Assembly (NCBI RefSeq): GCF_018476645.1
Contig: NZ_JAHCTB010000001.1
Location: 620,001-684,000 of the forward strand
DNA: 64,000 nucleotides
Direction of reading: 5' to 3'
Source: Aequorivita echinoideorum
Lineage (GTDB): Bacteria > Bacteroidota > Bacteroidia > Flavobacteriales > Flavobacteriaceae
The notes beneath the pieces are model-generated. The model did not search any database and was not told the DNA's origin. It saw only the letters and a list, made by a program, of their open reading frames with translations. The position numbers and the translations under genes are program-made. Of the stretch, positions 1 to 64,000 are shown one piece after another. Within the stretch, counting starts at the first letter, position 1. Each line of letters begins with the position of its first letter.

Positions 1-167
1 AAAGACCATAAATTAATATCAAAACAAAATTTAAAAAAGTTATTCCAGCTATTAACAAGCTATCATCATAACAATTTTTATTTTTAAAAATTTCAAAAAA
101 GAAATGATTTATATAATAGATGTTGATAACGATAATTTTGGGATGAATATGTGAAGGAATTGTGGTC

Positions 168-407
168 CTAAACAATTTTAAGGTTGGAACTGTTCCCAAA
201 CTGTTTGATAATTTCCTCCGCCTGTTCCCAGTCATCCTTGTGGACTTGCAGTTTAATACCGCCCACGGCGTTTGAATAGAATGGAAATACGCTGACCATA
301 GTTTCATTCAAAAAAACATAACGTATTTCTGCTTGGTCAAAAAGAAGGCGAAGCACGGCATATTCAGCCGGAAAAGTGAAAATTGCTATGGTCTTGAAAT
401 GTTCCAT
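168..407 (-). CDS. DUF2007-type small cytosolic protein
   Basis: A 79-residue protein with no signal peptide or membrane segment. The pattern fits the DUF2007 family (putative signal-transducing proteins, a small alpha/beta fold): an N-terminal strand, a helix starting near residue 14 with the text EYAVLRLLFDQAEI, a central GGIKLQVHKDDWEQAEEII segment and a short C-terminal tail. Its molecular role is not established. It is divergent from rnr, with about 100 bp between the two starts. The first 167 bases of the window, downstream of its stop, are AT-rich and show no gene. Family assignment is from motif recall only. Confidence 0.75.
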   Translation of the reverse strand: MEHFKTIAIFTFPAEYAVLRLLFDQAEIRYVFLNETMVSVFPFYSNAVGGIKLQVHKDDWEQAEEIIKQFGNSSNLKIV

Positions 408-507
408 TTTAAAAAGAAATGCGCTTTGTACAAGGTACTAAATGTTTGTAAATCATTCTAAGTGATTGCTAGATAAATAGTACATTTACCACAATTAGCC
501 AATAACT

Positions 508-2721
508 ATGCCCAGACGTAAAAAGAAGAAAAAACAAAATATAGAAAATCTTTCCCAAACCATACTTGAAATTCTTCGGAAAGACCATTCACAAGCCTAT
601 ACTTACAAGCAAATTGCCTCAAAACTTAATCTTGACAATCCCAGTAGCCGAAACCATATAATAAAAAAATTGAAGGATTTACAGGGCAAAGGAACCATCA
701 AGGAAATAGAGCGCGGTAAATATATAATTACCCCATCCCAAAATTACTATACCGGAAAGGTGGATATCGCAGGCCGCGGTCAAGGTTACATAATAGTTGA
801 AGATCTTGAGGATGATATTTATGTGAAAAATAAAAACCTGAACAAAGCCCTTAACGGAGATATTGTTGAAGTTTACGTTTTCAAACGAAAAAGAGGCGGT
901 AAGAGTGAAGGTGAGGTAACACAGATACTGGAACGAAAGAGAACAGAGTTTGTTGGCACCATTCAAGTGCAGGAAAATTTTGCTTTCGTGGAGGTTTCGG
1001 ATCATAAAATGTATACGGATATTTTTGTTCCGAAGAATAAAATTAACGGAGCGAAAAATGGCGAAAAGGTTTTGGTGGCAATGGAAGATTGGCCGGAAAG
1101 AGCAGATTCTCCCTACGGAAATGTGTTAAAATCGCTTGGGATGCCGGGCGAGCACAATACCGAAATTCATTCCATATTGGCGCAATATGGCTTGCCCTAT
1201 GATTTTCCGAAGGAAGTGGAAGATTTTGCAAATAAACTGGATACTTCCATTAAAGATTCTGAAATAAAAAACCGAAGGGATATGCGCGAGGTATTGACCT
1301 TCACTATCGATCCTCGGGATGCAAAAGATTTTGACGATGCGCTTTCCTTTGAAAAACTTGAAAATGGAAACTACGAAATAGGAATTCACATTGCAGACGT
1401 TTCGCATTATGTGAAGCCCGGCAACGAGCTGGATGATGAAGCTTACGAGCGTGCCACATCAGTCTATTTGGTGGATAGGGTAGTACCAATGCTTCCAGAA
1501 ATTCTTTCAAACAATGCGTGTTCCCTTCGGCCGAATGAAGAAAAATATACTTTTTCAGCCGTTTTTGAGATTAATAAGAAAGCCGAAGTTTTAAAAAAAT
1601 GGTTTGGCAGAACCGTTATTTACAGTGATGCACGCTTTGCCTACGAAGAGGCGCAACATATCATTGAAAATCCTTCAGAGGAAACCCACATAATTCCTGC
1701 AAAAACTTCTATTACAAATAAAAAACGCGAGGTTGATAATTCTATAGCTGATGCAATTTTGGAAATGGACAGATTGGCAAAAATTCTTCGTCAAAAAAGA
1801 ATGCGTGCCGGTGCCATAAGTTTCGATAAAGTAGAGGTGAAATTTGTCCTGGACGAACAAAACAATCCGGAAGGAGTTTATTTTAAGGAAAGCAAGGATG
1901 CCAATAAACTCATTGAGGAATTTATGCTTTTGGCAAACCGAAGCGTTGCGGAATTTATTGGAAAACAGGAACCAAAGAAAACCTTTGTATACCGCGTGCA
2001 CGATGAGCCAGATGATGAAAAAATTGCGGCGCTGGAAAATATTATCAAGCGTTTTGGTTATAAAATGAATACCAAGGACAAACATTCCACAGCCAATTCC
2101 CTCAACAAATTATTGAAGGACGTACAAGGAAAAAAAGAACAAAATTTAATTGATACGCTAGCCATACGCAGTATGAGCAAGGCAGTTTATACCACGCATA
2201 ATATTGGCCATTATGGATTGGCATTCGATTATTATACGCATTTTACGTCGCCCATTAGAAGATATCCAGATGTTATGGTCCATCGGCTTTTACAGCATTA
2301 TTTGGATAACGGAAAATCTGCAAAGGAGGAGGAATATGAAGAGAAATGTAGCCACAGTAGCGATATGGAAAACCTGGCCGCAAATGCCGAACGCGACAGT
2401 GTAAAGTATATGCAAATAAAGTATATGATGGATCACGAGGAAAAAAATTTCCTTGGCGTTATTTCAGGTGTTACGGATTGGGGAATCTATGTGGAAATTA
2501 TTTCAAATAAATGCGAAGGAATGGTGCGGTTACAGGATTTAAAGGATGATCATTACGAGTTTGATAGGGATGAGTTTGCGGCAATCGGGAAAAAATCCAA
2601 AAATGTTTATAGGCTTGGGGATGAAGTTTATGTAAGTGTGAAAAATGCGGATTTGGTAAAAAAACATTTAGATTTCAATATGTTGGGACACCGAAGTGAA
2701 GTCAATCCAAAAAAATTATAA
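508..2721 (+). CDS. rnr: Ribonuclease R (3'-5' exoribonuclease)
   Basis: A 737-residue RNase R/VacB, the processive 3'-5' exoribonuclease that degrades structured RNA and helps with rRNA and tRNA quality control. A lysine-rich N-terminus is followed by a winged-helix-like region (about 13-70), cold-shock OB domains (about 80-230), the RNB catalytic domain with the metal-binding run DPRDAKDFDDALS (about 267-280), and a C-terminal S1 domain (about 645-715, FLGVISGVTDWGIYVEI). The conserved HFTSPIRRYPD motif is present near residue 580. Length is normal for the family. The ATG at 508 is followed at once by a basic stretch. A weak -7-like TACATTTA lies at 481-488 without a well-spaced -33 element. 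Confidence 0.96.
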   Translation: MPRRKKKKKQNIENLSQTILEILRKDHSQAYTYKQIASKLNLDNPSSRNHIIKKLKDLQGKGTIKEIERGKYIITPSQNYYTGKVDIAGRGQGYIIVEDLEDDIYVKNKNLNKALNGDIVEVYVFKRKRGGKSEGEVTQILERKRTEFVGTIQVQENFAFVEVSDHKMYTDIFVPKNKINGAKNGEKVLVAMEDWPERADSPYGNVLKSLGMPGEHNTEIHSILAQYGLPYDFPKEVEDFANKLDTSIKDSEIKNRRDMREVLTFTIDPRDAKDFDDALSFEKLENGNYEIGIHIADVSHYVKPGNELDDEAYERATSVYLVDRVVPMLPEILSNNACSLRPNEEKYTFSAVFEINKKAEVLKKWFGRTVIYSDARFAYEEAQHIIENPSEETHIIPAKTSITNKKREVDNSIADAILEMDRLAKILRQKRMRAGAISFDKVEVKFVLDEQNNPEGVYFKESKDANKLIEEFMLLANRSVAEFIGKQEPKKTFVYRVHDEPDDEKIAALENIIKRFGYKMNTKDKHSTANSLNKLLKDVQGKKEQNLIDTLAIRSMSKAVYTTHNIGHYGLAFDYYTHFTSPIRRYPDVMVHRLLQHYLDNGKSAKEEEYEEKCSHSSDMENLAANAERDSVKYMQIKYMMDHEEKNFLGVISGVTDWGIYVEIISNKCEGMVRLQDLKDDHYEFDRDEFAAIGKKSKNVYRLGDEVYVSVKNADLVKKHLDFNMLGHRSEVNPKKL

Positions 2722-2800
2722 CTTTTATTTCATCTGCATAACTTTTCTGCCAAAAGGTTAAGGAAACTTATCTTTAAAATTCTTGTATTTTTACCAGACT

Positions 2801-3514
2801 ATGTTAGACGGGTTACCCTATGCAGCTTTTTATGGATTTTTATTGGCCTTTGCCGTTGGCCCGGTTTTTTTTACGTTAATAGAAACAGCCATAACCAAGG
2901 GCATCAAGGCGGCTCTTTTTTTCGATTTTGGGGCATTGTTTGCAGATGTGGTTTTTATTACTATCGCTTTTTTCAGCACAAGCAAAATTCTTGAGAAAGT
3001 AAAACACGATCCTGGTCTGCTTATTTTCGGTGGTGCAATTTTAATGGCTTATGGCATCATTTCATACATACGCACCAATAAATCTATTTTCAGGATTGTG
3101 AGAGAACATTATGCTGTAAAAGTGAAAAAAAACCTGGGAGGCCTATTTTTAAAAGGTTTTCTTCTGAATTTTGTAAACTTCGGGGTACTCGCGGGATGGA
3201 TTGGTACACTAATTATGGCAAACGCGCTTACCACTACAGATAATGGGGTAATACTATTTCTGGCTACCGTTCTTATAACTTTCTTCGCAACAGATATTTT
3301 AAAAATCTTACTTGCAAAAAAACTGAAAAGTAAAATGACGCCCCGTTTTATTTTTAAAACTAAAATGTGGGTAAGTATTATTATTGCTGGCTTTGGATTA
3401 ATTTTATTGCTTCAGGGTGTTTTCCCGGGAGAGGTGAAAGCTGGGTTGGAAAAAATCCCGGGACAGCAACATCCATTGGAAAAACCTATTCCTCCAGTTG
3501 AGGAACCTTTATAA
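2801..3514 (+). CDS. LysE/RhtB-family amino-acid exporter-like membrane protein
   Basis: About 237 residues from the ATG at 2801 (an in-frame TTG at 2783 is less likely). It has six hydrophobic segments. The first helix, near residues 8-30, carries the family-typical AVGPVFFTLIETA text, as in LysE/RhtB exporters where a GPG/GPV stretch lies in the first helix. The C-terminus is a hydrophilic proline-rich tail. The expected role is export of amino acids or similar small molecules across the inner membrane; the substrate cannot be told from sequence. It follows rnr by about 80 bp and is followed directly by a bidirectional terminator-like hairpin. Confidence 0.8.
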   Translation: MLDGLPYAAFYGFLLAFAVGPVFFTLIETAITKGIKAALFFDFGALFADVVFITIAFFSTSKILEKVKHDPGLLIFGGAILMAYGIISYIRTNKSIFRIVREHYAVKVKKNLGGLFLKGFLLNFVNFGVLAGWIGTLIMANALTTTDNGVILFLATVLITFFATDILKILLAKKLKSKMTPRFIFKTKMWVSIIIAGFGLILLLQGVFPGEVKAGLEKIPGQQHPLEKPIPPVEEPL

Positions 3515-3516
3515 AT

Positions 3517-3561
3517 AAAAAACCTCCAATACAACGTTGAAGGTTTTTGAGGTATTGAGCG
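3517..3561. repeat. Degenerate copy of the tRNA-Cys 3' end plus terminator (copy 1 of 2)
   Basis: This 45-bp stretch matches 3600-3644 at 40 of 45 positions by eye. The second copy covers the terminator and the 3' acceptor strand of the functional tRNA-Cys. Copy 1 keeps the terminator stem and an acceptor-like GGTATTG followed by AGCG, but the bases beyond it (3562-3599, with a CCCCGA/TCGGGG stem) do not fold as a tRNA. It is best read as a relic of a tandem tRNA duplication or of recombination at the tRNA 3' end. Confidence 0.65.
3518..3548. terminator. Bidirectional intrinsic terminator after the LysE-like gene
   Basis: AAAAACCT (3518-3525) and AGGTTTTT (3541-3548) form a perfect 8-bp stem with A-runs on one side and T-runs on the other, so it could stop transcription from either direction. 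The loop contains the self-complementary CAACGTTG. It is also the upstream half of the 45-bp duplicated unit described separately. Confidence 0.7.
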
Positions 3562-3599
3562 CCCCGACACTTCGGGGGAACCGCCGTTGCTGGTAAACT

Positions 3600-3627
3600 A
3601 AAAAACCTCCAACACTATGTTGAAGGT
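3600..3627 (-). terminator. Intrinsic terminator of tRNA-Cys
   Basis: On the minus strand, just after the tRNA 3' end, ACCTCCAACA and TGTTGAAGGT form a 10-bp stem with one internal mismatch. It is followed by six T residues (plus-strand A-run 3600-3605). Confidence 0.7.
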
Positions 3628-3632
3628 CTTTG

Positions 3633-3703
3633 AGGTATCGAGCGGATTCGAACCGCTGTAGCAGCTTTTGCAGAGCTGAGCCTAGCCACTCGGCCACGAT
3701 ACC
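3633..3703 (-). tRNA. tRNA-Cys (anticodon GCA)
   Basis: Read on the minus strand, the acceptor stem GGTATCG (3703-3697) pairs with CGATACC (3640-3634). The D-arm region reads GCCGAGTGGCTAGGC. The anticodon stem CAGCT/AGCTG encloses the loop CTGCAAA, giving anticodon GCA. The T-arm AGCGG TTCGAAT CCGCT is canonical. CCA is not encoded, as is usual in this phylum. The gene is 71 bases, has its own -7 promoter element at 3716-3723, and is followed by a terminator hairpin. Confidence 0.96.
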
Positions 3704-3715
3704 CTATTAGGGTTG

Positions 3716-3723
3716 CAAATGTA
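3716..3723 (-). promoter_or_regulatory. Sigma-A -7 box for tRNA-Cys
   Basis: The minus strand reads TACATTTG, matching the Bacteroidota -7 consensus TAnnTTTG, 12 bases before the mature tRNA 5' end. Confidence 0.6.
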
Positions 3724-3760
3724 AAAAAATTAAACGTAAAATTCCTACTTAATTAGCAAA

Positions 3761-4117
3761 TTACCGTTTCTGCTTAAGAGTGACGCTTACTTCGGCAACA
3801 TCGCCACCAATAGGCGGATTCAGTTTTGCCACGGTGACTTTTACTTCATCCACCAATTCAATTTTCTGAAATACCGAATCCACAATGCGTTTGGCCACGT
3901 GTTCCAAAAGCTTTGAGCGTACCGCCATTTCATCCTTCACAATTTGCTGAAGTTGTACATAATCCACGGTATCATTAAGTTCGTCACTTACAGCCGCCCC
4001 TTTCAAATTTGCTTTTACCCAAATGTTTACAATGTAATCAGAACCTATTTGTCCTTCCTCTGTTAAGCAACCGTGATAGGCATAAATACGAATATTTTTT
4101 AAGTGAATGCTACCCAT
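3761..4117 (-). CDS. folB: Dihydroneopterin aldolase
   Basis: A 118-residue FolB. It converts 7,8-dihydroneopterin to 6-hydroxymethyl-dihydropterin plus glycolaldehyde in folate synthesis. Family features visible are the N-terminal IHLKNIRIYAYHGCLTEEGQIGSDYIVNIWV, which includes the YHG(C)xxEE substrate-binding segment, a DTVDYVQL motif, LLEHVAKRI, and a C-terminal VAKLNPPIGGDVAEVSVTL. Length is typical for the octameric enzyme. It is divergent from glnS, and each gene has its own -7 box in the shared 80-bp spacer. Confidence 0.94.
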   Translation of the reverse strand: MGSIHLKNIRIYAYHGCLTEEGQIGSDYIVNIWVKANLKGAAVSDELNDTVDYVQLQQIVKDEMAVRSKLLEHVAKRIVDSVFQKIELVDEVKVTVAKLNPPIGGDVAEVSVTLKQKR

Positions 4118-4131
4118 AAAATTTCTTTCTG

Positions 4132-4139
4132 CAAAGATA
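4132..4139 (-). promoter_or_regulatory. -7 box for folB
   Basis: The minus strand reads TATCTTTG, a perfect match to TAnnTTTG, about 15 bases upstream of the folB start codon. Confidence 0.55.
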
Positions 4140-4168
4140 GAAGAGAATTTCTTTTTCAGTTAATTGGT

Positions 4169-4176
4169 TACCTTTG
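4169..4176 (+). promoter_or_regulatory. -7 box for glnS
   Basis: TACCTTTG matches TAnnTTTG. Its last three bases are the in-frame TTG at 4174, which argues against that TTG as the glnS start and for the ATG at 4198, giving a leader of roughly 15-20 bases. Confidence 0.55.
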
Positions 4177-4197
4177 TACCTCTCAAAAAAAATTATA

Positions 4198-5877
4198 ATG
4201 ACAAACGAAGCCGCGCCGCTCAATTTCATAGAACACATCATTGAAGAAGATCTTTCAAAAGATTATAAAAGAGAGCAATTGTGCTTTCGGTTTCCACCGG
4301 AGCCTAATGGGTATCTCCACATTGGCCACGCCTCATCCATTTGCCTTAATTTTGGTCTTGGCGAAAGATATAATGCTCCGGTAAACCTGCGTTTTGATGA
4401 TACAAATCCAGCGAAGGAAGAACAGGAATTTGTGGATGCCATTAAAAAAGATATTTCATGGTTGGGTTATGAATGGGCTACGGAATGTTATGCATCAGAT
4501 TATTTTCAACAGTTGTATGATTGGGCCGTTCAAATGGTTAAGGATGGCAAGGCGTATGTAGATTCTCAGACTTCTGAGGCCATTGCCGAACAAAAAGGAA
4601 CACCTAATACCCCTGGTAAACCCAGTCCCTTCAGAAATCGTTCTGTTGAAGAAAATCTGGATTTGTTGGAGAAGATGAAAAACGGTGAAACCAAGGAAGG
4701 TGAGCACGTGCTGCGAGCCAAAATAAATATGGAATCACCAAATATGTTGATGCGCGACCCGGTTATGTACCGAACCATAAACAAACATCACCACAGAACG
4801 GGAACCGATTGGAAAATTTTCCCGATGTATGATTGGACGCACGGCGAGAGTGATTACATCGAGCAAGTATCACATTCCTTCTGCACACTTGAATTTCTGC
4901 CACACAGGGAGCTTTACGATTGGTTCTTGGACCAAGTGTACGATTCCAATAAATTGCGCCCGAAACAACGAGAATTCGCCCGTAGAAATTTAAGCCACAC
5001 CGTTGTTAGCAAGCGTAAATTAGCACAATTGGTCAGCAACGGTGTAGTTACCGGTTGGGATGATCCACGCATGCCCACTATTTCTGGGTTGCGTAGAAGA
5101 GGATATACGCCAGATTCCATTAAAAATTTTGCAGATAGTATTGGCGTTGGCAAGCGCGAAAACTTAATTGATGTCTCTCATTTGGAATTTAATGTTCGTG
5201 AAGATCTCAATAAAAAAGCGCCGAGAATAATGGTTGTTTTGGATCCCGTGAAATTGGTAATTGACAATTATCCCGAGGGAAAAACCGAAATGTTCGAGGC
5301 GGAAAATAATCAGGAAGATGAAAGTGCAGGAAGTAGGGAAGTGCCATTTTCGAAGGAACTTTTTATTGAAAGAGAAGATTTTCTTGAATCTGCCAATAGT
5401 AAATTTTTCCGATTGACCTTAGGGAAGGAAGTACGTTTAAAAAACGCATACATCATAAAAGGTGAAAGTGTAGTAAAAGATGCAGATGGAAACATTACTG
5501 AAATCCATTGTACATACGACCCAGACAGCAGGAGTGGTAGCGGTAGCGAAGCTTCATTAAGAAAGGTAAAAGGAACATTGCATTGGGTTTCTGCGGAACA
5601 CGCGCTGCCGGTTGAAGTTCGACTTTACGATCGTTTGTTTACTGAAGCCTCTCCAGATACCAACAAGGAAAGGGATTTTATGGAATTCATCAATCCGGAT
5701 TCTTTGAAAGTAATAACCGGTTATGCAGAACCAAGTGTAAAAAATGCGAAACCTGAGGATAATTTTCAGTTTCAGAGGTTGGGCTATTTTGTGGTGGATA
5801 GGGATACAACCACAGAGCGAATTGTGTTCAACAGAACCGTTCCCTTGCGCGATTCTTGGGCTAAGATTGCCGAGTAG
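4198..5877 (+). CDS. glnS: Glutaminyl-tRNA synthetase
   Basis: About 559 residues. This class I synthetase charges tRNA-Gln with glutamine. The HIGH motif is in FPPEPNGYLHIGHAS near residues 34-48. The KMSKS counterpart reads VVSKRKL (about 264-270). It is followed by the GWDDPRMPTISGLRRRG segment typical of GlnRS and by the two beta-barrel anticodon-binding domains. The residue text clearly favours GlnRS over GluRS; a separate gltX lies at 9.1-10.6 kb, so direct Gln-tRNA charging is available. An acidic insert (about 365-385, EAENNQEDESAG) lies in the anticodon domain. The start is ATG 4198, because the upstream TTG lies in the promoter. Confidence 0.96.
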   Translation: MTNEAAPLNFIEHIIEEDLSKDYKREQLCFRFPPEPNGYLHIGHASSICLNFGLGERYNAPVNLRFDDTNPAKEEQEFVDAIKKDISWLGYEWATECYASDYFQQLYDWAVQMVKDGKAYVDSQTSEAIAEQKGTPNTPGKPSPFRNRSVEENLDLLEKMKNGETKEGEHVLRAKINMESPNMLMRDPVMYRTINKHHHRTGTDWKIFPMYDWTHGESDYIEQVSHSFCTLEFLPHRELYDWFLDQVYDSNKLRPKQREFARRNLSHTVVSKRKLAQLVSNGVVTGWDDPRMPTISGLRRRGYTPDSIKNFADSIGVGKRENLIDVSHLEFNVREDLNKKAPRIMVVLDPVKLVIDNYPEGKTEMFEAENNQEDESAGSREVPFSKELFIEREDFLESANSKFFRLTLGKEVRLKNAYIIKGESVVKDADGNITEIHCTYDPDSRSGSGSEASLRKVKGTLHWVSAEHALPVEVRLYDRLFTEASPDTNKERDFMEFINPDSLKVITGYAEPSVKNAKPEDNFQFQRLGYFVVDRDTTTERIVFNRTVPLRDSWAKIAE

Positions 5878-6201
5878 TCATATATTTCCGTTAATGAATT
5901 TATAGCTCTGCAAAACGGCCTTTACCGTGGAATCTTTAAAAACTTTTCGAGGTTTGGAGAATCCGTGTTTGGTTATTGAATTAAAATTCTATTTATTGAT
6001 GAGCATCGATGGTCTTCAACAAACCTCTCGATTTAACATTTACCACAATATAAAACCACTTTTTTTAAGAAAATTTGGCAATAATTTTTTTCTTTTATGA
6101 CAAATTTATATAATCGAAATCATCTATTAACCGGTTATTAACAGCACGCTCATATCCCATTAGTTAATTTTGTCATTATTAACTTTAAACAACAAACTAA
6201 A
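5878..6201. other. Intergenic region with a long-loop inverted repeat and operon promoter
   Basis: No credible gene in these 324 bases. TCGAGGTTTG at 5947-5956 is complementary to CAAACCTC-TCGA at 6020-6031 with one extra base pair region, leaving a loop of about 63 bases; it may be chance or a decayed element. The last 40 bases hold the promoter of the YtxH operon. No RNA fold or tRNA was recognised. Confidence 0.4.
6165..6172 (+). promoter_or_regulatory. -7 box for the YtxH/holin-like operon
   Basis: TAATTTTG matches TAnnTTTG, 30 bases upstream of the first start codon of a three-gene run. Confidence 0.5.
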
Positions 6202-6579
6202 ATGGCATCAAATACAGGTCAAACGCTACTTGCAATATTAACTGGAGCTGCTATAGGCGCAGGAATAGGGATTCTTTATGCTCCAGATAAAGGTTCAAAC
6301 ACTAGAACTAAATTAAGCAAAGAAGCTAAGAAAGCACAAAAGCAATTGAACAAACAAATTCAAGAAACTACTTCAAATTTGAGTTCAAAAGCGCAAAGCG
6401 CAAAATTTAGCTTCGAACAAAAATTGAACGAAACTCTCTCTTCAGCGAGCTACAAAGCAGATGAAATCCTTTTGGCTATGGAAGATAAGTTGGAAGCATT
6501 GCGTAGGCAGAATGCAAAATTACAGATTGATTCAACCGTTGACCAAGCTAAAGCGACTGCGAAAAAAGTAATATCGTAA
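6202..6579 (+). CDS. YtxH-domain protein
   Basis: 125 residues. The N-terminus has one glycine-rich membrane-associating helix (about 5-27, TLLAILTGAAIGAGIGILYAPDKGS), the signature of YtxH/GvpP-like proteins, where the helix ends in an (Y)APxxG motif. The remainder is a long amphipathic, Lys/Gln/Ser-rich helix (about 33-120) that should form a coiled coil. YtxH proteins are linked to general stress in Firmicutes; the function in Bacteroidota is unknown. It is first in an operon of three, 2 bases from the next gene, which suggests the three products act together at the inner membrane. Confidence 0.85.
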   Translation: MASNTGQTLLAILTGAAIGAGIGILYAPDKGSNTRTKLSKEAKKAQKQLNKQIQETTSNLSSKAQSAKFSFEQKLNETLSSASYKADEILLAMEDKLEALRRQNAKLQIDSTVDQAKATAKKVIS

Positions 6580-6581
6580 TT

Positions 6582-7040
6582 ATGGCATTTAAAGGCCTTA
6601 CAGAAAATTTACATAAAGTTGCCGACAGGTTAGAAGATTACAGTGCAAGCATGGCGGAGTATTACAAACTCCGCCTTTTTAAATCTGCTATGAAAGGTTC
6701 TATTGCACTTGTAAACCTTTTGGTCTATGGTAGTATATTTCTCTTTGTATTGCTTTTTCTATCGATAGGAGGTGCCTTTTGGCTAGGTTCTTTTTTTGAA
6801 CATAGCTACTACGGTTTCTTGCTCATTGGTGCATTCTACGGAATTATTTTGATTTTTATGTTTGTATACGGAAGAAAAATTCTGGAACGCAGACTGCTCC
6901 ACAAATTTTCAGGTCTTCTGTACGATGAAAATGATCTCTCCCCAAAAAAAATGGCCGAGAAAGAAGTAAATGAATTTCAACATTCGGTGAATAAAGTCAC
7001 GGACGAAGAACTCACTGAACTTGAAATTGATAACAAATAG
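6582..7040 (+). CDS. Phage-holin-like/Actinobacterial holin-X-type membrane protein
   Basis: 152 residues with an amphipathic N-terminal helix (residues 1-40, including LHKVADRLEDYSASMAEYYKLRLFKS), two membrane helices (about 43-70 and 75-95) with a short GSFFEHSYYG turn, and a charged C-terminal tail. This layout fits the putative holin superfamily III (PF07332-like), chromosomal proteins that are usually not lytic. There are no phage genes nearby, so a lysis role is unlikely. It sits between the YtxH gene and a small coiled protein in one operon. Confidence 0.75.
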   Translation: MAFKGLTENLHKVADRLEDYSASMAEYYKLRLFKSAMKGSIALVNLLVYGSIFLFVLLFLSIGGAFWLGSFFEHSYYGFLLIGAFYGIILIFMFVYGRKILERRLLHKFSGLLYDENDLSPKKMAEKEVNEFQHSVNKVTDEELTELEIDNK

Positions 7041-7046
7041 TTGCAT

Positions 7047-7307
7047 ATGAAGCGATATACTACTTTTGAAGAAATAGACAGGGATTTGAAATATTTGAGG
7101 TTGAAAGCACAGATTGACCTCGAGGAAGTAAAGCTCAGCTTCAACCACGGAAAGGAAAGTTTAAAGGAATCTTTGAATCCTATTAATATGATTGCAAGCA
7201 CGGCTGGGGCAATTTTGAAAAAAGCCTTTGTTTTAAAAATGGTGGACAAAATTGTGGGGATTAAACCTGTTAAAAAACAAGATTACGAAGAGAACGATTC
7301 GCTATAG
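7047..7307 (+). CDS. Small conserved protein of the YtxH operon (DUF6327-like)
   Basis: 86 residues from the ATG at 7047 (a TTG two codons upstream is possible). It starts MKRYTTFEEIDRDLKYLRLKAQIDLEEVKLS, a charged helix, then a mildly hydrophobic stretch NMIASTAGAILKKAFVLKMVDKIVG that could lie on the membrane, and ends with a charged tail. It resembles the small third gene often found after YtxH and holin-like genes in Flavobacteriia (I recall DUF6327). Function unknown. It lies 6 bases after the holin-like gene and is followed by a strong terminator. Confidence 0.65.
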   Translation: MKRYTTFEEIDRDLKYLRLKAQIDLEEVKLSFNHGKESLKESLNPINMIASTAGAILKKAFVLKMVDKIVGIKPVKKQDYEENDSL

Positions 7308-7326
7308 CGAATCAAAAGCATTCAAT

Positions 7327-7357
7327 AAAAAACCCTCATTATTTGAGGGTTTTTTTT
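7327..7357. terminator. Bidirectional intrinsic terminator
   Basis: AAAACCCTCA and TGAGGGTTTT form a GC-containing 10-bp stem around TTATT, with A-run and T-run flanks. It serves both the YtxH operon (plus) and the convergent SPFH gene (minus), whose stop codon is 2-3 bases away. Confidence 0.9.
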
Positions 7358-7359
7358 AT

Positions 7360-8373
7360 TTAAAATTTTAAATCCAAGTCATCAGTATCACTTTCGTCGT
7401 TATCCATATTTTTTGGTGGCGAAGGGCGTGTAGTTCGCTTTTTCGGGGCAATTCCCCGGGCTTGATTCTGTTTCTTCATTTCTTCTCCTATTTGGTTACT
7501 CGCTACAAAGGATGCAATCATATTGTTCAGCATATCGCTACCTGCCTGTGGTGAATTGGGAAGAAGAATAAGATTTGTATTGGTTTCTTCGCCTATTGAT
7601 TGCAACGTATCATAATGCTGTGTAACAACAATAAGCGCAGAAGCCTCTTGCGAATTGATACCCACATTGTTCAAAACGTCCACACTTTCTTCCAGTCCGC
7701 GGGCAATTTCCCTACGCTGGTCAGCAATACCCTGCCCCTGCAAACGTTTGCTCTCAGCCTCTGCACGGGCTTTAGCAACAATTTTTATTCTTTCCGCTTC
7801 GGCTTCAAATTCTGCCGCAACTTTTTCACGTTCCGCGGCATTAATTCGGTTCATGGCCGCTTTTACTTGAATATCTGGGTCAATGTCCGTAACCAGTGTT
7901 TTGATGATATCATAACCATACGTGCTCATCGCTTCATTTAATTCTGCCTTTACTGCAATTGCCACATCATCTTTTCTTTCAAAAACATCATCCAATTTCA
8001 TTTTGGGAACTTCCGCGCGAACCACATCAAAAACATAGCTAGTTATTTGATCATGGGGATTTTGAAGTTTATAAAAAGCATCATATACCTTTTGTTGCAG
8101 CACTTGAAATTGCACGGAAATCTTGAGACGCACAAATACATCATCCTTCGTTTTGGTTTCAACAATCACGTCGAGTTGCTGAATTTTCAGATTTATTCTA
8201 CCCGCAATCCTATCAATAAGTGGAATTTTCATTTGAAGTCCGGAATGACGGATACTTTGAAATTTTCCAAAACGTTCCACAATGGCCGCCGTTTGTTGCT
8301 TTACCGTAAAGAACGAAGAGAACAGAATTATAAGCGCAATGACCAAAAGCGGTATCAAAATAAATGAGTTCAT
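7360..8373 (-). CDS. SPFH/band-7 (stomatin/QmcA-like) membrane protein
   Basis: 337 residues. One N-terminal membrane anchor (about 3-24) is followed by the SPFH core that begins QQTAAIVERFGKFQSIRHSGLQMKIPLIDRI, and then by a long Ala/Glu/Arg-rich coiled coil (about 175-225, AAEREKVAAEFEAEAERIKIVAKARAEAES) ending before a low-complexity basic/Asp-rich tail. Such proteins form oligomeric cages in the inner membrane and modulate proteases such as FtsH; QmcA is the E. coli relative. No NfeD-type partner gene is adjacent, so the QmcA-like subgroup is favoured. A -7 box lies at 8410-8417. Confidence 0.88.
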   Translation of the reverse strand: MNSFILIPLLVIALIILFSSFFTVKQQTAAIVERFGKFQSIRHSGLQMKIPLIDRIAGRINLKIQQLDVIVETKTKDDVFVRLKISVQFQVLQQKVYDAFYKLQNPHDQITSYVFDVVRAEVPKMKLDDVFERKDDVAIAVKAELNEAMSTYGYDIIKTLVTDIDPDIQVKAAMNRINAAEREKVAAEFEAEAERIKIVAKARAEAESKRLQGQGIADQRREIARGLEESVDVLNNVGINSQEASALIVVTQHYDTLQSIGEETNTNLILLPNSPQAGSDMLNNMIASFVASNQIGEEMKKQNQARGIAPKKRTTRPSPPKNMDNDESDTDDLDLKF

Positions 8374-8409
8374 TTCTTAAAAAAGTTAAGTGATTAGTTG
8401 TTGAAGATA

Positions 8410-8417
8410 CAAAATTA
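8410..8417 (-). promoter_or_regulatory. -7 box for the SPFH gene
   Basis: The minus strand reads TAATTTTG (TAnnTTTG), 36 bases upstream of the ATG. Confidence 0.5.
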
Positions 8418-8449
8418 AACCTATTTTCACGGCCCCAAATAATCTTGAC

Positions 8450-9103
8450 ATGAAACTGAAAAACTTCATTTTTGCGGTTGCAATTCTTCTCATTTCCCAA
8501 TCAATTTCCGCACAGCGCAACTATGGTGGCTACAATTTTCTAGGAATAACCGGCGGATTGACTTTTTTTGACATCAATACAGATGATTTTGTAACGAGCC
8601 AGAGCACGGGTTTTATGGCTGGTTTTTCTGCACGCGGCGCATTCCGGAATGATTTTGATCTTATTTATGGCCTCACCGTTCAGAATTCTCAAGTATCCAT
8701 CCAAGCGAGTAATGCTGCCAGCACCCAATTTGTGGATTACAGTCTATTGGGCGCGCAAATTCATTTTATGGGAAGTTATAACATCGTTGTAAAACATCTC
8801 AGTATTGAATTTGGGCCAGTTTTAAATGTAAACGGTAAATTAAATCTGGAACAGGAACAGTTTGAAGATTATGTAATAACCGGTTATAATGAACTGCGCG
8901 CACAGGATATTCTTGATATTTCGAAAATCGATTTTCGTGTGGCAGCCGGCATTACCGCTGGTTTTGAACATTTCAGAATTTCAGGTCAATATCAATATGG
9001 AGTTACCAATATGCTGAACAATTTAAACGAACAGAACCTTGAAATCAACGATTTTAAGGGAAATAGTTCAACTTTAATTGTTTCGGGTGTTATCTATTTT
9101 TAA
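8450..9103 (+). CDS. Outer-membrane beta-barrel protein (PorT-like/porin family)
   Basis: 217 residues with a clear signal peptide (MKLKNFIFAVAILLISQSISAQ, cleavage likely after SAQ) and then alternating amphipathic strands with aromatic turns. It ends in GVIYF, a C-terminal aromatic typical of Omp insertion signals. This matches the small 8- to 10-strand barrels (OMP_b-brl) common in Bacteroidota. Function unknown. Its stop codon overlaps the stop codon of gltX, encoded convergently: the 4-base palindrome TTAA at 9100-9103 supplies both stops. Confidence 0.8.
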   Translation: MKLKNFIFAVAILLISQSISAQRNYGGYNFLGITGGLTFFDINTDDFVTSQSTGFMAGFSARGAFRNDFDLIYGLTVQNSQVSIQASNAASTQFVDYSLLGAQIHFMGSYNIVVKHLSIEFGPVLNVNGKLNLEQEQFEDYVITGYNELRAQDILDISKIDFRVAAGITAGFEHFRISGQYQYGVTNMLNNLNEQNLEINDFKGNSSTLIVSGVIYF

Positions 9104-10611
9104 TCGATAAATGCGATTGCTCTTTCTATTCTGAAAATGCTTTCTTTTTTGCCAAGAATGGAGAGAATATCAAAAACATCTGGGCCTTTCATTTCGCCTA
9201 CCAAGGCCAAACGCAGAGGCATCATCACTTTTCCGAAGCCAATATTTTCTGAAGTAATCCACCCTTTTATTTTTTCTGAGATAGTTGCTGCCGAAAAATC
9301 ATCAATTTCATTTAAAATTGAAACAACCTCATTTAAAAGTATCGAAGTTTCATCCTTAAATGCTTTTTCTGCGGCTTTTGGATCATAGCTATTTGGCGTT
9401 TCAAAGAAAAAGCTGCCCTGTTCCCACAAATCCTCCATAAATGTTGCGCGTTCCTTTAAAAGCGAAACAATGCTTTCAAGATTTTGCGAAGCTTCAATGT
9501 TTTTATTTTTCAGCAAATCAGCGAATTGTGAAGCCAATGCGCTGTTATCCATCTTTTGAAGATATTGATGCTGAAACCATTTCGTCTTTTCAGGATCAAA
9601 TTTGGCTCCCGCTTTATGGACACGCTCCAGCTCAAAGGTATTTACCAAATCCTTCAAACTGAAAATTTCCTGTTCCGTTCCTGGATTCCAGCCCAAAAAT
9701 GCGAGCATATTTATAACGGCTTCGGGCAAATAACCATCTTCCCTGTATCCAGAAAACATTTCTCCTTCAGCAGGTTGCCATTGCAGCGGGAAAACCGGGA
9801 AACCCATTTTATCTCCATCTCGTTTGCTCAACTTTCCATTGCCGGTTGGTTTTAAAATCAAAGGCAAATGCGCAAATTGTGGTGCGGTCCAACCAAAGGC
9901 TCTGTACAAAAGAATATGTAGCGCAAGGGAAGGAAGCCACTCTTCCCCGCGGATGACGTGGGTTATCTCCATTAAATGATCGTCCACAATATTTGCGAGG
10001 TGATACGTGGGCATACCATCGCTCTTAAAAAGAACTTTATCGTCGAGAATACTGGTATCCACGTGCATTTCGCCGCGAATAATATCATTTAAATGAAGAT
10101 TTTCCTTTTCAGGAGATTTAAAACGGATAACAAATTCCTCACCAGCATCAATCTTTTTTTGTGTTTCTTCTTTGGAAAGGGTAAGTGAATTTTTCAATTT
10201 CTGTCGATTGTGCCAATTGTATATGAAAGTTTTCCCTTTCTCTTCGTGATCTTTTCGGTGCGCGTCCAGTTCTTCCGCAGTGTCAAAAGCATAATACGCA
10301 TTGCCGGATTCAATTAAATCATCTGCATATTTTCTGTAAATATGCTTTCGCTCGCTCTGCCTGTAAGGTCCGCAATTGCCTTCTTTACCCGGTCCTTCAT
10401 TATAAGGAATCTTTAGCCAATTTAAAGCTTCAATTATGTAAGCTTCAGCACCTTCCACATATCGGTTTTGGTCTGTGTCCTCAATTCGCAATAAAAAATC
10501 ACCACCGTGTTTTTTCGCAAATAAATAATTGAACAACGCCGTGCGCACACCGCCAATATGTAATGGACCCGTGGGACTGGGAGCAAACCGAACCCGAACT
10601 TTTTCAGACAT
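9100..10611 (-). CDS. gltX: Glutamyl-tRNA synthetase
   Basis: About 503 residues from the ATG at 10611 (the frame is open further upstream, but MSEKVRVRFAPSPTGPLHIGG is the normal start). The HIGH motif is PSPTGPLHIGG (about 10-20) and the KMSKS motif reads KLSKRDG (about 254-260). A helical anticodon-binding domain follows. It loads glutamate on tRNA-Glu. The -7 box TACCTTTG lies at 10647-10640 on the minus strand. The gene converges on the barrel gene with 4 bases shared at the stops. Confidence 0.96.
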   Translation of the reverse strand: MSEKVRVRFAPSPTGPLHIGGVRTALFNYLFAKKHGGDFLLRIEDTDQNRYVEGAEAYIIEALNWLKIPYNEGPGKEGNCGPYRQSERKHIYRKYADDLIESGNAYYAFDTAEELDAHRKDHEEKGKTFIYNWHNRQKLKNSLTLSKEETQKKIDAGEEFVIRFKSPEKENLHLNDIIRGEMHVDTSILDDKVLFKSDGMPTYHLANIVDDHLMEITHVIRGEEWLPSLALHILLYRAFGWTAPQFAHLPLILKPTGNGKLSKRDGDKMGFPVFPLQWQPAEGEMFSGYREDGYLPEAVINMLAFLGWNPGTEQEIFSLKDLVNTFELERVHKAGAKFDPEKTKWFQHQYLQKMDNSALASQFADLLKNKNIEASQNLESIVSLLKERATFMEDLWEQGSFFFETPNSYDPKAAEKAFKDETSILLNEVVSILNEIDDFSAATISEKIKGWITSENIGFGKVMMPLRLALVGEMKGPDVFDILSILGKKESIFRIERAIAFID

Positions 10612-10639
10612 ACATTTAATTTTTATTGAAACGTAGGCG

Positions 10640-10647
10640 CAAAGGTA
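10640..10647 (-). promoter_or_regulatory. -7 box for gltX
   Basis: The minus strand reads TACCTTTG (TAnnTTTG), 28 bases upstream of the gltX ATG. This also supports the ATG at 10611 over the longer open frame. Confidence 0.55.
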
Positions 10648-10773
10648 CAATTATACGTTCGCATTTTAAAGCCCATGATAATGCGTCTCTCCTTTTTTGG
10701 AGCAATATTTGCAGAAGTTTTTGGAACAAAATATTATTGTATTTTAGGAGTTTGAAGAGCAGGAGACGTTTCT

Positions 10774-13700
10774 ATGGGCACATTTAGCATCATTCAGCAA
10801 AAGCTGGAGCAGTTTATTAAAAAATATTACACAAATGAGTTGATCAAGGGAACGATTCTCTTTTTCGCCATTGGGCTGTTGTATTTACTTTTCACGCTGC
10901 TCGTTGAATATTTTCTTTGGTTAAATCCAGCTGCGCGGCGCGTTCTTTTTTGGAGTTTTATTATTGTTGAGTTTGCGCTATTCGTCCGCTTTATAGCTTT
11001 TCCATTGGCGAAACTTTTTAAGTTTCAGAAAGGAATTTCATATGAAGATGCCTCAAAAATTATTGGAAACCATTTCCCCGAAGTAAGCGATAAGTTGTTG
11101 AATGTGCTTCAATTGAATCAAAATAGAAAAGAAAGCGAATTACTGGCAGCCAGTATTGATCAAAAAGCTACCGATTTACAACCGATTCCTTTCAAAAGCG
11201 CGATTAATTTTAAAAAAAATGCGAAATATTTAAAGTACGCGGCAATCCCCATTCTAATTTTTGCACTATTCAGCGCTTTGGGAGGATTGGAAATCTTTTC
11301 AAGTAGCTACACCCGCGTGTTGCATTACGATACCGCTTACGAACCGCCAGCGCCCTTTTCATTCATTGTTATGAATGAAAATTTAAATGCAATTGAAAAT
11401 AAAAGTTTCACGCTGAAAGTTAGAACTGAAGGTACGGCCATTCCAGAAAACGCGAGCATTGATTATGATGGCGAAACGTACTATATGCAACAGCTTGCTC
11501 CAGGATTGTTCGAGTATACATTTGCACAACCTACGGATGCCATTCCATTCAATTTAAAGGCAAATAAGGTAACCTCTCGCCAATACGTTTTGGATATTGT
11601 AAATACCCCATCGCTTATAAATTTTGAGATGTTTTTGGATTATCCAAGTTACACTGGAAAGCAGGATGAGACAATGAAAAGCACAGGGAATGCTACTATT
11701 CCTGAGGGTACGCACGTTCGCTGGAATGTTTCAACAAAAAACACAACAGCAGTTACGCTGAAAACGGCCGATACAGTATTTTCATTTTCTGAAAAAAATC
11801 AAGTTTTTGATTTTAAAAAAGGAATTTACAATAGAATGGATTATGCCATAACCACCTCAAATAAGCAATTGAAGGATTATGAAAATCTTGCTTTTACTTT
11901 GAATGTGGTAAAGGATCAATTTCCGGAGATTGATGTTGAGTCTAAGCAGGACAGCACGGATAGCCAGCGAGTTTTCTTTTTGGGCCAAATTTCTGATGAT
12001 TATGGCCTTACAAAATTGCGATTGGTGTACTATCCGGAAGGTGAAGAGGAAAAAAGTAAGATGGAAAATCTTCAGCTCTCAAAGGGAAATTTTGACCAAT
12101 TTACGTTTTCATTTCCAGGAAATCTTCAATTAAATGAAGGAGTTTCGTATGAATATTATTTTGAAGTTTTTGATAATGATGCCATTCACAACTTCAAATC
12201 CACCAAATCCGGCATATATTCTTTTAGAAAATTTACAAAAGATGAATTGGAGGAAGAACAACTTCAAAATCAAAAAGAAGCAATACAAGGCTTGGATAAA
12301 TCGCTTGAAGATTTAAAAGACAGAAAGCAAACGCTCGAGGAGCTTTCCCGAACGCAAAAGGAGAAGAAGGAACTCAATTACAACGATAAAAAGAAACTGG
12401 AAAACTTCATTCAGCGCCAAAAACAGCAAGAGCAAATGATGAAGAATTTTTCAAAGGAACTCAAAGAGGAGCTTCAAAATTTTCAACCAGAGAAGGAAAA
12501 GGATGACTTTAAACAGCAATTGGAAAAACGTTTAGAAGAAAATGAAGAACGCTTAAAGGAAAACGAAAAACTGCTTGATGAGCTGGAGAAAATTCAAGAT
12601 AAAATTGAAAAGGAACAATTGACCGAAAAGCTTGATAATCTATCCAAGCAAAATAAAAATCAAGAGCGTAACTTGGAGCAATTACTGGAGCTCACAAAGA
12701 GGTATTATGTAGAAAAAAAGGCTGAAAAGCTTGCTGAGGAGCTTTATAAATTAGGCGATGAGCAAGAAAAATTAGCTGATGGGCCAGAAAATGAGAACAC
12801 AAAGGAAAAACAGGAAGAATTAAATGAGCAATTCGAGAAGTACCAAGAAGAAATGGAAGAACTCCAAAAGGAGAATGATGAATTAAAGAACCCTATGGAA
12901 ATCCCCAAGGACGAACCCGGAGAAAAACAAGTTGAAAATGATCAACAAAAAGCTACGGAAAATCTTGATAAAAACCAGAAGCAGGATGCCTCAAAAAGTC
13001 AAAAAAATGCTGGCAAGAAAATGAAGGAAATGGGCAAAAAGATGCAAATGGATATGCAATCCGGCCAAATGGAAACGATTGAGGAGGATGCCAAAATGTT
13101 GAGACAAATTGTTGATAATTTGGTTACTTTCTCTGTTGAACAAGAAGATTTAATGGAAAATTTTAAAAAAATTGAGTATGGAAACCCTACTTTCGGTAAG
13201 AAATTAAATGTACAGAACGATTTAAAGATAAATTTTGAGCACATTGATGACAGTCTTTTTGCTCTGTCCCTTCGGCAACCACTTTTAGGAAATGAAATCA
13301 ATAGTAAGCTTATTAATATTGAATATAATATTGAAAAGTCATTGGAACGCTTAGCACAAAACGAATCTAGACAAGGTATTGGAAACCAGCAATATACGGT
13401 AACAAATTCTAATGATTTAGCAGTTCTTTTAAGTGATCTGTTAAATAACATGCAGATGCAAATGCAGATGCAAGCTTCGGGCTCAGGATCAGGAAAAGGA
13501 GCGCCAAGTCCAGGGAAAGGGCAGGGTAGCGGACGTGGTTTTCAACTTCCTGACATAATTGAAAAGCAGGAAAGTTTAGAAGAGAAGATGAAGGAAGGAT
13601 TGGAAAAAGGACAAAATAAAGGCAAGGGCAAAGGCGAAAAGGAAGGACAGGGTCAGGGCAACGGAAAAGGTGATGGTCAAGGGTCAGGTGAAGGTGATAA

Positions 13701-14190
13701 TGGAAGAGATGGCAAAACCGGTAAGTCCGGCAACGAAAGTAATGGAGACGGGCAGAACGGTGAGGGCAATGCTGAAGATTTAAATGGCGAACTGTTTGAG
13801 ATTTTCAAACAACAGCAGCAGCTAAGACAGCAATTACAGGACCGTTTGAATAAAGATGGATTTAATGGAAATGGCGGCAATCTATTGAAAAAAATGGAAG
13901 GAATTGAACAACAATTACTCGACAAAGGATTCAATCAAAATACACTGCAACAAATGATGAACCTTAAATATGAACTTCTAAAATTGGATAAAGCTGAATT
14001 TGAACAGGGCCAAGAAACAAAACGAGAGTCTAAGACAAACAGGCAATCTTTTAAAAACACAAATAGGGTTTCACCTGAAGAAATAAAAAAATATTTTAAC
14101 ACTACGGAAATTTTGAATAGAGAGTCATTACCCTTGAAGCGGGAATATAAAAATAAAGTACAGGATTATTTTAAGAATTCGAATGATTGA
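10774..14190 (+). CDS. DUF4175-family large membrane/coiled-coil protein
   Basis: 1138 residues. Two N-terminal membrane helices (about 24-46 and 56-76) and a third (about 153-175) precede an extracytoplasmic beta-rich region (about 180-490). Then come very long Glu/Lys/Gln coiled coils (about 495-760), Met/Gln-rich segments (QMQMQMQ near 895), a Gly/Lys/Asn/Glu low-complexity stretch (about 900-1010, GQGQGNGKGDGQGSGEG) and a helical tail. This architecture is that of DUF4175, found across Bacteroidota and some Proteobacteria; the function is not known, though an envelope or structural role is likely. Its 3' end overlaps ybeY by 8 bases, so the two are co-translated. Confidence 0.85.
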   Translation: MGTFSIIQQKLEQFIKKYYTNELIKGTILFFAIGLLYLLFTLLVEYFLWLNPAARRVLFWSFIIVEFALFVRFIAFPLAKLFKFQKGISYEDASKIIGNHFPEVSDKLLNVLQLNQNRKESELLAASIDQKATDLQPIPFKSAINFKKNAKYLKYAAIPILIFALFSALGGLEIFSSSYTRVLHYDTAYEPPAPFSFIVMNENLNAIENKSFTLKVRTEGTAIPENASIDYDGETYYMQQLAPGLFEYTFAQPTDAIPFNLKANKVTSRQYVLDIVNTPSLINFEMFLDYPSYTGKQDETMKSTGNATIPEGTHVRWNVSTKNTTAVTLKTADTVFSFSEKNQVFDFKKGIYNRMDYAITTSNKQLKDYENLAFTLNVVKDQFPEIDVESKQDSTDSQRVFFLGQISDDYGLTKLRLVYYPEGEEEKSKMENLQLSKGNFDQFTFSFPGNLQLNEGVSYEYYFEVFDNDAIHNFKSTKSGIYSFRKFTKDELEEEQLQNQKEAIQGLDKSLEDLKDRKQTLEELSRTQKEKKELNYNDKKKLENFIQRQKQQEQMMKNFSKELKEELQNFQPEKEKDDFKQQLEKRLEENEERLKENEKLLDELEKIQDKIEKEQLTEKLDNLSKQNKNQERNLEQLLELTKRYYVEKKAEKLAEELYKLGDEQEKLADGPENENTKEKQEELNEQFEKYQEEMEELQKENDELKNPMEIPKDEPGEKQVENDQQKATENLDKNQKQDASKSQKNAGKKMKEMGKKMQMDMQSGQMETIEEDAKMLRQIVDNLVTFSVEQEDLMENFKKIEYGNPTFGKKLNVQNDLKINFEHIDDSLFALSLRQPLLGNEINSKLINIEYNIEKSLERLAQNESRQGIGNQQYTVTNSNDLAVLLSDLLNNMQMQMQMQASGSGSGKGAPSPGKGQGSGRGFQLPDIIEKQESLEEKMKEGLEKGQNKGKGKGEKEGQGQGNGKGDGQGSGEGDNGRDGKTGKSGNESNGDGQNGEGNAEDLNGELFEIFKQQQQLRQQLQDRLNKDGFNGNGGNLLKKMEGIEQQLLDKGFNQNTLQQMMNLKYELLKLDKAEFEQGQETKRESKTNRQSFKNTNRVSPEEIKKYFNTTEILNRESLPLKREYKNKVQDYFKNSND

Positions 14191-14596
14191 ATTTTATTAC
14201 GAAACGGAATTTAAAATTGAAAACGAAGCCAAGGTTTCTGAATGGATTTCAAATACAATTATAGAAGAAGGTTTCGAGCTTGGTGAAATTGTGTATGTTT
14301 TTTGCGATGACACATATTTGCACAGGTTGAATGTTGAATTTTTAAATCACGACACTCTTACAGATATCATAAGTTTTGATTATTCTATGGGTAAACTGAT
14401 AAGTGGAGAAATCTATATCTCTATTGAAAGAGTTCTTGACAATTCAAATGATTTTGACACCACTTTTTTAAATGAATTGAACAGGGTAATTATTCATGGT
14501 ATACTTCATTTTTGCGGGTATAAGGACAAGGACCGAGAGGCTCAACGACTTATGAGAGCAAAAGAAGATGAAGCGTTATTGAGATTAATCGATTAG
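14183..14596 (+). CDS. ybeY: rRNA maturation RNase YbeY
   Basis: 137 residues. YbeY is a zinc-dependent endoribonuclease involved in 16S rRNA 3' processing and 70S quality control. The metal site is HGILHFCGYKDKDRE (about 108-122); compared with the common HGxLHLxGYDH, the first two His are present and the third ligand position is Lys/Asp. Bacteroidota YbeY proteins I recall share this GYKDK form, so it need not mean loss of activity. The upstream TDIISFDY motif is also canonical. It overlaps the DUF4175 gene by 8 bases. Confidence 0.92.
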   Translation: MIEFYYETEFKIENEAKVSEWISNTIIEEGFELGEIVYVFCDDTYLHRLNVEFLNHDTLTDIISFDYSMGKLISGEIYISIERVLDNSNDFDTTFLNELNRVIIHGILHFCGYKDKDREAQRLMRAKEDEALLRLID

Positions 14597-14610
14597 CATA
14601 ACTAAATTGT

Positions 14611-14638
14611 TTGGTTCCAACAAATTATTGTAATTTTG
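14611..14638 (+). promoter_or_regulatory. Promoter of mnmG
   Basis: A -33 TTG at 14611-14613 is followed after 17 bases by TAATTTTG at 14631-14638, a full match to the Bacteroidota TTG-N(17-23)-TAnnTTTG pattern. The parS-like site lies between this promoter and the start codon, about 30 bases downstream, so a bound ParB-like protein would cover the leader. Confidence 0.65.
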
Positions 14639-14667
14639 CCAACTTTTAATAAAGTTCAAATATTGAA

Positions 14668-14683
14668 TGTTCCACGTGGAACA
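14668..14683. promoter_or_regulatory. parS-like ParB-binding site (upstream of mnmG)
   Basis: TGTTCCACGTGGAACA is a perfect 16-bp palindrome. It differs from the classic chromosomal parS consensus TGTTTCACGTGAAACA only by symmetric T/A to C/G changes. It lies in the mnmG leader; a near-identical site follows mnmG. Confidence 0.85.
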
Positions 14684-14694
14684 AAATTTATTAT

Positions 14695-16566
14695 ATGTTT
14701 TTAGAAGAATATGATGTAATTGTAGTAGGTGCTGGCCACGCGGGCTCCGAAGCGGCTGCGGCTGCGGCTAATCTAGGCTCTAAAACCTTACTGGCTACAA
14801 TGAATCTTCAAAATATTGCCCAAATGTCTTGCAACCCAGCTATGGGCGGCATCGCAAAAGGTCAGATTGTGCGGGAAATAGATGCATTGGGTGGTTATAG
14901 TGGGATTGTCTCCGACAAAACCGCAATTCAGTTTAAGATGTTGAATGTTTCAAAAGGCCCCGCGATGTGGAGTCCTAGAGTCCAGAGTGACCGTATGCGT
15001 TTTGCCGAGTTCTGGAGGCTTAAACTTGAAAGCACTAAAAACCTGGATTTTTATCAAGAGATGATTTCTGGAATTTTAGTTGAAAATAATTGCATTAAAG
15101 GAGTCAAAACTTCTTTAGGTCTGGAAATTAAAGGCAAGAGCGTTGTTCTTACCAATGGAACTTTTTTGAATGGTTTAATTCATATAGGTGAAAAGCAATT
15201 TGGAGGTGGTAGAGCTGGCGAGAGAGCTTCGACAGGCATTACTCAGGATTTGGCAAATTTGGGATTTGAAGCAGGCCGAATGAAGACTGGCACCCCGCCA
15301 CGTGTTGACGGTAGGTCTTTGGACTTTTCAAAAATGATAGAACAGCCTGGTGATGAAAAGCCACAAAAATTCTCTTTTTCAGATGAAACACAGCCGCTAA
15401 AATTTCAGCGTCCATGTCATATGAGTTACACGAGTTCTGACGTGCACGAAGCTTTGAAAGAAGGATTTGATAGATCCCCGATGTTTAACGGTGCCATTGA
15501 AAGCCTTGGCCCAAGATATTGCCCGTCCATTGAGGATAAAATCAATCGTTTTGCGGATAAGGATAGGCATCAATTGTTTGTTGAGCCAGAGGGGTGGAAC
15601 ACGGTTGAGTATTACATAAATGGTTTCTCTACATCTTTACCTGAAGATGTACAATTCAATGCACTCCGTAAAGTAACTGGATTTGAAAATGTAAAATTTT
15701 TTAGACCGGGTTATGCAATAGAATATGATTATTTTCCCCCTACACAATTGAAACATACACTTGAGACAAAGTTAGTGAGTGGTTTATACTTTGCAGGTCA
15801 AATCAATGGAACAACAGGTTATGAAGAGGCTGCATCGCAAGGGTTGATGGCTGGAATTAATGCACATCTAAAAGTTCAAGAGAAAGAGCCGTTCATCCTA
15901 AAAAGAAATGAAGCATACATTGGAGTTTTAATTGATGATTTAATTACAAAAGGTACGGAAGAACCTTATAGAATGTTTACCTCTCGAGCAGAATATAGAA
16001 CTCTTCTAAGGCAAGACAATGCAGATTTTCGTTTAACCCCCCTTTCCCACAAAATTGGTTTGGCTTCCGATGAAAGATTGAAACGAATGGAAGCTAAACA
16101 GAATAAATCTAACGCTTTTATTGAATTTTTCAAAGAAAATAGTGTAACCCCGGAAATACTAAACCCAATTCTGGAATCTAAAAATTCAGCAATAGTTTCT
16201 CAAAGTGATAAAATGTTCAAGCCTTTTTCTAGACCTAACATCACTATGAGGGATATGCGGAAAATTGATGAGGTTGAAAAATATATAAAGGAAAATGATC
16301 TGGATATAGAAATGATTCAACAAGCGGAAATTCAAATAAAATATTCTGGATATATTGAAAAGGAAAAAAATAATGCAGACAAATTAAATAGGCTTGAGGG
16401 CTTAAAAATACCTGATGAATTTGATTATTCAAAATTGAAATCTTTGTCATTTGAAGCTCGAGAAAAATTATCTACAATAAAGCCAACAACGGTATCGCAA
16501 GCATCACGTATTAGTGGTGTTTCTCCAAACGATATTTCTGTCCTGCTAGTTTATATGGGTAGATAA
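14695..16566 (+). CDS. mnmG: tRNA uridine-5-carboxymethylaminomethyl modification enzyme MnmG (GidA)
   Basis: 623 residues. With MnmE it installs cmnm5 at U34 of certain tRNAs using FAD and methylene-tetrahydrofolate. The FAD Rossmann motif is VIVVGAGHAGSEAA (about 8-21). The MSCNPAMGGIAKG and GTFLNGLIHIG motifs and the GQINGTTGYEEAASQG segment are family-specific. The C-terminal helical domain ends normally (VSQASRISGVSPNDISVLLVYMGR). Length is typical. mnmG/gidA is often near oriC in bacteria, and here parS-like sites flank it on both sides. Confidence 0.97.
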   Translation: MFLEEYDVIVVGAGHAGSEAAAAAANLGSKTLLATMNLQNIAQMSCNPAMGGIAKGQIVREIDALGGYSGIVSDKTAIQFKMLNVSKGPAMWSPRVQSDRMRFAEFWRLKLESTKNLDFYQEMISGILVENNCIKGVKTSLGLEIKGKSVVLTNGTFLNGLIHIGEKQFGGGRAGERASTGITQDLANLGFEAGRMKTGTPPRVDGRSLDFSKMIEQPGDEKPQKFSFSDETQPLKFQRPCHMSYTSSDVHEALKEGFDRSPMFNGAIESLGPRYCPSIEDKINRFADKDRHQLFVEPEGWNTVEYYINGFSTSLPEDVQFNALRKVTGFENVKFFRPGYAIEYDYFPPTQLKHTLETKLVSGLYFAGQINGTTGYEEAASQGLMAGINAHLKVQEKEPFILKRNEAYIGVLIDDLITKGTEEPYRMFTSRAEYRTLLRQDNADFRLTPLSHKIGLASDERLKRMEAKQNKSNAFIEFFKENSVTPEILNPILESKNSAIVSQSDKMFKPFSRPNITMRDMRKIDEVEKYIKENDLDIEMIQQAEIQIKYSGYIEKEKNNADKLNRLEGLKIPDEFDYSKLKSLSFEAREKLSTIKPTTVSQASRISGVSPNDISVLLVYMGR

Positions 16567-16571
16567 ACTAA

Positions 16572-16587
16572 TGTTTCACGTGGAACA
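16572..16587. promoter_or_regulatory. parS-like ParB-binding site (downstream of mnmG)
   Basis: TGTTTCACGTGGAACA matches the classic parS 16-mer at 15 of 16 positions. It sits 6 bases after the mnmG stop and about 20 bases before the next start. Confidence 0.85.
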
Positions 16588-16607
16588 TAAATTAAATTTC
16601 CAAATTC

Positions 16608-17447
16608 TTGAGCAAAAAATATATCTACATATCGACACGCGACTATTTAGTTTCAAAGGAAAAATTTGATTTGGAATTCGATCGGGATTTAGATATGTTA
16701 ATAACCATTCCAAAGCCACATGTCGATCAACTTTCAAAATATTACGAAAGTGATGAATATATTTCCCACACTGATAATAATTCAGGATTAATTAATAAAT
16801 TATATCAGTATGTGAAATCTATTTCAATCCGTCAAAAGGTAAATCTAATTAATTTAGAAAATAAGGGTGCTGGTAATTTGCTCGACATAGGTGCGGGGAC
16901 TGGAGATTTCTTATATGGAGCAGAAGAAAAGGGTTGGAAGATTCATGGTGTTGAACCTAACAAGCGCGCATCTGATGTCGCTAGACAGAAGGGGATTAAT
17001 TTAGAAAATTCTTTAGATAAATTCAATAATCAAACATTTGATGTAATTACACTTTGGCACGTATTGGAACATTTACCAAATTTAGATGATTCAATAAATA
17101 GAATTAATGGTCTATTAAAGAAAGATGGAACATTAATTATTGCTGTTCCAAATTACAAAAGTTTCGATGCCAAGTACTACAAAGAATATTGGGCAGCCTA
17201 CGATGTTCCGCGCCATTTTTGGCATTTTTCTAAAAAATCAATTGAAAAGATTTTTTGCAACGAATATAAATTGAAAAAAATTAAACCTATGTATTTTGAT
17301 TCATTTTACGTGAGCCTAATATCTGAAAAATACAAATCTGGATTAAAGTTTTCAATTAAGGCAATTTTCATAGGACTTCTCTCAAATATACGCGGAATAT
17401 TTACTAGAGAATATTCTTCTCACATTTACATTCTTAAAAAACTATAA
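16608..17447 (+). CDS. Class I SAM-dependent methyltransferase
   Basis: 279 residues starting at TTG 16608 (MSKKYIYISTRDY). The Rossmann methyltransferase core (about 80-200) has motif I LLDIGAGTGDFLYGAEEKG, an acidic VEPNKRA end of strand 2, and TLWHVLEHLPN as motif IV, the Methyltransf_23-like pattern. The substrate is unknown; the HFWHFSKKSIEKIF text is common in enzymes near glycan genes. It lies directly after mnmG with only the parS-like site between, an arrangement seen in other flavobacteria. The start is uncertain because no nearby ATG gives a sensible N-terminus. Confidence 0.8.
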   Translation: MSKKYIYISTRDYLVSKEKFDLEFDRDLDMLITIPKPHVDQLSKYYESDEYISHTDNNSGLINKLYQYVKSISIRQKVNLINLENKGAGNLLDIGAGTGDFLYGAEEKGWKIHGVEPNKRASDVARQKGINLENSLDKFNNQTFDVITLWHVLEHLPNLDDSINRINGLLKKDGTLIIAVPNYKSFDAKYYKEYWAAYDVPRHFWHFSKKSIEKIFCNEYKLKKIKPMYFDSFYVSLISEKYKSGLKFSIKAIFIGLLSNIRGIFTREYSSHIYILKKL

Positions 17448-17454
17448 TTTCTCA

Positions 17455-17489
17455 ATTTTAAGACATTAGAAGCATTATTGTCTTAAAAT
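17455..17489. terminator. AT-rich inverted repeat between convergent genes
   Basis: ATTTTAAGAC and GTCTTAAAAT form a perfect 10-bp stem with a 15-base loop, between the convergent methyltransferase and holB. It has few GC pairs and no long T-run beyond the stem, so it is a weak bidirectional terminator candidate. Confidence 0.45.
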
Positions 17490-17592
17490 GGACTATTGTA
17501 CGAAAATTTTGAAATTATTCATTCAATCCTTTTTAAACAGCTAATTTTAAATAGCTAAAAACTATACAATCCTCTTTCGACATAGGGAATTT

Positions 17593-18747
17593 CTATATAA
17601 TTTCTTTTTTGTGAATTAGTCTCGTTAGTTGGATTGACATATCAGAAAAAATAACTTTAGCATTTCCATTTCGCTCAATGTAATATGATGCATTTTCTAG
17701 TCTTTCTATAATATCAAAAATATTATTTTGATGAACAAATGGAGCAAATTTCTGTAGTGAAAAAGATTTATCATTGGCCTCAAAATATTTTAAGGATTCC
17801 GCTCCATAATTTGTGATTAGGGCTTGCCTAAAGATTTCGATGCAGTAAAAAAGAAATTTTTTTTGTGTTTCCCTTCCGTATCCCGCTAGCATTTCGCTCC
17901 ACTCCAATAATTGATTTATAGAGCTTTTGTTGCCTTTCGCTTTAAAAGCTGTACGTACCCAATTAATGAACCATTCCTCAAAAACCTTATCTTCTCCAGA
18001 ATTTTCAAGCAATTGAAGAGATTTATTATAATCCCCATGGGATCTTCTGGCAATTTGCATAGCAGTACTGAAATCAATATCATTATTTTTAACTAATTGA
18101 TTAGCAATATCTTCGGCAGTTAATAAAGGTAGCTGTAATTTTTGGCAGCGTGATTTAATGGTGGTAAGAATTTGACCCTCATTTTCTGTTAAAAGCAATA
18201 AAACAGTTTTGTCCGTGGGTTCCTCAATAATTTTTAAAATTTTATTGGAGCATTCTGCATTCATATTTTCTGCCATCCATATTATCAATACTTTGTAGCC
18301 GCCTTCATAAGATTTTAATGCGATTTTTTTCCCGATAGACTCAGCTTCATATTTGCTGATATTTCCCTGTTTTTTTTCGATACCAATAGCCTGCAACCAC
18401 TCAAAAAGAGATGCGTATGGGTTATTTAAAACAAACTCACGCCACGCTTCAGAATAGTGGTCTGAAACCGCATTCTTTTTAATGTCCTCACTCGTATTTA
18501 CGGGATAAACAAAGTGAAGATCTGGATGGGTTAATTTGGAAACTTTATTCTTGCAGGCCTCATATTCCGGACTTTCCTTTTCATATTGCCAGCACAAAAT
18601 GCTTTGCGCGTATGCAATTGCCGTAGGCAATAATCCACTACCATTTATTCCGCAAAAAAGCTGTGCGTGAGGAATTCGGCCATTTTTTACAGTTTGTTGT
18701 AAATGCGATTTTATATGATGATTTCCTATTATTTCTGAAAAATCCAT
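17593..18747 (-). CDS. holB: DNA polymerase III delta' subunit-like (HolB)
   Basis: About 384 residues from the ATG at 18747 (MDFSEIIGNHHIKSHL). It is a clamp-loader ATPase-fold protein. The nucleotide-binding region reads LFCGINGSGLLPTAIAYAQ where a Walker A would be GxxGxGK; the catalytic Lys is replaced by Leu, as expected for a non-hydrolysing delta' subunit. The sensor segment LTENEGQILTTIKSRCQKL includes the SRC motif. The C-terminal helical domain is present. The TTG two codons upstream overlaps the -7 box and is not the likely start. It is divergent from pgk. Confidence 0.88.
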   Translation of the reverse strand: MDFSEIIGNHHIKSHLQQTVKNGRIPHAQLFCGINGSGLLPTAIAYAQSILCWQYEKESPEYEACKNKVSKLTHPDLHFVYPVNTSEDIKKNAVSDHYSEAWREFVLNNPYASLFEWLQAIGIEKKQGNISKYEAESIGKKIALKSYEGGYKVLIIWMAENMNAECSNKILKIIEEPTDKTVLLLLTENEGQILTTIKSRCQKLQLPLLTAEDIANQLVKNNDIDFSTAMQIARRSHGDYNKSLQLLENSGEDKVFEEWFINWVRTAFKAKGNKSSINQLLEWSEMLAGYGRETQKKFLFYCIEIFRQALITNYGAESLKYFEANDKSFSLQKFAPFVHQNNIFDIIERLENASYYIERNGNAKVIFSDMSIQLTRLIHKKEII

Positions 18748-18750
18748 TCG

Positions 18751-18758
18751 CAAAGCTA
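18751..18758 (-). promoter_or_regulatory. -7 box for holB
   Basis: The minus strand reads TAGCTTTG (TAnnTTTG) only 3 bases from the chosen ATG. The mRNA would be leaderless or the true start lies slightly inside; see findings. Confidence 0.45.
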
Positions 18759-18837
18759 AATAATTTTATGCTGGAATTTTTTCAAAATAGATCGCTTGCA
18801 AAAATTTTCTCTTTCAAGATTTATCTATTCAAAAAAC

Positions 18838-18845
18838 TATATTTG
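18838..18845 (+). promoter_or_regulatory. -7 box for pgk
   Basis: TATATTTG matches TAnnTTTG, 18 bases upstream of the pgk ATG. Confidence 0.55.
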
Positions 18846-18863
18846 TAACCTATTAAATAAGCT

Positions 18864-20051
18864 ATGAAAACTATAAACGACTTCAATTTTAAAGATAAAA
18901 AAGCACTGATTCGCGTTGATTTCAATGTCCCGTTGGATGAAAACTTAAACGTTACAGATGATACAAGAATCAGGGCAGCCAAGCCTACGATTTTAAAAAT
19001 CCTTGAAGATGGCGGCAGTTGCATTTTGATGTCTCATTTAGGAAGACCAAAATCCCAAGAAGCCAAGTTTTCCCTAAAACATGTAGTAAAGCCACTTTCA
19101 GAAATATTGGGTATTCAAGTAAAATTTGTGGATGACTGCATTGGTCCCAAGGTTGATGAAGCAGCAGAAAAACTGGAATCTGGCGAAATTCTTCTTTTGG
19201 AAAATCTGCGTTTTTACGATCAAGAGATAGATGGCGATGTAGATTTTGCAAAGAAACTTTCAAAGCTGGGAGATATTTATGTAAATGACGCATTTGGTAC
19301 CGCACATCGTGCCCACGCTTCCACAGCAATTATAGCAGAACTCTTTCCCGAAAATAAATGTTCGGGCTTGTTGCTAGCTTCAGAGATTGAAAATGTAAAT
19401 AAAGTTTTGGAGAGCAATGAAAAGCCGGTAACAGCAATTATTGGTGGCGCTAAGGTCTCTTCTAAAATTACCATCATTGAAAACATTTTGGGTAAAATTG
19501 ACAATTTGATTATTGGTGGAGGTATGGCTTTTACGTTTGTAAAAGCCCAAGGTGGAAAAATTGGAGGTTCCCTAGTTGAAGATGATAAATTGGACCTGGC
19601 ACTGGATATTCTAAAGGTTGCAAAAGAAAAAAATGTAAAGGTCCATTTGCCTGTTGATTGTGTTATAGCCGATAGTTTTTCAGAGATGGCAAATACCAAA
19701 TCATCGGCAATTGACGATATTCCAGATGGTTGGATGGGTCTTGATACAGGCCCTAAAACAAATGAGTTGTTTTCAGAAGTGATTAGGAATTCAAAAACCA
19801 TACTTTGGAATGGTCCGGTAGGGGTTTTTGAAATGAAAAAATTCGCAGAGGGAACAAAAATTTTAGGCAAGAATATAGTTGAATCTACAAAAAATGGGGC
19901 TTTCTCATTAGTTGGAGGTGGTGATTCAGTAGCAGCGGCACAGCAATTCGGCATTACAGATAAAGTAAGTTACGTTTCCACAGGTGGTGGTGCCATGCTG
20001 GAAATGTTGGAAGGTAAAGTACTGCCGGGTATCAAAGCACTGGAAAATTAG
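18864..20051 (+). CDS. pgk: Phosphoglycerate kinase
   Basis: 395 residues. It transfers phosphate from 1,3-bisphosphoglycerate to ADP in glycolysis. The N-terminal signature [15 protein letters not shown] (about 9-23), the HLGRPK substrate motif, the [10 protein letters not shown] segment, the hinge ([12 protein letters not shown]-like) and the nucleotide-binding [13 protein letters not shown] and [14 protein letters not shown] near the C-terminus are all present. Length is standard. The gene has its own -7 element and is divergent from holB. Confidence 0.97.
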
Positions 20052-20113
20052 AATTAACAATCAGCAGATTAGGGCCTTAAAAGTTAAAAATTTGGTCAAT
20101 TTCCCACATTCGT

Positions 20114-20121
20114 TATATTTG
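20114..20121 (+). promoter_or_regulatory. -7 box upstream of mltD
   Basis: TATATTTG (TAnnTTTG) about 110 bases before the mltD start. A 16-codon open frame begins 10 bases after it. Confidence 0.4.
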
Positions 20122-20131
20122 ACAAAATTTT

Positions 20132-20182
20132 ATGAAAAAGATAACGTTACATTTCTTTACGTTATTCAAATTTTTGGCGTAG
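20132..20182 (+). other. 16-codon open frame resembling a truncated signal peptide
   Basis: ATG at 20132 encodes MKKITLHFFTLFKFLA and stops at TAG 20180-20182. The start resembles flavobacterial Sec signal peptides. It lies in the pgk-mltD spacer, just after a -7 box. It may be a leader peptide, a relic of a secreted-protein gene, or chance. Confidence 0.25.
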
Positions 20183-20232
20183 TGATTGTAGCATTTTGAT
20201 AAAAAAAATTCACTTAAAGCAATAAATAGCTG

Positions 20233-21795
20233 ATGAAATTAAAAAATCTCCCCCTCCTGCTGTTGTTGGCCTTCAGTATAACTTTTGCTCAACAGGGCAA
20301 AAAATCTTCAGACAAATTAAATACGAAGAAGATTCAAGTAGTAGATTCTATAAAAGTTACCAAAATATCCAAAGAATTGCCTAAAACAACGGTAGCCACT
20401 TCGGTCAAAGATACCACGATTTTCGATTTGAAAGATTTGGCTTTCGCGAGAAAAAAAGATAGCCTCTGGTTGAAGGAAATGTACAAATCTGACCTATTCG
20501 AGGATATTTACAACAGCGTAGCGAATCAAAACTACGAAATGGTGGATTATGATGAATTACCCACCGAAGTTTTAAAACAAAGACTTAAAGAGCTTGATGC
20601 GCGAACACCTTTTAAGGTTGAATACAATGAATCTTTGGAAAGTGTCATTAAGCAATATTTGAAAAATAGAAGAGGAACCCTGGAGCGTTTAATGGGGTTG
20701 AGTGAATACTATTTTCCAATGTTTGAGCAGGAATTAGATAAAAACAATCTTCCACTAGAGTTGAAATACTTGGCAGTAATTGAATCTGCCCTAAACCCAC
20801 GAGCTCAATCTCGTGTAGGTGCTACAGGTTTGTGGCAATTTATGTTTACAACCGGTAAAATGTTTGGACTGGACGTAAGCTCTTACGTTGATGAAAGATC
20901 GGATCCAATTATGGCTACTGAAGCTGCCTGCAAATATCTTAAAAGCTTAAATAATAGTTTTAATGATTGGGATCTTGCCCTAGCGGCGTATAATTCTGGA
21001 CCAGGTAACGTTTCTAAAGCAATTAGAAGATCCGGCGGAAAAACCAATTATTGGAATCTACGCAACTATTTACCGCGTGAAACTGCAGGGTATGTTCCCG
21101 CATTTTTGGCAACTATGTATATTTTTGAATATGCCAATGAGCACGGGTTTAAAAAGGGACGGACAACGATACCTTACGTTGCAACTGATACTATTCGTGT
21201 AAAACAACAAATTACTTTGGATCAAGTTTCTAAACTTACCAATGTGGATAAGGAAGAACTTGAATTTTTAAATCCATCATATAAATTGGGAATAATTCCT
21301 GTTGTAAAGAATGAAAATTACATGCTTCGCTTACCCTTGAAAGCTGCTGGAATGTTCGTAAATAATGAAGATGCCATCTATACTTTTGCTGAAGAGGCAT
21401 TGGAAGAATCGAAGGAGGAAGCCCCAGAACTTTTTGATCAGCCTGAAAAAATCCGGCATAAGGTTCGGAGAGGTGAATATTTGGGCAGAATTGCTGAACA
21501 TTACGGCGTGGGCATAAGCCAGATTAAGAATTGGAACGGTATGAGAAACAATAATGTTCAAGCTGGTCAAAACTTAATTATTTATCCGGCCAAGAGCTCC
21601 AAAGATATTGCCAGTGCAGCACCTGTTTCAGCAAAATCGGCATCAGAGAAGACTTATACTGTGAAGAATGGAGATTCGTTATGGAGCATTTCCCAAAAAT
21701 TTCCGGGAGTTTCAGTAGAAAATATCCAAAAATGGAACGATATTAGTGGCACTAATCTCAAAGCAGGAACTAAACTGAAAATATACAAAGGATAG
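20233..21795 (+). CDS. mltD: Membrane-bound lytic murein transglycosylase D-like, with two LysM domains
   Basis: 520 residues. The signal peptide is MKLKNLPLLLLLAFSITFAQ. The SLT domain (about 165-300) holds the catalytic Glu in LAVIESALNPRAQSRVGATGLWQFM and the ALAAYNSGPGNV motif. Two LysM domains follow near the C-terminus (about 410-455, HKVRRGEYLGRIAEHYGV; about 475-520, YTVKNGDSLWSISQKF). It cleaves peptidoglycan glycan strands non-hydrolytically in the periplasm. No lipobox is seen, so the protein is secreted rather than a lipoprotein. It is followed 20 bases later by a DUF4837 lipoprotein gene. Confidence 0.92.
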   Translation: MKLKNLPLLLLLAFSITFAQQGKKSSDKLNTKKIQVVDSIKVTKISKELPKTTVATSVKDTTIFDLKDLAFARKKDSLWLKEMYKSDLFEDIYNSVANQNYEMVDYDELPTEVLKQRLKELDARTPFKVEYNESLESVIKQYLKNRRGTLERLMGLSEYYFPMFEQELDKNNLPLELKYLAVIESALNPRAQSRVGATGLWQFMFTTGKMFGLDVSSYVDERSDPIMATEAACKYLKSLNNSFNDWDLALAAYNSGPGNVSKAIRRSGGKTNYWNLRNYLPRETAGYVPAFLATMYIFEYANEHGFKKGRTTIPYVATDTIRVKQQITLDQVSKLTNVDKEELEFLNPSYKLGIIPVVKNENYMLRLPLKAAGMFVNNEDAIYTFAEEALEESKEEAPELFDQPEKIRHKVRRGEYLGRIAEHYGVGISQIKNWNGMRNNNVQAGQNLIIYPAKSSKDIASAAPVSAKSASEKTYTVKNGDSLWSISQKFPGVSVENIQKWNDISGTNLKAGTKLKIYKG

Positions 21796-21815
21796 TTCCC
21801 GAAAACATCCTTTTA

Positions 21816-22790
21816 ATGAAATCACTCTGCATTTTATTATTGTCATTTTTTATACTGACCTCGTGTAATAATAATGGCGAAAAAGACAATTCTTTACTAC
21901 CAAAATCTGTAGGAAACATCAATGTTCTGCAAGTAATTACCCCTAATGAGCTTTGGAACGGTCAAGTAGGAGAAGCTATTAGGGAAAATTTTGCCGCGCC
22001 TACAGATGGGCTTCCGAGGGAGGAGCCTCTGTTTTCAATAAACCAAATGACTCCCGAAGGTTTCACGAGTTTTGCTAGAAGTAGTCGCCTTTTTTTATAT
22101 GCCACCGTAGGAAGTAAGGATAATATTTCCATAGGCAATGACGAGTACGCAAAACCACAGGCAGGTGCTATAATTACTGCAACTTCAGAAGAAAAGCTTA
22201 TAGCGTTTATCAATGAAAATGCGCAAAAAATTATCGAAAATTACCATAAAACAGAATTGGCCGAAAGACAGCGCAGAAGTTCAGTTTCACTAATGAAATC
22301 AGATTCGTTGGAAAATGTGATGGGAGTTTCACTCAAAATACCCTCTGCATACAGAATTGCAACTGCCACAGATGAATTCTTTTGGCTCAGAAAAGATTTG
22401 AAGGATGGTACTACAAACATTCTTGTTTACATGGCACCACTAAATCTAATTACTTCAGACAGTACAGCGATTGGCGAAATAATTAAAATTAGGGATTCCA
22501 TCGGCAGCAAGCTTTTACCCGTGGAGGACGATGGTCAGTTTGTGACTGAAGAAGCCTACGCGCCCTATATTTTTACCACACAAATTGATGGAAAATTTGC
22601 GTATGAAACCAAAGGCACGTGGGAAGTAAAGAATGCGTGGATGGCCGGTCCGTTTTTAAATTATGCGGTTAGGGATGAGAAAAACAACAGGTATCTTATT
22701 CTAGAAGGATTTACCTACGCTCCATCAGTAGAACAGCGCGACCTTCAATTTGAATTGGAATCAATTTTGAAATCAGCTAAAATCAAATAG
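21816..22790 (+). CDS. DUF4837-family lipoprotein
   Basis: 324 residues with a lipoprotein signal peptide (MKSLCILLLSFFILTSC, Cys17) and an Asn-rich spacer after the Cys. The body matches DUF4837, a Bacteroidota family of about this size with the recognisable segments LPKSVGNINVLQVI, GVSLKIPSAYRIA and KGTWEVKNAWMAGPF. Function unknown. Being co-oriented with and 20 bases behind mltD, it may work in the same envelope compartment. A strong terminator follows. Confidence 0.85.
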   Translation: MKSLCILLLSFFILTSCNNNGEKDNSLLPKSVGNINVLQVITPNELWNGQVGEAIRENFAAPTDGLPREEPLFSINQMTPEGFTSFARSSRLFLYATVGSKDNISIGNDEYAKPQAGAIITATSEEKLIAFINENAQKIIENYHKTELAERQRRSSVSLMKSDSLENVMGVSLKIPSAYRIATATDEFFWLRKDLKDGTTNILVYMAPLNLITSDSTAIGEIIKIRDSIGSKLLPVEDDGQFVTEEAYAPYIFTTQIDGKFAYETKGTWEVKNAWMAGPFLNYAVRDEKNNRYLILEGFTYAPSVEQRDLQFELESILKSAKIK

Positions 22791-22814
22791 AATACAAATT
22801 CAGTAATAGTAAAA

Positions 22815-22847
22815 GCCCATTCAATAAAATTTGAATGGGCCTTTTTT
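22815..22847. terminator. Bidirectional intrinsic terminator
   Basis: GCCCATTCAA and TTGAATGGGC form a 10-bp stem around TAAAAT, with flanking A and T runs, between the convergent DUF4837 gene and tatA. Confidence 0.9.
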
Positions 22848-22867
22848 AATTTTTTAAAGAGAAAATT

Positions 22868-23083
22868 CTATTTGTTCTCGTCAATTTTTTTTTCTGATGG
22901 AGGTGTAGATGTAGCGTTTGTAGCATTCTCATCTTTTGAAGCATCCTTAAATTCCTTTAATCCACTTCCCAATCCACGCATCAATTCCGGTATTTTCTTT
23001 CCACCAAAAAGCAAAAGAACCACAATTACTATTAAGGCAATTTGCCAAGGCCCAATGGCTAAAGGAATAAATAAAGCATTCAT
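22868..23083 (-). CDS. tatA: Sec-independent translocase protein TatA/TatE
   Basis: 71 residues. A short periplasmic N-terminus is followed by one membrane helix (about 12-26, [15 protein letters not shown]), the [14 protein letters not shown] hinge motif of TatA, an amphipathic helix (about 38-50) and a hydrophilic Thr/Ser/Lys tail. It forms the Tat translocation channel for folded proteins. tatC is not in the neighbourhood. Its -7 box is at 23106-23113. Confidence 0.94.
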
Positions 23084-23105
23084 AGTTTCTATATTTTAAT
23101 TCGAA

Positions 23106-23113
23106 CAAAGGTA
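23106..23113 (-). promoter_or_regulatory. -7 box for tatA
   Basis: The minus strand reads TACCTTTG (TAnnTTTG), 22 bases before the tatA ATG. Confidence 0.5.
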
Positions 23114-23177
23114 AAAAGAAAATAGTCAAATAGACCCATTTCAACAAAAGTTTAGCTTTTCCAGCCTACGTTTCTTT

Positions 23178-23185
23178 TATATTTG
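23178..23185 (+). promoter_or_regulatory. -7 box for the M23 peptidase gene
   Basis: TATATTTG (TAnnTTTG), about 20 bases upstream of the ATG at 23205. Confidence 0.5.
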
Positions 23186-23204
23186 TACAAAGTAATTTTT
23201 GAAA

Positions 23205-24068
23205 ATGGAAAAGAGGGAACGTAGATCCAAAAAAATTAAAAGGAAACTCCTTCATAAATACCGGATGGTAATACTGAATGAGGAAACGTTTGAGGAACGT
23301 TTTTCATTTAAGTTGAACAGGCTTAATGTGTTTGTTTTCAGTACTCTTTTTGCCCTGTTTCTTATACTTGCAACCACTTTCATTATTGCCTTTACACCAC
23401 TGCGGGAATATATCCCCGGGTATTCATCTACCACACTCAAACGGAAAGCAACCCAGTTGGCCTATGAAACAGACTCGCTACAGCAGATTATCAACGTAAA
23501 TGAACAATACCTCGCTTCCATTAAAAAAGTATTGACTGGAGACGTAAAAACAGTAGAATTCAATAAAGATTCCATTATTGAAGCCGCCAAGGTAGATCCC
23601 ACTATCTTAGTTCGTACTTCTCCACGTGATTCCATATTACGGGAAGCAGTAGCAAAAGAAGATAAATACAATCCATTATTGGCGAATAGAAATCAACAAT
23701 ACGCGCTTTTTTCACCAGTAAAAGGAACTATTACCGAAAAATATGATTCAAAAGCAAAACATTATGCTGTGGATGTTGTGACAGTGAAAGACGCTCCCGT
23801 TAAAGCGGTGGCGGACGGAACGGTGATTTTTGCGGAATGGACCTCAGAAACCGGAAATGTTATCATTTTGAAACACAATAATAATTTAATATCAGCCTAT
23901 AAGCACAACGCAAAGTTGACGAAGCAACAAGGTGAAATTGTAAAGGCTGGTGAAGTAATAGCGATTGTAGGCAATACCGGAGAATTCACCACTGGGCCGC
24001 ATTTGCATTTTGAATTGTGGCGTGATGGCTATCCCATTGACCCCACTACTTTTATAGATTTTGATTAA
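23205..24068 (+). CDS. M23-family peptidoglycan endopeptidase with membrane anchor
   Basis: About 287 residues from ATG 23205 (an in-frame TTG lies two codons earlier). A basic cytosolic N-terminus is followed by one membrane helix (about 42-65), a short coiled coil (about 85-115), and the LytM/M23 domain with zinc ligands in HYAVDVV (H and D) and HLHFELW (HxH). The intact ligands suggest active cleavage of peptide cross-links or binding control of cell-wall growth. It lies 6 bases before the GH3 gene, so the two are probably one transcript. Confidence 0.9.
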   Translation: MEKRERRSKKIKRKLLHKYRMVILNEETFEERFSFKLNRLNVFVFSTLFALFLILATTFIIAFTPLREYIPGYSSTTLKRKATQLAYETDSLQQIINVNEQYLASIKKVLTGDVKTVEFNKDSIIEAAKVDPTILVRTSPRDSILREAVAKEDKYNPLLANRNQQYALFSPVKGTITEKYDSKAKHYAVDVVTVKDAPVKAVADGTVIFAEWTSETGNVIILKHNNNLISAYKHNAKLTKQQGEIVKAGEVIAIVGNTGEFTTGPHLHFELWRDGYPIDPTTFIDFD

Positions 24069-24074
24069 AAATAA

Positions 24075-25577
24075 ATGTCATTAAAATCCATTTCAGCAAA
24101 GCTTTTCGCAAAAATTGTTTCCGTCCAAATTAAAAAATGGGCGGCCAATCCTATTGAAACACAGCGCAAAGTTTTCTCGAAATTAATTGCTGAGGCCTCA
24201 AATACGGTGTTCGGAAAAGATCATAATTTTGATAGAATAAAATCTTTTGAAGATTTTGCGAGTCAGGTTCCAATAAGGGATTATGAAGAATTAAAACCCT
24301 ATGTAGAACGGGCTGTTTTGGGTGAAACGGATATTCTCTGGCCTGGAAAGCCTCTCTATTTCGCAAAAACATCCGGAACTACTTCTGGGGCTAAATATAT
24401 TCCATTGACAAAACAATCGCTGCCGCACCACATCCGTGCGGCGCGTAACGCAATTCTTTGCTATATAAATGAAACAGGAAAATCAGATTTTGTTGATGGA
24501 AAAATGATCTTTTTGCAGGGTAGTCCAGAAATGAATACCAAAAATGGAATAAAAACGGGCCGGCTTTCGGGTATTGTGGCGCATTATGTGCCCGCATACC
24601 TCCAAAAAAATAGATTGCCCAGTTGGGAAACCAACTGTATAGAAGATTGGGAAACCAAGGTGGATGCCATCGTTGAGGAAACAAAGAATGAAAACATGAC
24701 CGTTATCAGCGGTATTCCATCCTGGGTGCAAATGTATTTTGAAAAGCTGCAAAAAAATACCGGGAAAAAAGTAGGCGACCTGTTTAAAAACTTCAATCTT
24801 TTCATTTATGGAGGTGTAAATTTTGAACCGTACCGCGCCAAGTTTGAAAATTTGATAGGAAGAAAAGTGGACAGCATCGAGCTGTTTCCGGCGAGCGAAG
24901 GCTTTTTTGCATTTCAGGATAAACAGCATGAAAAAGGAATGTTGTTGTTACTGAGTTCTGGAATTTTCTATGAATTTGTTGAAGCTTCAACTTTCTTTGA
25001 TAAAAATCCCGTTCGCCTTACGATAGGCCAAGTAAAATTGAAAACAAATTATGTGATGATTGTTTCAACAGATGCTGGACTTTGGGGCTATAACGTGGGC
25101 GATACCGTTCAGTTTACATCGCTGAAACCGTATCGCGTTATAGTTTCTGGAAGGATCAAACATTTTATTTCAGCCTTTGGCGAGCACGTAATTGGAAAGG
25201 AAGTTGAACAGGCAATGAAGGAAGCCATTTCAAAATTTCACTTTACTATATCAGAATTTACGGTAGCACCCCAAACCGATACTCAAAATGGCGAATTACC
25301 TTACCACGAGTGGCTCATCGAATTTGAAAAGGCTCCGAAAAATCTGGCTGAAGTTGCCAAATATCTTGACGAAAATATGAGGAATCAAAATTCATATTAT
25401 TTCGATTTAATTAAAGGGAAGGTGCTTCAACCCTTAAAAATTTTCAGTTTAAATAAAGATAGTTTTCAGCGCTATATGAAATCCCAAGGCAAATTGGGCG
25501 GCCAAAATAAAGTGCCCAGACTCTCCAACGACCGGAAAATTGCTGATGATTTGGTAAAACTTCAGCCTACAAATTAA
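24075..25577 (+). CDS. GH3 auxin-responsive-promoter family (acyl-adenylate/amide-forming) protein
   Basis: 500 residues. GH3 proteins belong to the ANL adenylating superfamily; plant members join acyl acids to amino acids. The ATP motif reads FAKTSGTTSGAKYIPLT (about 95-111). Other family blocks seen are SGIPSWVQMYFEKL, LFPASEGFFAFQDKQ and DAGLWGYNVGDTVQFTSLKPYRVIVSGRIKHFISAFGEHV. Bacterial GH3 substrates are largely unknown. The gene directly follows the M23 peptidase gene and precedes an uncharacterised protein with a nucleosidase-like half. Confidence 0.9.
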   Translation: MSLKSISAKLFAKIVSVQIKKWAANPIETQRKVFSKLIAEASNTVFGKDHNFDRIKSFEDFASQVPIRDYEELKPYVERAVLGETDILWPGKPLYFAKTSGTTSGAKYIPLTKQSLPHHIRAARNAILCYINETGKSDFVDGKMIFLQGSPEMNTKNGIKTGRLSGIVAHYVPAYLQKNRLPSWETNCIEDWETKVDAIVEETKNENMTVISGIPSWVQMYFEKLQKNTGKKVGDLFKNFNLFIYGGVNFEPYRAKFENLIGRKVDSIELFPASEGFFAFQDKQHEKGMLLLLSSGIFYEFVEASTFFDKNPVRLTIGQVKLKTNYVMIVSTDAGLWGYNVGDTVQFTSLKPYRVIVSGRIKHFISAFGEHVIGKEVEQAMKEAISKFHFTISEFTVAPQTDTQNGELPYHEWLIEFEKAPKNLAEVAKYLDENMRNQNSYYFDLIKGKVLQPLKIFSLNKDSFQRYMKSQGKLGGQNKVPRLSNDRKIADDLVKLQPTN

Positions 25578-25580
25578 TAG

Positions 25581-25588
25581 TACCTTTG
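25581..25588 (+). promoter_or_regulatory. -7 box 4 bases before the DUF6909-like gene
   Basis: TACCTTTG ends at 25588 and the ATG is at 25593. A transcript starting the usual 5-7 bases downstream would be leaderless. Confidence 0.4.
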
Positions 25589-25592
25589 TTTT

Positions 25593-27293
25593 ATGAATAA
25601 ATTGAAATCGCACACACGCACGCGGGCGCAGGAAAGTACGCAAGCAATTGAAAGATTGTACATTACCATGCGCCATCTTTTTAACAGGGGTTTTTACAAG
25701 CCTATGGGTATTTCTGGAGAATCCCTGCGCGAATCCCTGCTCACGCTAAGGCCAGAAATATATGGTTCCATAAAGGAAGATAAAATAGAATTGCAGGGCC
25801 TACTTTACGTAATGGACCGCTTGCCGTACGGAATCGAAGAATGTAGATTTATAAACCTTACCAGCGATGAAGGCTACAAAAACTCACATTTTGAACCTAT
25901 TATTCCGCTAAAGCGAAGGAGAAATTGCTATAGGATTGATGAAGAGCAAATGAATATTGAGATTACTCGTGGCCGTTCAGAAATATATGATATTTTGACG
26001 CATTTGACCTTTCTCTTCATTGAATCCCACAAAATTATGAGGCAGGTGGTCATTGATGAAAGTGGTGGAGTAATTCGCGACTGGAAAAAACTGGAGCAAG
26101 CAGTTCTCAAAAAAGGAAAACTTACAAAGGAAGAAAGGGAAGTAACATTAACCCACACCGCTAATTTTTTGGGCCGCACTTTTGAGGAAGTCAATAGCAT
26201 CTACCCATTTTTTAGCAATAAAAAGAATGAAGATAGGTTTTTGAGCATCATCTATTTTCTCGGAAAAATTGCAATCGAGGAAGTTGTTGAGGAAAATCAG
26301 CGAATCATAACCTTCAGTCCCGTATTGCGGGAGCGTCTGGGCCACCACATCCACGGTGAACGCTGGGCTTACCGTATAAAGCAGACGCTTCAGCAAAATA
26401 ATTTATTGGAGCGGCCTATTCATATTATCAGCGCGAATATGCACAGCGTGATGAATTCGCTGTATGCCCCAAAGGCATTGGCTTCAGAATTTTCAAAAAA
26501 GAAACCGGTTGAGGTATTTGAAGCATTAAGCAATCCCTTGAATGGTAAACTTCGTGATAAAGTAATTAAAACCGCACTGGAAAGCGGTATGGTTTTCATT
26601 CCCGATGAAAGCGGGACAAATATTGACGTCCAGATTATTGACACATCAAAAGTTGAAAATGATGCCTATATAAATTGGCCGGCGGAAATAGAAACTGATA
26701 AAAAACCAATTTTGATTGTCATGGATTATGCCTTTGGCGAACAGGCTTATGAAACGATGGATGAACTTTTGAAACCGTATACTGATGAAAAGAATCAGCG
26801 TTTTTTTATGAATATTGCTTCAGTTTCCATTATGGGGAAGGCGGGCATTCTTGAAGGCGGTAAAGGTGATATTATGATTCCGTCTGCCCACGTTTTTGAA
26901 GGTACGGCCGACAATTATCCTTTTAAAAATAAATTGAAAAAATCCCATTTTCAGGATGATAATATTAAGGTTTGTACGGGGTCTATGATTACCGTTTTGG
27001 GAACTTCACTTCAAAACCGTGATGTGCTAAAATTTTTCCACAACAGCACATGGAACGTAATTGGACTTGAAATGGAAGGTGCCCATTATCAAAAAGCGAT
27101 TCAGGCTGCCTCAAAAATTAGAAGAAGTATTAGCCCAAAGGTCAAGGTGAGGTATGCATATTATGCTTCGGATAATCCTTTGGAAACAGGGAGCACATTG
27201 GCGAGCGGTGGCTTGGGTACGAGCGGTGTAAAACCTACATATTTAATAACGGAAAAAATGTTAAAACAGATTTTAGAGATTCCTAAAAATTAA
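25593..27293 (+). CDS. Conserved Bacteroidota protein (DUF6909-like) with nucleoside-phosphorylase-like C-terminal half
   Basis: 566 residues, soluble, with no signal peptide. The N-terminal 280 residues are helical and charged (HTRTRAQESTQAIERLYITMRHLFNRG). The C-terminal half (about 290-560) has features of the purine/uridine phosphorylase fold: a GEQAYETMDEL segment, SIMGKAGILEGGKGDIMIPSAHVFEGT, the VCTGSMITVLG turn, and WNVIGLEMEGAHYQKAIQAA, which resembles the ribose-binding MExA/MEG motif of MTA/SAH nucleosidases. I recall the whole-length family as DUF6909; no function is assigned. A -7 box lies immediately upstream, so it may be transcribed apart from GH3. Confidence 0.7.
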   Translation: MNKLKSHTRTRAQESTQAIERLYITMRHLFNRGFYKPMGISGESLRESLLTLRPEIYGSIKEDKIELQGLLYVMDRLPYGIEECRFINLTSDEGYKNSHFEPIIPLKRRRNCYRIDEEQMNIEITRGRSEIYDILTHLTFLFIESHKIMRQVVIDESGGVIRDWKKLEQAVLKKGKLTKEEREVTLTHTANFLGRTFEEVNSIYPFFSNKKNEDRFLSIIYFLGKIAIEEVVEENQRIITFSPVLRERLGHHIHGERWAYRIKQTLQQNNLLERPIHIISANMHSVMNSLYAPKALASEFSKKKPVEVFEALSNPLNGKLRDKVIKTALESGMVFIPDESGTNIDVQIIDTSKVENDAYINWPAEIETDKKPILIVMDYAFGEQAYETMDELLKPYTDEKNQRFFMNIASVSIMGKAGILEGGKGDIMIPSAHVFEGTADNYPFKNKLKKSHFQDDNIKVCTGSMITVLGTSLQNRDVLKFFHNSTWNVIGLEMEGAHYQKAIQAASKIRRSISPKVKVRYAYYASDNPLETGSTLASGGLGTSGVKPTYLITEKMLKQILEIPKN

Positions 27294-27616
27294 TTTTGAA
27301 GCACTATAATTATCTAAGGTTTAAAAATTTAATTTCGATTTACGAAATTTTTGTTGCTTACACAGAATGAGAAAAATATTTTATCTAAAAAATTGTTTTC
27401 ATTGTAGGAGTTAAAGAACGCAACCATTTTCGGCAATTTTCATCTGCCCTACACACATTTGAATTCAATATAAAATTGAATTTGTGTTAAAAAAGAAATA
27501 AATAATTCAAAACTTGTAAAAACCAACCATTACCGTACTTTTGCCCAAAGTTTGGAATCGCATATTTGAGTTATAAATCAACAATTGATTGCTCTAAAGT
27601 TTTTAAAATTTAGCAT
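27294..27616. other. Intergenic region before the polysaccharide locus
   Basis: 323 bases with no credible gene. The content is AT-rich with several A/T-run stretches. The only structured element is the strong promoter at 27514-27543. No JUMPstart-like or ops-like sequence and no stable hairpin leader was recognised. Confidence 0.5.
27514..27543 (+). promoter_or_regulatory. Promoter of the polysaccharide locus
   Basis: A -33 TTG at 27514-27516, 19 bases, then TACTTTTG at 27536-27543: one of the best TTG-N(17-23)-TAnnTTTG matches in the window. It lies 73 bases before the Wzz-like gene. Confidence 0.7.
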
Positions 27617-28576
27617 ATGGCGCAACAGAATTCAGAAGAAATAGATTTAGGGTATTTACTGAAAAAGTCAGGAGATTTTTTCAAAAGTTTGCTCCGCGCA
27701 TTTTTCAAGGTGGTTGACTTTTTTGTAAAATTCTACATTTTTATTATAGCATTGATTATTGTAGGGTTTATTTATGGATACTACAAAGACAGTAATGCAG
27801 TAAAATCATATAATAATGAGCTCATTGTAATCCCAAATTTTGAGAGTGTAGATTATTTATATGATAAGGTTGAGGCAATAAATACTAAAATCTCTATGGG
27901 CGATAGTATTTATCTTAAGCGAATTTTAGATACCAATTTCAGAAAGTTGGGAAGTATTAAAATTGAGCCTATTGTTGATATCTATAATTTCGTTTCCAAA
28001 TCTAGAGAAAACATTGATATCTTCCGGATAATTGCGGAAAAACAAGATTTCGCAGAATATGTTGACGATATGTCGAACAGTAGATATTATAAATATCATA
28101 AACTTAGTGTTTCTACAGTCGGAAAAACAAGTTCTGAAACCATTATAAACAAGCTGCTTTTTTATATTAATGAAAATGAACATTTAAAAAACTATAAAAA
28201 AATCTATCAAGAAACAAAGGATTTTGAAATTCAAGAACACTATGAAATGATTAATCAAATTGATTCTATTTTTAAAAATGATGATAGTAAGATTAATTCA
28301 GCTTCATCCATAGAGGTTGTAACCAATAATGATCAACACTTTTTGATCGAAAAAAAAGAAGAAATACTTGAAAAAATCGTAAATCTTAAAGTGGAACAAT
28401 TGGATTATACTGAACCTGTCAAATTGGTTAACGCAGATTATAATCTCAAAAAGGAACGATTTTTAAATATCTCAAACAAAGTAAAATATCCATTCCTGCT
28501 TGTTTTCTTTTTCTCTCTAATTTTCTTTGTTATTTACGTTTTCAAAAAAATGCGTACTTATTCAAAAAAAAATTAA
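27617..28576 (+). CDS. Wzz-like chain-length/polysaccharide co-polymerase membrane protein
   Basis: 319 residues. A short cytosolic N-terminus (EEIDLGYLLKKSGDFF) leads to a first membrane helix (about 38-58), a large extracytoplasmic mixed region (about 60-285) and a second membrane helix (about 290-310) with a basic tail. This two-helix hairpin is the layout of Wzz/PCP proteins that set glycan chain length. No Wza or tyrosine-kinase domain is attached and none is adjacent. It opens the locus and is followed by wecB after 12 bases. Sequence similarity to Wzz is weak, so the call rests on topology and position. Confidence 0.65.
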   Translation: MAQQNSEEIDLGYLLKKSGDFFKSLLRAFFKVVDFFVKFYIFIIALIIVGFIYGYYKDSNAVKSYNNELIVIPNFESVDYLYDKVEAINTKISMGDSIYLKRILDTNFRKLGSIKIEPIVDIYNFVSKSRENIDIFRIIAEKQDFAEYVDDMSNSRYYKYHKLSVSTVGKTSSETIINKLLFYINENEHLKNYKKIYQETKDFEIQEHYEMINQIDSIFKNDDSKINSASSIEVVTNNDQHFLIEKKEEILEKIVNLKVEQLDYTEPVKLVNADYNLKKERFLNISNKVKYPFLLVFFFSLIFFVIYVFKKMRTYSKKN

Positions 28577-28588
28577 AATCTTCTAAAA

Positions 28589-29710
28589 TTGACGAAAAAC
28601 CTCATAGTTTTCGGCACCCGTCCCGAAGCCATTAAAATGGCGCCTCTGGTCAAGGAATTTTTAAAAAACGAAAATTTCGAAACGAAAGTCTGCGTTACCG
28701 CACAACATAGGGAAATGCTGGATCAAGTTTTGGATTTCTTCGAAATCATTCCAGATTTTGACCTTAATTTGATGCAGCCAAACCAAAATCTGTACACGCT
28801 TACCGCGACTATTATTGAGAATATGAAACCTGTGTTAGAAGAATACAAACCAGATTTTGTATACGTGCACGGCGACACCACCACATCAATGGCCGTAGGC
28901 ATTGCAGCCTTTTACAGTGGTGCTAAAATATGTCATGTTGAAGCTGGACTTAGAACCTTTGATAGGCAATATCCTTTCCCCGAGGAATTCAACAGGCAAC
29001 TTACCGGAAAGATTGCAGATTACCATTTTTCGCCAACCACCCTTTCAGAGAAAAATCTTTTGGCAGAAAACACCCAAAAAAAGAATATTTTGGTAACTGG
29101 CAACACGGTTATTGACGCGCTTCTTTACGGAATTGAAAAAGTAAATGCCGAAAATTTCAACGATTCAGAAATAGAAGAATTAAAGAAGATTTTAGATTTT
29201 CAGAAAAAAATAATCCTCGTCACGGGCCATCGCAGGGAGAATCACGGCGAAGGACTTGTAAATATTTGCAACGCGTTAAAAACCATCGCCAAGCAAAATA
29301 CAGATACCCAAATTATTTATCCAGTTCATTTAAACCCAAATGTTTTGGGCCCGGTGCACAAACTTCTTTCTGGGATTGACAATGTTTTGTTAGCAGAACC
29401 TCTTGCCTATCCCGCTTTTATTTGGTTAATGGAAAAATCATATCTCATCATTACAGATAGTGGTGGGATTCAAGAAGAAGCGCCAAGTTTGGGGAAACCA
29501 GTTCTTGTTACGCGTGATACTACGGAACGTCCCGAGGCTGTTGAGGAGGGCACGGTTATTTTGGTGGGAACACATTCAGAAAAAATTATTGACCACGCAA
29601 CAAAGCTTTTAAAAGATTCAGAATATTACAATTCCATGAGCATGCTTCACAATCCCTATGGCGATGGCAAAGCAACAAAGCGAATTGTAAACTTTATAAA
29701 TAATTTATAA
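28589..29710 (+). CDS. wecB: UDP-N-acetylglucosamine 2-epimerase
   Basis: 373 residues from TTG 28589 (MTKNLIVFGTRPEAIKMAPL). It makes UDP-ManNAc from UDP-GlcNAc. The FGTRPEAIKMAPL N-terminal motif, THG-type turn (VHGDTTTSMA), HVEAGLRTFDRQYPFPEEFNRQL, GHRREN, and DSGGIQEEAPSLGKPVLVTRDTTERPE blocks are all characteristic. It lies 1 base before wecC and together they produce UDP-ManNAcA. The TTG start is supported by its exact agreement with the family N-terminus. Confidence 0.96.
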   Translation: MTKNLIVFGTRPEAIKMAPLVKEFLKNENFETKVCVTAQHREMLDQVLDFFEIIPDFDLNLMQPNQNLYTLTATIIENMKPVLEEYKPDFVYVHGDTTTSMAVGIAAFYSGAKICHVEAGLRTFDRQYPFPEEFNRQLTGKIADYHFSPTTLSEKNLLAENTQKKNILVTGNTVIDALLYGIEKVNAENFNDSEIEELKKILDFQKKIILVTGHRRENHGEGLVNICNALKTIAKQNTDTQIIYPVHLNPNVLGPVHKLLSGIDNVLLAEPLAYPAFIWLMEKSYLIITDSGGIQEEAPSLGKPVLVTRDTTERPEAVEEGTVILVGTHSEKIIDHATKLLKDSEYYNSMSMLHNPYGDGKATKRIVNFINNL

Positions 29711-29711
29711 A

Positions 29712-30917
29712 ATGGAACGAAAACCCACAGTAGTAATGATGGGGCTCGGTTATATAGGCCTGCCTACCGCTGCGCTCATTGCGAGCCGGGGAATTCAGGT
29801 AACCGGAGTAGATATACACCAGCACGTTGTTGATACTATAAACCAAGGAAAAATTCACATTGTGGAACCAGATTTGGATGGTCTTGTACACCACGTTGTG
29901 AAAGAAGGTTTTTTAAAAGCGGCTACAAAGCCAGTTACCGCAGATGTGTATTTAATAGCCGTGCCTACGCCCTTTAAAGGAAATCACGTTCCAGACCTAT
30001 CGTATGTGGAAGCTGCGGTCAAAAATTTGATTCCTACTTTGGAAAAAGGCGCATTGGTTATTCTGGAATCCACAAGTCCGGTAGGTACAACTCAAAAAGT
30101 ACAGGAAATCATTTTTGAGGCGCGCCCAGATTTAAAGGGTGATCTATTTATAGCCTATTGTCCAGAGCGCGTTTTGCCGGGTAATGTTATATATGAACTG
30201 GAACAGAACGACCGCGCCATTGGTGGTATAGATGATGTTTCCACCGAAAAGGCCGTTTGGTTTTACAAACATTTTGTAAAAGGCGAATTGCACAAAACAA
30301 ATTCACAGACCGCTGAAATGTGCAAATTGGTTGAAAATTCATCACGTGATGTGCAGATTGCCTTTGCAAATGAACTTTCTATGATTTGCGACAAGGCCAA
30401 TATAGATGTTTGGGAACTTATCCGTCTGGCAAATAAACATCCGCGTGTAAACATTCTCCAGCCGGGGACTGGCGTTGGCGGGCACTGCATTGCAGTGGAT
30501 CCGTGGTTTATAGTTTCAGAATTTCCAGATGAAGCAAAAATAATCCGCGCTGCCCGCGAAATAAACAATTACAAGACCGAGTGGGCCATAGAAAAGGTAA
30601 AGAATGCTGCGCTTCAGTTTAAGATTGATAATGGAAAAGACGCAACCATAGCATGTATGGGCTTGGCATTCAAACCAAATATTGATGATTTGAGGGAATC
30701 TCCCGCGCTCCACGTAGCTGAGCAATTGGAAAAAGAAAATTTCAATGTTCTTTTTGTTGAGCCCAATTTAAGCACGCATCAAAAATATAATTTGACCTCA
30801 ATAAAAGAAGCAAGGGAAAAAGCGGATATCATCGTTTTCCTGGTTGCGCATAAGGAATTCAAAAATTTGCAACTGGAAGCTATTAAGGTTATGGATTTTT
30901 GTGGGGTGGGGAAATAA
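29712..30917 (+). CDS. wecC: UDP-N-acetyl-D-mannosamine dehydrogenase
   Basis: 401 residues. NAD-dependent four-electron oxidation of UDP-ManNAc to UDP-ManNAcA. Rossmann motif MMGLGYIGLPTAALIAS (about 8-24), the VPTPF segment, and the catalytic-Cys block GTGVGGHCIAVDPWF (Cys near 258) are present, as is the C-terminal AFKPNIDDLRESPA. The GHCIAVDPWF form separates WecC from Ugd (GGSCFPKD), which is encoded separately at 42.8 kb. So the locus makes two different uronic-acid nucleotides. Confidence 0.95.
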   Translation: MERKPTVVMMGLGYIGLPTAALIASRGIQVTGVDIHQHVVDTINQGKIHIVEPDLDGLVHHVVKEGFLKAATKPVTADVYLIAVPTPFKGNHVPDLSYVEAAVKNLIPTLEKGALVILESTSPVGTTQKVQEIIFEARPDLKGDLFIAYCPERVLPGNVIYELEQNDRAIGGIDDVSTEKAVWFYKHFVKGELHKTNSQTAEMCKLVENSSRDVQIAFANELSMICDKANIDVWELIRLANKHPRVNILQPGTGVGGHCIAVDPWFIVSEFPDEAKIIRAAREINNYKTEWAIEKVKNAALQFKIDNGKDATIACMGLAFKPNIDDLRESPALHVAEQLEKENFNVLFVEPNLSTHQKYNLTSIKEAREKADIIVFLVAHKEFKNLQLEAIKVMDFCGVGK

Positions 30918-30967
30918 ATTCTTTAGATTTTTTAATGAATTAAATCTAATCTAAAATTAAAATCAGG

Positions 30968-32227
30968 ATGACATTTTATAAATCTACATTATTTAAAAAT
31001 ATGTCATCCTTGGTACTTATCCAAATAGCCAACTTTGTAATTCCCTTGTTAATTGTGCCATATATTAGCAGAATTATAGGTATTGAAAACTATGGGAAGT
31101 TAGAATATGCAAGAACCTTGGTTTTATATTTTACTGTTTTAATTGATTACGGATTCAATTTAACAGCAACAAGGCAAATTTCAATACACAGAGAAGATAA
31201 AAGGAAAATAAACCAAATTGTAACAAACGTTTACATTTCAAAATTTATTCTGTTTTTATTATCAATCCTAATATTTTGCATCTTACTTTATTTCGATGAG
31301 GATTTAAACAAGATGTCAATTCTACTTTCTGTAACATTTCTTATAAATTTTGGGTTTTTTCTTTTTCCACTTTGGTTTTTTCAAGGCTTGGAGAAATTGG
31401 CCACTATAGCTTATATCAATTTAGCCATCAAACTTATTGTTGTAAGTGGTGTTATTTTTCTAATTAATGAGAGCAAAGATTTTTGGTTTTATAATTTATT
31501 TTTATCATTGGCACAAATAATCATTGGTCTTGTTTCAATATATATTCTATTTACAAAATATAATTATAGATTTTATAAAACTAACATTAAGCAGGTTAAG
31601 GCACAGTTTAAAGATGGGTTTAATGTTTTTTTGACAACAATTCTTGTAATGTTTTTTGTGAGTTACGCGTTTATACTACTTCAAAAATATGGCTCCGATT
31701 TGGAAATAGGGGCATATTCTACCGCCAATAAACTTGTGATGACAGTACAAGTGCTGGTTTTAATGCCATTTAGCCAAGCCTTTTTTCCATTTATAGCAAA
31801 AGCCGCTAATGAAAATTTAAATAAATTTAAAAAACACATTTTTAAAGCTTCAAAATATATATTTTTCATCACATTTATCATCGGGATTGTAACTTTTGTA
31901 TTCGCCGAATTAATCATAAAAATAATCTTTGGGGCAGAATATCTTTATGCTACAGATACATTAAAGATTTTGGCATTTTTGCCAACATTCACCGTACTCA
32001 CCAATTTGTTTAGCTATCAGGGATTGTTAAGCTTAAATAAGGACGGTCTTTTCCTTAAAATACATATTTTTTTCACAATTATAATATTCATTCTTAGTTA
32101 TTTACTCGTACCGGTTTATGGACTGGAAGGAGTAGCTTTTCTTAGAATTTTTTCAGAAATAATATTAATGTCAGTTTCCTTACTGTATTTAATAAAAACT
32201 ATAAAAAAGCGTGAAAATGCCTATTGA
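30968..32227 (+). CDS. Oligosaccharide-repeat flippase (Wzx/MOP family)
   Basis: 419 residues with about 12-14 hydrophobic segments over the full length. The start FKNMSSLVLIQIANFVIPLLIVPYISRIIGIENYGKLEYA matches the polysaccharide-synthase/Wzx family, including the PYISRIIG motif. It should flip undecaprenyl-linked repeat units across the inner membrane. It follows wecC after 50 bases and overlaps the next glycosyltransferase gene, so it belongs to the operon. From here to about 40.6 kb the DNA is noticeably more A/T-rich than the flanking housekeeping genes, as is common for variable polysaccharide loci. Confidence 0.9.
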   Translation: MTFYKSTLFKNMSSLVLIQIANFVIPLLIVPYISRIIGIENYGKLEYARTLVLYFTVLIDYGFNLTATRQISIHREDKRKINQIVTNVYISKFILFLLSILIFCILLYFDEDLNKMSILLSVTFLINFGFFLFPLWFFQGLEKLATIAYINLAIKLIVVSGVIFLINESKDFWFYNLFLSLAQIIIGLVSIYILFTKYNYRFYKTNIKQVKAQFKDGFNVFLTTILVMFFVSYAFILLQKYGSDLEIGAYSTANKLVMTVQVLVLMPFSQAFFPFIAKAANENLNKFKKHIFKASKYIFFITFIIGIVTFVFAELIIKIIFGAEYLYATDTLKILAFLPTFTVLTNLFSYQGLLSLNKDGLFLKIHIFFTIIIFILSYLLVPVYGLEGVAFLRIFSEIILMSVSLLYLIKTIKKRENAY

Positions 32228-33185
32228 TATATCTATAATTATTCCTGTTTACAATACGCAGGAATATATAATGCGCTGCATTAATAGTGTTTTAAAACAA
32301 GACCTGAAAAATATTGAAATAATTATTGTTGATGATGCGTCAACAGACACATCATATGAAACAATTTTAAAAATTCAAAGAACTGATAATAGAATAAAAT
32401 TATTAAGATTAAAGGAAAATCGAGGGCAAGCATTTGCCAGAAATTTGGCACTGTCAAAAGCAGTAGGAGATTATATTTTATTTTTGGATAGTGACGATTT
32501 TTTAGAAGAGAATGTTCTAAAAAAACTTTATGATATTTCCAAGAAATATGATTTGGATATTCTTGAGGCAAGATATAATAAAATAACAGATAATAAAAGT
32601 GAAATTAAACCATCATACATTAAAGAATCGATGCATGATGTTCTTTCGGGTGAAGAATATGTGGCGAAATCTGGAGATATAGCTGTAGTTGTGTGGAATA
32701 AACTTTGGAAAAGATCTTTTCTGAATAGCAATAAAATTCAGTTTGAAGATAGGAAGTTTGAGGACGTAGATTTTGTGGTCCGCGCTCTTTTAATTTCACA
32801 AAGAGTAAAAAGCGAAAAGATCGTAATTTACAATTACATCGTTAGGAATAATTCCACAATGACATCGGGAATCACTTTGAAAAAAACCCAAGGCTATGTT
32901 TCTTTAATGATAACGCTCGACAAGCTTATACATAAAACCCAAAGTGTTAGTATGAAAAAGGCAATACACAAAATTTTGATATACACCTTTTTAAGCGCAC
33001 CAGATTATTTTCATAAAAAAATGAAAAATGAGGAACTGGTTGAATACAAAAAATATAAAACTATTTATAAAAAAAACCGCCTAAGCATACTTGGTAATGA
33101 ATATACAAATCTTCCCCTAAAAATTTTGGTGTCCATAAATCCTTTACTTGCCAATATGCTCTATAAAAAAATTAAAAAGATATAA
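32217..33185 (+). CDS. Family 2 glycosyltransferase
   Basis: About 322 residues from ATG 32217 (MPIDISIIIPVYNTQEYIMRC); a GTG two codons upstream is also possible. The GT-A core has IIPVYN, the IIVDDASTD nucleotide-binding Asp pair, NRGQAFARN and the metal-binding LFLDSDDFL. An EDVDFVVRAL acidic segment near residue 180 is in the expected catalytic-base position. The C-terminal region is charged and of variable-locus type. It overlaps the flippase gene, and its stop shares a base with the next start (TAATG). Confidence 0.92.
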   Translation: MPIDISIIIPVYNTQEYIMRCINSVLKQDLKNIEIIIVDDASTDTSYETILKIQRTDNRIKLLRLKENRGQAFARNLALSKAVGDYILFLDSDDFLEENVLKKLYDISKKYDLDILEARYNKITDNKSEIKPSYIKESMHDVLSGEEYVAKSGDIAVVVWNKLWKRSFLNSNKIQFEDRKFEDVDFVVRALLISQRVKSEKIVIYNYIVRNNSTMTSGITLKKTQGYVSLMITLDKLIHKTQSVSMKKAIHKILIYTFLSAPDYFHKKMKNEELVEYKKYKTIYKKNRLSILGNEYTNLPLKILVSINPLLANMLYKKIKKI

Positions 33186-33694
33186 TGGATTTCAAAAAAA
33201 AAAACAAAATATATAAAATAGGTAATCTATTGCCTTATTTTGTTTTAATTATGTTATCATTTATTTCTTGCCAAAATTATACTCTTGAAAAATCATTGGA
33301 AAATGGACTTTCAGATTACAGAAAAACGCGTTACATAAATGAAAAAATGCTAGATGGGTATTTTATAAAAAAAATTGCTTTTTTTAAAAAAGATTCCTTG
33401 AATTATAGATTTATTTTTCAACTTAGTGATGATGCTGAAAAAAGCGTTATTGAAAAATATGGGCTGGGATTGGTTTATTTTGCCGACAAAAAAACATTAA
33501 AAGACACTAATGGGTATATCATTCATCAAATGAAACCAAACCTAAAAAATTACGGCAAGCATAAATACATTATTGAAACAGTATTGCCACCAGCCCAATA
33601 CTTGGATAGTATCCACATCTATCTTTCTGGAAGAAACAATTATACTGGGGTTATTGGTAATATGGTCTATATCAAAAATATAGATTTAAGATAA
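33185..33694 (+). CDS. Small lipoprotein of unknown function in the glycan locus
   Basis: 169 residues. A basic N-terminus (MDFKKKNKIYKIGN) and hydrophobic stretch end in LSFISC, a lipobox with Cys near residue 29. The mature part has no family I recognise; it is beta-prone with DSLNYRFIFQLSD and YIIHQMKP segments. The start resembles that of the next gene (MDFRYKN...LSFLSC), which also encodes a lipoprotein, suggesting paired targeting to the same membrane. It lies between a glycosyltransferase and the C5-epimerase-like gene and shares their direction. Confidence 0.7.
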   Translation: MDFKKKNKIYKIGNLLPYFVLIMLSFISCQNYTLEKSLENGLSDYRKTRYINEKMLDGYFIKKIAFFKKDSLNYRFIFQLSDDAEKSVIEKYGLGLVYFADKKTLKDTNGYIIHQMKPNLKNYGKHKYIIETVLPPAQYLDSIHIYLSGRNNYTGVIGNMVYIKNIDLR

Positions 33695-33707
33695 AATAAT
33701 AAATTAT

Positions 33708-35231
33708 ATGGATTTCAGATATAAAAATCTCAGGCTTATAATATTTATTTGTCTATCATTTCTTTCTTGTAAAAAAAATGAGGCCGAACCAGAATTAGAC
33801 AATACCGCCATAATCCCATCAAAAGATTCAATACCCGAATTAAACAATAAATTCACCCAAGTAACTAATCTCGAAAAACTTGATCTTGAAGCGGACTATA
33901 AAATTGAAATAAAAAAAGAACAAACAAAATTTTTCTTTGAGAGTGATAATATTGAAATGATCAAAAAGGTGCAGTTGGATGAAAATGGAGTGGTTTCTCA
34001 ACCCGATGGAAGTTATTTTCCAACGGCGATTGCCCAAATGGGAATGCGCGCTATTAACAAGTATCACAATACAGGTTCTGAAGAAGCAAAGCAAATTTTG
34101 TTAAACCAGGCAAAATGGGCAAAAGATAATTTTGAAGATCACGGTAATTATGGCTTTTGGGTTTTTACCCAACCACAGCCAGCTTACCATATCAATAAAC
34201 CGTGGACTTCTGCAATGGGTCAGGGAGAAATGTTGAGTCTTTGTCTTGCAGGATATGAAATTACAAAAGATAAGGTATATTTAGAAATAATAGAAAAAGG
34301 ACTTAAAGGCTTTTTAATTCCCATAGAAAAGGGCGGTTTTCTTAGGAATTGGGATACCGACGAGGCTTGGTTTGAGGAATATGCTACACCAAGACCTTCA
34401 CGCGTACTCAATGGGGCTGTTTTTGGACTTGCCGGTGTATATCAAGTTTACGAAGCATCTGGGAGTCAGCTAGCATTACAAATATTCAATGCTGGGGTCA
34501 GGACTATAAAGAACCATCTGCATAGCTATGATGCAGGTTATACTTCCCGCTATAACCTTGCAGACTGGAAAAATGAGGTTGTAAAAGAATACTATCACGA
34601 AATACACATTTTACAATTGTTGTGGCTCTATAAAATAACCCAAGATCCCATTTTTAAAAATTATGCAAAAATCTTTTTAGAAAATGATAAAGGAGATTTT
34701 TTCCCCAAAATGAATGGATATAGATTAAAGTCTAAAATTGATACTATTATTTCAAGTAACTGTATTGATTGTGAACAACACGGACCTAATAATTTGACTG
34801 ATGAGTTATGGGCGTATGGAAATTTTTGGAGTTCCTATCAAAACTCAGAACTTATAATTGATTTTGGAGATGTAAAAGAAGAGTTTTATGCCATTTCCCT
34901 TTTCCATGTAAATAAAGTGAGTTCGGAAATAGATTTCGATTTATATGCTCTCAATGAAAATACAGAAAAATGGGATTTGAAACAGCGCTTTTTAACGAAG
35001 GAAATTAAGGACAGAGTTGCTGGATATAACATTACATCAAACTATGAAACGTTTATTGAGCATTACAAAATTTTTGAAAGTATAAAAACTTCAAAAATTA
35101 AATTGGTTTTTCATACAGATTCAGCACACGTTATCGCACTTAGGGAAATTAATTTTTTGTATGATAGGGAAAAGGATATTGAATATATTTTAGAAACAGT
35201 AGATAAAAAACTGTTAAGTATTTACGAATAG
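33708..35231 (+). CDS. D-glucuronyl C5-epimerase-like lipoprotein
   Basis: 507 residues with a lipoprotein signal (MDFRYKNLRLIIFICLSFLSC, Cys21). The middle (about 110-320) resembles the C-terminal (alpha/alpha)6-like domain of heparosan GlcA C5-epimerase: the NKPWTSAMGQGEMLSLCLAGY block, GGFLRNWDTDEAWFEEYATPRPSRVLNGAVFGLAGVYQVYEAS, and YDAGYTSRYNLADW with a later YYHEIHILQLLWLYKIT. The last 130 residues look like a beta-sandwich carbohydrate-binding module. Such enzymes turn GlcA into IdoA within a finished chain. Located between the Wzx/GT genes and a Wzy-like gene, it should act on the polymer outside the inner membrane. No search was run. Confidence 0.7.
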   Translation: MDFRYKNLRLIIFICLSFLSCKKNEAEPELDNTAIIPSKDSIPELNNKFTQVTNLEKLDLEADYKIEIKKEQTKFFFESDNIEMIKKVQLDENGVVSQPDGSYFPTAIAQMGMRAINKYHNTGSEEAKQILLNQAKWAKDNFEDHGNYGFWVFTQPQPAYHINKPWTSAMGQGEMLSLCLAGYEITKDKVYLEIIEKGLKGFLIPIEKGGFLRNWDTDEAWFEEYATPRPSRVLNGAVFGLAGVYQVYEASGSQLALQIFNAGVRTIKNHLHSYDAGYTSRYNLADWKNEVVKEYYHEIHILQLLWLYKITQDPIFKNYAKIFLENDKGDFFPKMNGYRLKSKIDTIISSNCIDCEQHGPNNLTDELWAYGNFWSSYQNSELIIDFGDVKEEFYAISLFHVNKVSSEIDFDLYALNENTEKWDLKQRFLTKEIKDRVAGYNITSNYETFIEHYKIFESIKTSKIKLVFHTDSAHVIALREINFLYDREKDIEYILETVDKKLLSIYE

Positions 35232-35305
35232 AGTTTTATATTGCTTTTAAATAAAATTAAATTTTGTGAAATAAACAAAAGATGTATAAAAGATAGCAGT
35301 AAATT

Positions 35306-36556
35306 ATGTTTACAATAAAACATCTCGACAGTTTAATAATAATTTTAATGTTTGGGCTTATTCCCGTTGATACCCTGCATGGATTTGTTCTTCAAAAGGG
35401 CATCGTTTTACCTATAAGCATTGGGCAGTTCTATAAACTAATTGTAATTTTAATTTTGATTTTCCGGTTTTTATTAAGGCCAAAAGCGCTATTCGTTTCT
35501 GTTTTTTTCTTTGCATTGCTCATTTTGCCCACGTTGTATCAAATCATTAAACAAAGTGATGTATCTTTTTTTTTTACAGATGTTATAAAAATTTCAAAAT
35601 ACCTTACACCGCTATTTGCATTTTTGTTTTTTGTGGATTATTTAAAAAGGGAAGGGCAGAGAGGTATAGACATTGCTTTAAAGCTTGTTAAGTTTTCCTA
35701 CATTGTGCTAATTGGTAATGTTTTCCTTAAATATGTAGGATTGGGATACCCAATGTATGAATATGGAAATATAGGCAGCAAAGGCTACATATATGCTGGA
35801 AATGAAATTTCAGCACTTTTGGTAATTTTAAGTGCAATCATAGCTTTTGAGTTATGGAGGAAAGGAGAAAAGCTAAAGTATTTTTTATTTTGGGCACTTA
35901 CTTTTTTTGCCGGTTTGACAATTGGCTCAAAAACTGGATCTTTTGGAGTTCTGTTAATTTTTCTATTAATTCCGTTGAAAAGACCTTCATTTAAATTGAA
36001 TTTCAAAAGGGTTTTTTTCTTCGTAATATCCTTGTTTGCGCTAATTCCCGCAGCAATATATTTTGCTTGGGTTTTTATAAGAGATACAGATTTATTTATA
36101 AGGTTACAGTATTTTTATGGTAAGAAAGATTTTTTAACATTCTTACTTTCAAACCGGAATGTATTTTTTAAACACGCATATGATAATTACTTACAGCATT
36201 ATAACTTTATTGAAAAAATAATTGGTATTGGGCAAGCCAATTATGAGCTTTTAAATAATGGTGAAATTGTGGAAATTGATATGGCGGATATCCTATTTTC
36301 TTTGGGAATAATGGGATTAATTTATTTAGCTCTGGTAAATACATATTTAGTAATACAGGCCATTCGCTTTTCCAAAAATAATAGATTTATATATTCAAAA
36401 TTCGTTTTGTTAATGATATTAGCTCTATTCGGAATATCTGCTACTGCAGGACACGTTTATAGTTCTGGAATGATAGCTGTTTTTATGGGACTTCTTTTTT
36501 CATTAATGTATTTTAAAAAATCTGAAAACTTAGGAATTGAAAATATTATGAAATGA
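35306..36556 (+). CDS. O-antigen polymerase-like membrane protein (Wzy candidate 1)
   Basis: 416 residues with about ten or more hydrophobic segments. A long loop with a GTGS-like GSKTGSFGVLL segment and a periplasmic-type loop (about 260-320) containing IGIGQANYELLN fits the Wzy/O-antigen ligase superfamily, where a large extracytoplasmic loop is catalytic. It polymerises lipid-linked repeats or ligates chains; the two cannot be told apart by eye. It overlaps the following glycosyltransferase by 4 bases (ATGA). Confidence 0.7.
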   Translation: MFTIKHLDSLIIILMFGLIPVDTLHGFVLQKGIVLPISIGQFYKLIVILILIFRFLLRPKALFVSVFFFALLILPTLYQIIKQSDVSFFFTDVIKISKYLTPLFAFLFFVDYLKREGQRGIDIALKLVKFSYIVLIGNVFLKYVGLGYPMYEYGNIGSKGYIYAGNEISALLVILSAIIAFELWRKGEKLKYFLFWALTFFAGLTIGSKTGSFGVLLIFLLIPLKRPSFKLNFKRVFFFVISLFALIPAAIYFAWVFIRDTDLFIRLQYFYGKKDFLTFLLSNRNVFFKHAYDNYLQHYNFIEKIIGIGQANYELLNNGEIVEIDMADILFSLGIMGLIYLALVNTYLVIQAIRFSKNNRFIYSKFVLLMILALFGISATAGHVYSSGMIAVFMGLLFSLMYFKKSENLGIENIMK

Positions 36557-37635
36557 AAATATTTTTAATCTCAAATATGTTTCCTTCACAAAAAGATCCA
36601 CTTTTTGGGGTTTTTGTGAAAAACTTTAAAACCCATTTAGAAGGAAGAGATGTGGTATTTTCCGCAGTTTCTGTTATAAATGGAAAACGATCAAACAAGG
36701 TCAGAAAGTTAATTTCCTATTCCAAATATTATCTTTCCATATCAAAAAATTATTTAATCAAAGAGTTCGATTTGCTTTATGTTCATTTTTTAAGTCACAA
36801 CGCTCCCATACTCACGCTACTACTGTTTTTCTTTGGGAAGAAAAAACCCTTGGTAGTAAATGTTCATGGGGACGATATTATAAAATCGAAAGGAAAAAAA
36901 ATAGATAAACTTAATAAATTTGTATTGAAAAAAACAGATTTGATTGTAGTTCCGTCTTCATATTTTCAAAATATAATGCTGTCAAACTACCCATTTTTAA
37001 ATGCTCAAAAAATTTTTACATCACCCTCAGGCGGTATTGACGGCAACAAATTCTATAACATTCCTAGACCTGAAAATACAGTACCTATATTTGGAATGAT
37101 TTCCCGAATAGATGCTGGAAAAGGCTGGGACGATTTTTTAAAAGCCTTACACATTTTAAAACTAAAAGGCATAAACTTCAAGGCTATAATTGCTGGGCAG
37201 GGACTCGAGGAGAACAAAATGCAGCAACTAATAGCTGATTTAGACCTAACAGATAATGTTAATTTTCTCGGGCTGGTAAAACAAGATCAATTGGTCAATC
37301 TTTACAACCAAATGGACATAATGGTTTTTCCAACAAGAAGAGAGGCAGAAAGTCTTGGATTAGTTGGTTTAGAAGCAATGAGCTGTAAAACTCCAGTTAT
37401 AGGGAGCAATATTGCAGGACTTAAAACCTATATTGATAACACTAAAAATGGATTGTTATTTGAGCCTGGAAATACGCAAGAACTGGCAAAAAGTATAGAA
37501 AAGTATTTGAATTTTTCAAAAGAAGAGAAAAACGAATTGCGGGAAGCAGCATTTAAAACCGCACAAAAATATGAGGCAAACTACGTAATAGCGCAGTTAA
37601 ATGCTAAATTAGAGCAATTATGTACCAAAAACTGA
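36553..37635 (+). CDS. Family 4 glycosyltransferase
   Basis: 360 residues, GT-B fold. The N-terminal domain has [19 protein letters not shown] and [13 protein letters not shown]. The C-terminal domain holds the [19 protein letters not shown] nucleotide-sugar region and [30 protein letters not shown], the E-x7-E motif of GT4 enzymes. It is a retaining transferase adding one sugar to the repeat unit. It starts 4 bases inside the preceding polymerase gene and overlaps the acyltransferase gene by 16 bases. Confidence 0.92.
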
Positions 37636-38135
37636 AACTCGCAATTTATTACACCATTTTTTACAATCTGCCACATTCCAGATTTTTGTCATTTTCAAAT
37701 ACTTTAAGGGTTTGGTACGTTTCAAAGGTGCTAAAATTAATGCCTTACAGCAAACTAAGTAAGATTGAGCACAATGTTTACCTTTCAACCGGAAAGAATA
37801 TAAAAATGGGGCACAATTGCAGGATTAATGAAAATGTTTTTATTCAAGGAGCATATATTGGCAATAATGTTCTTATTGCGCCAAATGTTTCCATTTTAAG
37901 CGTTTCCCATAACCACGAAAATATAGAGATTCCTATTGTTGATCAAGGCGATACGCTACCCAATCCGCCTACTATAAAGGACAATGTTTGGCTGGGCAGA
38001 AACGTTGTGGTAATGCCGGGAATTGTTATAGGCGAAGGCGCGATTGTGGGAGCAGGAGCCGTTGTTACCAAAAATGTTGACCCCTATATCATAGTTGGGG
38101 GCGTTCCCGCAAAATTTATAAAAAACAGAAAATAA
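37620..38135 (+). CDS. Left-handed beta-helix (hexapeptide) O-acyltransferase
   Basis: 171 residues. An N-terminal helical extension (residues 1-60) is followed by hexapeptide repeats ([22 protein letters not shown], then [35 protein letters not shown]) and the typical [17 protein letters not shown] end. The SVSHNHEN segment carries the catalytic His of the acetyltransferase family (as in LacA/NodL relatives). It probably O-acetylates a sugar of the glycan. Confidence 0.9.
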
Positions 38136-38153
38136 TAGTCATTGGAAAATATT

Positions 38154-39440
38154 ATGAATGCCAAAATAATGAAGTTTCTTAACGCAACAGCTTTTTTGAT
38201 GGCATTTTTTCTTCCTTTAAAAATTGAGGCAAGCAATTTTTTTTTAATACTATTCTTCCTTGGGTCGGCATATTATCTATTTATCAAGAAACAATGGGTT
38301 TTGAGGGATCCAAAAACATTATTGTTTACAACCCTGCCAATTTTTTTGCTCAATTGCATTGGCCTATTCTATTCATCGCCCGCTTTTGAAGGCACAAAAA
38401 TACTTGGCCGGAATATAGCTTTTTTACTCTGCCCTTTGCTGCTTTTTTTTTATGCTGCCCCCACTTTAAAGGGTTTCAAAAAAAATCTTTTCAATGGATT
38501 GGTTGTTGGTTGTGTAACCTCTTTGGTAATCCTTTTAACCAACAATTTCCTCAATTATTTTGCTACACGGCCACTGTTGAGGTTTGATGATGAAATTTTC
38601 AATTACTATTATACATATTATTATTTCACACATTTATTTGAAATTCACCCAACGTATTTGGGCGCTTACGTAGTTTTGGCAATTGGGATTTTATTCGAAA
38701 AAATTTTCAGTCCGCAAAAAAGAAAGCTCCTGTTTTTTTTGGGAGTTTTGATACTTTCAATAGGAATTGTTTTTATCAATTCCCGGATAATCTTTCTTTT
38801 ATATACGTCTCTTTTAACTTTCTTTATTTTGAAAGCGATACTTCTTTTTTATAGAAGAAAAAAAATGCGCTACTTAATTATGACTATTGGAGCTTGTGTA
38901 ATAATTTCAGTTTTCACCGTTTTTGCGCTTTCCAATACATTTATTATATCAAGAATTACCGATGAATTAAGTTGGGAACTTACGGACCAAGTAGGTACCG
39001 CTTATAATGAAAAGGTTGATTCAGATTCCCGAATAGCCAGATGGAAGTCAGGCTTGGAAGCTTTTAATGAAAAACCTGTTTTCGGTTATGGAACCCATTC
39101 AGAAAAGGACCTTCTTGCGCGTTATTATAAAAAAAACGGATTGCTTACGGCTTTAAAAAACCGTTACGACTCTCACAACATTTATCTGTCTTTTGCACTG
39201 GAATTTGGGATGTTTGGCTTGTTGATATTGCTTTTCTATCTGTTTTCAAATTTATTTTTTGCGTTAAAAAGCAAAAATTTTATTTATTTCCTATTGTTTT
39301 CGATGGTTGTGACCATATGTTGTTTTGAAAGCTATTTAAAAAACAACGCCGCAATAACATTTGTGGCAATGTTTGGTACGGTTCTATTTTTTTTAAATTT
39401 TGAGGCATTTTTAAATAAACCCCAAGATGAATCTCGCTAA
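38154..39440 (+). CDS. O-antigen ligase-like membrane protein (Wzy/WaaL candidate 2)
   Basis: About 428 residues from ATG 38154 (a TTG is 4 codons earlier). It has about ten hydrophobic helices. A long extracytoplasmic loop (about 280-345) contains DSRIARWKSGLEAFNEKPVFGYGTHSEKDLL and the NRYDSHNIYLSFALEFG segment, matching the Wzy_C/WaaL motif in which R and H residues of the loop are essential. It may ligate glycan or polymerise repeats. It overlaps the next gene by 14 bases. Confidence 0.82.
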   Translation: MNAKIMKFLNATAFLMAFFLPLKIEASNFFLILFFLGSAYYLFIKKQWVLRDPKTLLFTTLPIFLLNCIGLFYSSPAFEGTKILGRNIAFLLCPLLLFFYAAPTLKGFKKNLFNGLVVGCVTSLVILLTNNFLNYFATRPLLRFDDEIFNYYYTYYYFTHLFEIHPTYLGAYVVLAIGILFEKIFSPQKRKLLFFLGVLILSIGIVFINSRIIFLLYTSLLTFFILKAILLFYRRKKMRYLIMTIGACVIISVFTVFALSNTFIISRITDELSWELTDQVGTAYNEKVDSDSRIARWKSGLEAFNEKPVFGYGTHSEKDLLARYYKKNGLLTALKNRYDSHNIYLSFALEFGMFGLLILLFYLFSNLFFALKSKNFIYFLLFSMVVTICCFESYLKNNAAITFVAMFGTVLFFLNFEAFLNKPQDESR

Positions 39441-40608
39441 AACAAAAAAAATTATCCAGCAGTATTTGACAGCCTTATTGCTATTAGTGTTTTTCGTTTC
39501 AGAAGCGTTCAGCAAATACTTTATTTATTTTGATGGTGGCAAATCGGATATTCCAAGAATGATTAAAACAGCTGTTTTTGTTTTTTTGGGTGTGGCGCTT
39601 TTAAAAAACACTAAAATTATACTGTACACAGTTGTGCTTTTTGTTTCCTTTTCAATTGGGCAATTTTTTTTGAACAATGGATTTCAAACTGAGATTTTAG
39701 TATCCTTCAGCAAATACTTGTTCCCAGTTTTTCTTTTTGCCTATTTCAGCAAATACAGCGTTTCCAGGGCCGGAGTTCAGTTTCTTTTCAAAACATTTGA
39801 GCACATACTAGTTTTTAATGGTATTCTAATATTTTTAGGGCTTTTGTTTGAAATATATTTTTTCAAATCATACGTGGGCGCAAGGTTTGGCTATAACGGC
39901 ATATTTATTAATACCTCCACCAGCTCCTATATTTATGCCATTGCCATATTTTATTTTTTACTGAAATACAAAGACCAGTTTTTAAAAAACTGGAAGTCAT
40001 TGCTTATCATCATTTGCAGTTTACTTACGGGTACTAAAATTTTATACCTATTCATTCTCGGGGCTTTGATAATGTATGTTTATTCATTTTTAAAAATTAG
40101 CAAACAACAAAGAAATGTCCTTTTTACATTCATCGGGATTATTGCAGTATCGCTTCTCTATTTTTTCTTTTTTCATTGGGGAAAATTCAATGATATTAGA
40201 ACTGAAAAAGGCATTGTTTCTTCAATACTTTCTTTCCGTGATGAATTACTTATTAACAATACAATCCCTTTCATAACAAACAATTGGCAATGGCCAAACT
40301 ATTTGTTCGGTGGAATTTCAGATTTGGCAACACGCTCCCAATTGGGCTTTATAGATATTTTTTTATTTTGGGGTATTCTTGGTGGTTTGCTTTATCTATT
40401 TGTTTATTGTAAAGCTTTCATCCCCAAATCAATGGTTAAAAATGGATACATAATTGTTATTGTCCTCGGAGTTATGGTATTTTTGGCCGGAAATTTTTTC
40501 GAAAATGCTTCCGTGGCAATCTATCTCCTCATTTTAAAAGAAATTTTGACAGAACGCCCGCCGTATTGCAATAATATCCAACTGAATGAACAGAATCAAA
40601 ATCCTTAA
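39427..40608 (+). CDS. Polytopic membrane protein, polysaccharide polymerase-like (candidate 3)
   Basis: 393 residues with about ten hydrophobic segments and a central large loop (FHWGKFNDIRTEKGIVSSILSFRDELLI, about 240-270). I do not recognise a strong family motif; topology, size and position suggest a Wzy-type polymerase. It lies between an O-antigen ligase-like gene and a WecG/TagA-type transferase, overlapping both. Confidence 0.6.
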   Translation: MNLAKTKKIIQQYLTALLLLVFFVSEAFSKYFIYFDGGKSDIPRMIKTAVFVFLGVALLKNTKIILYTVVLFVSFSIGQFFLNNGFQTEILVSFSKYLFPVFLFAYFSKYSVSRAGVQFLFKTFEHILVFNGILIFLGLLFEIYFFKSYVGARFGYNGIFINTSTSSYIYAIAIFYFLLKYKDQFLKNWKSLLIIICSLLTGTKILYLFILGALIMYVYSFLKISKQQRNVLFTFIGIIAVSLLYFFFFHWGKFNDIRTEKGIVSSILSFRDELLINNTIPFITNNWQWPNYLFGGISDLATRSQLGFIDIFLFWGILGGLLYLFVYCKAFIPKSMVKNGYIIVIVLGVMVFLAGNFFENASVAIYLLILKEILTERPPYCNNIQLNEQNQNP

Positions 40609-41326
40609 CACCACCATAGACAATCTCTCCATGGCCGAGACCCTTGCGCTGGTAGAGGAAAAGATTTCTAAGAAGGAACAATTGCACCACGTTGTGGTTA
40701 ATGCCGGGAAAGTGGTCTCCATGCAGAAGGATATGCAGCTTAGGGAAAGCGTGAACCAAAGCCACATCATAAATGCAGATGGGCAGGCCGTAGTTTGGGC
40801 ATCAAAATTTCTGAAACAACCCCTAAAGGAACGGGTTGCAGGCATCGACCTAATGGCAAATCTTGTGGAAATGGCTCATAGGCACAAAAACAAAATATTT
40901 CTTTTTGGCGCTACGGAAGATGTTGTTAAGTCTGTTGCCGAAAAGTATGCATCCCATTACTCACCAGAACTTATCGCAGGGTACAGAAACGGCTATTTTT
41001 CAGCTTCCGATGAAGAGGAAATAGCAAAACAAATTGCCAATAGCGGAACGCAGATGCTTTTCGTAGCCATTTCTTCCCCTATAAAAGAGAATTTTCTTTA
41101 CCGCCATCGCGATATTCTCAAAAACGTAAACCTTATTATGGGTGTTGGCGGTAGTTTTGATGTTGTTGCGGGAAAAACAAAACGCGCTCCAAAATGGATG
41201 CAAGATGCTGGACTGGAGTGGTTTTACCGTTTTCTTCAGGAACCACGGCGCATGTGGAAGCGTTATCTGGTTGGGAATTCCAAATTCGTCTGGCTCGTGC
41301 TCAGGGAGCGTTTCAGAAAAAAATAA
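40586..41326 (+). CDS. WecG/TagA/CpsF-type (GT26) glycosyltransferase
   Basis: 246 residues. The GT26 family transfers UDP-ManNAc(A) or similar sugars to a lipid-linked acceptor. Diagnostic text includes VVNAGKVVSMQKDMQLRESVNQSHIINADGQAVVWASKF, RVAGIDLM, KIFLFGATEDVVKSVAEKYA, and KRAPKWMQDAGLEWFYRFLQEPRRMWKRYL near the C-terminus. A link to ManNAcA is plausible because wecB/wecC lie in the same locus. The start ATG lies 23 bases inside the preceding gene. Confidence 0.93.
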   Translation: MNRIKILNTTIDNLSMAETLALVEEKISKKEQLHHVVVNAGKVVSMQKDMQLRESVNQSHIINADGQAVVWASKFLKQPLKERVAGIDLMANLVEMAHRHKNKIFLFGATEDVVKSVAEKYASHYSPELIAGYRNGYFSASDEEEIAKQIANSGTQMLFVAISSPIKENFLYRHRDILKNVNLIMGVGGSFDVVAGKTKRAPKWMQDAGLEWFYRFLQEPRRMWKRYLVGNSKFVWLVLRERFRKK

Positions 41327-41488
41327 GCTGACTACATAAACTTAGGATTCACCTACACATACTCCCCAGATAAAGTATAGATGATGTATGGATAATGTAT
41401 GGGTTCTCTGTAATTAGGTTGCGGTATTAATTTTTTATTAGTGATATAGTTTTTATCTTCCCCTAAAATTTAAAGCGCACCATTATTT

Positions 41489-42709
41489 ATGAGGATTCTT
41501 TTGGCAGCCATTTATCCGTATGCGTTTTTATTGCTCTATTTCATTATTCCGTTTGACGATCACGGACGCATTTTTCCAAACATTCTTTTGGCGTTATTGG
41601 TAGTTGCCTTTCCATTTATAGTTAAGAAAAACGATTTCAAAAAGTTAAAATCTTGGTCCGTAGCCATTCTTTTTCTTCTTTGTGCCTATCTATTGATTAA
41701 TTCCACGCTTGCGGGTAGAATAGATTCAGATTTTAAAATCATCAGTAAGGTCCTGCTTTCCTTCGGTTTGGTCATTCTCTACATTCCCATTGCAGATGTC
41801 AGGAAACTAAACAGCGCCATTATATTTTCATCCTTGGTTGCCATTATCTATTCCGTTTACAATTTTGTTTTGATCACGCACGAAACGGGTAGTTTCGCGC
41901 TGGGTGAATCGCCACAGGTGGTGGAGTCATTGTTGGTTGATAGGTTGTATTTGGGCTTGCTGAGCACCTTCAGTATATTGATTTCTTTTCTGGCAATTAA
42001 GAAAAAATTTCACCCCAACAACAATTATTATTTGGCGAACATTATAATCAATCTGGTTTTTATAATTCTTATCGCATCAAAAATTTCTATCATAGTATTA
42101 ACTGTTTTATTTTTGATTCGCCAATTTTACGGAAAGAAAAAAGTCTGGAAAATGGTCGCAGCATCCTTAGCCCTCGCAGCCCTAGTGGGTTTTTTTGGGG
42201 TTATGAAATATGAAAAACAAGCTTTCAATAAATTGAAACCCGGTGAAGGAGCCCCTAATTTCATAGAAAATTCCATAACCTGGGAAATAAGAACGGTAGT
42301 ATGGCAATGCGCCGAAGAAATAATCAGAAACGAAGGCTTTACCTTAACAGGTGCAGGTTTTTACGAAACAAAAGACAAACTGGTAAGCTGTTATGACACC
42401 CAAATCATTGATAAAGCAACCGAACAAAAGTTCATCAGCCAGCGCTACAATACGCACAGCCAATTCATAGATTTTTATCTTAGCGCCGGTTTCATCGCAT
42501 TTTTTCTATTTGTTTTATTCATTATTCTGAATTTCATTCAAGTACATAACTACTTTTTGCCCACTGCAATGCTCGCCATTTTGGTTATGTATTGTTCGGT
42601 GGAAAATGTTTTTCAAAGGCAAATTGGGGCATATTATATGGGTTTCATTTTAATTGTACTTGCCACAAGCATAACAGCGGGGACAAACAACGAAATAAAA
42701 AAAAGCTAA
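41489..42709 (+). CDS. O-antigen ligase-like membrane protein (Wzy/WaaL candidate 4)
   Basis: 406 residues, about ten membrane helices. The extracytoplasmic loop (about 255-325) has ENSITWEIRTVVWQCAEEIIRNEGFTLTGAGFYETKDKL and FISQRYNTHSQFIDFYLSAGF, the Wzy_C-type loop with a conserved His. It is separated from the preceding gene by 162 bases with no clear promoter, which may mark a sub-operon boundary. The base use here is less A/T-rich than in the 31-40 kb part. Confidence 0.82.
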   Translation: MRILLAAIYPYAFLLLYFIIPFDDHGRIFPNILLALLVVAFPFIVKKNDFKKLKSWSVAILFLLCAYLLINSTLAGRIDSDFKIISKVLLSFGLVILYIPIADVRKLNSAIIFSSLVAIIYSVYNFVLITHETGSFALGESPQVVESLLVDRLYLGLLSTFSILISFLAIKKKFHPNNNYYLANIIINLVFIILIASKISIIVLTVLFLIRQFYGKKKVWKMVAASLALAALVGFFGVMKYEKQAFNKLKPGEGAPNFIENSITWEIRTVVWQCAEEIIRNEGFTLTGAGFYETKDKLVSCYDTQIIDKATEQKFISQRYNTHSQFIDFYLSAGFIAFFLFVLFIILNFIQVHNYFLPTAMLAILVMYCSVENVFQRQIGAYYMGFILIVLATSITAGTNNEIKKS

Positions 42710-42726
42710 AAGAAAATTGCAAATTG

Positions 42727-42734
42727 TACTTTTG
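42727..42734 (+). promoter_or_regulatory. -7 box for ugd
   Basis: TACTTTTG (TAnnTTTG), 60 bases upstream of the ugd start. No clear TTG at the correct spacing was found. Confidence 0.5.
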
Positions 42735-42794
42735 CCCAATTAAATTAAATCTGAAACACTTTTTGTAAAGACTCTAAGTGAAGCAAAACAACAA

Positions 42795-44108
42795 ATGAAA
42801 ATAGCAGTAATAGGAACAGGTTACGTAGGTCTCGTTACCGGTACGTGCCTCGCCGAAACGGGAAACGAAGTTATTTGCGTGGACATTGACGCCGCAAAGG
42901 TTGAAAAAATGCGCAATGGCGAAGTGCCCATCTACGAACCGCACCTCGATGTTCTTTTTGAACGCAATATAAATGCCAAGCGGCTCTCCTTTACCACATC
43001 TTTGGAAGAGGGATTGAACCACGGTGAAATTATTTTTCTTGCGCTTCCCACGCCGGAAGATGAAGATGGATCCGCAGATCTTTCCTATGTTTTAAATGTT
43101 TCTGAAGAAATCGGGAAACTCATAAAAGAGTACAAAGTGATTGTTGACAAAAGCACAGTGCCCGTGGGTACTGCTGAAAAAGTGCAGCAAATAATCGCAA
43201 AAAATGCGCAATGCGATTTTGATGTGGTATCAAATCCAGAATTTCTTCGTGAAGGTTTCGCTGTGGACGATTTTCTGAAACCCGAAAGGATTGTAATCGG
43301 CTCCAGCAGTGAACGCGCCACGGCATTGATGAAAAAACTTTACAACCCATTTGTGCGTTCCGGAAATCCCATAATTATTATGGACGAAAAATCTGCCGAG
43401 CTTACCAAATATGCGGCAAATTCATTTCTCGCCACCAAAATTACTTTTATGAACGAGATTGCCAATTATTGTGAAAAAGTGGGTGCAGATGTAGACATGG
43501 TTCGCGCCGGGATGGGTACGGATAGCCGCATTGGCAAGCGCTTTCTCTTTCCGGGTATCGGTTACGGTGGGTCTTGTTTTCCAAAAGATGTAAAAGCGCT
43601 TCAGAAGGCAGGAAAAAATGAAGGGTATGATTTTAAGATTTTGAATAGTGTAATCGAAATAAACGCTGCCCAAAAAACCGTTTTGCTTCCCAAGATTGAA
43701 TCCTATTTTGAAAATAATTTAAAGGGAAAAACAATCGCAGTTTGGGGGTTGGCCTTCAAACCCGAAACGGACGATATTCGCGAAGCACCATCCATAGATT
43801 TAATGGAAGCCTTGCTTGAAAAAGGAGCGACACTTCAAGTTTTTGATCCTGAAGCGATGCCAAATATTGAAAAACGTTTTGGAGATAAATTGAAATATTC
43901 CAAATCTATGTACGATGCCGTTGAAAATGCCGACGCGCTATTAATCTGTACCGAATGGAGCATTTTCAGAACGCCGGACTTCAAAAAGTTGAAAGATTCA
44001 TTAAGTAGGCAAGTTATTTTTGACGGAAGAAATCTATATAATACCACCGATATTGAAGCAGAAGGATTTTCCTATTTTTCCATAGGAAGACGGGATGTGA
44101 AATTATGA
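42795..44108 (+). CDS. ugd: UDP-glucose 6-dehydrogenase
   Basis: 437 residues. It makes UDP-GlcA from UDP-Glc. Rossmann motif [18 protein letters not shown] (about 7-24), [20 protein letters not shown], and the catalytic Cys in [16 protein letters not shown] (about 258) are present. It has its own promoter, overlaps the next gene (UDP-xylose synthase) by 4 bases, and so supplies both UDP-GlcA and UDP-Xyl for the glycan. Confidence 0.96.
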
Positions 44109-45094
44109 GAAAAACAGTCTTAATAACGGGTGCCGCAGGGTTTTTGGGATCGCATTTGTGCGATAAATTTATTAGTGAGGAGTATCGCGTTATTGCTATG
44201 GATAACCTAATAACCGGCGACCTTAAAAATATTTCACACCTCTTTCAGTTAGAGAATTTTGAATTCTACCATCACGATGTCACAAAGTTCGTGCATGTGC
44301 CGGGCAATGTGGATTACATTCTACATTTCGCATCGCCCGCAAGCCCTATCGATTATTTGAAAATCCCAATCCAAACCTTAAAAGTAGGGTCTTTGGGTAC
44401 ACATAACCTCTTGGGATTGGCAAAAGAAAAAAACGCTCGTATTTTAATTGCCTCTACTTCTGAAGTTTACGGAGATCCATTAATACATCCACAAAATGAG
44501 GAATACTATGGGAACGTAAATACCATAGGCCCGCGTGGAGTGTATGATGAAGCCAAACGTTTTCAGGAATCAATAACAATGGCGTATCACCGTTTTCACG
44601 GTCTGGAAACTCGTATCGCTCGTATTTTCAATACGTATGGGCCAAGAATGCGCCTGAATGATGGACGTGTAATACCGGCATTTATTGGGCAAGCGCTTCG
44701 TGGGGAAAATTTGACCGTTTTTGGTGACGGCTCGCAAACGCGTTCATTTTGTTATGTGGACGATGAGGTTGAAGGCATTTATCGGCTTTTACTGAGTGAT
44801 TACGCGTTGCCCATGAACATAGGCAATCCTGAGGAAATTACCATTTTGGATTTTGCCAATGAAATAATAAAACTTACGGGAACAGAGCAGAAAATAGTTT
44901 TTGAACCCCTACCGCAAGATGATCCGCTACAGCGGGAGCCAGATATCACCAAGGCGAAACAGATACTGGAATGGGAACCAAAAGTTTCCAGAAGAGAAGG
45001 GATGCAGAAAACATTTGAATATTTTAAAAATCTTTCAAAAGAAGAACTCTTTAAAAGTGAGCATAAGGATTTTTCAAAACATAATAGAGGATAA
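44105..45094 (+). CDS. UDP-glucuronate decarboxylase (UDP-xylose synthase)
   Basis: 329 residues, SDR extended fold. The NAD motif is [14 protein letters not shown] (about 8-21). The catalytic triad region reads [10 protein letters not shown] and [18 protein letters not shown] (YxxxK). The strings [28 protein letters not shown] and [25 protein letters not shown] are characteristic of UXS rather than RmlB or GalE. It converts UDP-GlcA to UDP-xylose. It is coupled to ugd (ATGA overlap) and to the sugar-phosphate transferase gene (TAATG overlap). Confidence 0.93.
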
Positions 45095-46446
45095 TGTTTA
45101 AAAGTGGAAGATACTCGGGATTATTGCGGCCTATTTCTTACGGAATAGACCTTTTCCTTATTCATTTTCTGGCATTTAAGTTTTTTGGCTTTGGATTTCC
45201 CTTTTTCAATTTTGTGGTTTTTGTTACCATCGCGTGGATTTTAACTTCCTTGCGGAGTGGTTTTTATGAAATTTATCGTTTTACACATATTACAAGAATA
45301 ATAACGCTTTCTGCTAGGCAGGGAACCATTTTTATATTGGTCGTTTTTGCCTTCTTTGGTTTCTACAAAGAGTTTGCGATACTCAATAAAACAGTTTTTT
45401 ATTACTCGATTACGGTTATGCTCTGTATAACCGTTATAAAACTGACTATTTTTCTTCTTCTGAAAAAATACCGACTTATTTTGGGCGGGAATGTGCGTAA
45501 GGTAGTAATAATTGGTTTGAACCAAAAAACCGATCAGCTGAGAAAATTTTTCAATAACAATCCGGTTTACGGATACAAACTTTATAAAACATTTGATCTT
45601 CGCGGGAGTGATAAAACAACGCTGGACGAATGTTTTGATTACATTGTACAGGAAGGCATTGATGAGATTTATTCATCCGTTGCTGAGCTCAATAATAAAG
45701 AATTATTAAAGTTGGTGGATTTTGTGGATAATAACCTTAAAATCCTCAAATTCTTACCGGACAATAAAGAAATTTATAGCAAAAGATTGGATTTTACCTA
45801 TTATGGCGTCCTTCCCATATTGTCAATGCGCAAAATTCCAATGGATGAGCCGTTCAATAAATTCATAAAACGAAGTTTTGATATTCTATTGTCCGTAATT
45901 GTAATTGTAGGCATACTTTCTTGGCTCACGCCGTTATTAGGACTAATTATCAAATTGGAATCGAAAGGTCCAGTTTTCTTCAAACAAAAAAGAAATGGTT
46001 TGGATTATAAAGAATTTTATTGTTATAAATTCAGATCCATGAAACCTAATCCCAGTGCACATATTTATCAAGCTACCAAAGGAGACGAACGTATAACGCG
46101 CGTAGGTAGAATTATTAGAAAAACCAGTATGGACGAGCTTCCACAATTTATAAATGTGCTTAAGGGAGATATGTCTGTGGTGGGCCCACGGCCACACATG
46201 GTAAGCCATACGCATATGTACGCGGAACGCATCGACAAGTTTATGGTGCGGCACTTTATAAAACCTGGGATTACAGGCTTGGCACAAGTAAGTGGTTTTC
46301 GTGGTGAGGTGGAAACAGATAATGACATCATTAATCGAGTAAAGTTTGATATTTTTTATCTTGAAAATTGGAGCTTATTTCTAGATATAAAAATCGTTTT
46401 TCAGACCATTTACAATGCCCTCCGCGGAGAGGAAAAAGCGTATTAA
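45094..46446 (+). CDS. Initiating sugar-phosphate polyprenyl transferase (WcaJ/WbaP type)
   Basis: 450 residues. Four N-terminal membrane helices and a central Rossmann-like cytosolic domain (about 120-260) precede the conserved C-terminal bacterial sugar-transferase domain (about 265-450): a reentrant helix, KGPVFFKQKRNGLDYKEFYCYKFRSMKPN, and TSMDELPQFINVLKGDMSVVGPRPHM with the final GLAQVSGFRGE. It attaches the first sugar-1-phosphate to undecaprenyl phosphate, starting repeat-unit assembly. It is immediately downstream of the UDP-sugar genes. Confidence 0.95.
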   Translation: MFKSGRYSGLLRPISYGIDLFLIHFLAFKFFGFGFPFFNFVVFVTIAWILTSLRSGFYEIYRFTHITRIITLSARQGTIFILVVFAFFGFYKEFAILNKTVFYYSITVMLCITVIKLTIFLLLKKYRLILGGNVRKVVIIGLNQKTDQLRKFFNNNPVYGYKLYKTFDLRGSDKTTLDECFDYIVQEGIDEIYSSVAELNNKELLKLVDFVDNNLKILKFLPDNKEIYSKRLDFTYYGVLPILSMRKIPMDEPFNKFIKRSFDILLSVIVIVGILSWLTPLLGLIIKLESKGPVFFKQKRNGLDYKEFYCYKFRSMKPNPSAHIYQATKGDERITRVGRIIRKTSMDELPQFINVLKGDMSVVGPRPHMVSHTHMYAERIDKFMVRHFIKPGITGLAQVSGFRGEVETDNDIINRVKFDIFYLENWSLFLDIKIVFQTIYNALRGEEKAY

Positions 46447-46449
46447 AAT

Positions 46450-47223
46450 ATGTCTGGCATAGTTTCCATAATTACGCCAGTTTTTAATTCTTCGCAGTTT
46501 ATTGCTAAAGCTATTGAAAGTGTTGTCAATCAAACTTACAAAGATTGGGAGCTTATAATTGTGGACGATGCTTCTTGGGACGCTTCCATAGAAATTATTG
46601 AGGAATTTAAACAAAAGGATTCCAGAATTCGTTTTTTTAGACTTGATGAAAACCAAGGTGCAGCCTTCTGCCGAAACCTCGCCACCGAAAAAGCAAACGG
46701 AAAATACATTGCTTTTTTGGACTCTGATGATCTGTGGAAACCTGAAAAATTGCAAATCCAAACGGATTTTATGGAACAGAATAATTGCGACGTCTGCTTC
46801 AGCAATTATCTTCATATAGATGAAAATGGAAATCCACTTCATAAAAGGGTTATTGCAAAATCTTCACTTTCCTATAAAAAACAACGTTTAAACAATTACA
46901 TTGGCAACCTCACGGGAATTTATAATGCCGAAAGTCTGGGAAAAATTCTGGCTCCCAAAATTCGAAAACGGCAAGATTGGGCCGTGTGGCTGGAAGCTAT
47001 TCACCGGAGCGGTAAACCAGCCTTAGGAATCCAGCAGGATTTGGCATTTTATCGTGTGCGCAAAGGCTCGGTGAGTGCAAATAAATGGAAACTTATAAAC
47101 TATAATTTCCTGTTTTATAGGGACTATTTGAAATATTCCTATCCAAAATCATTCTATTTTTTGCTACTTTTTTTCTGGGAATATTTCATGCAAAGACCGA
47201 AATATATCGAAAAACTAAAGTGA
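46450..47223 (+). CDS. Family 2 glycosyltransferase
   Basis: 257 residues. GT-A motifs IITPVFNSSQFIAKAIESVVNQTYKDWELIIVDDASWDAS, NQGAAFCRNLATEKANGKYIAFLDSDDLW and a VWLEAIHRSG acceptor region are seen. It is an inverting transferase of the WcaA-like type. It is the last gene of the plus-strand locus and its final 9 bases overlap the 3' end of the opposite-strand CapK-like gene. Confidence 0.92.
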   Translation: MSGIVSIITPVFNSSQFIAKAIESVVNQTYKDWELIIVDDASWDASIEIIEEFKQKDSRIRFFRLDENQGAAFCRNLATEKANGKYIAFLDSDDLWKPEKLQIQTDFMEQNNCDVCFSNYLHIDENGNPLHKRVIAKSSLSYKKQRLNNYIGNLTGIYNAESLGKILAPKIRKRQDWAVWLEAIHRSGKPALGIQQDLAFYRVRKGSVSANKWKLINYNFLFYRDYLKYSYPKSFYFLLLFFWEYFMQRPKYIEKLK

Positions 47224-48522
47224 GGAAACAAACTGTTTCAACTTTCCGCGGTTGTTTCGTATTAAAATAGCGACTCGTTCAAAAGTAATTTTTAAGCCGT
47301 TTTCAAGATAGCTAAAAAGTGCATTTTCAATTTTGGCGATTTCCTCAGCAACCAATTCTTTTTCCGAAACATACGTTATCTTAAAAGCGTCCAAAGCGGT
47401 TTGTTCCACCACAAATTCCTTCACATTTCCATCGTCCTCGATAATGCTTTTGGTCACGTAATAAAAGCTAAGCCCAGGAACTGTTTTTCCGCTGGGAAGC
47501 TTAGCCAAATCATTGGTGCGGCCAACTAATCGTTTTAAAATCGGTTTTTTAAAAGTGCTTTCCTCGGCCAAAATTCCGGTATCGCCAATCTCGTAACGAA
47601 TCATTGGATGCGCTTTATTGTAGAGTGACGTTATAATAACACGTCCGGACTTTCCGTGTTTTACGGGAATGTTGTTTTCATCAAGAATTTCAACAAAAAG
47701 CGTTTCGCTGTTTAGGATAAATTCACCACGTTTATTTGTGAATGCAATTAAATCCAGTTCCGAAGCGCCATATTCATTAACAACGGGAACGCCAAAAGCA
47801 TTTTCCAAAACTATTTTATCTTCTTCAAAAAGCATTTCGCTGGTGACAATGCAATAGTTCAAAGAAGGGCAAATTTCATTTAAAACGATGTTTTTTCGCT
47901 TCAGAAATTTTGCGAAGTACACAATTGCGCTCGTATAACCATTGATATATTGAAATTTTTTTCTTCGGAAAATGTTGAGAAAATGCTCCATTTTTTCTTC
48001 GGAAAGATCAAAAACCGGAAATCGATATCGCTTCGCCAAAAAATCCTTCAACCGCTCTTTCCGGTAACCAAAAAAATCCAACGGTATACCATAGAAACGT
48101 GCTTGCAGATGCGTGTTAAAATCAATACCGTACCAGCCAACCCTATCCATATTTTCGGCCCAAGTGAGTGCGTGGCTAAACCTATCTTTTGCAAAGATAA
48201 AAGGTGTCCCGCTGGAACCTGATGTTTTGTTTATGTAAACATTCTTTTCAGAAAAACCATTGGAAAGTCGCTGTGCGAGTGGCTTTTGGAGATCAGATTT
48301 TTTAAGGATTGGAATATTTTCCCACTTTTCGAAATCAATATTTCCAATGAAATTTTTGTAAAAATCATTGTTTTTTATATGAAATTCAACAATCTTCTTT
48401 CGAGCCTCAGAAATGTAATTTTGATATGCAACTTCAGGAATTTGCTGGATTCCAGCCAATTTACGTTTAGCTTCCGAAATAGGAAATCCCTGGGTTTGCA
48501 GCGTAAAGTCGAAAAGATTCAA
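47215..48522 (-). CDS. CapK/phenylacetate-CoA ligase-like adenylate-forming protein
   Basis: 435 residues. The ANL-type P-loop is NKTSGSSGTPFIFAKDR (about 105-121). YGASELDLIAF and an RYEIGDTGIL motif match the CapK/PaaK family, which occurs near capsule genes and may activate acyl groups or organic acids for glycan decoration. The C-terminal mini-domain is present. It is transcribed against the rest of the locus and overlaps the last GT2 gene by 9 bases at the 3' ends. Its substrate is unknown. Confidence 0.85.
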   Translation of the reverse strand: MNLFDFTLQTQGFPISEAKRKLAGIQQIPEVAYQNYISEARKKIVEFHIKNNDFYKNFIGNIDFEKWENIPILKKSDLQKPLAQRLSNGFSEKNVYINKTSGSSGTPFIFAKDRFSHALTWAENMDRVGWYGIDFNTHLQARFYGIPLDFFGYRKERLKDFLAKRYRFPVFDLSEEKMEHFLNIFRRKKFQYINGYTSAIVYFAKFLKRKNIVLNEICPSLNYCIVTSEMLFEEDKIVLENAFGVPVVNEYGASELDLIAFTNKRGEFILNSETLFVEILDENNIPVKHGKSGRVIITSLYNKAHPMIRYEIGDTGILAEESTFKKPILKRLVGRTNDLAKLPSGKTVPGLSFYYVTKSIIEDDGNVKEFVVEQTALDAFKITYVSEKELVAEEIAKIENALFSYLENGLKITFERVAILIRNNRGKLKQFVSSL

Positions 48523-48557
48523 TGCAATATAAATTAGGGTTTCAATTTACAAACAAT

Positions 48558-48565
48558 TATTTTTG
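48558..48565 (+). promoter_or_regulatory. -7 box for purD
   Basis: TATTTTTG (TAnnTTTG), 26 bases upstream of the purD ATG. Confidence 0.45.
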
Positions 48566-48591
48566 AAGCTGAAATAAAAACCAATCGACCC

Positions 48592-49863
48592 ATGAATATT
48601 TTGATCCTCGGTTCCGGTGGCCGCGAGCACGCATTTGCTTTTAAGATTTCAGAAAGTAAGCATTGCGACACCCTCTTTGTAGCGCCTGGAAATGCGGGAA
48701 CTGCTGCCATTGCGACCAACTTAAATTTGAATATATCCAATTTTGAGGAAGTGAAAAAGTGTGTGCTGGAAAATAATATCAAAATGGTGGTGGTAGGGCC
48801 GGAAGATCCGTTGGTCGCGGGAATCGCCGATTATTTTTTGGAGAGCGAAAAACTTGCAAATGTGCAAATAATTGGTCCCACAAAACGTGGTGCTTTACTG
48901 GAAGGAAGCAAGGAACGCGCTAAGGAATTTATGATGCAACACAACATTCCCACCGCTGCCTATGCCAGTTTCAGCAAAAAATCCCTGGATGCCGGTAAGG
49001 AATTTCTATCTACCCTAAAACCACCCTATGTTTTAAAAGCAGATGGACTTGCGGCGGGTAAGGGGGTGCTTATTCTTCAATCGTTGGAAGAAGCCCAAAA
49101 CGAACTGGAAAATATGCTGAACCACGGCAAATTTGGCGCAGCCAGCGAAAAAGTGGTCATCGAGGAATTTTTGGACGGTATTGAACTGAGCGTATTCGTA
49201 CTTACCGATGGAAAAAACTATAAAATTTTGCCCACGGCAAAAGATTATAAACGAATTGGCGAAGGCGATAAAGGTTTGAATACCGGCGGAATGGGAGCTG
49301 TTTCTCCAGTCCCGTTCGTTGATGAAATACTGATGAAGAAAATTGAGGATAGGGTAGTAAAACCTACTATAAACGGTATTTCAGAAGAAAAAATCGATTA
49401 CAGAGGTTTTGTGTTTATCGGGCTGATAAAAGTTGGTGACGAACCGTATGTTATTGAATACAACGTGCGTATGGGCGATCCGGAAACGGAAGTGGTTTTG
49501 CCACGCATCAAAACAGATTTGGTAGAAATTTTTGAGGCTACATTTCAAAAGAAATTGAATGAAATAACTATTGAAATTGATGAAAGAGCCGCCGCCACGG
49601 TGATGATTGTTTCTGATGGTTACCCTGAAAATTATGAGAAGGGAAAGGAAATTTCGGGTTTAAATGGCGTAGAGGATTCCATAATTTTTCACGCCGGAAC
49701 AAAATTGGAAGATGGAAAAGTGATGACCAACGGAGGGCGGGTCCTCGCAATAACATCAATGGATGGGGATTTCAAAAAGGCGCTAAAAAAATCCTATCAA
49801 AACATAGAAAAACTAAATTTTGATAGGATGAATTATCGTAAGGATATTGGTTTCGACCTTTAA
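48592..49863 (+). CDS. purD: Phosphoribosylamine-glycine ligase
   Basis: 423 residues. ATP-grasp enzyme of purine synthesis (GAR synthetase). N-terminal MNILILGSGGREHAFAFK, VGPEDPLVAGIADYF, KADGLAAGKGVLILQS, and the signature EYNVRMGDPETEVVLPR are present. Length is typical. It converges with a small membrane-protein gene on the other strand, sharing 4 bases at the 3' ends. Confidence 0.97.
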   Translation: MNILILGSGGREHAFAFKISESKHCDTLFVAPGNAGTAAIATNLNLNISNFEEVKKCVLENNIKMVVVGPEDPLVAGIADYFLESEKLANVQIIGPTKRGALLEGSKERAKEFMMQHNIPTAAYASFSKKSLDAGKEFLSTLKPPYVLKADGLAAGKGVLILQSLEEAQNELENMLNHGKFGAASEKVVIEEFLDGIELSVFVLTDGKNYKILPTAKDYKRIGEGDKGLNTGGMGAVSPVPFVDEILMKKIEDRVVKPTINGISEEKIDYRGFVFIGLIKVGDEPYVIEYNVRMGDPETEVVLPRIKTDLVEIFEATFQKKLNEITIEIDERAAATVMIVSDGYPENYEKGKEISGLNGVEDSIIFHAGTKLEDGKVMTNGGRVLAITSMDGDFKKALKKSYQNIEKLNFDRMNYRKDIGFDL

Positions 49864-50099
49864 TCCCGAAGCGTCCAGCGGCTTTCTGCAGATTGCACCT
49901 CGTCTTCATTGTTGTCATGAAATACTTTGAGCACGCGCAACCAATAAATGAAAAGATAGGCAAAAATCAAGATAAAAATCCAAGAAATTATATTTGCCAG
50001 CCACCAGCTGTCAACGGTCATTCTGAAAAAATCCAATGGTAAAAAAAGTGTATTCTCAAAAAGGGAAGCTATTCCTTCCCAGATATCTTGCCAAGTCAT
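49860..50099 (-). CDS. Small membrane protein of a Flavobacteriia family (DUF6341-like)
   Basis: 79 residues. An amphipathic start (MTWQDIWEGIASLFENTLFLPLDFF) is followed by one strong membrane helix (about 32-54, WWLANIISWIFILIFAYLFIYW) and a charged tail ending WTLRD. I recall this as a short conserved protein next to purD and DUF6427 in related genomes, sometimes mislabelled in databases. Function unknown. It is divergent from the DUF6427-like gene with about 40 bases between. Confidence 0.7.
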   Translation of the reverse strand: MTWQDIWEGIASLFENTLFLPLDFFRMTVDSWWLANIISWIFILIFAYLFIYWLRVLKVFHDNNEDEVQSAESRWTLRD

Positions 50100-50140
50100 A
50101 TATTTAATCTTTAAAAAGCAAAAATATAAAAATACCCTTT

Positions 50141-51094
50141 ATGCTTACAAGTTTTTTCGGCAAATCTAATCCCGTAAATTATTTGATTTTAGGCATATTT
50201 ATAGCGCTTGGTTATTTGTTTACGTGCTTTTTTAAAAATCCCGTTGAAATCTCCGTAACCTCAATAGTCATCAATATTACTTTGATGGCCGTTGCGGTGC
50301 TTTCCATGCTGCTTTTGGATTTCATTATCAGGAAGAATGACATTACCCGCACCAACACATACGCTATTTTATTTTTCACTTTCTTTCTGCTTGTGCTTCC
50401 GCAGGTGTTTTTGGCACCAAAAATATTGCTCGCAACTGGCTTTTTGCTCTTGGCTTTGCGTAGAATCATAAGCTTACGGACGGACAAAAATGCGGCAAAA
50501 AAAATTCTGGACGCCAGTATTTGGATTACGGTAGCTTCTTTTTTTCAGTTTTACACATTGCTTTTTTTTATCCCACTTTGGATCGCCATCATCCAAAAAC
50601 CGAATTCAGATTATAAGCAAATGTTGATGCCCATTACGGGTTTTGTTGGCACTTTTCTTATCTGCACTGCGTATCATTTTCTCGTGGAAGATTCATTTCA
50701 ATGGTTTTTTAATTGGAAAGAAAAAATAAGTTTTGATTTTTCAGCGTATAATTCACTTGGGCTTTTACTGCCGGCAGCCATAATCTTCGCTTTTGTAATA
50801 TGGACCGGCGTCAATCGAGGATTTAGGTTTTCAACCCTTTCAACCAAAGAAAAACCCACCTATTTGTTGCTATTCTATTGTCTGCTCGTCAGCATATTTG
50901 TGGCACTGGCAGGACCGGAAAAAACGGGAGCTGAACTTCTTTTTTTATTGCCCTTTGCATCCATAATCTGTGCAAATTACATTGAGGCGCGTGAAAACCC
51001 AAAATCTTCTGAAAAGGATATCAGTGAATTTTGGTTCAAGGAAATACAGTTGTGGTTGGTTGTTTTGCTTCCGGTTTTGATGCTTTTTATATGA
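50141..51094 (+). CDS. Polytopic membrane protein (DUF6427-like)
   Basis: 317 residues with eight to ten hydrophobic helices and few charged loops. Start MLTSFFGKSNPVNYLILGIFIALGYLFTCFFK is typical of a Flavobacteriia-only family I recall as DUF6427. Function unknown. It overlaps the start of the next gene by 4 bases (ATGA), implying coupled translation with the putative nuclease. No ligand motif is visible. Confidence 0.75.
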   Translation: MLTSFFGKSNPVNYLILGIFIALGYLFTCFFKNPVEISVTSIVINITLMAVAVLSMLLLDFIIRKNDITRTNTYAILFFTFFLLVLPQVFLAPKILLATGFLLLALRRIISLRTDKNAAKKILDASIWITVASFFQFYTLLFFIPLWIAIIQKPNSDYKQMLMPITGFVGTFLICTAYHFLVEDSFQWFFNWKEKISFDFSAYNSLGLLLPAAIIFAFVIWTGVNRGFRFSTLSTKEKPTYLLLFYCLLVSIFVALAGPEKTGAELLFLLPFASIICANYIEARENPKSSEKDISEFWFKEIQLWLVVLLPVLMLFI

Positions 51095-51738
51095 AATTGG
51101 ATTTGGAAAAAATTGAAAATGAGTTGAAAAATCGCTGTCACTATCACTACGAATGGGGTCAAAAGCAAAATGATATTTGGGACGCCCGGACCAATTTTAT
51201 TTACGAAACCACGGACTGGGAAATGTTGATTGAAAAAATAAAGAATTTGATTACTTCTGAAAATTTAGATAAAAAAAGAGCCTTTAATTACGCCGCCAAC
51301 CGCTGGTTTAACTTTTGGAGCGCCATGGCCGTGGAACAGATTTTTTCTGAAATGCCACAAATTGAAAAAGTACCTCAAAGCAAAGACCATAAAAAAGATT
51401 TCTATTTCTGCGGAATTCCATTTGACCATAAAACATCGGTTTTTCCGAAGCATTTGAAGTGTACTTTTGAAGAGGCAAAAAATTCAAAAAGAACGCTCAT
51501 AGATTGGTTCTACAAAAATCAAAGCAATCAAAAAAGAAATCATTTTCACAATAGGCTTTTTGTCGTGGTTTTTGATAAAAATGGCGCTCACTGGAAGCTA
51601 AAAGCGGAAATAGGCTTGTTAAAAAATGCCATTGAAGCATACGTTTCCAATTTCAAAATGGAACAATTGGAACAATTCAATTTCACCGAAGAAACGCAAA
51701 CGGTAAGTGATGTAATATTTGTAAATAAAAATAATTAA
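51091..51738 (+). CDS. Putative PD-(D/E)XK nuclease partnered with the D12 methyltransferase
   Basis: 215 residues from ATG 51091. No family is recognised with certainty. An N-terminal charged region is followed by a helix NRWFNFWSAMAVEQIF (Glu82) and then KDFYFCGIPFDHKTSVFPK, in which Asp103, Asp112 and Lys114 give a D-x8-DxK pattern around a hydrophobic strand, as in PD-(D/E)XK nucleases. The C-terminal half has a basic RNHFHNRLFVVVFDKNG strand. The next native gene (54723) encodes an adenine methyltransferase, so a restriction role is likely but unproven. It is coupled upstream to the DUF6427-like gene; the Sau3AI-like cassette begins one base after its stop. Confidence 0.55.
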   Translation: MKLDLEKIENELKNRCHYHYEWGQKQNDIWDARTNFIYETTDWEMLIEKIKNLITSENLDKKRAFNYAANRWFNFWSAMAVEQIFSEMPQIEKVPQSKDHKKDFYFCGIPFDHKTSVFPKHLKCTFEEAKNSKRTLIDWFYKNQSNQKRNHFHNRLFVVVFDKNGAHWKLKAEIGLLKNAIEAYVSNFKMEQLEQFNFTEETQTVSDVIFVNKNN

Positions 51739-51747
51739 CTATCTTTG
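51719..51747 (+). promoter_or_regulatory. Promoter of the Sau3AI-like cassette
   Basis: A -33 TTG at 51719-51721 (inside the 3' end of the putative nuclease gene), 18 bases, then TATCTTTG at 51740-51747. If the junction is at 51738/51739, the cassette uses a -33 element of the host gene. Confidence 0.6.
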
Positions 51748-51790
51748 GACATATTCTGTCTAAAATAGATTTGTCTAAACATATTTGGTC
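51748..51790 (+). promoter_or_regulatory. Three 15-bp-period repeats between promoter and regulator start
   Basis: GTC triplets within T-rich contexts recur at 51758, 51773 and 51788 (TTCTGTC, ATTTGTC, TTTGGTC), and GTCTAAA occurs at 51758-51764 and 51773-51779. GACATATTCTGTC at 51748-51760 is a GACA/TGTC inverted repeat. The ACATATT heptamer occurs at 51749 and 51779. This is the position expected for controller (C) protein operators in type II systems. Confidence 0.55.
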
Positions 51791-51792
51791 TT

Positions 51793-52101
51793 TTGAAATC
51801 ACTTGGGGAAAAATTAAAGGATTATAGAAAATCCAAGGGCTTAATTCTTCGGAAAGCTGCTGCACTGCTAGATATCGATCAATCGTTAATTAGTAAGTTT
51901 GAGAAAAATGAAAGAAAGCCAACTGAAGAACAAATCCAGCGTATGGCAGACTTTTACAAAATCCCATTAAATGAATTAATGATAGATTGGCTCTCGGAAA
52001 AACTTGCTGAAAATTTAGCACCTTATGATGTTTCTTCTCAAGTGTTTCAGTTTGCAGAAGAAAAAATGAATTTTTATAAAACTCAAGCAAATGGAAAATA
52101 A
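51793..52101 (+). CDS. XRE-family regulator (putative controller protein of the R-M cassette)
   Basis: 102 residues from TTG 51793. The HTH_XRE domain spans about residues 3-60 (LGEKLKDYRKSKGLILRKAAALLDIDQSLISKFEKNERKPTEEQIQRMADFYKI), with recognition helix in QSLISKFEKNERKP. The C-terminal 40 residues form a helical tail (LSEKLAENLAPYDVSSQVFQFAEEKMNF). It lies upstream of the methyltransferase gene and overlaps it by 11 bases. The repeats in front of the gene suggest autoregulation. The TTG start is chosen because the domain begins right there and no ATG precedes it. Confidence 0.85.
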   Translation: MKSLGEKLKDYRKSKGLILRKAAALLDIDQSLISKFEKNERKPTEEQIQRMADFYKIPLNELMIDWLSEKLAENLAPYDVSSQVFQFAEEKMNFYKTQANGK

Positions 52102-53338
52102 GAAAATGAAAGTTGCAGAATTATTTGCAGGAGTTGGAGGGTTTCGTCTTGGACTTGAAAAATGCAATTTCGAAGTTGTTTGGAGCAATCAGTGGGAGCC
52201 TTCGACTAAAACCCAACACGCTTCAATAGTTTATGAAGCTCGTTTTGGATGTGAAAATCATTCGAATGAGGATATAAACGAAATAGTGACAAGGAATGTA
52301 GAAGAAATTCCTGACCACGATTTGTTAGTTGGAGGATTTCCTTGTCAAGATTATTCTGTTGCGACAACATTACATAACTCAAAAGGCTTAAAAGGTAAAA
52401 AAGGTGTTCTTTGGTGGTCTATTCACCGAATTTTGGAAGAAAAAAAGAACAAACCAAAATACCTTTTTCTAGAAAATGTAGACCGACTTTTAAAATCGCC
52501 AGCAAAACAAAGAGGTCGTGATTTTGCAGTAATGTTACAAAGTTTAAATGAACTTGGATATGCAGTAGAATGGCGTGTAATTAATGCAGCAGAATACGGA
52601 ATGCCACAAAGAAGGAGAAGAATTTTCTTTATTGGTTATCACAAATCAACGGAAATATATAAAAGACTTGAAAAAGCAGACAAAATTGATTGGTTAACAA
52701 AAGAAGGAACTATTGCAAATGCTTTTCCTGTTAACAATACTAAATCAATTCAAGAAATTGAACTAAAAGGAGATTTATTAGAAATTACCAACAACTTTAA
52801 CAAAACAGGTAAATTATCACCTTTCCAAAATACAGGATTGCTTTTAAACGGCAAAGTTTATACAACTAAAACAGAAGCTAGTTACGAAGGTAACTTCACA
52901 GTTTTAGGAGACATTTTGCAAAATGGAGAAGTTACGAAAGAGTTTTTCATAGATGATAAAGACAAGGACAAATGGGAATATTTAAAAGGTTCAAAAACCA
53001 TTGAAAGAATTTCAAGCGAAGGGCATAAGTACAAATATTCAGAAGGCGGAATGATTTATCCAGACGCTTTAGATAATGCTTCAAGAACAATAATAACGGG
53101 AGAAGGTGGAAAATCGCCTTCAAGATTCAAACACGTAGTTGTTTCGGACAGAGGATTGCGAAGACTAACACCAGTTGAATTAGAAAGATTAAATATGTTC
53201 CCAGACAATCATACCAAAATTGAAGGAATTACAGATACAAAACGTGCGTTTTTTATGGGGAATGCTCTAGTTGTTGGTGTAATCGAAAAAATAGGAAAAG
53301 AACTTTACAAACAAATAAACCAATTTGAATATGCTTGA
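52091..53338 (+). CDS. DNA (cytosine-5) methyltransferase, Sau3AI-type
   Basis: 415 residues, M.Sau3AI-like. Motif I: VAELFAGVGGFRLGLE (8-23). Motif IV with nucleophile Cys85: GGFPCQDYSVAT. Motif VI: LFLENVDRLL. Motif VIII: GMPQRRRRIFFIG. Motif X: GNALVVGV near the end. The target-recognition region (about 190-350) carries long charged text. Predicted to methylate the C of GATC by analogy to M.Sau3AI; only a search or assay can confirm. It overlaps the XRE gene and the nuclease gene. Confidence 0.92.
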   Translation: MENKKMKVAELFAGVGGFRLGLEKCNFEVVWSNQWEPSTKTQHASIVYEARFGCENHSNEDINEIVTRNVEEIPDHDLLVGGFPCQDYSVATTLHNSKGLKGKKGVLWWSIHRILEEKKNKPKYLFLENVDRLLKSPAKQRGRDFAVMLQSLNELGYAVEWRVINAAEYGMPQRRRRIFFIGYHKSTEIYKRLEKADKIDWLTKEGTIANAFPVNNTKSIQEIELKGDLLEITNNFNKTGKLSPFQNTGLLLNGKVYTTKTEASYEGNFTVLGDILQNGEVTKEFFIDDKDKDKWEYLKGSKTIERISSEGHKYKYSEGGMIYPDALDNASRTIITGEGGKSPSRFKHVVVSDRGLRRLTPVELERLNMFPDNHTKIEGITDTKRAFFMGNALVVGVIEKIGKELYKQINQFEYA

Positions 53339-54722
53339 TATTACTTCAGCAGATTCAATAATTGAGTTTGCGAAAAAATTAAAAAATCAAACTTTACGAG
53401 AAGTTTGTGGCGAAGAAATTGAAAAACACGGTTACAAAGGAAAAGGAAATTTTGGTCAGATTTTAGAAAAATTCTTTTTCGGTTACGAACCAAATTCAGA
53501 CGCAGAACCAGACTTCAAAGAAGTAGGAATTGAACTTAAATCAAGTCCATTAAAAGCATTAAGAAATGGAGAATTTCGTTCAAAAGAAAGGCTTGTCTTA
53601 AATATTATCAACTATTTAGAAGTACATAATGAAGACTTTGAAAATAGCTCGTTTTGGAAGAAAAATGCTCATTTGCTTTTAGTATTTTATCTGCACGATA
53701 AAGATTTAGACTTACTCGATTACCTAATTAAATTAGTTGGCGGTTGGCAATATCCAAACGAAGATTTGAAAATTATCAAACACGATTGGGAAACTATAAA
53801 CCAAAAAATAAAAGACGGTAAGGCACACGAATTATCGGAAGGAGATACATTTTATCTTGGAGCTTGCACAAAAGGTTCAACAGCTTTAAAGTCCTATCGC
53901 AACCAACCTTTTAATGATGAAAAAGCAAAACAAAGAGCATATTCGCTTAAACAAGGTTATGTAAATCACATAATAGCAAATATCGCTCAAGAAGAAACTG
54001 CGGTTTACGGAAAGATAATTGAGCAACCTGAAATCCTTGATTTAGTTCAATCAATTGAGGAGATTGTAATTTCAAAATTTCAACCGTTTTATGGAAAATC
54101 AGCAGAACAAATTGAACAAGAATTAGGCTTAGAATTAAATCAAAAAGCTAAAAGTTATTTTGCCAATTTGACTAACGCAATACTCGGACTTGAACTCGGA
54201 CAAAAAATTGAAGAGTTTGAAAAAGCTGATATTCAAGTAAAAACTATTCGTTTGAAAGAAAACAATTTACCAAAAGAAGATATTTCATTTCCAACTTTTG
54301 AGTACCAAGAACTAATCGAAACTGATTGGGAAGATTCGGATTTTAAAAACATTTTGGAAAGCAAATTTTTCTTTGTTTTTTACCAATTTGAGGGAGAAAA
54401 TTTAATCTTAAGAAAGGTTAAGTTTTGGAATATGTCACATTCAGATATTATAGAAGCTAAATCTGTTTGGCACAAAATGAGAACAACTGTTTCTAAAGGA
54501 GAAATTGTAAAAGAAGTAACGAATAAAGGTGTTAGAAAGACTTATTTCCCAAAGAAAACGGAAAATAGAATTAGTCACGTTAGACCACACGCAAGAAATG
54601 CATATGACACTTATGAATTACCTATTGCAGACAAACTAACAGGATTGAGTGAATTTACAAAACATTGTTTTTGGCTGAATGCAAATTATGTAAGAGACGA
54701 AATTTATTTGAAAAATTATTAA
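53331..54722 (+). CDS. Sau3AI/MutH-type restriction endonuclease
   Basis: 463 residues from ATG 53331 (frame opens at TTG 53325). The N-terminal MutH-like domain carries EIEKHGYKGKGNFGQILEKFFFGYEP then DFKEVGIELKSSPLKAL with Asp61, Glu68 and Lys70, the D-x6-ExK active site shared by MutH and Sau3AI. The later region holds KGSTALKSYRNQPFNDEKAKQRAYSLKQGYVN, also typical. The C-terminal half (about 250-463) fits the second, DNA-binding MutH-like domain of Sau3AI. It overlaps the methyltransferase gene by 8 bases and its stop is contiguous with the next ATG. Confidence 0.85.
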   Translation: MLDITSADSIIEFAKKLKNQTLREVCGEEIEKHGYKGKGNFGQILEKFFFGYEPNSDAEPDFKEVGIELKSSPLKALRNGEFRSKERLVLNIINYLEVHNEDFENSSFWKKNAHLLLVFYLHDKDLDLLDYLIKLVGGWQYPNEDLKIIKHDWETINQKIKDGKAHELSEGDTFYLGACTKGSTALKSYRNQPFNDEKAKQRAYSLKQGYVNHIIANIAQEETAVYGKIIEQPEILDLVQSIEEIVISKFQPFYGKSAEQIEQELGLELNQKAKSYFANLTNAILGLELGQKIEEFEKADIQVKTIRLKENNLPKEDISFPTFEYQELIETDWEDSDFKNILESKFFFVFYQFEGENLILRKVKFWNMSHSDIIEAKSVWHKMRTTVSKGEIVKEVTNKGVRKTYFPKKTENRISHVRPHARNAYDTYELPIADKLTGLSEFTKHCFWLNANYVRDEIYLKNY

Positions 54723-55760
54723 ATGGGCTTAGGTTATATAGGCAGCAAACACAAGCTTTCAAGCTTCATTTTTGAAGCTATTTCAGAAACCGTTGGCGAT
54801 ATTTCAAATAAAACATTTTGCGATCTTTTTGCGGGAACCGGCGTTGTGGGCAGAACGTTCAAACCCTTCGTAAAACAAGTAATTGCAAATGATGTTGAAT
54901 TTTACAGTTTTGTGCTAAACCGCAATTATATTGGGAACACCAAGGATTTTGAATTCGAAAGTTTATTGGTTGAATTGAATTCTCTGAAAGGAAAAAAAGG
55001 CTTTGTGTTCGAAAATTATTCCGAAGGCGGAAAGGAAGGAAGAAACTATTTCACTTCAGAAAATGGGATGAAAATTGATGCCATCCGCCTTCATATTGAA
55101 ACCTTAAAAAATAATGCGGAAATTGATGATGACCAATATTACTTTCTATTGGCTTCACTTTTGGAAAGCGCGGATAAAGTGGCGAATACGGCTTCGGTTT
55201 ATGGCGCATATTTAAAACATATAAAAACTTCGGCTTCAAAAAAATTGGTGCTAAAGCCTGCGCTTTTTCAACAAACAAAGGGAAACCATCACGTTTTTCA
55301 GCAAGATGCGAATACGCTAATCAAAAATATAATTGGCGATATACTTTATTTGGATCCACCGTATAATGCACGGCAATACGGTGCCAATTATCATTTACTG
55401 AATACTATCGCAAAATATGATACCTTTGTTCCCAAGGGAAAAACGGGGCTTCGTGATTATTATAAAAGCGATTGGTGCCGAAGTGGAGAAGCACTTCAAC
55501 GTTTTGAAGATTTGATTGAGAGTGCCCAATTCCCATATATTTTCCTGAGTTACAATAACGAAGGTTTAATGAGCCGGAGTGATGTGGAAAATGTGATGAA
55601 ACGCTTCGGAAAATACAGTCTCAAAACGAAGGAATATCAACGTTTTAAGGCAGATAAAACAGAAAGCCGAAACCACAAAGCCTCAAAAACTATTGAATAT
55701 TTGCATATTTTAGAAAAGAAATATATTAAGAAATCCTGCAAGGTCTCTAAGACCTTGTAG
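54723..55760 (+). CDS. D12-class DNA adenine-N6 methyltransferase
   Basis: 345 residues. Motif I YIGSKHKLSSFIFEAIS (the D12-typical GxKxxL start) and DLFAGTGVVGRTF, and motif IV DILYLDPPYNARQYGANYHLLNTIA, where DPPY is the catalytic loop. It methylates adenine in a short DNA site; the target is unknown. The ATG directly follows the stop codon of the Sau3AI-like gene, exactly where the native upstream gene would have abutted it. Its last codons (SCKVSKTL) lie within a palindromic repeat, so the C-terminus has been altered by that repeat. Confidence 0.88.
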   Translation: MGLGYIGSKHKLSSFIFEAISETVGDISNKTFCDLFAGTGVVGRTFKPFVKQVIANDVEFYSFVLNRNYIGNTKDFEFESLLVELNSLKGKKGFVFENYSEGGKEGRNYFTSENGMKIDAIRLHIETLKNNAEIDDDQYYFLLASLLESADKVANTASVYGAYLKHIKTSASKKLVLKPALFQQTKGNHHVFQQDANTLIKNIIGDILYLDPPYNARQYGANYHLLNTIAKYDTFVPKGKTGLRDYYKSDWCRSGEALQRFEDLIESAQFPYIFLSYNNEGLMSRSDVENVMKRFGKYSLKTKEYQRFKADKTESRNHKASKTIEYLHILEKKYIKKSCKVSKTL

Positions 55761-55761
55761 G
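55735..55761. repeat. Palindromic repeat unit 1 at the 3' end of the D12 gene
   Basis: CCTGCAAGGTC and GACCTTGTAGG form an 11-bp stem with one GU pair and loop TCTAA. It encodes the last codons and stop of the methyltransferase. Related sequence follows at 55785-55811. Confidence 0.7.
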
Positions 55762-55784
55762 TATAAACACAAAATAGAAATAAA

Positions 55785-55811
55785 CCTACAAGGTTTTGAA
55801 AATCTTGCAGG
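55785..55811. repeat. Palindromic repeat unit 2
   Basis: CCTACAAGGTTTT and AAAATCTTGCAGG form an imperfect stem (two wobble or mismatch positions). It is a diverged copy of unit 1 in the DUF4254 leader; a third, shorter GCAGGAG/AATCTTGC echo runs to about 55855. Confidence 0.6.
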
Positions 55812-55871
55812 AGCGAATAAAATCTCGCAGGAGCAAGTAGAATCTTGCGCTTGCCAATAAAAACAAACCCT

Positions 55872-56486
55872 ATGTTTTCAGACAAAGCCAATAAAATTTT
55901 TGCCGAAGTAATCAATAAATATCACGAAGCAAATACGGTTGATCAAGATTTTGCCAATCCCTACAATAAGGACAACCAGTTGCTGGAACATCTTCTTTAT
56001 AGAAAATGCTGGATAGACACCGTGCAATGGCATTACGAGGATATTATCCGCGACCCCAATATTGATCCCGTTGCGGCACTTAAATTGAAAAGGCAGATTG
56101 ATGCTTCCAACCAAGACCGCACAGATATGGTAGAATACATTGATAGTTACTTTTTGGCAAAATACAAGGATATAACGCCCAAGAAAAACGCCACCATAAA
56201 TACGGAAAGCCCGGCGTGGGGAATAGACCGTCTTTCAATCTTGGCGCTTAAGATTTTTCATATGAACGAGGAGGCAAACCGGACTGAGGCTTCGCAAGAA
56301 CACCAAATGGCGTGCAAGGCAAAACTGAATATTTTACTGGAGCAGCGCGTAGACCTTAGCACGGCAATCAACCAACTGCTGGAGGATATTGAGAATGGGG
56401 ACAAATATATGAAGGTTTACAAACAGATGAAGATGTATAACGATGAAGAATTGAACCCAGTGCTGCGCGGAAAAAAGACTTCCTAA
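55872..56486 (+). CDS. DUF4254-family protein
   Basis: 204 residues from ATG 55872. Soluble, helical and charged. The text LLYRKCWIDTVQWHYEDIIRDPNIDPVAALKLKRQIDASNQDRTDMVEYIDSYF and ESPAWGIDRLSILALKIFHMNEEANR is characteristic of DUF4254, a Bacteroidota family. Function unknown. It precedes a GT9 gene by 19 bases and the pair recurs in Bacteroidota, so it may be a partner in glycan transfer; this is inference. Confidence 0.85.
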   Translation: MFSDKANKIFAEVINKYHEANTVDQDFANPYNKDNQLLEHLLYRKCWIDTVQWHYEDIIRDPNIDPVAALKLKRQIDASNQDRTDMVEYIDSYFLAKYKDITPKKNATINTESPAWGIDRLSILALKIFHMNEEANRTEASQEHQMACKAKLNILLEQRVDLSTAINQLLEDIENGDKYMKVYKQMKMYNDEELNPVLRGKKTS

Positions 56487-56505
56487 TTTCCAAAGGGGAA
56501 TCCTG

Positions 56506-57540
56506 ATGCAGAAAATCAAACACATATCGGTAATACGTCTTTCTGCCATGGGCGATGTGGCTATGATTGTGCCTATGTTGACCATTTTGGCGAAAACCTA
56601 TCCAGATTTGAAAATCACCATGGTTTCCAGACCATTTTTCAAACCTTTTTTTGAAGGAATTGAAAATGTACAGTTTTTAGAGGCAGATGTAAAGGTCAGG
56701 CATAAACGTTTTGGATTGTTGAAACTTGCCAATGAAATACATCATTTGGGCGTGGATGCCGTTGCAGACCTCCACGGTGTAATCCGTTCTAAAATTATTA
56801 CTGAATATCTAAAGTTGAAGGGACTGAAAACCGCTTCCATAGATAAGGGAAGAAGGGAAAAGAAGGCTTTGGTTTCTTCTGAAAATAAGAAATTTGTTCA
56901 GCTTAAAAGTACACATCAGCGCTACGCGGAAGTATTTGCAAAACTAGGTTTTCCCATTAATTTGAAGCAACCCGTTTTCTTGATGAAAAAAAGGTTGACC
57001 CCCAAGTTAAACGCAATGCTCGGCGTTGAAATGAAAAAAGCCGTGGGCATTGCCCCATTTGCGGCACACCAGAGCAAAATGTACCCGCTTGATATGATGG
57101 CAAAAGTGGTGGCGCAACTGGATGCTTCGGATAAGTATCAGGTTTTCCTTTTTGGCGGCGGAAATAAGGAAGGGGAAATTCTGAAAAAAATGGCTGCTCC
57201 TTTTGGGAATGTTATAAATGTTGCCGGTAAATTTTCATTTGAAGAAGAGCTCGTACTAATTTCAAATTTAGATGTAATGGTTTCTATGGACAGCGGCAAT
57301 GGCCATTTGGCGGCTATGTACGGCGTACCGGTACTTACAATTTGGGGCGTTACGCACCCTTTTGCCGGTTTTACGCCTTTCAATCAGCCTATGGAAAATC
57401 AGCTAGTCGCGGACCGCCAAGCTTTTCCGAAGATTCCTACTTCCGTGTATGGCAATAAATTTCCGGCGGGCTATGAGAAGGCTGCTGGCAGTATTTCAGT
57501 GGAGGCCGTAGTGGCTAAAATTAAAAATCTTCTGTATTAA
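56506..57540 (+). CDS. Family 9 (heptosyltransferase-like) glycosyltransferase
   Basis: 344 residues, GT-B. N-terminal HISVIRLSAMGDVAMIVPMLTILA is the ADP-heptose-binding pattern of GT9 (RLSxxGDV). The C-terminal domain has APFAAHQSKMYPLDMMAKVVAQL, FLFGGGNKEGEIL, and DVMVSMDSGNGHLAAMYGVPVLTIWGVTHPF, the conserved donor site. It probably adds heptose or a related sugar to the LPS core. It follows the DUF4254 gene in one transcript. Confidence 0.92.
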   Translation: MQKIKHISVIRLSAMGDVAMIVPMLTILAKTYPDLKITMVSRPFFKPFFEGIENVQFLEADVKVRHKRFGLLKLANEIHHLGVDAVADLHGVIRSKIITEYLKLKGLKTASIDKGRREKKALVSSENKKFVQLKSTHQRYAEVFAKLGFPINLKQPVFLMKKRLTPKLNAMLGVEMKKAVGIAPFAAHQSKMYPLDMMAKVVAQLDASDKYQVFLFGGGNKEGEILKKMAAPFGNVINVAGKFSFEEELVLISNLDVMVSMDSGNGHLAAMYGVPVLTIWGVTHPFAGFTPFNQPMENQLVADRQAFPKIPTSVYGNKFPAGYEKAAGSISVEAVVAKIKNLLY

Positions 57541-57549
57541 AATCTTTTT

Positions 57550-58590
57550 CTAAACATCATCATAATCCACAAGTATTGTAGGTGTTGTGGGGTGCGCTTG
57601 GCAGGTAAGTATCAATCCTTCGGCAATTTCTGAATCCGTTAGTATCTGGTTTTTCCGCATTTCGGCTTTCCCTTCCTTAATTCTGGCAATGCAGGTACTA
57701 CAAATACCGCCCTGACAGCTATATGGAGGATCCAAGCCTTGGTCCAGCGCAGCCTCCAGGATGGATTTAGTCTGCGGCATCACAAAAATTTCTTCCTCAT
57801 CATCCAAGGTTATGGTGATGTTCGTGTTGCCATCGTGGCTTTCCACGAGCAGGCCTTTTTCGGCAGTCGAGAAAAGTTCGTGATGTATCTGTTTTTCGTT
57901 GATGCCGTTATGCTTCAGGGTGGCGGAAACTTCATCTATCATTTCCTCTGGGCCGCAGAGGTAGAAAGATTCAAAATTGGTTTCGGCATATTTATTTTTC
58001 AGAAAAAGATTGACAATGGACCGGTCAATCCTACCAAATCGTGCATTTTCCTCTTCCTTCCTGCTGAAAACAAATTCCACGTGAAATCTACCGATATATT
58101 TTTTCTGAAGTTCCAAAATTTCGTTGTAAAACATGGTTTCATCCACGTTTTGGTTGCCATACACCAGAAGGAAGTTGGCTTCCGGCCTTTCTTCCAGTGT
58201 GCTCTTTATGAGTGAGATTACGGGCGTAATGCCGCTACCTGCTGCGAAAGCCACATAATTTTTAAGGTTTTCCTCGAGAATAAATTTACCCGTGGGCGGC
58301 ATTACCTCCAGCAAATCGCCAGCTTTTAGCTGGGTATTGGCAAAAATGGAAAACGCGCCGTTGGCTACCTTTTTTACGCCTATTTTCAGAATTCCACTTT
58401 TTGGCGACGAGCAGATGGAATACGCGCGGCGCAGCTCCTCGCCCAAATGTTTATGCTTTATGGTTACGTACTGGCCCGCCTTAAATTTGAATTTATCCGC
58501 AAGCCCGGGAGGAACGGTAAAACTTATGGAAACGGAATTTGGTGTTTCTTTTTTTACTTCGGAAACGGTAAGCGTATGAAACTCGCTCAT
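57550..58590 (-). CDS. Flavin reductase with C-terminal 2Fe-2S ferredoxin domain (PaaE-like)
   Basis: 346 residues. N-terminal FAD-binding barrel with RAYSICSSP (about 55-63), NAD(P)-binding domain with AAGSGITPVISLI, and a C-terminal plant-type ferredoxin with CQGGICSTCIARI (C-x4-C-x2-C) and a distal Cys in LILTCQAHP. The order FNR-then-ferredoxin matches PaaE and related ferredoxin--NAD(P)H reductases that pass electrons to oxygenases; no oxygenase is adjacent. A -7 box lies on the minus strand at 58608-58615. Confidence 0.92.
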   Translation of the reverse strand: MSEFHTLTVSEVKKETPNSVSISFTVPPGLADKFKFKAGQYVTIKHKHLGEELRRAYSICSSPKSGILKIGVKKVANGAFSIFANTQLKAGDLLEVMPPTGKFILEENLKNYVAFAAGSGITPVISLIKSTLEERPEANFLLVYGNQNVDETMFYNEILELQKKYIGRFHVEFVFSRKEEENARFGRIDRSIVNLFLKNKYAETNFESFYLCGPEEMIDEVSATLKHNGINEKQIHHELFSTAEKGLLVESHDGNTNITITLDDEEEIFVMPQTKSILEAALDQGLDPPYSCQGGICSTCIARIKEGKAEMRKNQILTDSEIAEGLILTCQAHPTTPTILVDYDDV

Positions 58591-58607
58591 ATCAAAATAT
58601 TTTTTGG

Positions 58608-58615
58608 CAAAAGTA
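58608..58615 (-). promoter_or_regulatory. -7 box for the reductase gene
   Basis: The minus strand reads TACTTTTG (TAnnTTTG), 17 bases upstream of the ATG. Confidence 0.5.
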
Positions 58616-58783
58616 CAAATGAAATCAACTATTCAAAGAAACACTATGGGTTTATGTGAAGCAATTTTTAACTTGCGGCACCGACATATTTCTAAAAGAA
58701 ATGTATTTTTACCGCTCTTTTTCGGTTCTATATACTAAAAACGAACCTTTTAAGTTAGAATACCATATAAATCCAAGCATATT

Positions 58784-61348
58784 TTGAAAGGCATATATAA
58801 AATTACTTTTTTTTTACTGGCTGTTGTTTTGTTGGCAGCCTGCTCACGCAAAAAAAATACGTTTCTCTCCAGAAATTCGCACGCGCTCTCAACGGAGTAT
58901 AACATTCTCTATAACGGAGGCTTAGCGTATGAAAATGGAAAAAGCCAACTGGCTCTGGGCTATCGCGATAATTTTTGGGATATTCTTCCCATTGAGCGGA
59001 TAGACCTAGATCTTGAAGAGGATACGGACGTAAAGGCACCCGGAGCGAACAAGAACCCAGATTTCAATCGCGCCGAGGAAAAAGCGACAAAAGCGATCCA
59101 GAAACATTCCATGTATATAAATGGCCGCGAGTACAATCCCCAGATTGATGAGGCGTATATGCTTTTGGGGAAGGCGCGGTATTATGACCGCAGGTTTATT
59201 CCAGCCATGGATGCATTTAATTTTATTTTGGATAGATACCCAACCAGCAATAACATAAATGTTGCCAAGGTCTGGAAAGCAAAGACCAATATTAGATTAA
59301 GTAATGAAGAAGTTGCCCTTGAAAATCTGAAGAAAATGCTTGAAGAGGCTGAACTGAGCGACGACGAACTTGCGGATGCAACAGCCATAATGGCGCAGGC
59401 TTACATAAATTTGGATTCTCTGGAAAAGGCGCTACCATACATTGTGATTGCTTCAGATAAGGTTAGGGATAAGGAGCTTGAAGGAAGATATACATTTATT
59501 AAAGGACAAATCTTCAACCGTTTGGGCGAAAAGGACAGTGCAAACTTGGCTTTTGATGAGGTGATAGATCTCAACAGAAAAACGTCCCGCACTTACATGA
59601 TCAATGCGTATTTGGAGAAAGCAAAGAATTTTGATTATGATAAGGAAGACAGGGTAGCATTCCTGGAATTGCTGGAAGATTTGGAACAAGACCGCGAAAA
59701 CCGTCCATTTCTGGATAAAATATACAACCAGTTAGGAGATTATTATCGTTTTACGGACAGTATTGATGCTTCAGTGGAATTTTACAACAAATCCATCAAG
59801 GCGTTCAAGCAGGATCGCGTATTGCAATCCGTGAACTACCAGACTCTTGCCGAGATTCGATTCAACGATGCACGGTATAGGGAAGCCGGGGCTTATTACG
59901 ATAGTACGCTTACCTTTTTAACGGAAAATAGCCGGCAGTGGAGACGCGTAAAAAAGAAGCGTGAAAATCTGGATGACGTAATAAAATATGAAGAAATTGC
60001 CGTTAAGAATGACAGCATTCTTCGCATTGCGAGAATGAGTGAAAGTGAGCAATTGGCTTATTTCACTGAATATACGGATGGGCTGAAGGCGCAAGCCATT
60101 AAAGATTCCATTGCCGCCGTGAAGAGTGAGGGCAGGATTGCAAATAATGAATTTTATAAAAAAAATGGGGCCAGTGGTCCTAATCCGTCCGGAGGAGGGG
60201 CGTTCTATTTCTACAATCCATCAACAGTGGCTTTTGGGAAGCAAGAATTCAGGAAAGTGTGGGGAGACCGCCAGTTGGGCGACAACTGGAGGCTTTCAAG
60301 CATAAAGAAACAATTGGATGATGTGGAAGAAGTAGCCGTGCAGCAAACTTCAATTATGGATAATGAAATGTTCAAACCTGAAAGTTATCTTTCAACCATT
60401 CCAACGGATGAAGTGGTTTTGGATAGTTTGGCCTCTGATCGAAATTTTGCATATTATCAGCTCGGTCTCATCTACAAAGAAAAATTTAAGGAATACGAAC
60501 TTGCCGCAAACAGGCTTGAAACCTTGTTGGGCTACAGTCCAGAGGAACGGTTAATTGTGCCTTCAAAATATAATTTGGTCAAGATTTATGAGATATTGGA
60601 AAATCCATCCCAGGCAGATCGTTATCGTAACGATATTCTGAGCCACCACGCAGATTCCCGTTACGCAGAAATTCTTCGGAATCCAAATTCGCAATTGGCT
60701 ACCGATGAATCCAGCCCAGAATTCAAATACAAGCAGCTTTATAAGGAATTTGAAGTCGCGAAATATGATGATGTAATCCAAAAAAGCGATGAGTATATTC
60801 TTCTTTACAATGGAAATGATATTGTGCCAAAGTTTGAATTGCTAAAGGCCACCGCCATTGGGAAGCAACAAGGTTTTGAAGCATATAAAAAAGCCTTGAA
60901 TTTTGTTTCGTTGAATTATCCGAATAGTGATGAAGGCAAACAAGCGCAACAAATTTACAGTGCTGTTTTGCCACAATTGGCAGTAACCAAATTTGTCCCG
61001 GATGAAGAAAGCGATAGTTGGAAGTTGGTGTACCAATTCAACAATAATGAAGCGGAGGCAGAACAAAAGTTGAGAGAGCAATTGGACAAAGCCATCACAG
61101 AATTGAATTATACAAACATGTCTACATCCATAGATTACTACAATCCATCCACCAGACTCGTAATTGTCCATGGGCTTAATACCAAACTGGGGGCGCGTGG
61201 TTTTGCTGAGGTTTTAAAGGAAAATAAAAAGTATAAAATTCAACGGCCGTCCTTTGAAATTTCCACACCAAATTATAAAATCATTCAAATCCATAAAAAC
61301 CTGAATGATTATATTCAGGAACCCGTAACGGAAGAACAGACCGAATAA
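58784..61348 (+). CDS. sprE: Type IX secretion lipoprotein SprE/PorW
   Basis: 854 residues from TTG 58784. The signal peptide MKGIYKITFFLLAVVLLAAC gives lipobox LAAC (Cys20), which supports the TTG start. The mature protein is a tetratricopeptide solenoid (repeats across about 100-600, for example YMLLGKARYYDRRFIPAMDAFNFIL) with a long acidic and basic tail. SprE of Flavobacterium johnsoniae and PorW of Porphyromonas gingivalis are periplasmic TPR lipoproteins of this size needed for type IX secretion and gliding. It is followed after 29 bases by a bactofilin gene and then the F0 ATP synthase genes. Confidence 0.85.
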   Translation: MKGIYKITFFLLAVVLLAACSRKKNTFLSRNSHALSTEYNILYNGGLAYENGKSQLALGYRDNFWDILPIERIDLDLEEDTDVKAPGANKNPDFNRAEEKATKAIQKHSMYINGREYNPQIDEAYMLLGKARYYDRRFIPAMDAFNFILDRYPTSNNINVAKVWKAKTNIRLSNEEVALENLKKMLEEAELSDDELADATAIMAQAYINLDSLEKALPYIVIASDKVRDKELEGRYTFIKGQIFNRLGEKDSANLAFDEVIDLNRKTSRTYMINAYLEKAKNFDYDKEDRVAFLELLEDLEQDRENRPFLDKIYNQLGDYYRFTDSIDASVEFYNKSIKAFKQDRVLQSVNYQTLAEIRFNDARYREAGAYYDSTLTFLTENSRQWRRVKKKRENLDDVIKYEEIAVKNDSILRIARMSESEQLAYFTEYTDGLKAQAIKDSIAAVKSEGRIANNEFYKKNGASGPNPSGGGAFYFYNPSTVAFGKQEFRKVWGDRQLGDNWRLSSIKKQLDDVEEVAVQQTSIMDNEMFKPESYLSTIPTDEVVLDSLASDRNFAYYQLGLIYKEKFKEYELAANRLETLLGYSPEERLIVPSKYNLVKIYEILENPSQADRYRNDILSHHADSRYAEILRNPNSQLATDESSPEFKYKQLYKEFEVAKYDDVIQKSDEYILLYNGNDIVPKFELLKATAIGKQQGFEAYKKALNFVSLNYPNSDEGKQAQQIYSAVLPQLAVTKFVPDEESDSWKLVYQFNNNEAEAEQKLREQLDKAITELNYTNMSTSIDYYNPSTRLVIVHGLNTKLGARGFAEVLKENKKYKIQRPSFEISTPNYKIIQIHKNLNDYIQEPVTEEQTE

Positions 61349-61377
61349 CAGAATAGTAACCTCAAAAACCAACTGCT

Positions 61378-61851
61378 ATGTTTTCAGAAAAAAAGCAACG
61401 AACCGCTACCGTGGAACCCGGAACCGCACAGAATAGAATAAATGAAGGAACCAAAATAAACGGGGATGTAAGCTCAACGGGATTTTTTAGGATTGATGGG
61501 GAAATTAGAGGAGACGTAACAACACCTTCCAAAATTGTACTTGGAAAAACCGGAGTTATTATTGGTACACTTACCTGCGAGAACGCAGACATTGAAGGCA
61601 AAATAAAAGGGAATCTAAAAATTGCGGGAACCCTTTCACTTAAATCCACCGCTTACATTGAAGGTGATGTTGAGGTTGGAAAATTAGCTGTAGAACCAGG
61701 TGCAACCTTGAATGCTAGTTGTATTATGAAGGGAAAACAACCCAAGAATATTTCAGCATCTCAAAATGTAAATCCAGAAGCTGAAAAGACGCACCCATTT
61801 GACCGACAGCAGCGTTTAAAAAAAGTTCCTGAATCTTCACAAAACGGTTAA
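61378..61851 (+). CDS. Bactofilin (polymer-forming cytoskeletal protein)
   Basis: 157 residues. Central DUF583 beta-helix (about 20-120) has the repeated pattern INGDVSSTGFFRIDGEIRGDVTTPSKIVLGKTGVIIGTLTCENADIEGKIKGNLKIAGTLSLKSTAYIEGDVEVGKLAVEPGA. Tails are charged (QRTATVEPG at the start, HPFDRQQRLKK at the end). Bactofilins form membrane-bound filaments that place envelope machinery. It lies between sprE and the ATP synthase genes. Confidence 0.92.
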   Translation: MFSEKKQRTATVEPGTAQNRINEGTKINGDVSSTGFFRIDGEIRGDVTTPSKIVLGKTGVIIGTLTCENADIEGKIKGNLKIAGTLSLKSTAYIEGDVEVGKLAVEPGATLNASCIMKGKQPKNISASQNVNPEAEKTHPFDRQQRLKKVPESSQNG

Positions 61852-61858
61852 CAGACTA

Positions 61859-62080
61859 ATGTCAGATAATAACAATAACCTTAGAAAATGGGCTATTTTC
61901 TCTGGTATTGCAATACAAATGGGCGTAACTATTGGTATCGGGGTTTTTGTAGGTTTAAAACTTGATGAAAACTTTCCAAACAACTATTCAGCATATACAA
62001 TAATATTTTCGCTTTTGGGTGTTTTTATTTCGCTATATGCGGTTATAAAACAACTTCAGAATTTGAATAAAAAAGATTGA
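61859..62080 (+). CDS. AtpZ/AtpI-family small membrane protein
   Basis: 73 residues with two membrane helices (about 10-30 and 42-62) joined by a short loop with KLDENFPNNYSAY. The start NNLRKWAIFSGIAIQMGVTIGIGVFVG is typical of the AtpZ/AtpI proteins that help assemble the c-ring. Its stop overlaps the TTG start of the next gene by 4 bases (TTGA). Confidence 0.85.
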   Translation: MSDNNNNLRKWAIFSGIAIQMGVTIGIGVFVGLKLDENFPNNYSAYTIIFSLLGVFISLYAVIKQLQNLNKKD

Positions 62081-62481
62081 ATCTTTTGAAAATAGAAAAG
62101 CCATTTTTTGGACCAGTATTATTGATTTTTGTCACGGCCGTACTTTTTTTCGTCCATAGACAAATAGTTTTAGGTATTTCTGAAGAATACACATTTTTTT
62201 ATGATGTTTGGAAGATTTACCTTTTTCATTTCATAGTTACTTCACTTATTCTTTTGGTGCTTTATTTTGTTGGTAAAAAAGTCCCCGATTACGTTGGTTT
62301 CACTTTTTTGGGATTTATTCTGCTCAAGATGGTCGCTGCGATTGCATTTTTAATTCCATTAATCAAAATGGAAAACGTTTCAAAAATTCCGGATTTTATT
62401 TCATTTTTCGCACCGTATTTTATTTATCTTTTTATAGAGATTATACTCACATTGAGGCTTTTAAGGCAATCCTTAAAATAA
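62077..62481 (+). CDS. Four-helix membrane protein of the ATP synthase operon (DUF6168-like)
   Basis: 134 residues from TTG 62077 (MNLLKIEKPFFGPVLLIF). About four hydrophobic helices and little else. It sits between the AtpZ-like gene and atpB where other operons carry atpI-like genes. I recall a flavobacterial family DUF6168 here; the assignment is tentative. The alternative start is TTG 62086. Confidence 0.6.
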   Translation: MNLLKIEKPFFGPVLLIFVTAVLFFVHRQIVLGISEEYTFFYDVWKIYLFHFIVTSLILLVLYFVGKKVPDYVGFTFLGFILLKMVAAIAFLIPLIKMENVSKIPDFISFFAPYFIYLFIEIILTLRLLRQSLK

Positions 62482-62550
62482 AATACACACTTTAACTTTA
62501 TAAAATTTAAACATTCGTACCTGCCCCCTTTTTTTTATGGGTAAAAGTTG

Positions 62551-62558
62551 TACTTTTG
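62551..62558 (+). promoter_or_regulatory. -7 box upstream of atpB
   Basis: TACTTTTG (TAnnTTTG), 41 bases upstream of the atpB ATG. Confidence 0.5.
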
Positions 62559-62599
62559 CACAAATTTTAACGAGCACACTTTTTTATAGTTATTAACAT

Positions 62600-63688
62600 A
62601 TGAGGCTTACTCAAACATTTATTGGCACCTTGGCATTCATCGCCGTTTTGTTGATGCCCTTTAAAGGTACCGCATCAGACCCACATCAGGAAGAAGGTGG
62701 TGGAAAATTTGATCCCAAGGAATTGATTGACAGCCACGTTTGGGATTCCCACGAATTTCATATTGCAGATTGGTCCGGTCACCCAATAACGCTGGCTCTT
62801 CCAGTGATACTATGGACAGATAATGGGCTCACTATATTTTCTTCAGCAGAATTTCATCACGATAATTCTGGTACGCACGTAGTTGAGGCAAACGGTCAGG
62901 AGTTTGTAAGATACCGTGAGCATATATTTTATGCAGATCGCTTCAGCCAAGAAAAATTTCAGGAAACTAGTACTATGGGTCGTCCATTTCTTTATGAGGA
63001 CAGACCACTGGATTTTTCCATTACCAAAACTGTTTTCTCCATGATTTTGGTTTCGTTGATACTTTTATTGCTTTTCAGCGTTGCCGCAAGACATTACAAA
63101 AAGAACAAAATGGCACCAAAGGGTGTTTCAGGATTTTTGGAGCCGGTAATTATTTTTGTTCGTGATGAGATAGCTGTTCCAAATATTGGAAGCAAATATG
63201 TAAAATATATGCCCTTTTTGCTGACTACTTTTTTCTTCATCTGGGTAAACAATTTGGTAGGCCTTATCCCATTTTTCCCTTTCAGCGGGAACGTAACCGG
63301 AAACATCATTTTCACATTGATTATGGCATTGATTGTTTTCATCATTACAGTTTTCAGCGGAAACAAATATTACTGGAAACACATTCTCACGCCAGATGTG
63401 CCAAAAGCATTATATCCTATTATGATCCCAATTGAAATTATTGGGATGTTCACAAAACCCTTCGCACTTATGGTTCGTCTTTTTGCGAACATTACTGCTG
63501 GGCATATTATAATTTTGAGCCTTGTTGGTTTGATTTTTATTTTCGAAACCGCCGCCATTTCGCCGGTGTCCATAGTATTCGTTCTTTTCATGAGCGTGCT
63601 GGAACTTTTGGTTGCCGCACTTCAAGCTTATGTATTTACGTTGCTTGCGGCGCTGTTCATTGGTCAAGCGGTGGAGGAGCATCATTAA
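62600..63688 (+). CDS. atpB: F0F1 ATP synthase subunit a
   Basis: 362 residues. A Sec-like signal region (MRLTQTFIGTLAFIAVLLMPFKGTAS) and a His/Glu/Asp-rich extracytoplasmic domain (about 28-145) precede the usual membrane helices, as in Bacteroidota AtpB, which is longer than the 271-residue E. coli protein. The essential Arg lies in KPFALMVRLFANITAGHI. Subunit a forms the proton channel with the c-ring. It has its own -7 box. Confidence 0.94.
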   Translation: MRLTQTFIGTLAFIAVLLMPFKGTASDPHQEEGGGKFDPKELIDSHVWDSHEFHIADWSGHPITLALPVILWTDNGLTIFSSAEFHHDNSGTHVVEANGQEFVRYREHIFYADRFSQEKFQETSTMGRPFLYEDRPLDFSITKTVFSMILVSLILLLLFSVAARHYKKNKMAPKGVSGFLEPVIIFVRDEIAVPNIGSKYVKYMPFLLTTFFFIWVNNLVGLIPFFPFSGNVTGNIIFTLIMALIVFIITVFSGNKYYWKHILTPDVPKALYPIMIPIEIIGMFTKPFALMVRLFANITAGHIIILSLVGLIFIFETAAISPVSIVFVLFMSVLELLVAALQAYVFTLLAALFIGQAVEEHH

Positions 63689-63711
63689 TTTTTGTTTAAT
63701 TTATTTTTTAA

Positions 63712-63927
<216 letters not shown>

Positions 63928-63938
63928 TTTTAAAAACG

Positions 63939-63971
63939 CAACATTCCGTAGCGGTTGGCTGCGGGATGTTG
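63939..63971 (+). terminator. Stable hairpin after atpE
   Basis: CAACATTCCGTAGC (63939-63952) and GCTGCGGGATGTTG (63958-63971) form a 14-bp stem with two GU pairs around GGTTG, followed by TTTTAAAC. It is either an internal attenuator or an mRNA-stability element between atpE and the following genes, which lie outside the window. Confidence 0.6.
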
Positions 63972-64000
63972 TTTTAAACAAAAAGTTTTTCAAAAAAATA

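Follow-up and report, generated by a model that had tools for sequence, protein, structure and literature searches.

The window, a stretch of 64,000 nucleotides from the genome of a marine bacterium of the genus Aequorivita (Flavobacteriaceae), carries six consecutive genes from DUF6427 to D12, all read on the + strand; every coordinate assigned to them in an earlier note on this DNA, together with gene order and strands, was verified base for base. The first gene (50141..51094) encodes a DUF6427 membrane protein (Pfam: PF19992, E 3.6e-9) and is the conserved upstream neighbour: it precedes gene 1 in all Aequorivita stretches compared except that of G024, and in the window the two genes share a 4-bp overlap. 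Gene 1 (51091..51738) encodes 215 amino acids and is, judging from the alignment of its homologues and its co-occurrence with D12, a putative PD-(D/E)XK-type restriction endonuclease with CATG as its presumed site. The D12 gene (54723..55760) encodes an N6-adenine DNA methyltransferase of the D12 class (Pfam: PF02086, E 2.7e-51), for which CATG is likewise the presumed site. The region bounded by the gene 1 TAA and the D12 ATG is an inserted unit (51739..54722), a restriction-modification (R-M) cassette of the Sau3AI type. It consists of an XRE (HTH_3) regulator as candidate controller (51793..52101; Pfam: PF01381, E 2.8e-12), a C5-cytosine DNA methyltransferase with GATC as its predicted site (52091..53338; Pfam: PF00145, E 2.1e-71; PADLOC MTase_II, E 1.6e-176), and a type II restriction endonuclease of the Sau3AI family (53331..54722). 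The conserved downstream neighbour, supported by synteny, is a DUF4254 gene on the + strand (Pfam: PF14063, E 6.1e-65), whose coordinates (55845..56486) are those of the open reading frame as listed, so that the actual start may be internal.

The cassette nuclease scores 543 bits against the Sau3AI model (NCBIfam: NF040973, cut-off 300) and matches the sequence of the Sau3AI crystal structure (4pxg) with E 2.8e-72. Its gene overlaps that of the C5-methyltransferase by 8 bp within the same operon. According to this family membership, the cassette would cut and methylate GATC, as does the Sau3AI R-M system (GATC, m5C), which it resembles in both the nuclease and its C5-methyltransferase partner; it differs from that system in having an XRE gene upstream and in sitting within another R-M operon. 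The XRE gene starts with TTG, where ATG stands in most homologues; its product is only 40-62% identical to the XRE proteins of the nearest cassettes, and the match to the PADLOC control-protein model is weak (E 0.007). Read with the consensus for Bacteroidetes promoters, the + strand contains a candidate promoter of the cassette at 51718..51747, composed of TTTG (51718-51721), a spacer of 18 nt and TATCTTTG (51740-51747). The upstream TTTG box falls within the final codons of gene 1, and TAnnTTTG is found in most homologous cassettes. An inverted repeat on the same strand, TTTGGACA-n5-TGTCTAAA (51744..51764), is a candidate XRE operator; a similar sequence lies 5' of XRE in most homologous cassettes. 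We propose that the cassette was acquired horizontally, with its own promoter and candidate operator. As the earlier note had suspected of a mobile unit, it also occurs by itself elsewhere: the unit of XRE, C5-methyltransferase and Sau3AI-type nuclease is present in seven other genera (nuclease identity 86-92%); it is broken in G226, contains an additional gene in G222 and G189, and has a diverged XRE in G301. Both gene 1 and D12 are absent from those cassette-bearing genomes. Relatives of the nuclease reach at most 43.3% identity on plasmids among the records listed (12 of 20) and at most 43.3% on phages (3/3 records), and none was found on viral contigs.

The insertion itself was tested in relatives. 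Both outer genes are present in 26 of 28 Aequorivita genomes, and in 19 of these 26 the homolog of the 215-residue gene lies directly against D12 without a cassette, just as had been predicted; hence, the insertion between the outer genes is real. The Sau3AI-type unit is confined to the window's genome, its nuclease occurring in 1/28 Aequorivita genomes and the unit not being found in the 25 others that carry both outer genes. The junction was described as a stop codon followed by a start codon, which is correct for the window but not for the relatives, where, instead of abutting as TAA/ATG, gene 1 and D12 share 4 bp (typically AAATGAAYTAYATAGG, in which the gene 1 TGA and the D12 ATG overlap). 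The gene ends in the window differ accordingly, gene 1 being two codons longer and D12 having two additional codons at its start. In one of the 19 overlap genomes (G018), gene 1 is broken and D12 is intact.

The earlier note had also placed weight on a 12-bp repeat at the two edges of the unit. The + strand 12-mers AAAAATAATTAA (51727-51738), which ends with gene 1, and AAAAATTATTAA (54711..54722), which forms the end of the nuclease gene and whose TAA directly abuts the D12 ATG, are present and identical at 11 of 12 positions. At least 11/12 identity is also seen in 55 of 52,650 pairs (0.1%) of TAA-ended ORF ends (325 mechanical ORFs of 100+ codons in 424 kb of the window's genome), and the stretch contains many other repeats of comparable or greater size. 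Furthermore, the right 12-mer starts at a conserved Lys codon of the nuclease, with the stop there in most homologues, and the left flank is no more similar to the D12 start than shuffles are. For these reasons the 12-mers are poor evidence for a target-site duplication, and we rejected this interpretation.

What distinguishes the junction is its repeated occupancy. After removal of 8 duplicate loci, an excess of more than 150 bp was counted between gene 1 and D12 in 19 of 79 loci, compared with 2/59, 2/61, 0/50 and 3/54 at neighbouring junctions; this threshold was set after the gaps had been seen, and L164 (about 130 bp) falls under it. The contents comprise different R-M cassettes, three types of toxin-antitoxin (TA) module, an ICEA nuclease, an ATPase and remnants, while 7 of the 19 inserts contain no recognisable gene. 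The 19 inserts do not equal 19 events, given that they appear to include three related sets of three loci each, one from Mesonia, one of sister loci and one with TA modules. Because other modules, often self-preserving ones, occupy the same spot in relatives, the junction looks like a repeatedly used docking site. C5-methyltransferase cassettes between gene 1 and D12 are also found in L106, L111 and L165. In the AU test, a single clade for the window and L106 enzymes is rejected (p 0.0004), as is one for window, L106 and L165 (p 0.0001); the tree omits the partial sequences of L111 and G226, and a first C5-methyltransferase tree had been seen beforehand. Such cassettes thus reached the junction at least twice independently, and the tree rejects a single ancestral cassette.

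One TA insert is surrounded by a mosaic. Between G011 and G023/G026, the first 300 bp of gene 1 are 59-63% identical, the last ~190 bp of gene 1 together with the TA module 93-99%, and the next 300 bp of D12 87-89%; beyond that, identity falls to 73-75% before returning to 92-95% over the final third of D12. Since identity rises again within D12, and since the 3' end of gene 1 is equally similar to that of the empty G002 (95-99%), the mosaic cannot be ascribed to the insert only. In three Aequorivita loci, the TA insert repeats a 50-bp stretch of the D12 start, with 43-48 of the 50 positions identical. Slot contents have probably passed from one species to another through recombination in the genes on either side.

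One could argue that not the slot but the function was selected, i.e. that co-inheritance of CATG and GATC systems benefits the cells as a two-specificity island. The independent arrival of C5-methyltransferase cassettes would agree with this, but thirteen Sau3AI cassettes (L220-L232, two of them broken) have neither gene 1 nor D12 alongside, and the slot accepts TA modules, ICEA and an ATPase too; we therefore regard functional pairing as rather unlikely. With considerable confidence, we favour the explanation that the locus comprises two complete type II R-M systems, one nested in the other, and that the junction is a recurrent accessory slot. According to this model, the resident would be an old chromosomal pair of a gene 1 nuclease and a D12 adenine methyltransferase, whose frames still overlap by 4 bp in relatives. 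The Sau3AI-type cassette would have entered at this overlap, leaving both outer genes unbroken, at a junction that different R-M cassettes, TA modules and remnants have occupied repeatedly; the conserved gene 1 and D12 probably served as homology arms that passed slot contents between species. The insertion would have uncoupled D12 from gene 1, and as the D12 ATG directly follows the nuclease stop, expression of D12 is probably tied to the cassette operon.

This model depends on the outer genes forming one R-M system. Gene 1 is present at E<=2.5e-20 in 27 of 397 family genomes, all 27 of which contain D12 (at least 58% identity; that of G228 is cut by a contig end); nine weaker matches (E 2e-11 to 7e-4), one of them in the control genome G364, were not counted as gene 1. 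The other 370 family genomes include one with an intact D12 of the same subfamily (G278), three with remnants and ten with more distant D12s (at most 43% identity). The outer genes are not always neighbours: they lie about 31 kb apart in G113, and for 19 of 80 gene 1 loci, some of which end near a contig edge, no D12 was found alongside.

The putative nuclease is supported by its residues. E82, D103 and D112-x-K114 are invariant in an alignment of 54 sequences (without L131, L142, L157 and L165, whose ranges hold stops, and about 20 further loci), and D103, D112 and K114, together with E82, correspond to the conserved D...(D/E)-x-K catalytic set of PD-(D/E)XK nucleases. Hence, a PD-(D/E)XK fold is likely. 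Gene 1 belongs to no Pfam or PADLOC family, has no NCBIfam match below E 0.98 and does not match the ICEA model (Pfam: PF05315). Its AF2 model has a pLDDT of 91 and yielded no Foldseek match at E<=0.001; VIA-align gave Z 2.7-3.5 to Card1, EcoO109I, PspGI and Ecl18kI, weak values ranked below unrelated rows. The earlier assignment as a putative PD-(D/E)XK nuclease thus holds at the level of the motif, with only weak structure matches for the fold. Fusions of D12 and gene 1, suspected from weak gene-1 matches in long ORFs, were dropped because the one case inspected (G250, L194) looks by eye like a succinate dehydrogenase flavoprotein.

The site of D12 can be approached through its relatives and through site avoidance. 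Its PF02086 match fits the D12-class methyltransferases of CATG R-M systems of the NlaIII/HpyI type; M.NlaIII belongs to the D12 class. In L138, an ICEA/NlaIII-family nuclease (PF05315, E 1.8e-71) lies between gene 1 and D12, and such a nuclease directly precedes a D12 of the same subfamily in G057, in G579 (a remnant) and in the viral contig L346. ICEA homologs are rare (1/149 family genomes; 1/395 in the phylum sample, a fragment), and the window's genome (G000) has no match. Six genomes that carry the pair (G113 and five Aequorivita genomes) have observed/expected ratios for CATG of 0.30-0.61, and six family genomes that lack it have ratios of 0.78-0.94. Pooled values are 0.45 for 31 non-Aequorivita gene 1-D12 loci (including L157 and L239) and 0.84 for 15 control loci (leaving aside L233, which is short, and the gene 1-containing contexts of G212 and G288; Mann-Whitney p 5e-6), the Aequorivita genomes and many of the compared loci not being phylogenetically independent. 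Avoidance is weak at some loci with the pair (L116, 0.78; L106, 0.76; L138, 0.76), and CATG is also avoided in the pair-less G009 (0.37) and G027 (0.39), where the expected position holds no more than weak D12 relics (E 0.04-0.12); we explain the latter by a recent loss of the pair. Given the ICEA/NlaIII-type nucleases next to this subfamily and the strong avoidance of CATG among carriers, the resident D12 site is probably CATG, and gene 1 and D12 most likely both act on it. The two methylation specificities suggested by the earlier note are thus well supported at the sequence level, GATC by Sau3AI family and CATG by the evidence for D12.

Alternatively, D12 might be a regulatory orphan methyltransferase and gene 1 a conserved protein of another kind. 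Points in favour are that gene 1 has neither a database family nor a clear structural counterpart, that D12 is solitary in G278, and that the gene 1 copies of L129, L139, L140 and L148 have no evident methyltransferase next to them. We nevertheless consider it improbable in view of the 27/27 co-occurrence, the D12 retained beside a broken gene 1 in G018, the swapped gene order in L127, the different methyltransferase class paired with gene-1 homologues in L087 and L128, the invariant E/D/D-x-K set and the avoidance of CATG. The co-occurrence, G018 and CATG avoidance support the older R-M pair supposed in the earlier note, and the outer pair behaves as one R-M system.

Less probable still is that the five genes represent one ancestral composite R-M locus from which most Aequorivita species deleted the inner cassette. 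The like cassettes in L106, L111 and L165 could be read in this way, but in 19 genomes the deletion would have had to recreate a precise 4-bp overlap, the AU test rejects a single origin, the nearest relatives of the cassette are elsewhere, and unrelated inserts occupy the same point in several loci. Contamination or an assembly artefact is hardly credible: although the GC content of the cassette is below that of most flanking DNA, the locus lies on a single 775-kb contig of the window's genome (99.96% complete, 0.06% contaminated), with flanks fully syntenic with the genus, and C5-methyltransferase cassettes lie at the same junction in three other loci.

Insertion of R-M and TA modules was already known. 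The nested arrangement adds to this a well-delimited site within an R-M operon that can be used again; a single genus shows it empty, filled and decayed, which makes it possible to trace how addiction modules are gained, exchanged and lost. R-M insertion with a long target duplication was reportedly described by Nobusato et al. in 2000 (Gene). Our case is similar in that an R-M or TA module sits at a gene boundary, the Aequorivita TA inserts repeating the D12 start; it differs in that no such duplication is detectable around the window cassette and that the target is itself an R-M operon, repeatedly hit. The immigration control region of Listeria, according to PMC10059834, is a chromosomal hot spot for R-M and defence genes, and it likewise holds different defence modules in different strains at one place; its bounds are apparently ordinary genes, whereas the slot described here is a 4-bp overlap inside one R-M operon. 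In Helicobacter pylori, the site beside hpyIM is reported to hold alternative genes, iceA1 or iceA2 (PMC13340068). The window's D12 shares its subfamily's association with ICEA/NlaIII-family nucleases, and presumably CATG, with such NlaIII/HpyI (iceA1-hpyIM) systems, but its gene 1 lacks a match to ICEA models and contains a conserved D...D-x-K motif. Gene 1 would represent a nuclease family without a match in the libraries searched, seemingly cutting CATG; it is possibly a non-homologous isoschizomer of NlaIII that uses a methyltransferase subfamily common to ICEA-type enzymes. The literature searched gave no earlier example of such a slot within an R-M operon; a 2010 genome-comparison paper on mobile R-M forms may contain one. 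The CATG system of PMC6191088 has a C5-methyltransferase and is not relevant as a precedent.

More tentatively, and with some doubt on our part, the overlap of a resident R-M pair might be a privileged docking site: entry there would be harmless, the R and M genes would serve as homology arms, and the newcomer would be shielded from loss because a deletion into the resident methyltransferase would expose the genome to the resident nuclease. If true, R-M operons collect and exchange addiction modules and are more than mere passengers in defence islands.

We discarded GATC avoidance as an indicator that the Sau3AI nuclease is active in this strain, since such avoidance is general across samples (observed/expected 0.47-0.84 in 14/14 genome samples, with or without a Sau3AI cassette); it is stronger in loci of Sau3AI-bearing genomes (pooled 0.48 versus 0.75).

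The junction between gene 1 (51091-51738, + strand; a putative nuclease of 215 aa) and the gene of the adenine methyltransferase D12 (54723-55760, + strand; D12 class, PF02086) is occupied in the window by a unit of three genes (51739-54722), an XRE gene (51793-52101), a C5-methyltransferase gene (52091-53338) and a Sau3AI-type nuclease gene (53331-54722). The genes, coordinates and 12-base strings reported for this locus in the earlier note all match the sequence on rechecking. The nuclease reaches 543 bits against the Sau3AI equivalog model (cut-off 300) and matches the sequence of the Sau3AI structure at E 2.8e-72. Among 28 Aequorivita genomes, 26 contain D12, the identical 26 contain gene 1 or its remnant, and one, that of the window (G000, 2.93 Mb), contains the Sau3AI-type nuclease. 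The cassette-free relatives predicted in the earlier note exist: in 19 of the 26 genomes, gene 1 lies directly against D12 with a 4-bp overlap, typically AAATGAAYTAYATAGG, flanked by DUF6427 upstream and DUF4254 downstream (DUF6427 is 800 bp off in G004 and was not found within the G024 stretch). In G018, one of the 19, gene 1 is broken and D12 intact. Other inserts occupy the junction in six further Aequorivita genomes. The two genomes without gene 1 and D12 (G009, G027) have a DUF6427-DUF4254 spacing of about 320 bp, and both possess a short, weakly matching D12-like relic (E 0.04-0.12).

The gene 1-D12 junction is a recurrent insertion slot. Junctions were surveyed after deduplication, spacing of more than 150 bp above the median was counted as excess, and the window, being the query, was left uncounted. 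Excess was found at 19 of 79 gene 1-D12 junctions, compared with 2 of 59 at DUF6427-gene 1 (likewise a tight junction), 2 of 61 at D12-DUF4254, 0 of 50 at DUF4254-GT9 and 3 of 54 at purD-DUF6427; because the loci are partly interrelated, the slot counts are not counts of events. Where all four genes are present (56 loci), excess occurs 13, 2 and 2 times at the first three junctions, respectively. Both R-M systems of the window belong to known kinds, and target duplication on insertion of R-M systems has been described before; our literature search found no precedent for an R-M operon that contains a reusable site of insertion.

Of the 12 inserts in which genes can be recognised, 11 are R-M, TA or XRE-plus-nuclease-like modules or remnants of such modules. 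Locus L106 contains an XRE gene, a C5-methyltransferase 84% identical to the window's and, behind it in place of the Sau3AI nuclease, a protein of 312 aa (9219-10154) with a weak GIY-YIG match (E 0.011), possibly a swap of the GATC nuclease. L165, from Epilithonimonas hominis, combines a C5-methyltransferase with a 64% identical Sau3AI nuclease, and L111 an XRE gene and a truncated C5-methyltransferase with an adjacent XRE/NOV_C-like pair. The other occupants are ICEA (L138) or its remnant (L186), UPF0175-DUF3368 TA modules (G011, G023, G026; family scan of G011), DUF6364-PIN_3 (G007) or its remnant as judged by eye (G025), DUF433-DUF5615 (G005), a weak XRE/NOV_C-like module (L170) and an AAA_14/DUF4143 ATPase (L113). 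Seven inserts, which had no family scan, are without a recognisable gene (L104, L107, L110, L145, L150, L151, L157). The module of XRE and a 156-aa NOV_C-like protein (L111:8423-9399; L170:2187-3149; L226, reversed, about 3666-4399), with an additional ORF of 78-79 aa in L111 and L170, is located in the slot in two lineages and inside a C5-methyltransferase gene in another; R-M genes seem to be its insertion target.

In the phylogenetic tree, the C5-methyltransferases of L106 and L111 form a group with the G212 enzyme (100/100) that excludes the window's. AU tests reject topologies that hold the window's and L106's enzymes together (p 0.0004), or these two with that of L165 (p 0.0001); from these tests it follows that C5-methyltransferases were acquired at the slot in at least two separate events, three if L165 is counted apart. 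Slot contents have probably also moved between species. Compared with G023 and G026, G011 shows 59-63% identity in the initial 300 bp of gene 1 and 93-99% from the final ~190 bp of that gene through the TA insert to the very start of D12; within D12, 87-89% over the next 300 bp is followed by 73-75% and, in the last third, by 92-95%. The 5' part of gene 1 in G011 is closer to G013 (92% and 76%). We read this mosaic as probable homologous recombination carrying the slot contents; the insert alone does not account for the high-identity tract, because the 3' end of gene 1 is also 95-99% like that of G002, whose slot is empty. The left edge of the three TA inserts repeats 50 bp of the D12 start (48, 47 and 43 of 50 identical), resembling the long target duplications reported for R-M systems (Nobusato 2000). 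At the left edge of L165, a 16-bp match to the D12 start (15/16) is within the range of 200 shuffles, and at that of the window's cassette such a repeat was looked for and not found.

The Sau3AI-type cassette is itself mobile. Sau3AI-type matches at E 0.001 occur in 21 of 397 family genomes, fragments and weak ones included; seven genomes from other genera possess 86-92% identical nucleases with XRE and C5-methyltransferase upstream, and neither gene 1 nor D12 was found beside these seven cassettes. The unit is broken in G226. Homology among the cassette relatives ends on the right with the nuclease and on the left in the promoter-operator region TAnnTTTGGACA...TGTCTAAA; the promoter consensus is TTTG/TAnnTTTG. 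The XRE protein of the window shares 58-62% identity with six relatives and 40% with the diverged one of G301, far below the 83-92% of methyltransferase and nuclease, so this regulator seems either to have been swapped or to evolve rapidly. The cassette also carries an insert of its own in two genera (G222, G189), a 389-aa ORF between C5-methyltransferase and nuclease (L221, reversed, 5407-6576; L224:5391-6560), whose L224 copy has no Pfam match above cut-off. From the anatomy of the locus we infer that the cassette has its own promoter, whose upstream box would lie within the final codons of gene 1, and also a candidate operator; it could therefore be expressed at a foreign site, methyltransferase ahead of nuclease. 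Gene 1 would remain under the promoter upstream of it. The D12 reading frame, which in relatives overlaps that of gene 1 and is thereby coupled to it, here begins immediately behind the nuclease stop; its transcription would come from read-through and from the cassette's own promoter.

The product of gene 1 is likely a nuclease and may adopt a PD-(D/E)XK fold. Residues E82, D103, D112 and K114 are invariant in 54 homologues, with the spacing expected of PD-(D/E)XK enzymes, and a confident AF2 model (pLDDT 91, pTM 0.88) places D112 and K114 on one strand. The protein has no Pfam or PADLOC match, no NCBIfam match below E 0.98 and no Foldseek match at E 0.001; VIA-align gives Z 2.7-3.5 to Card1, EcoO109I, PspGI and Ecl18kI, with higher Z for unrelated helical matches. 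Gene 1 was found at E 2.5e-20 or better in 27 of 397 family genomes (nine weaker matches set aside), all 27 with D12 of the window's subfamily (cut by the contig end in G228). The remaining 370 include one intact D12 of this subfamily (G278), remnants in three and ten genomes whose D12s reach at most 43%. In 19 of 80 gene 1 loci the search next to gene 1 yielded no D12, and in four of 12 loci inspected (L129, L139, L140, L148) no methyltransferase is evident. The gene order is reversed in L127, D12 preceding gene 1, and in L128 the gene 1 homologue adjoins a methyltransferase of another class, N6/N4. The window's own genome contains a similar pair (L087, contig C11:252500-258500), a 372-aa relative 21-33% identical to gene 1 over parts and an N6/N4 methyltransferase, in overlapping genes (707-2326, 2322-3437); by eye, an ORF next to it resembles an IS110-type transposase. 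An adjacent gene 1-D12 pair (46% and 55% identity) is also present on an IMG/VR contig classed as viral (L349, 4001-5610).

The site of D12 is likely CATG, by analogy with its neighbours: its subfamily adjoins ICEA, and H. pylori ICEA1, which resembles NlaIII, is specific for CATG (PMC13340068). In a Thiothrix genome (L138), gene 1 and D12 are separated by an ICEA nuclease (NlaIII/HpyI family; PF05315, E 1.8e-71), and in G240 (L186) by an ICEA remnant. ICEA directly precedes a D12 of the window's subfamily in G057; the arrangement recurs as a remnant in G579 (L345), and also on a viral contig (L346). In the window's genome, no tetranucleotide palindrome is avoided more strongly than CATG (419 observed, 1193 expected; 424 kb). 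Its observed/expected ratio is 0.30-0.61 in six pair-bearing genomes (G000, G005, G006, G008, G022, G113), 0.37 and 0.39 in the two genomes that have lost the pair (G009 and G027), and 0.78-0.94 in six pair-free family genomes (D12 absence checked). Pooled over loci of at least 10 kb, the ratio is 0.45 (488/1075) for 31 non-Aequorivita gene 1-D12 loci, as against 0.84 (490/580) for 15 control loci (p 5e-6), and 0.46 (261/569) for 14 loci with gene 1 and no D12 nearby. The cell would shield its CATG sites by N6-adenine methylation and its GATC sites by C5-cytosine methylation, and would restrict DNA that lacks either. GATC is avoided in 14 of 14 genome samples (0.47-0.84), and more so in the control loci, drawn from genomes that bear Sau3AI (0.48 vs 0.75, p 0.001).
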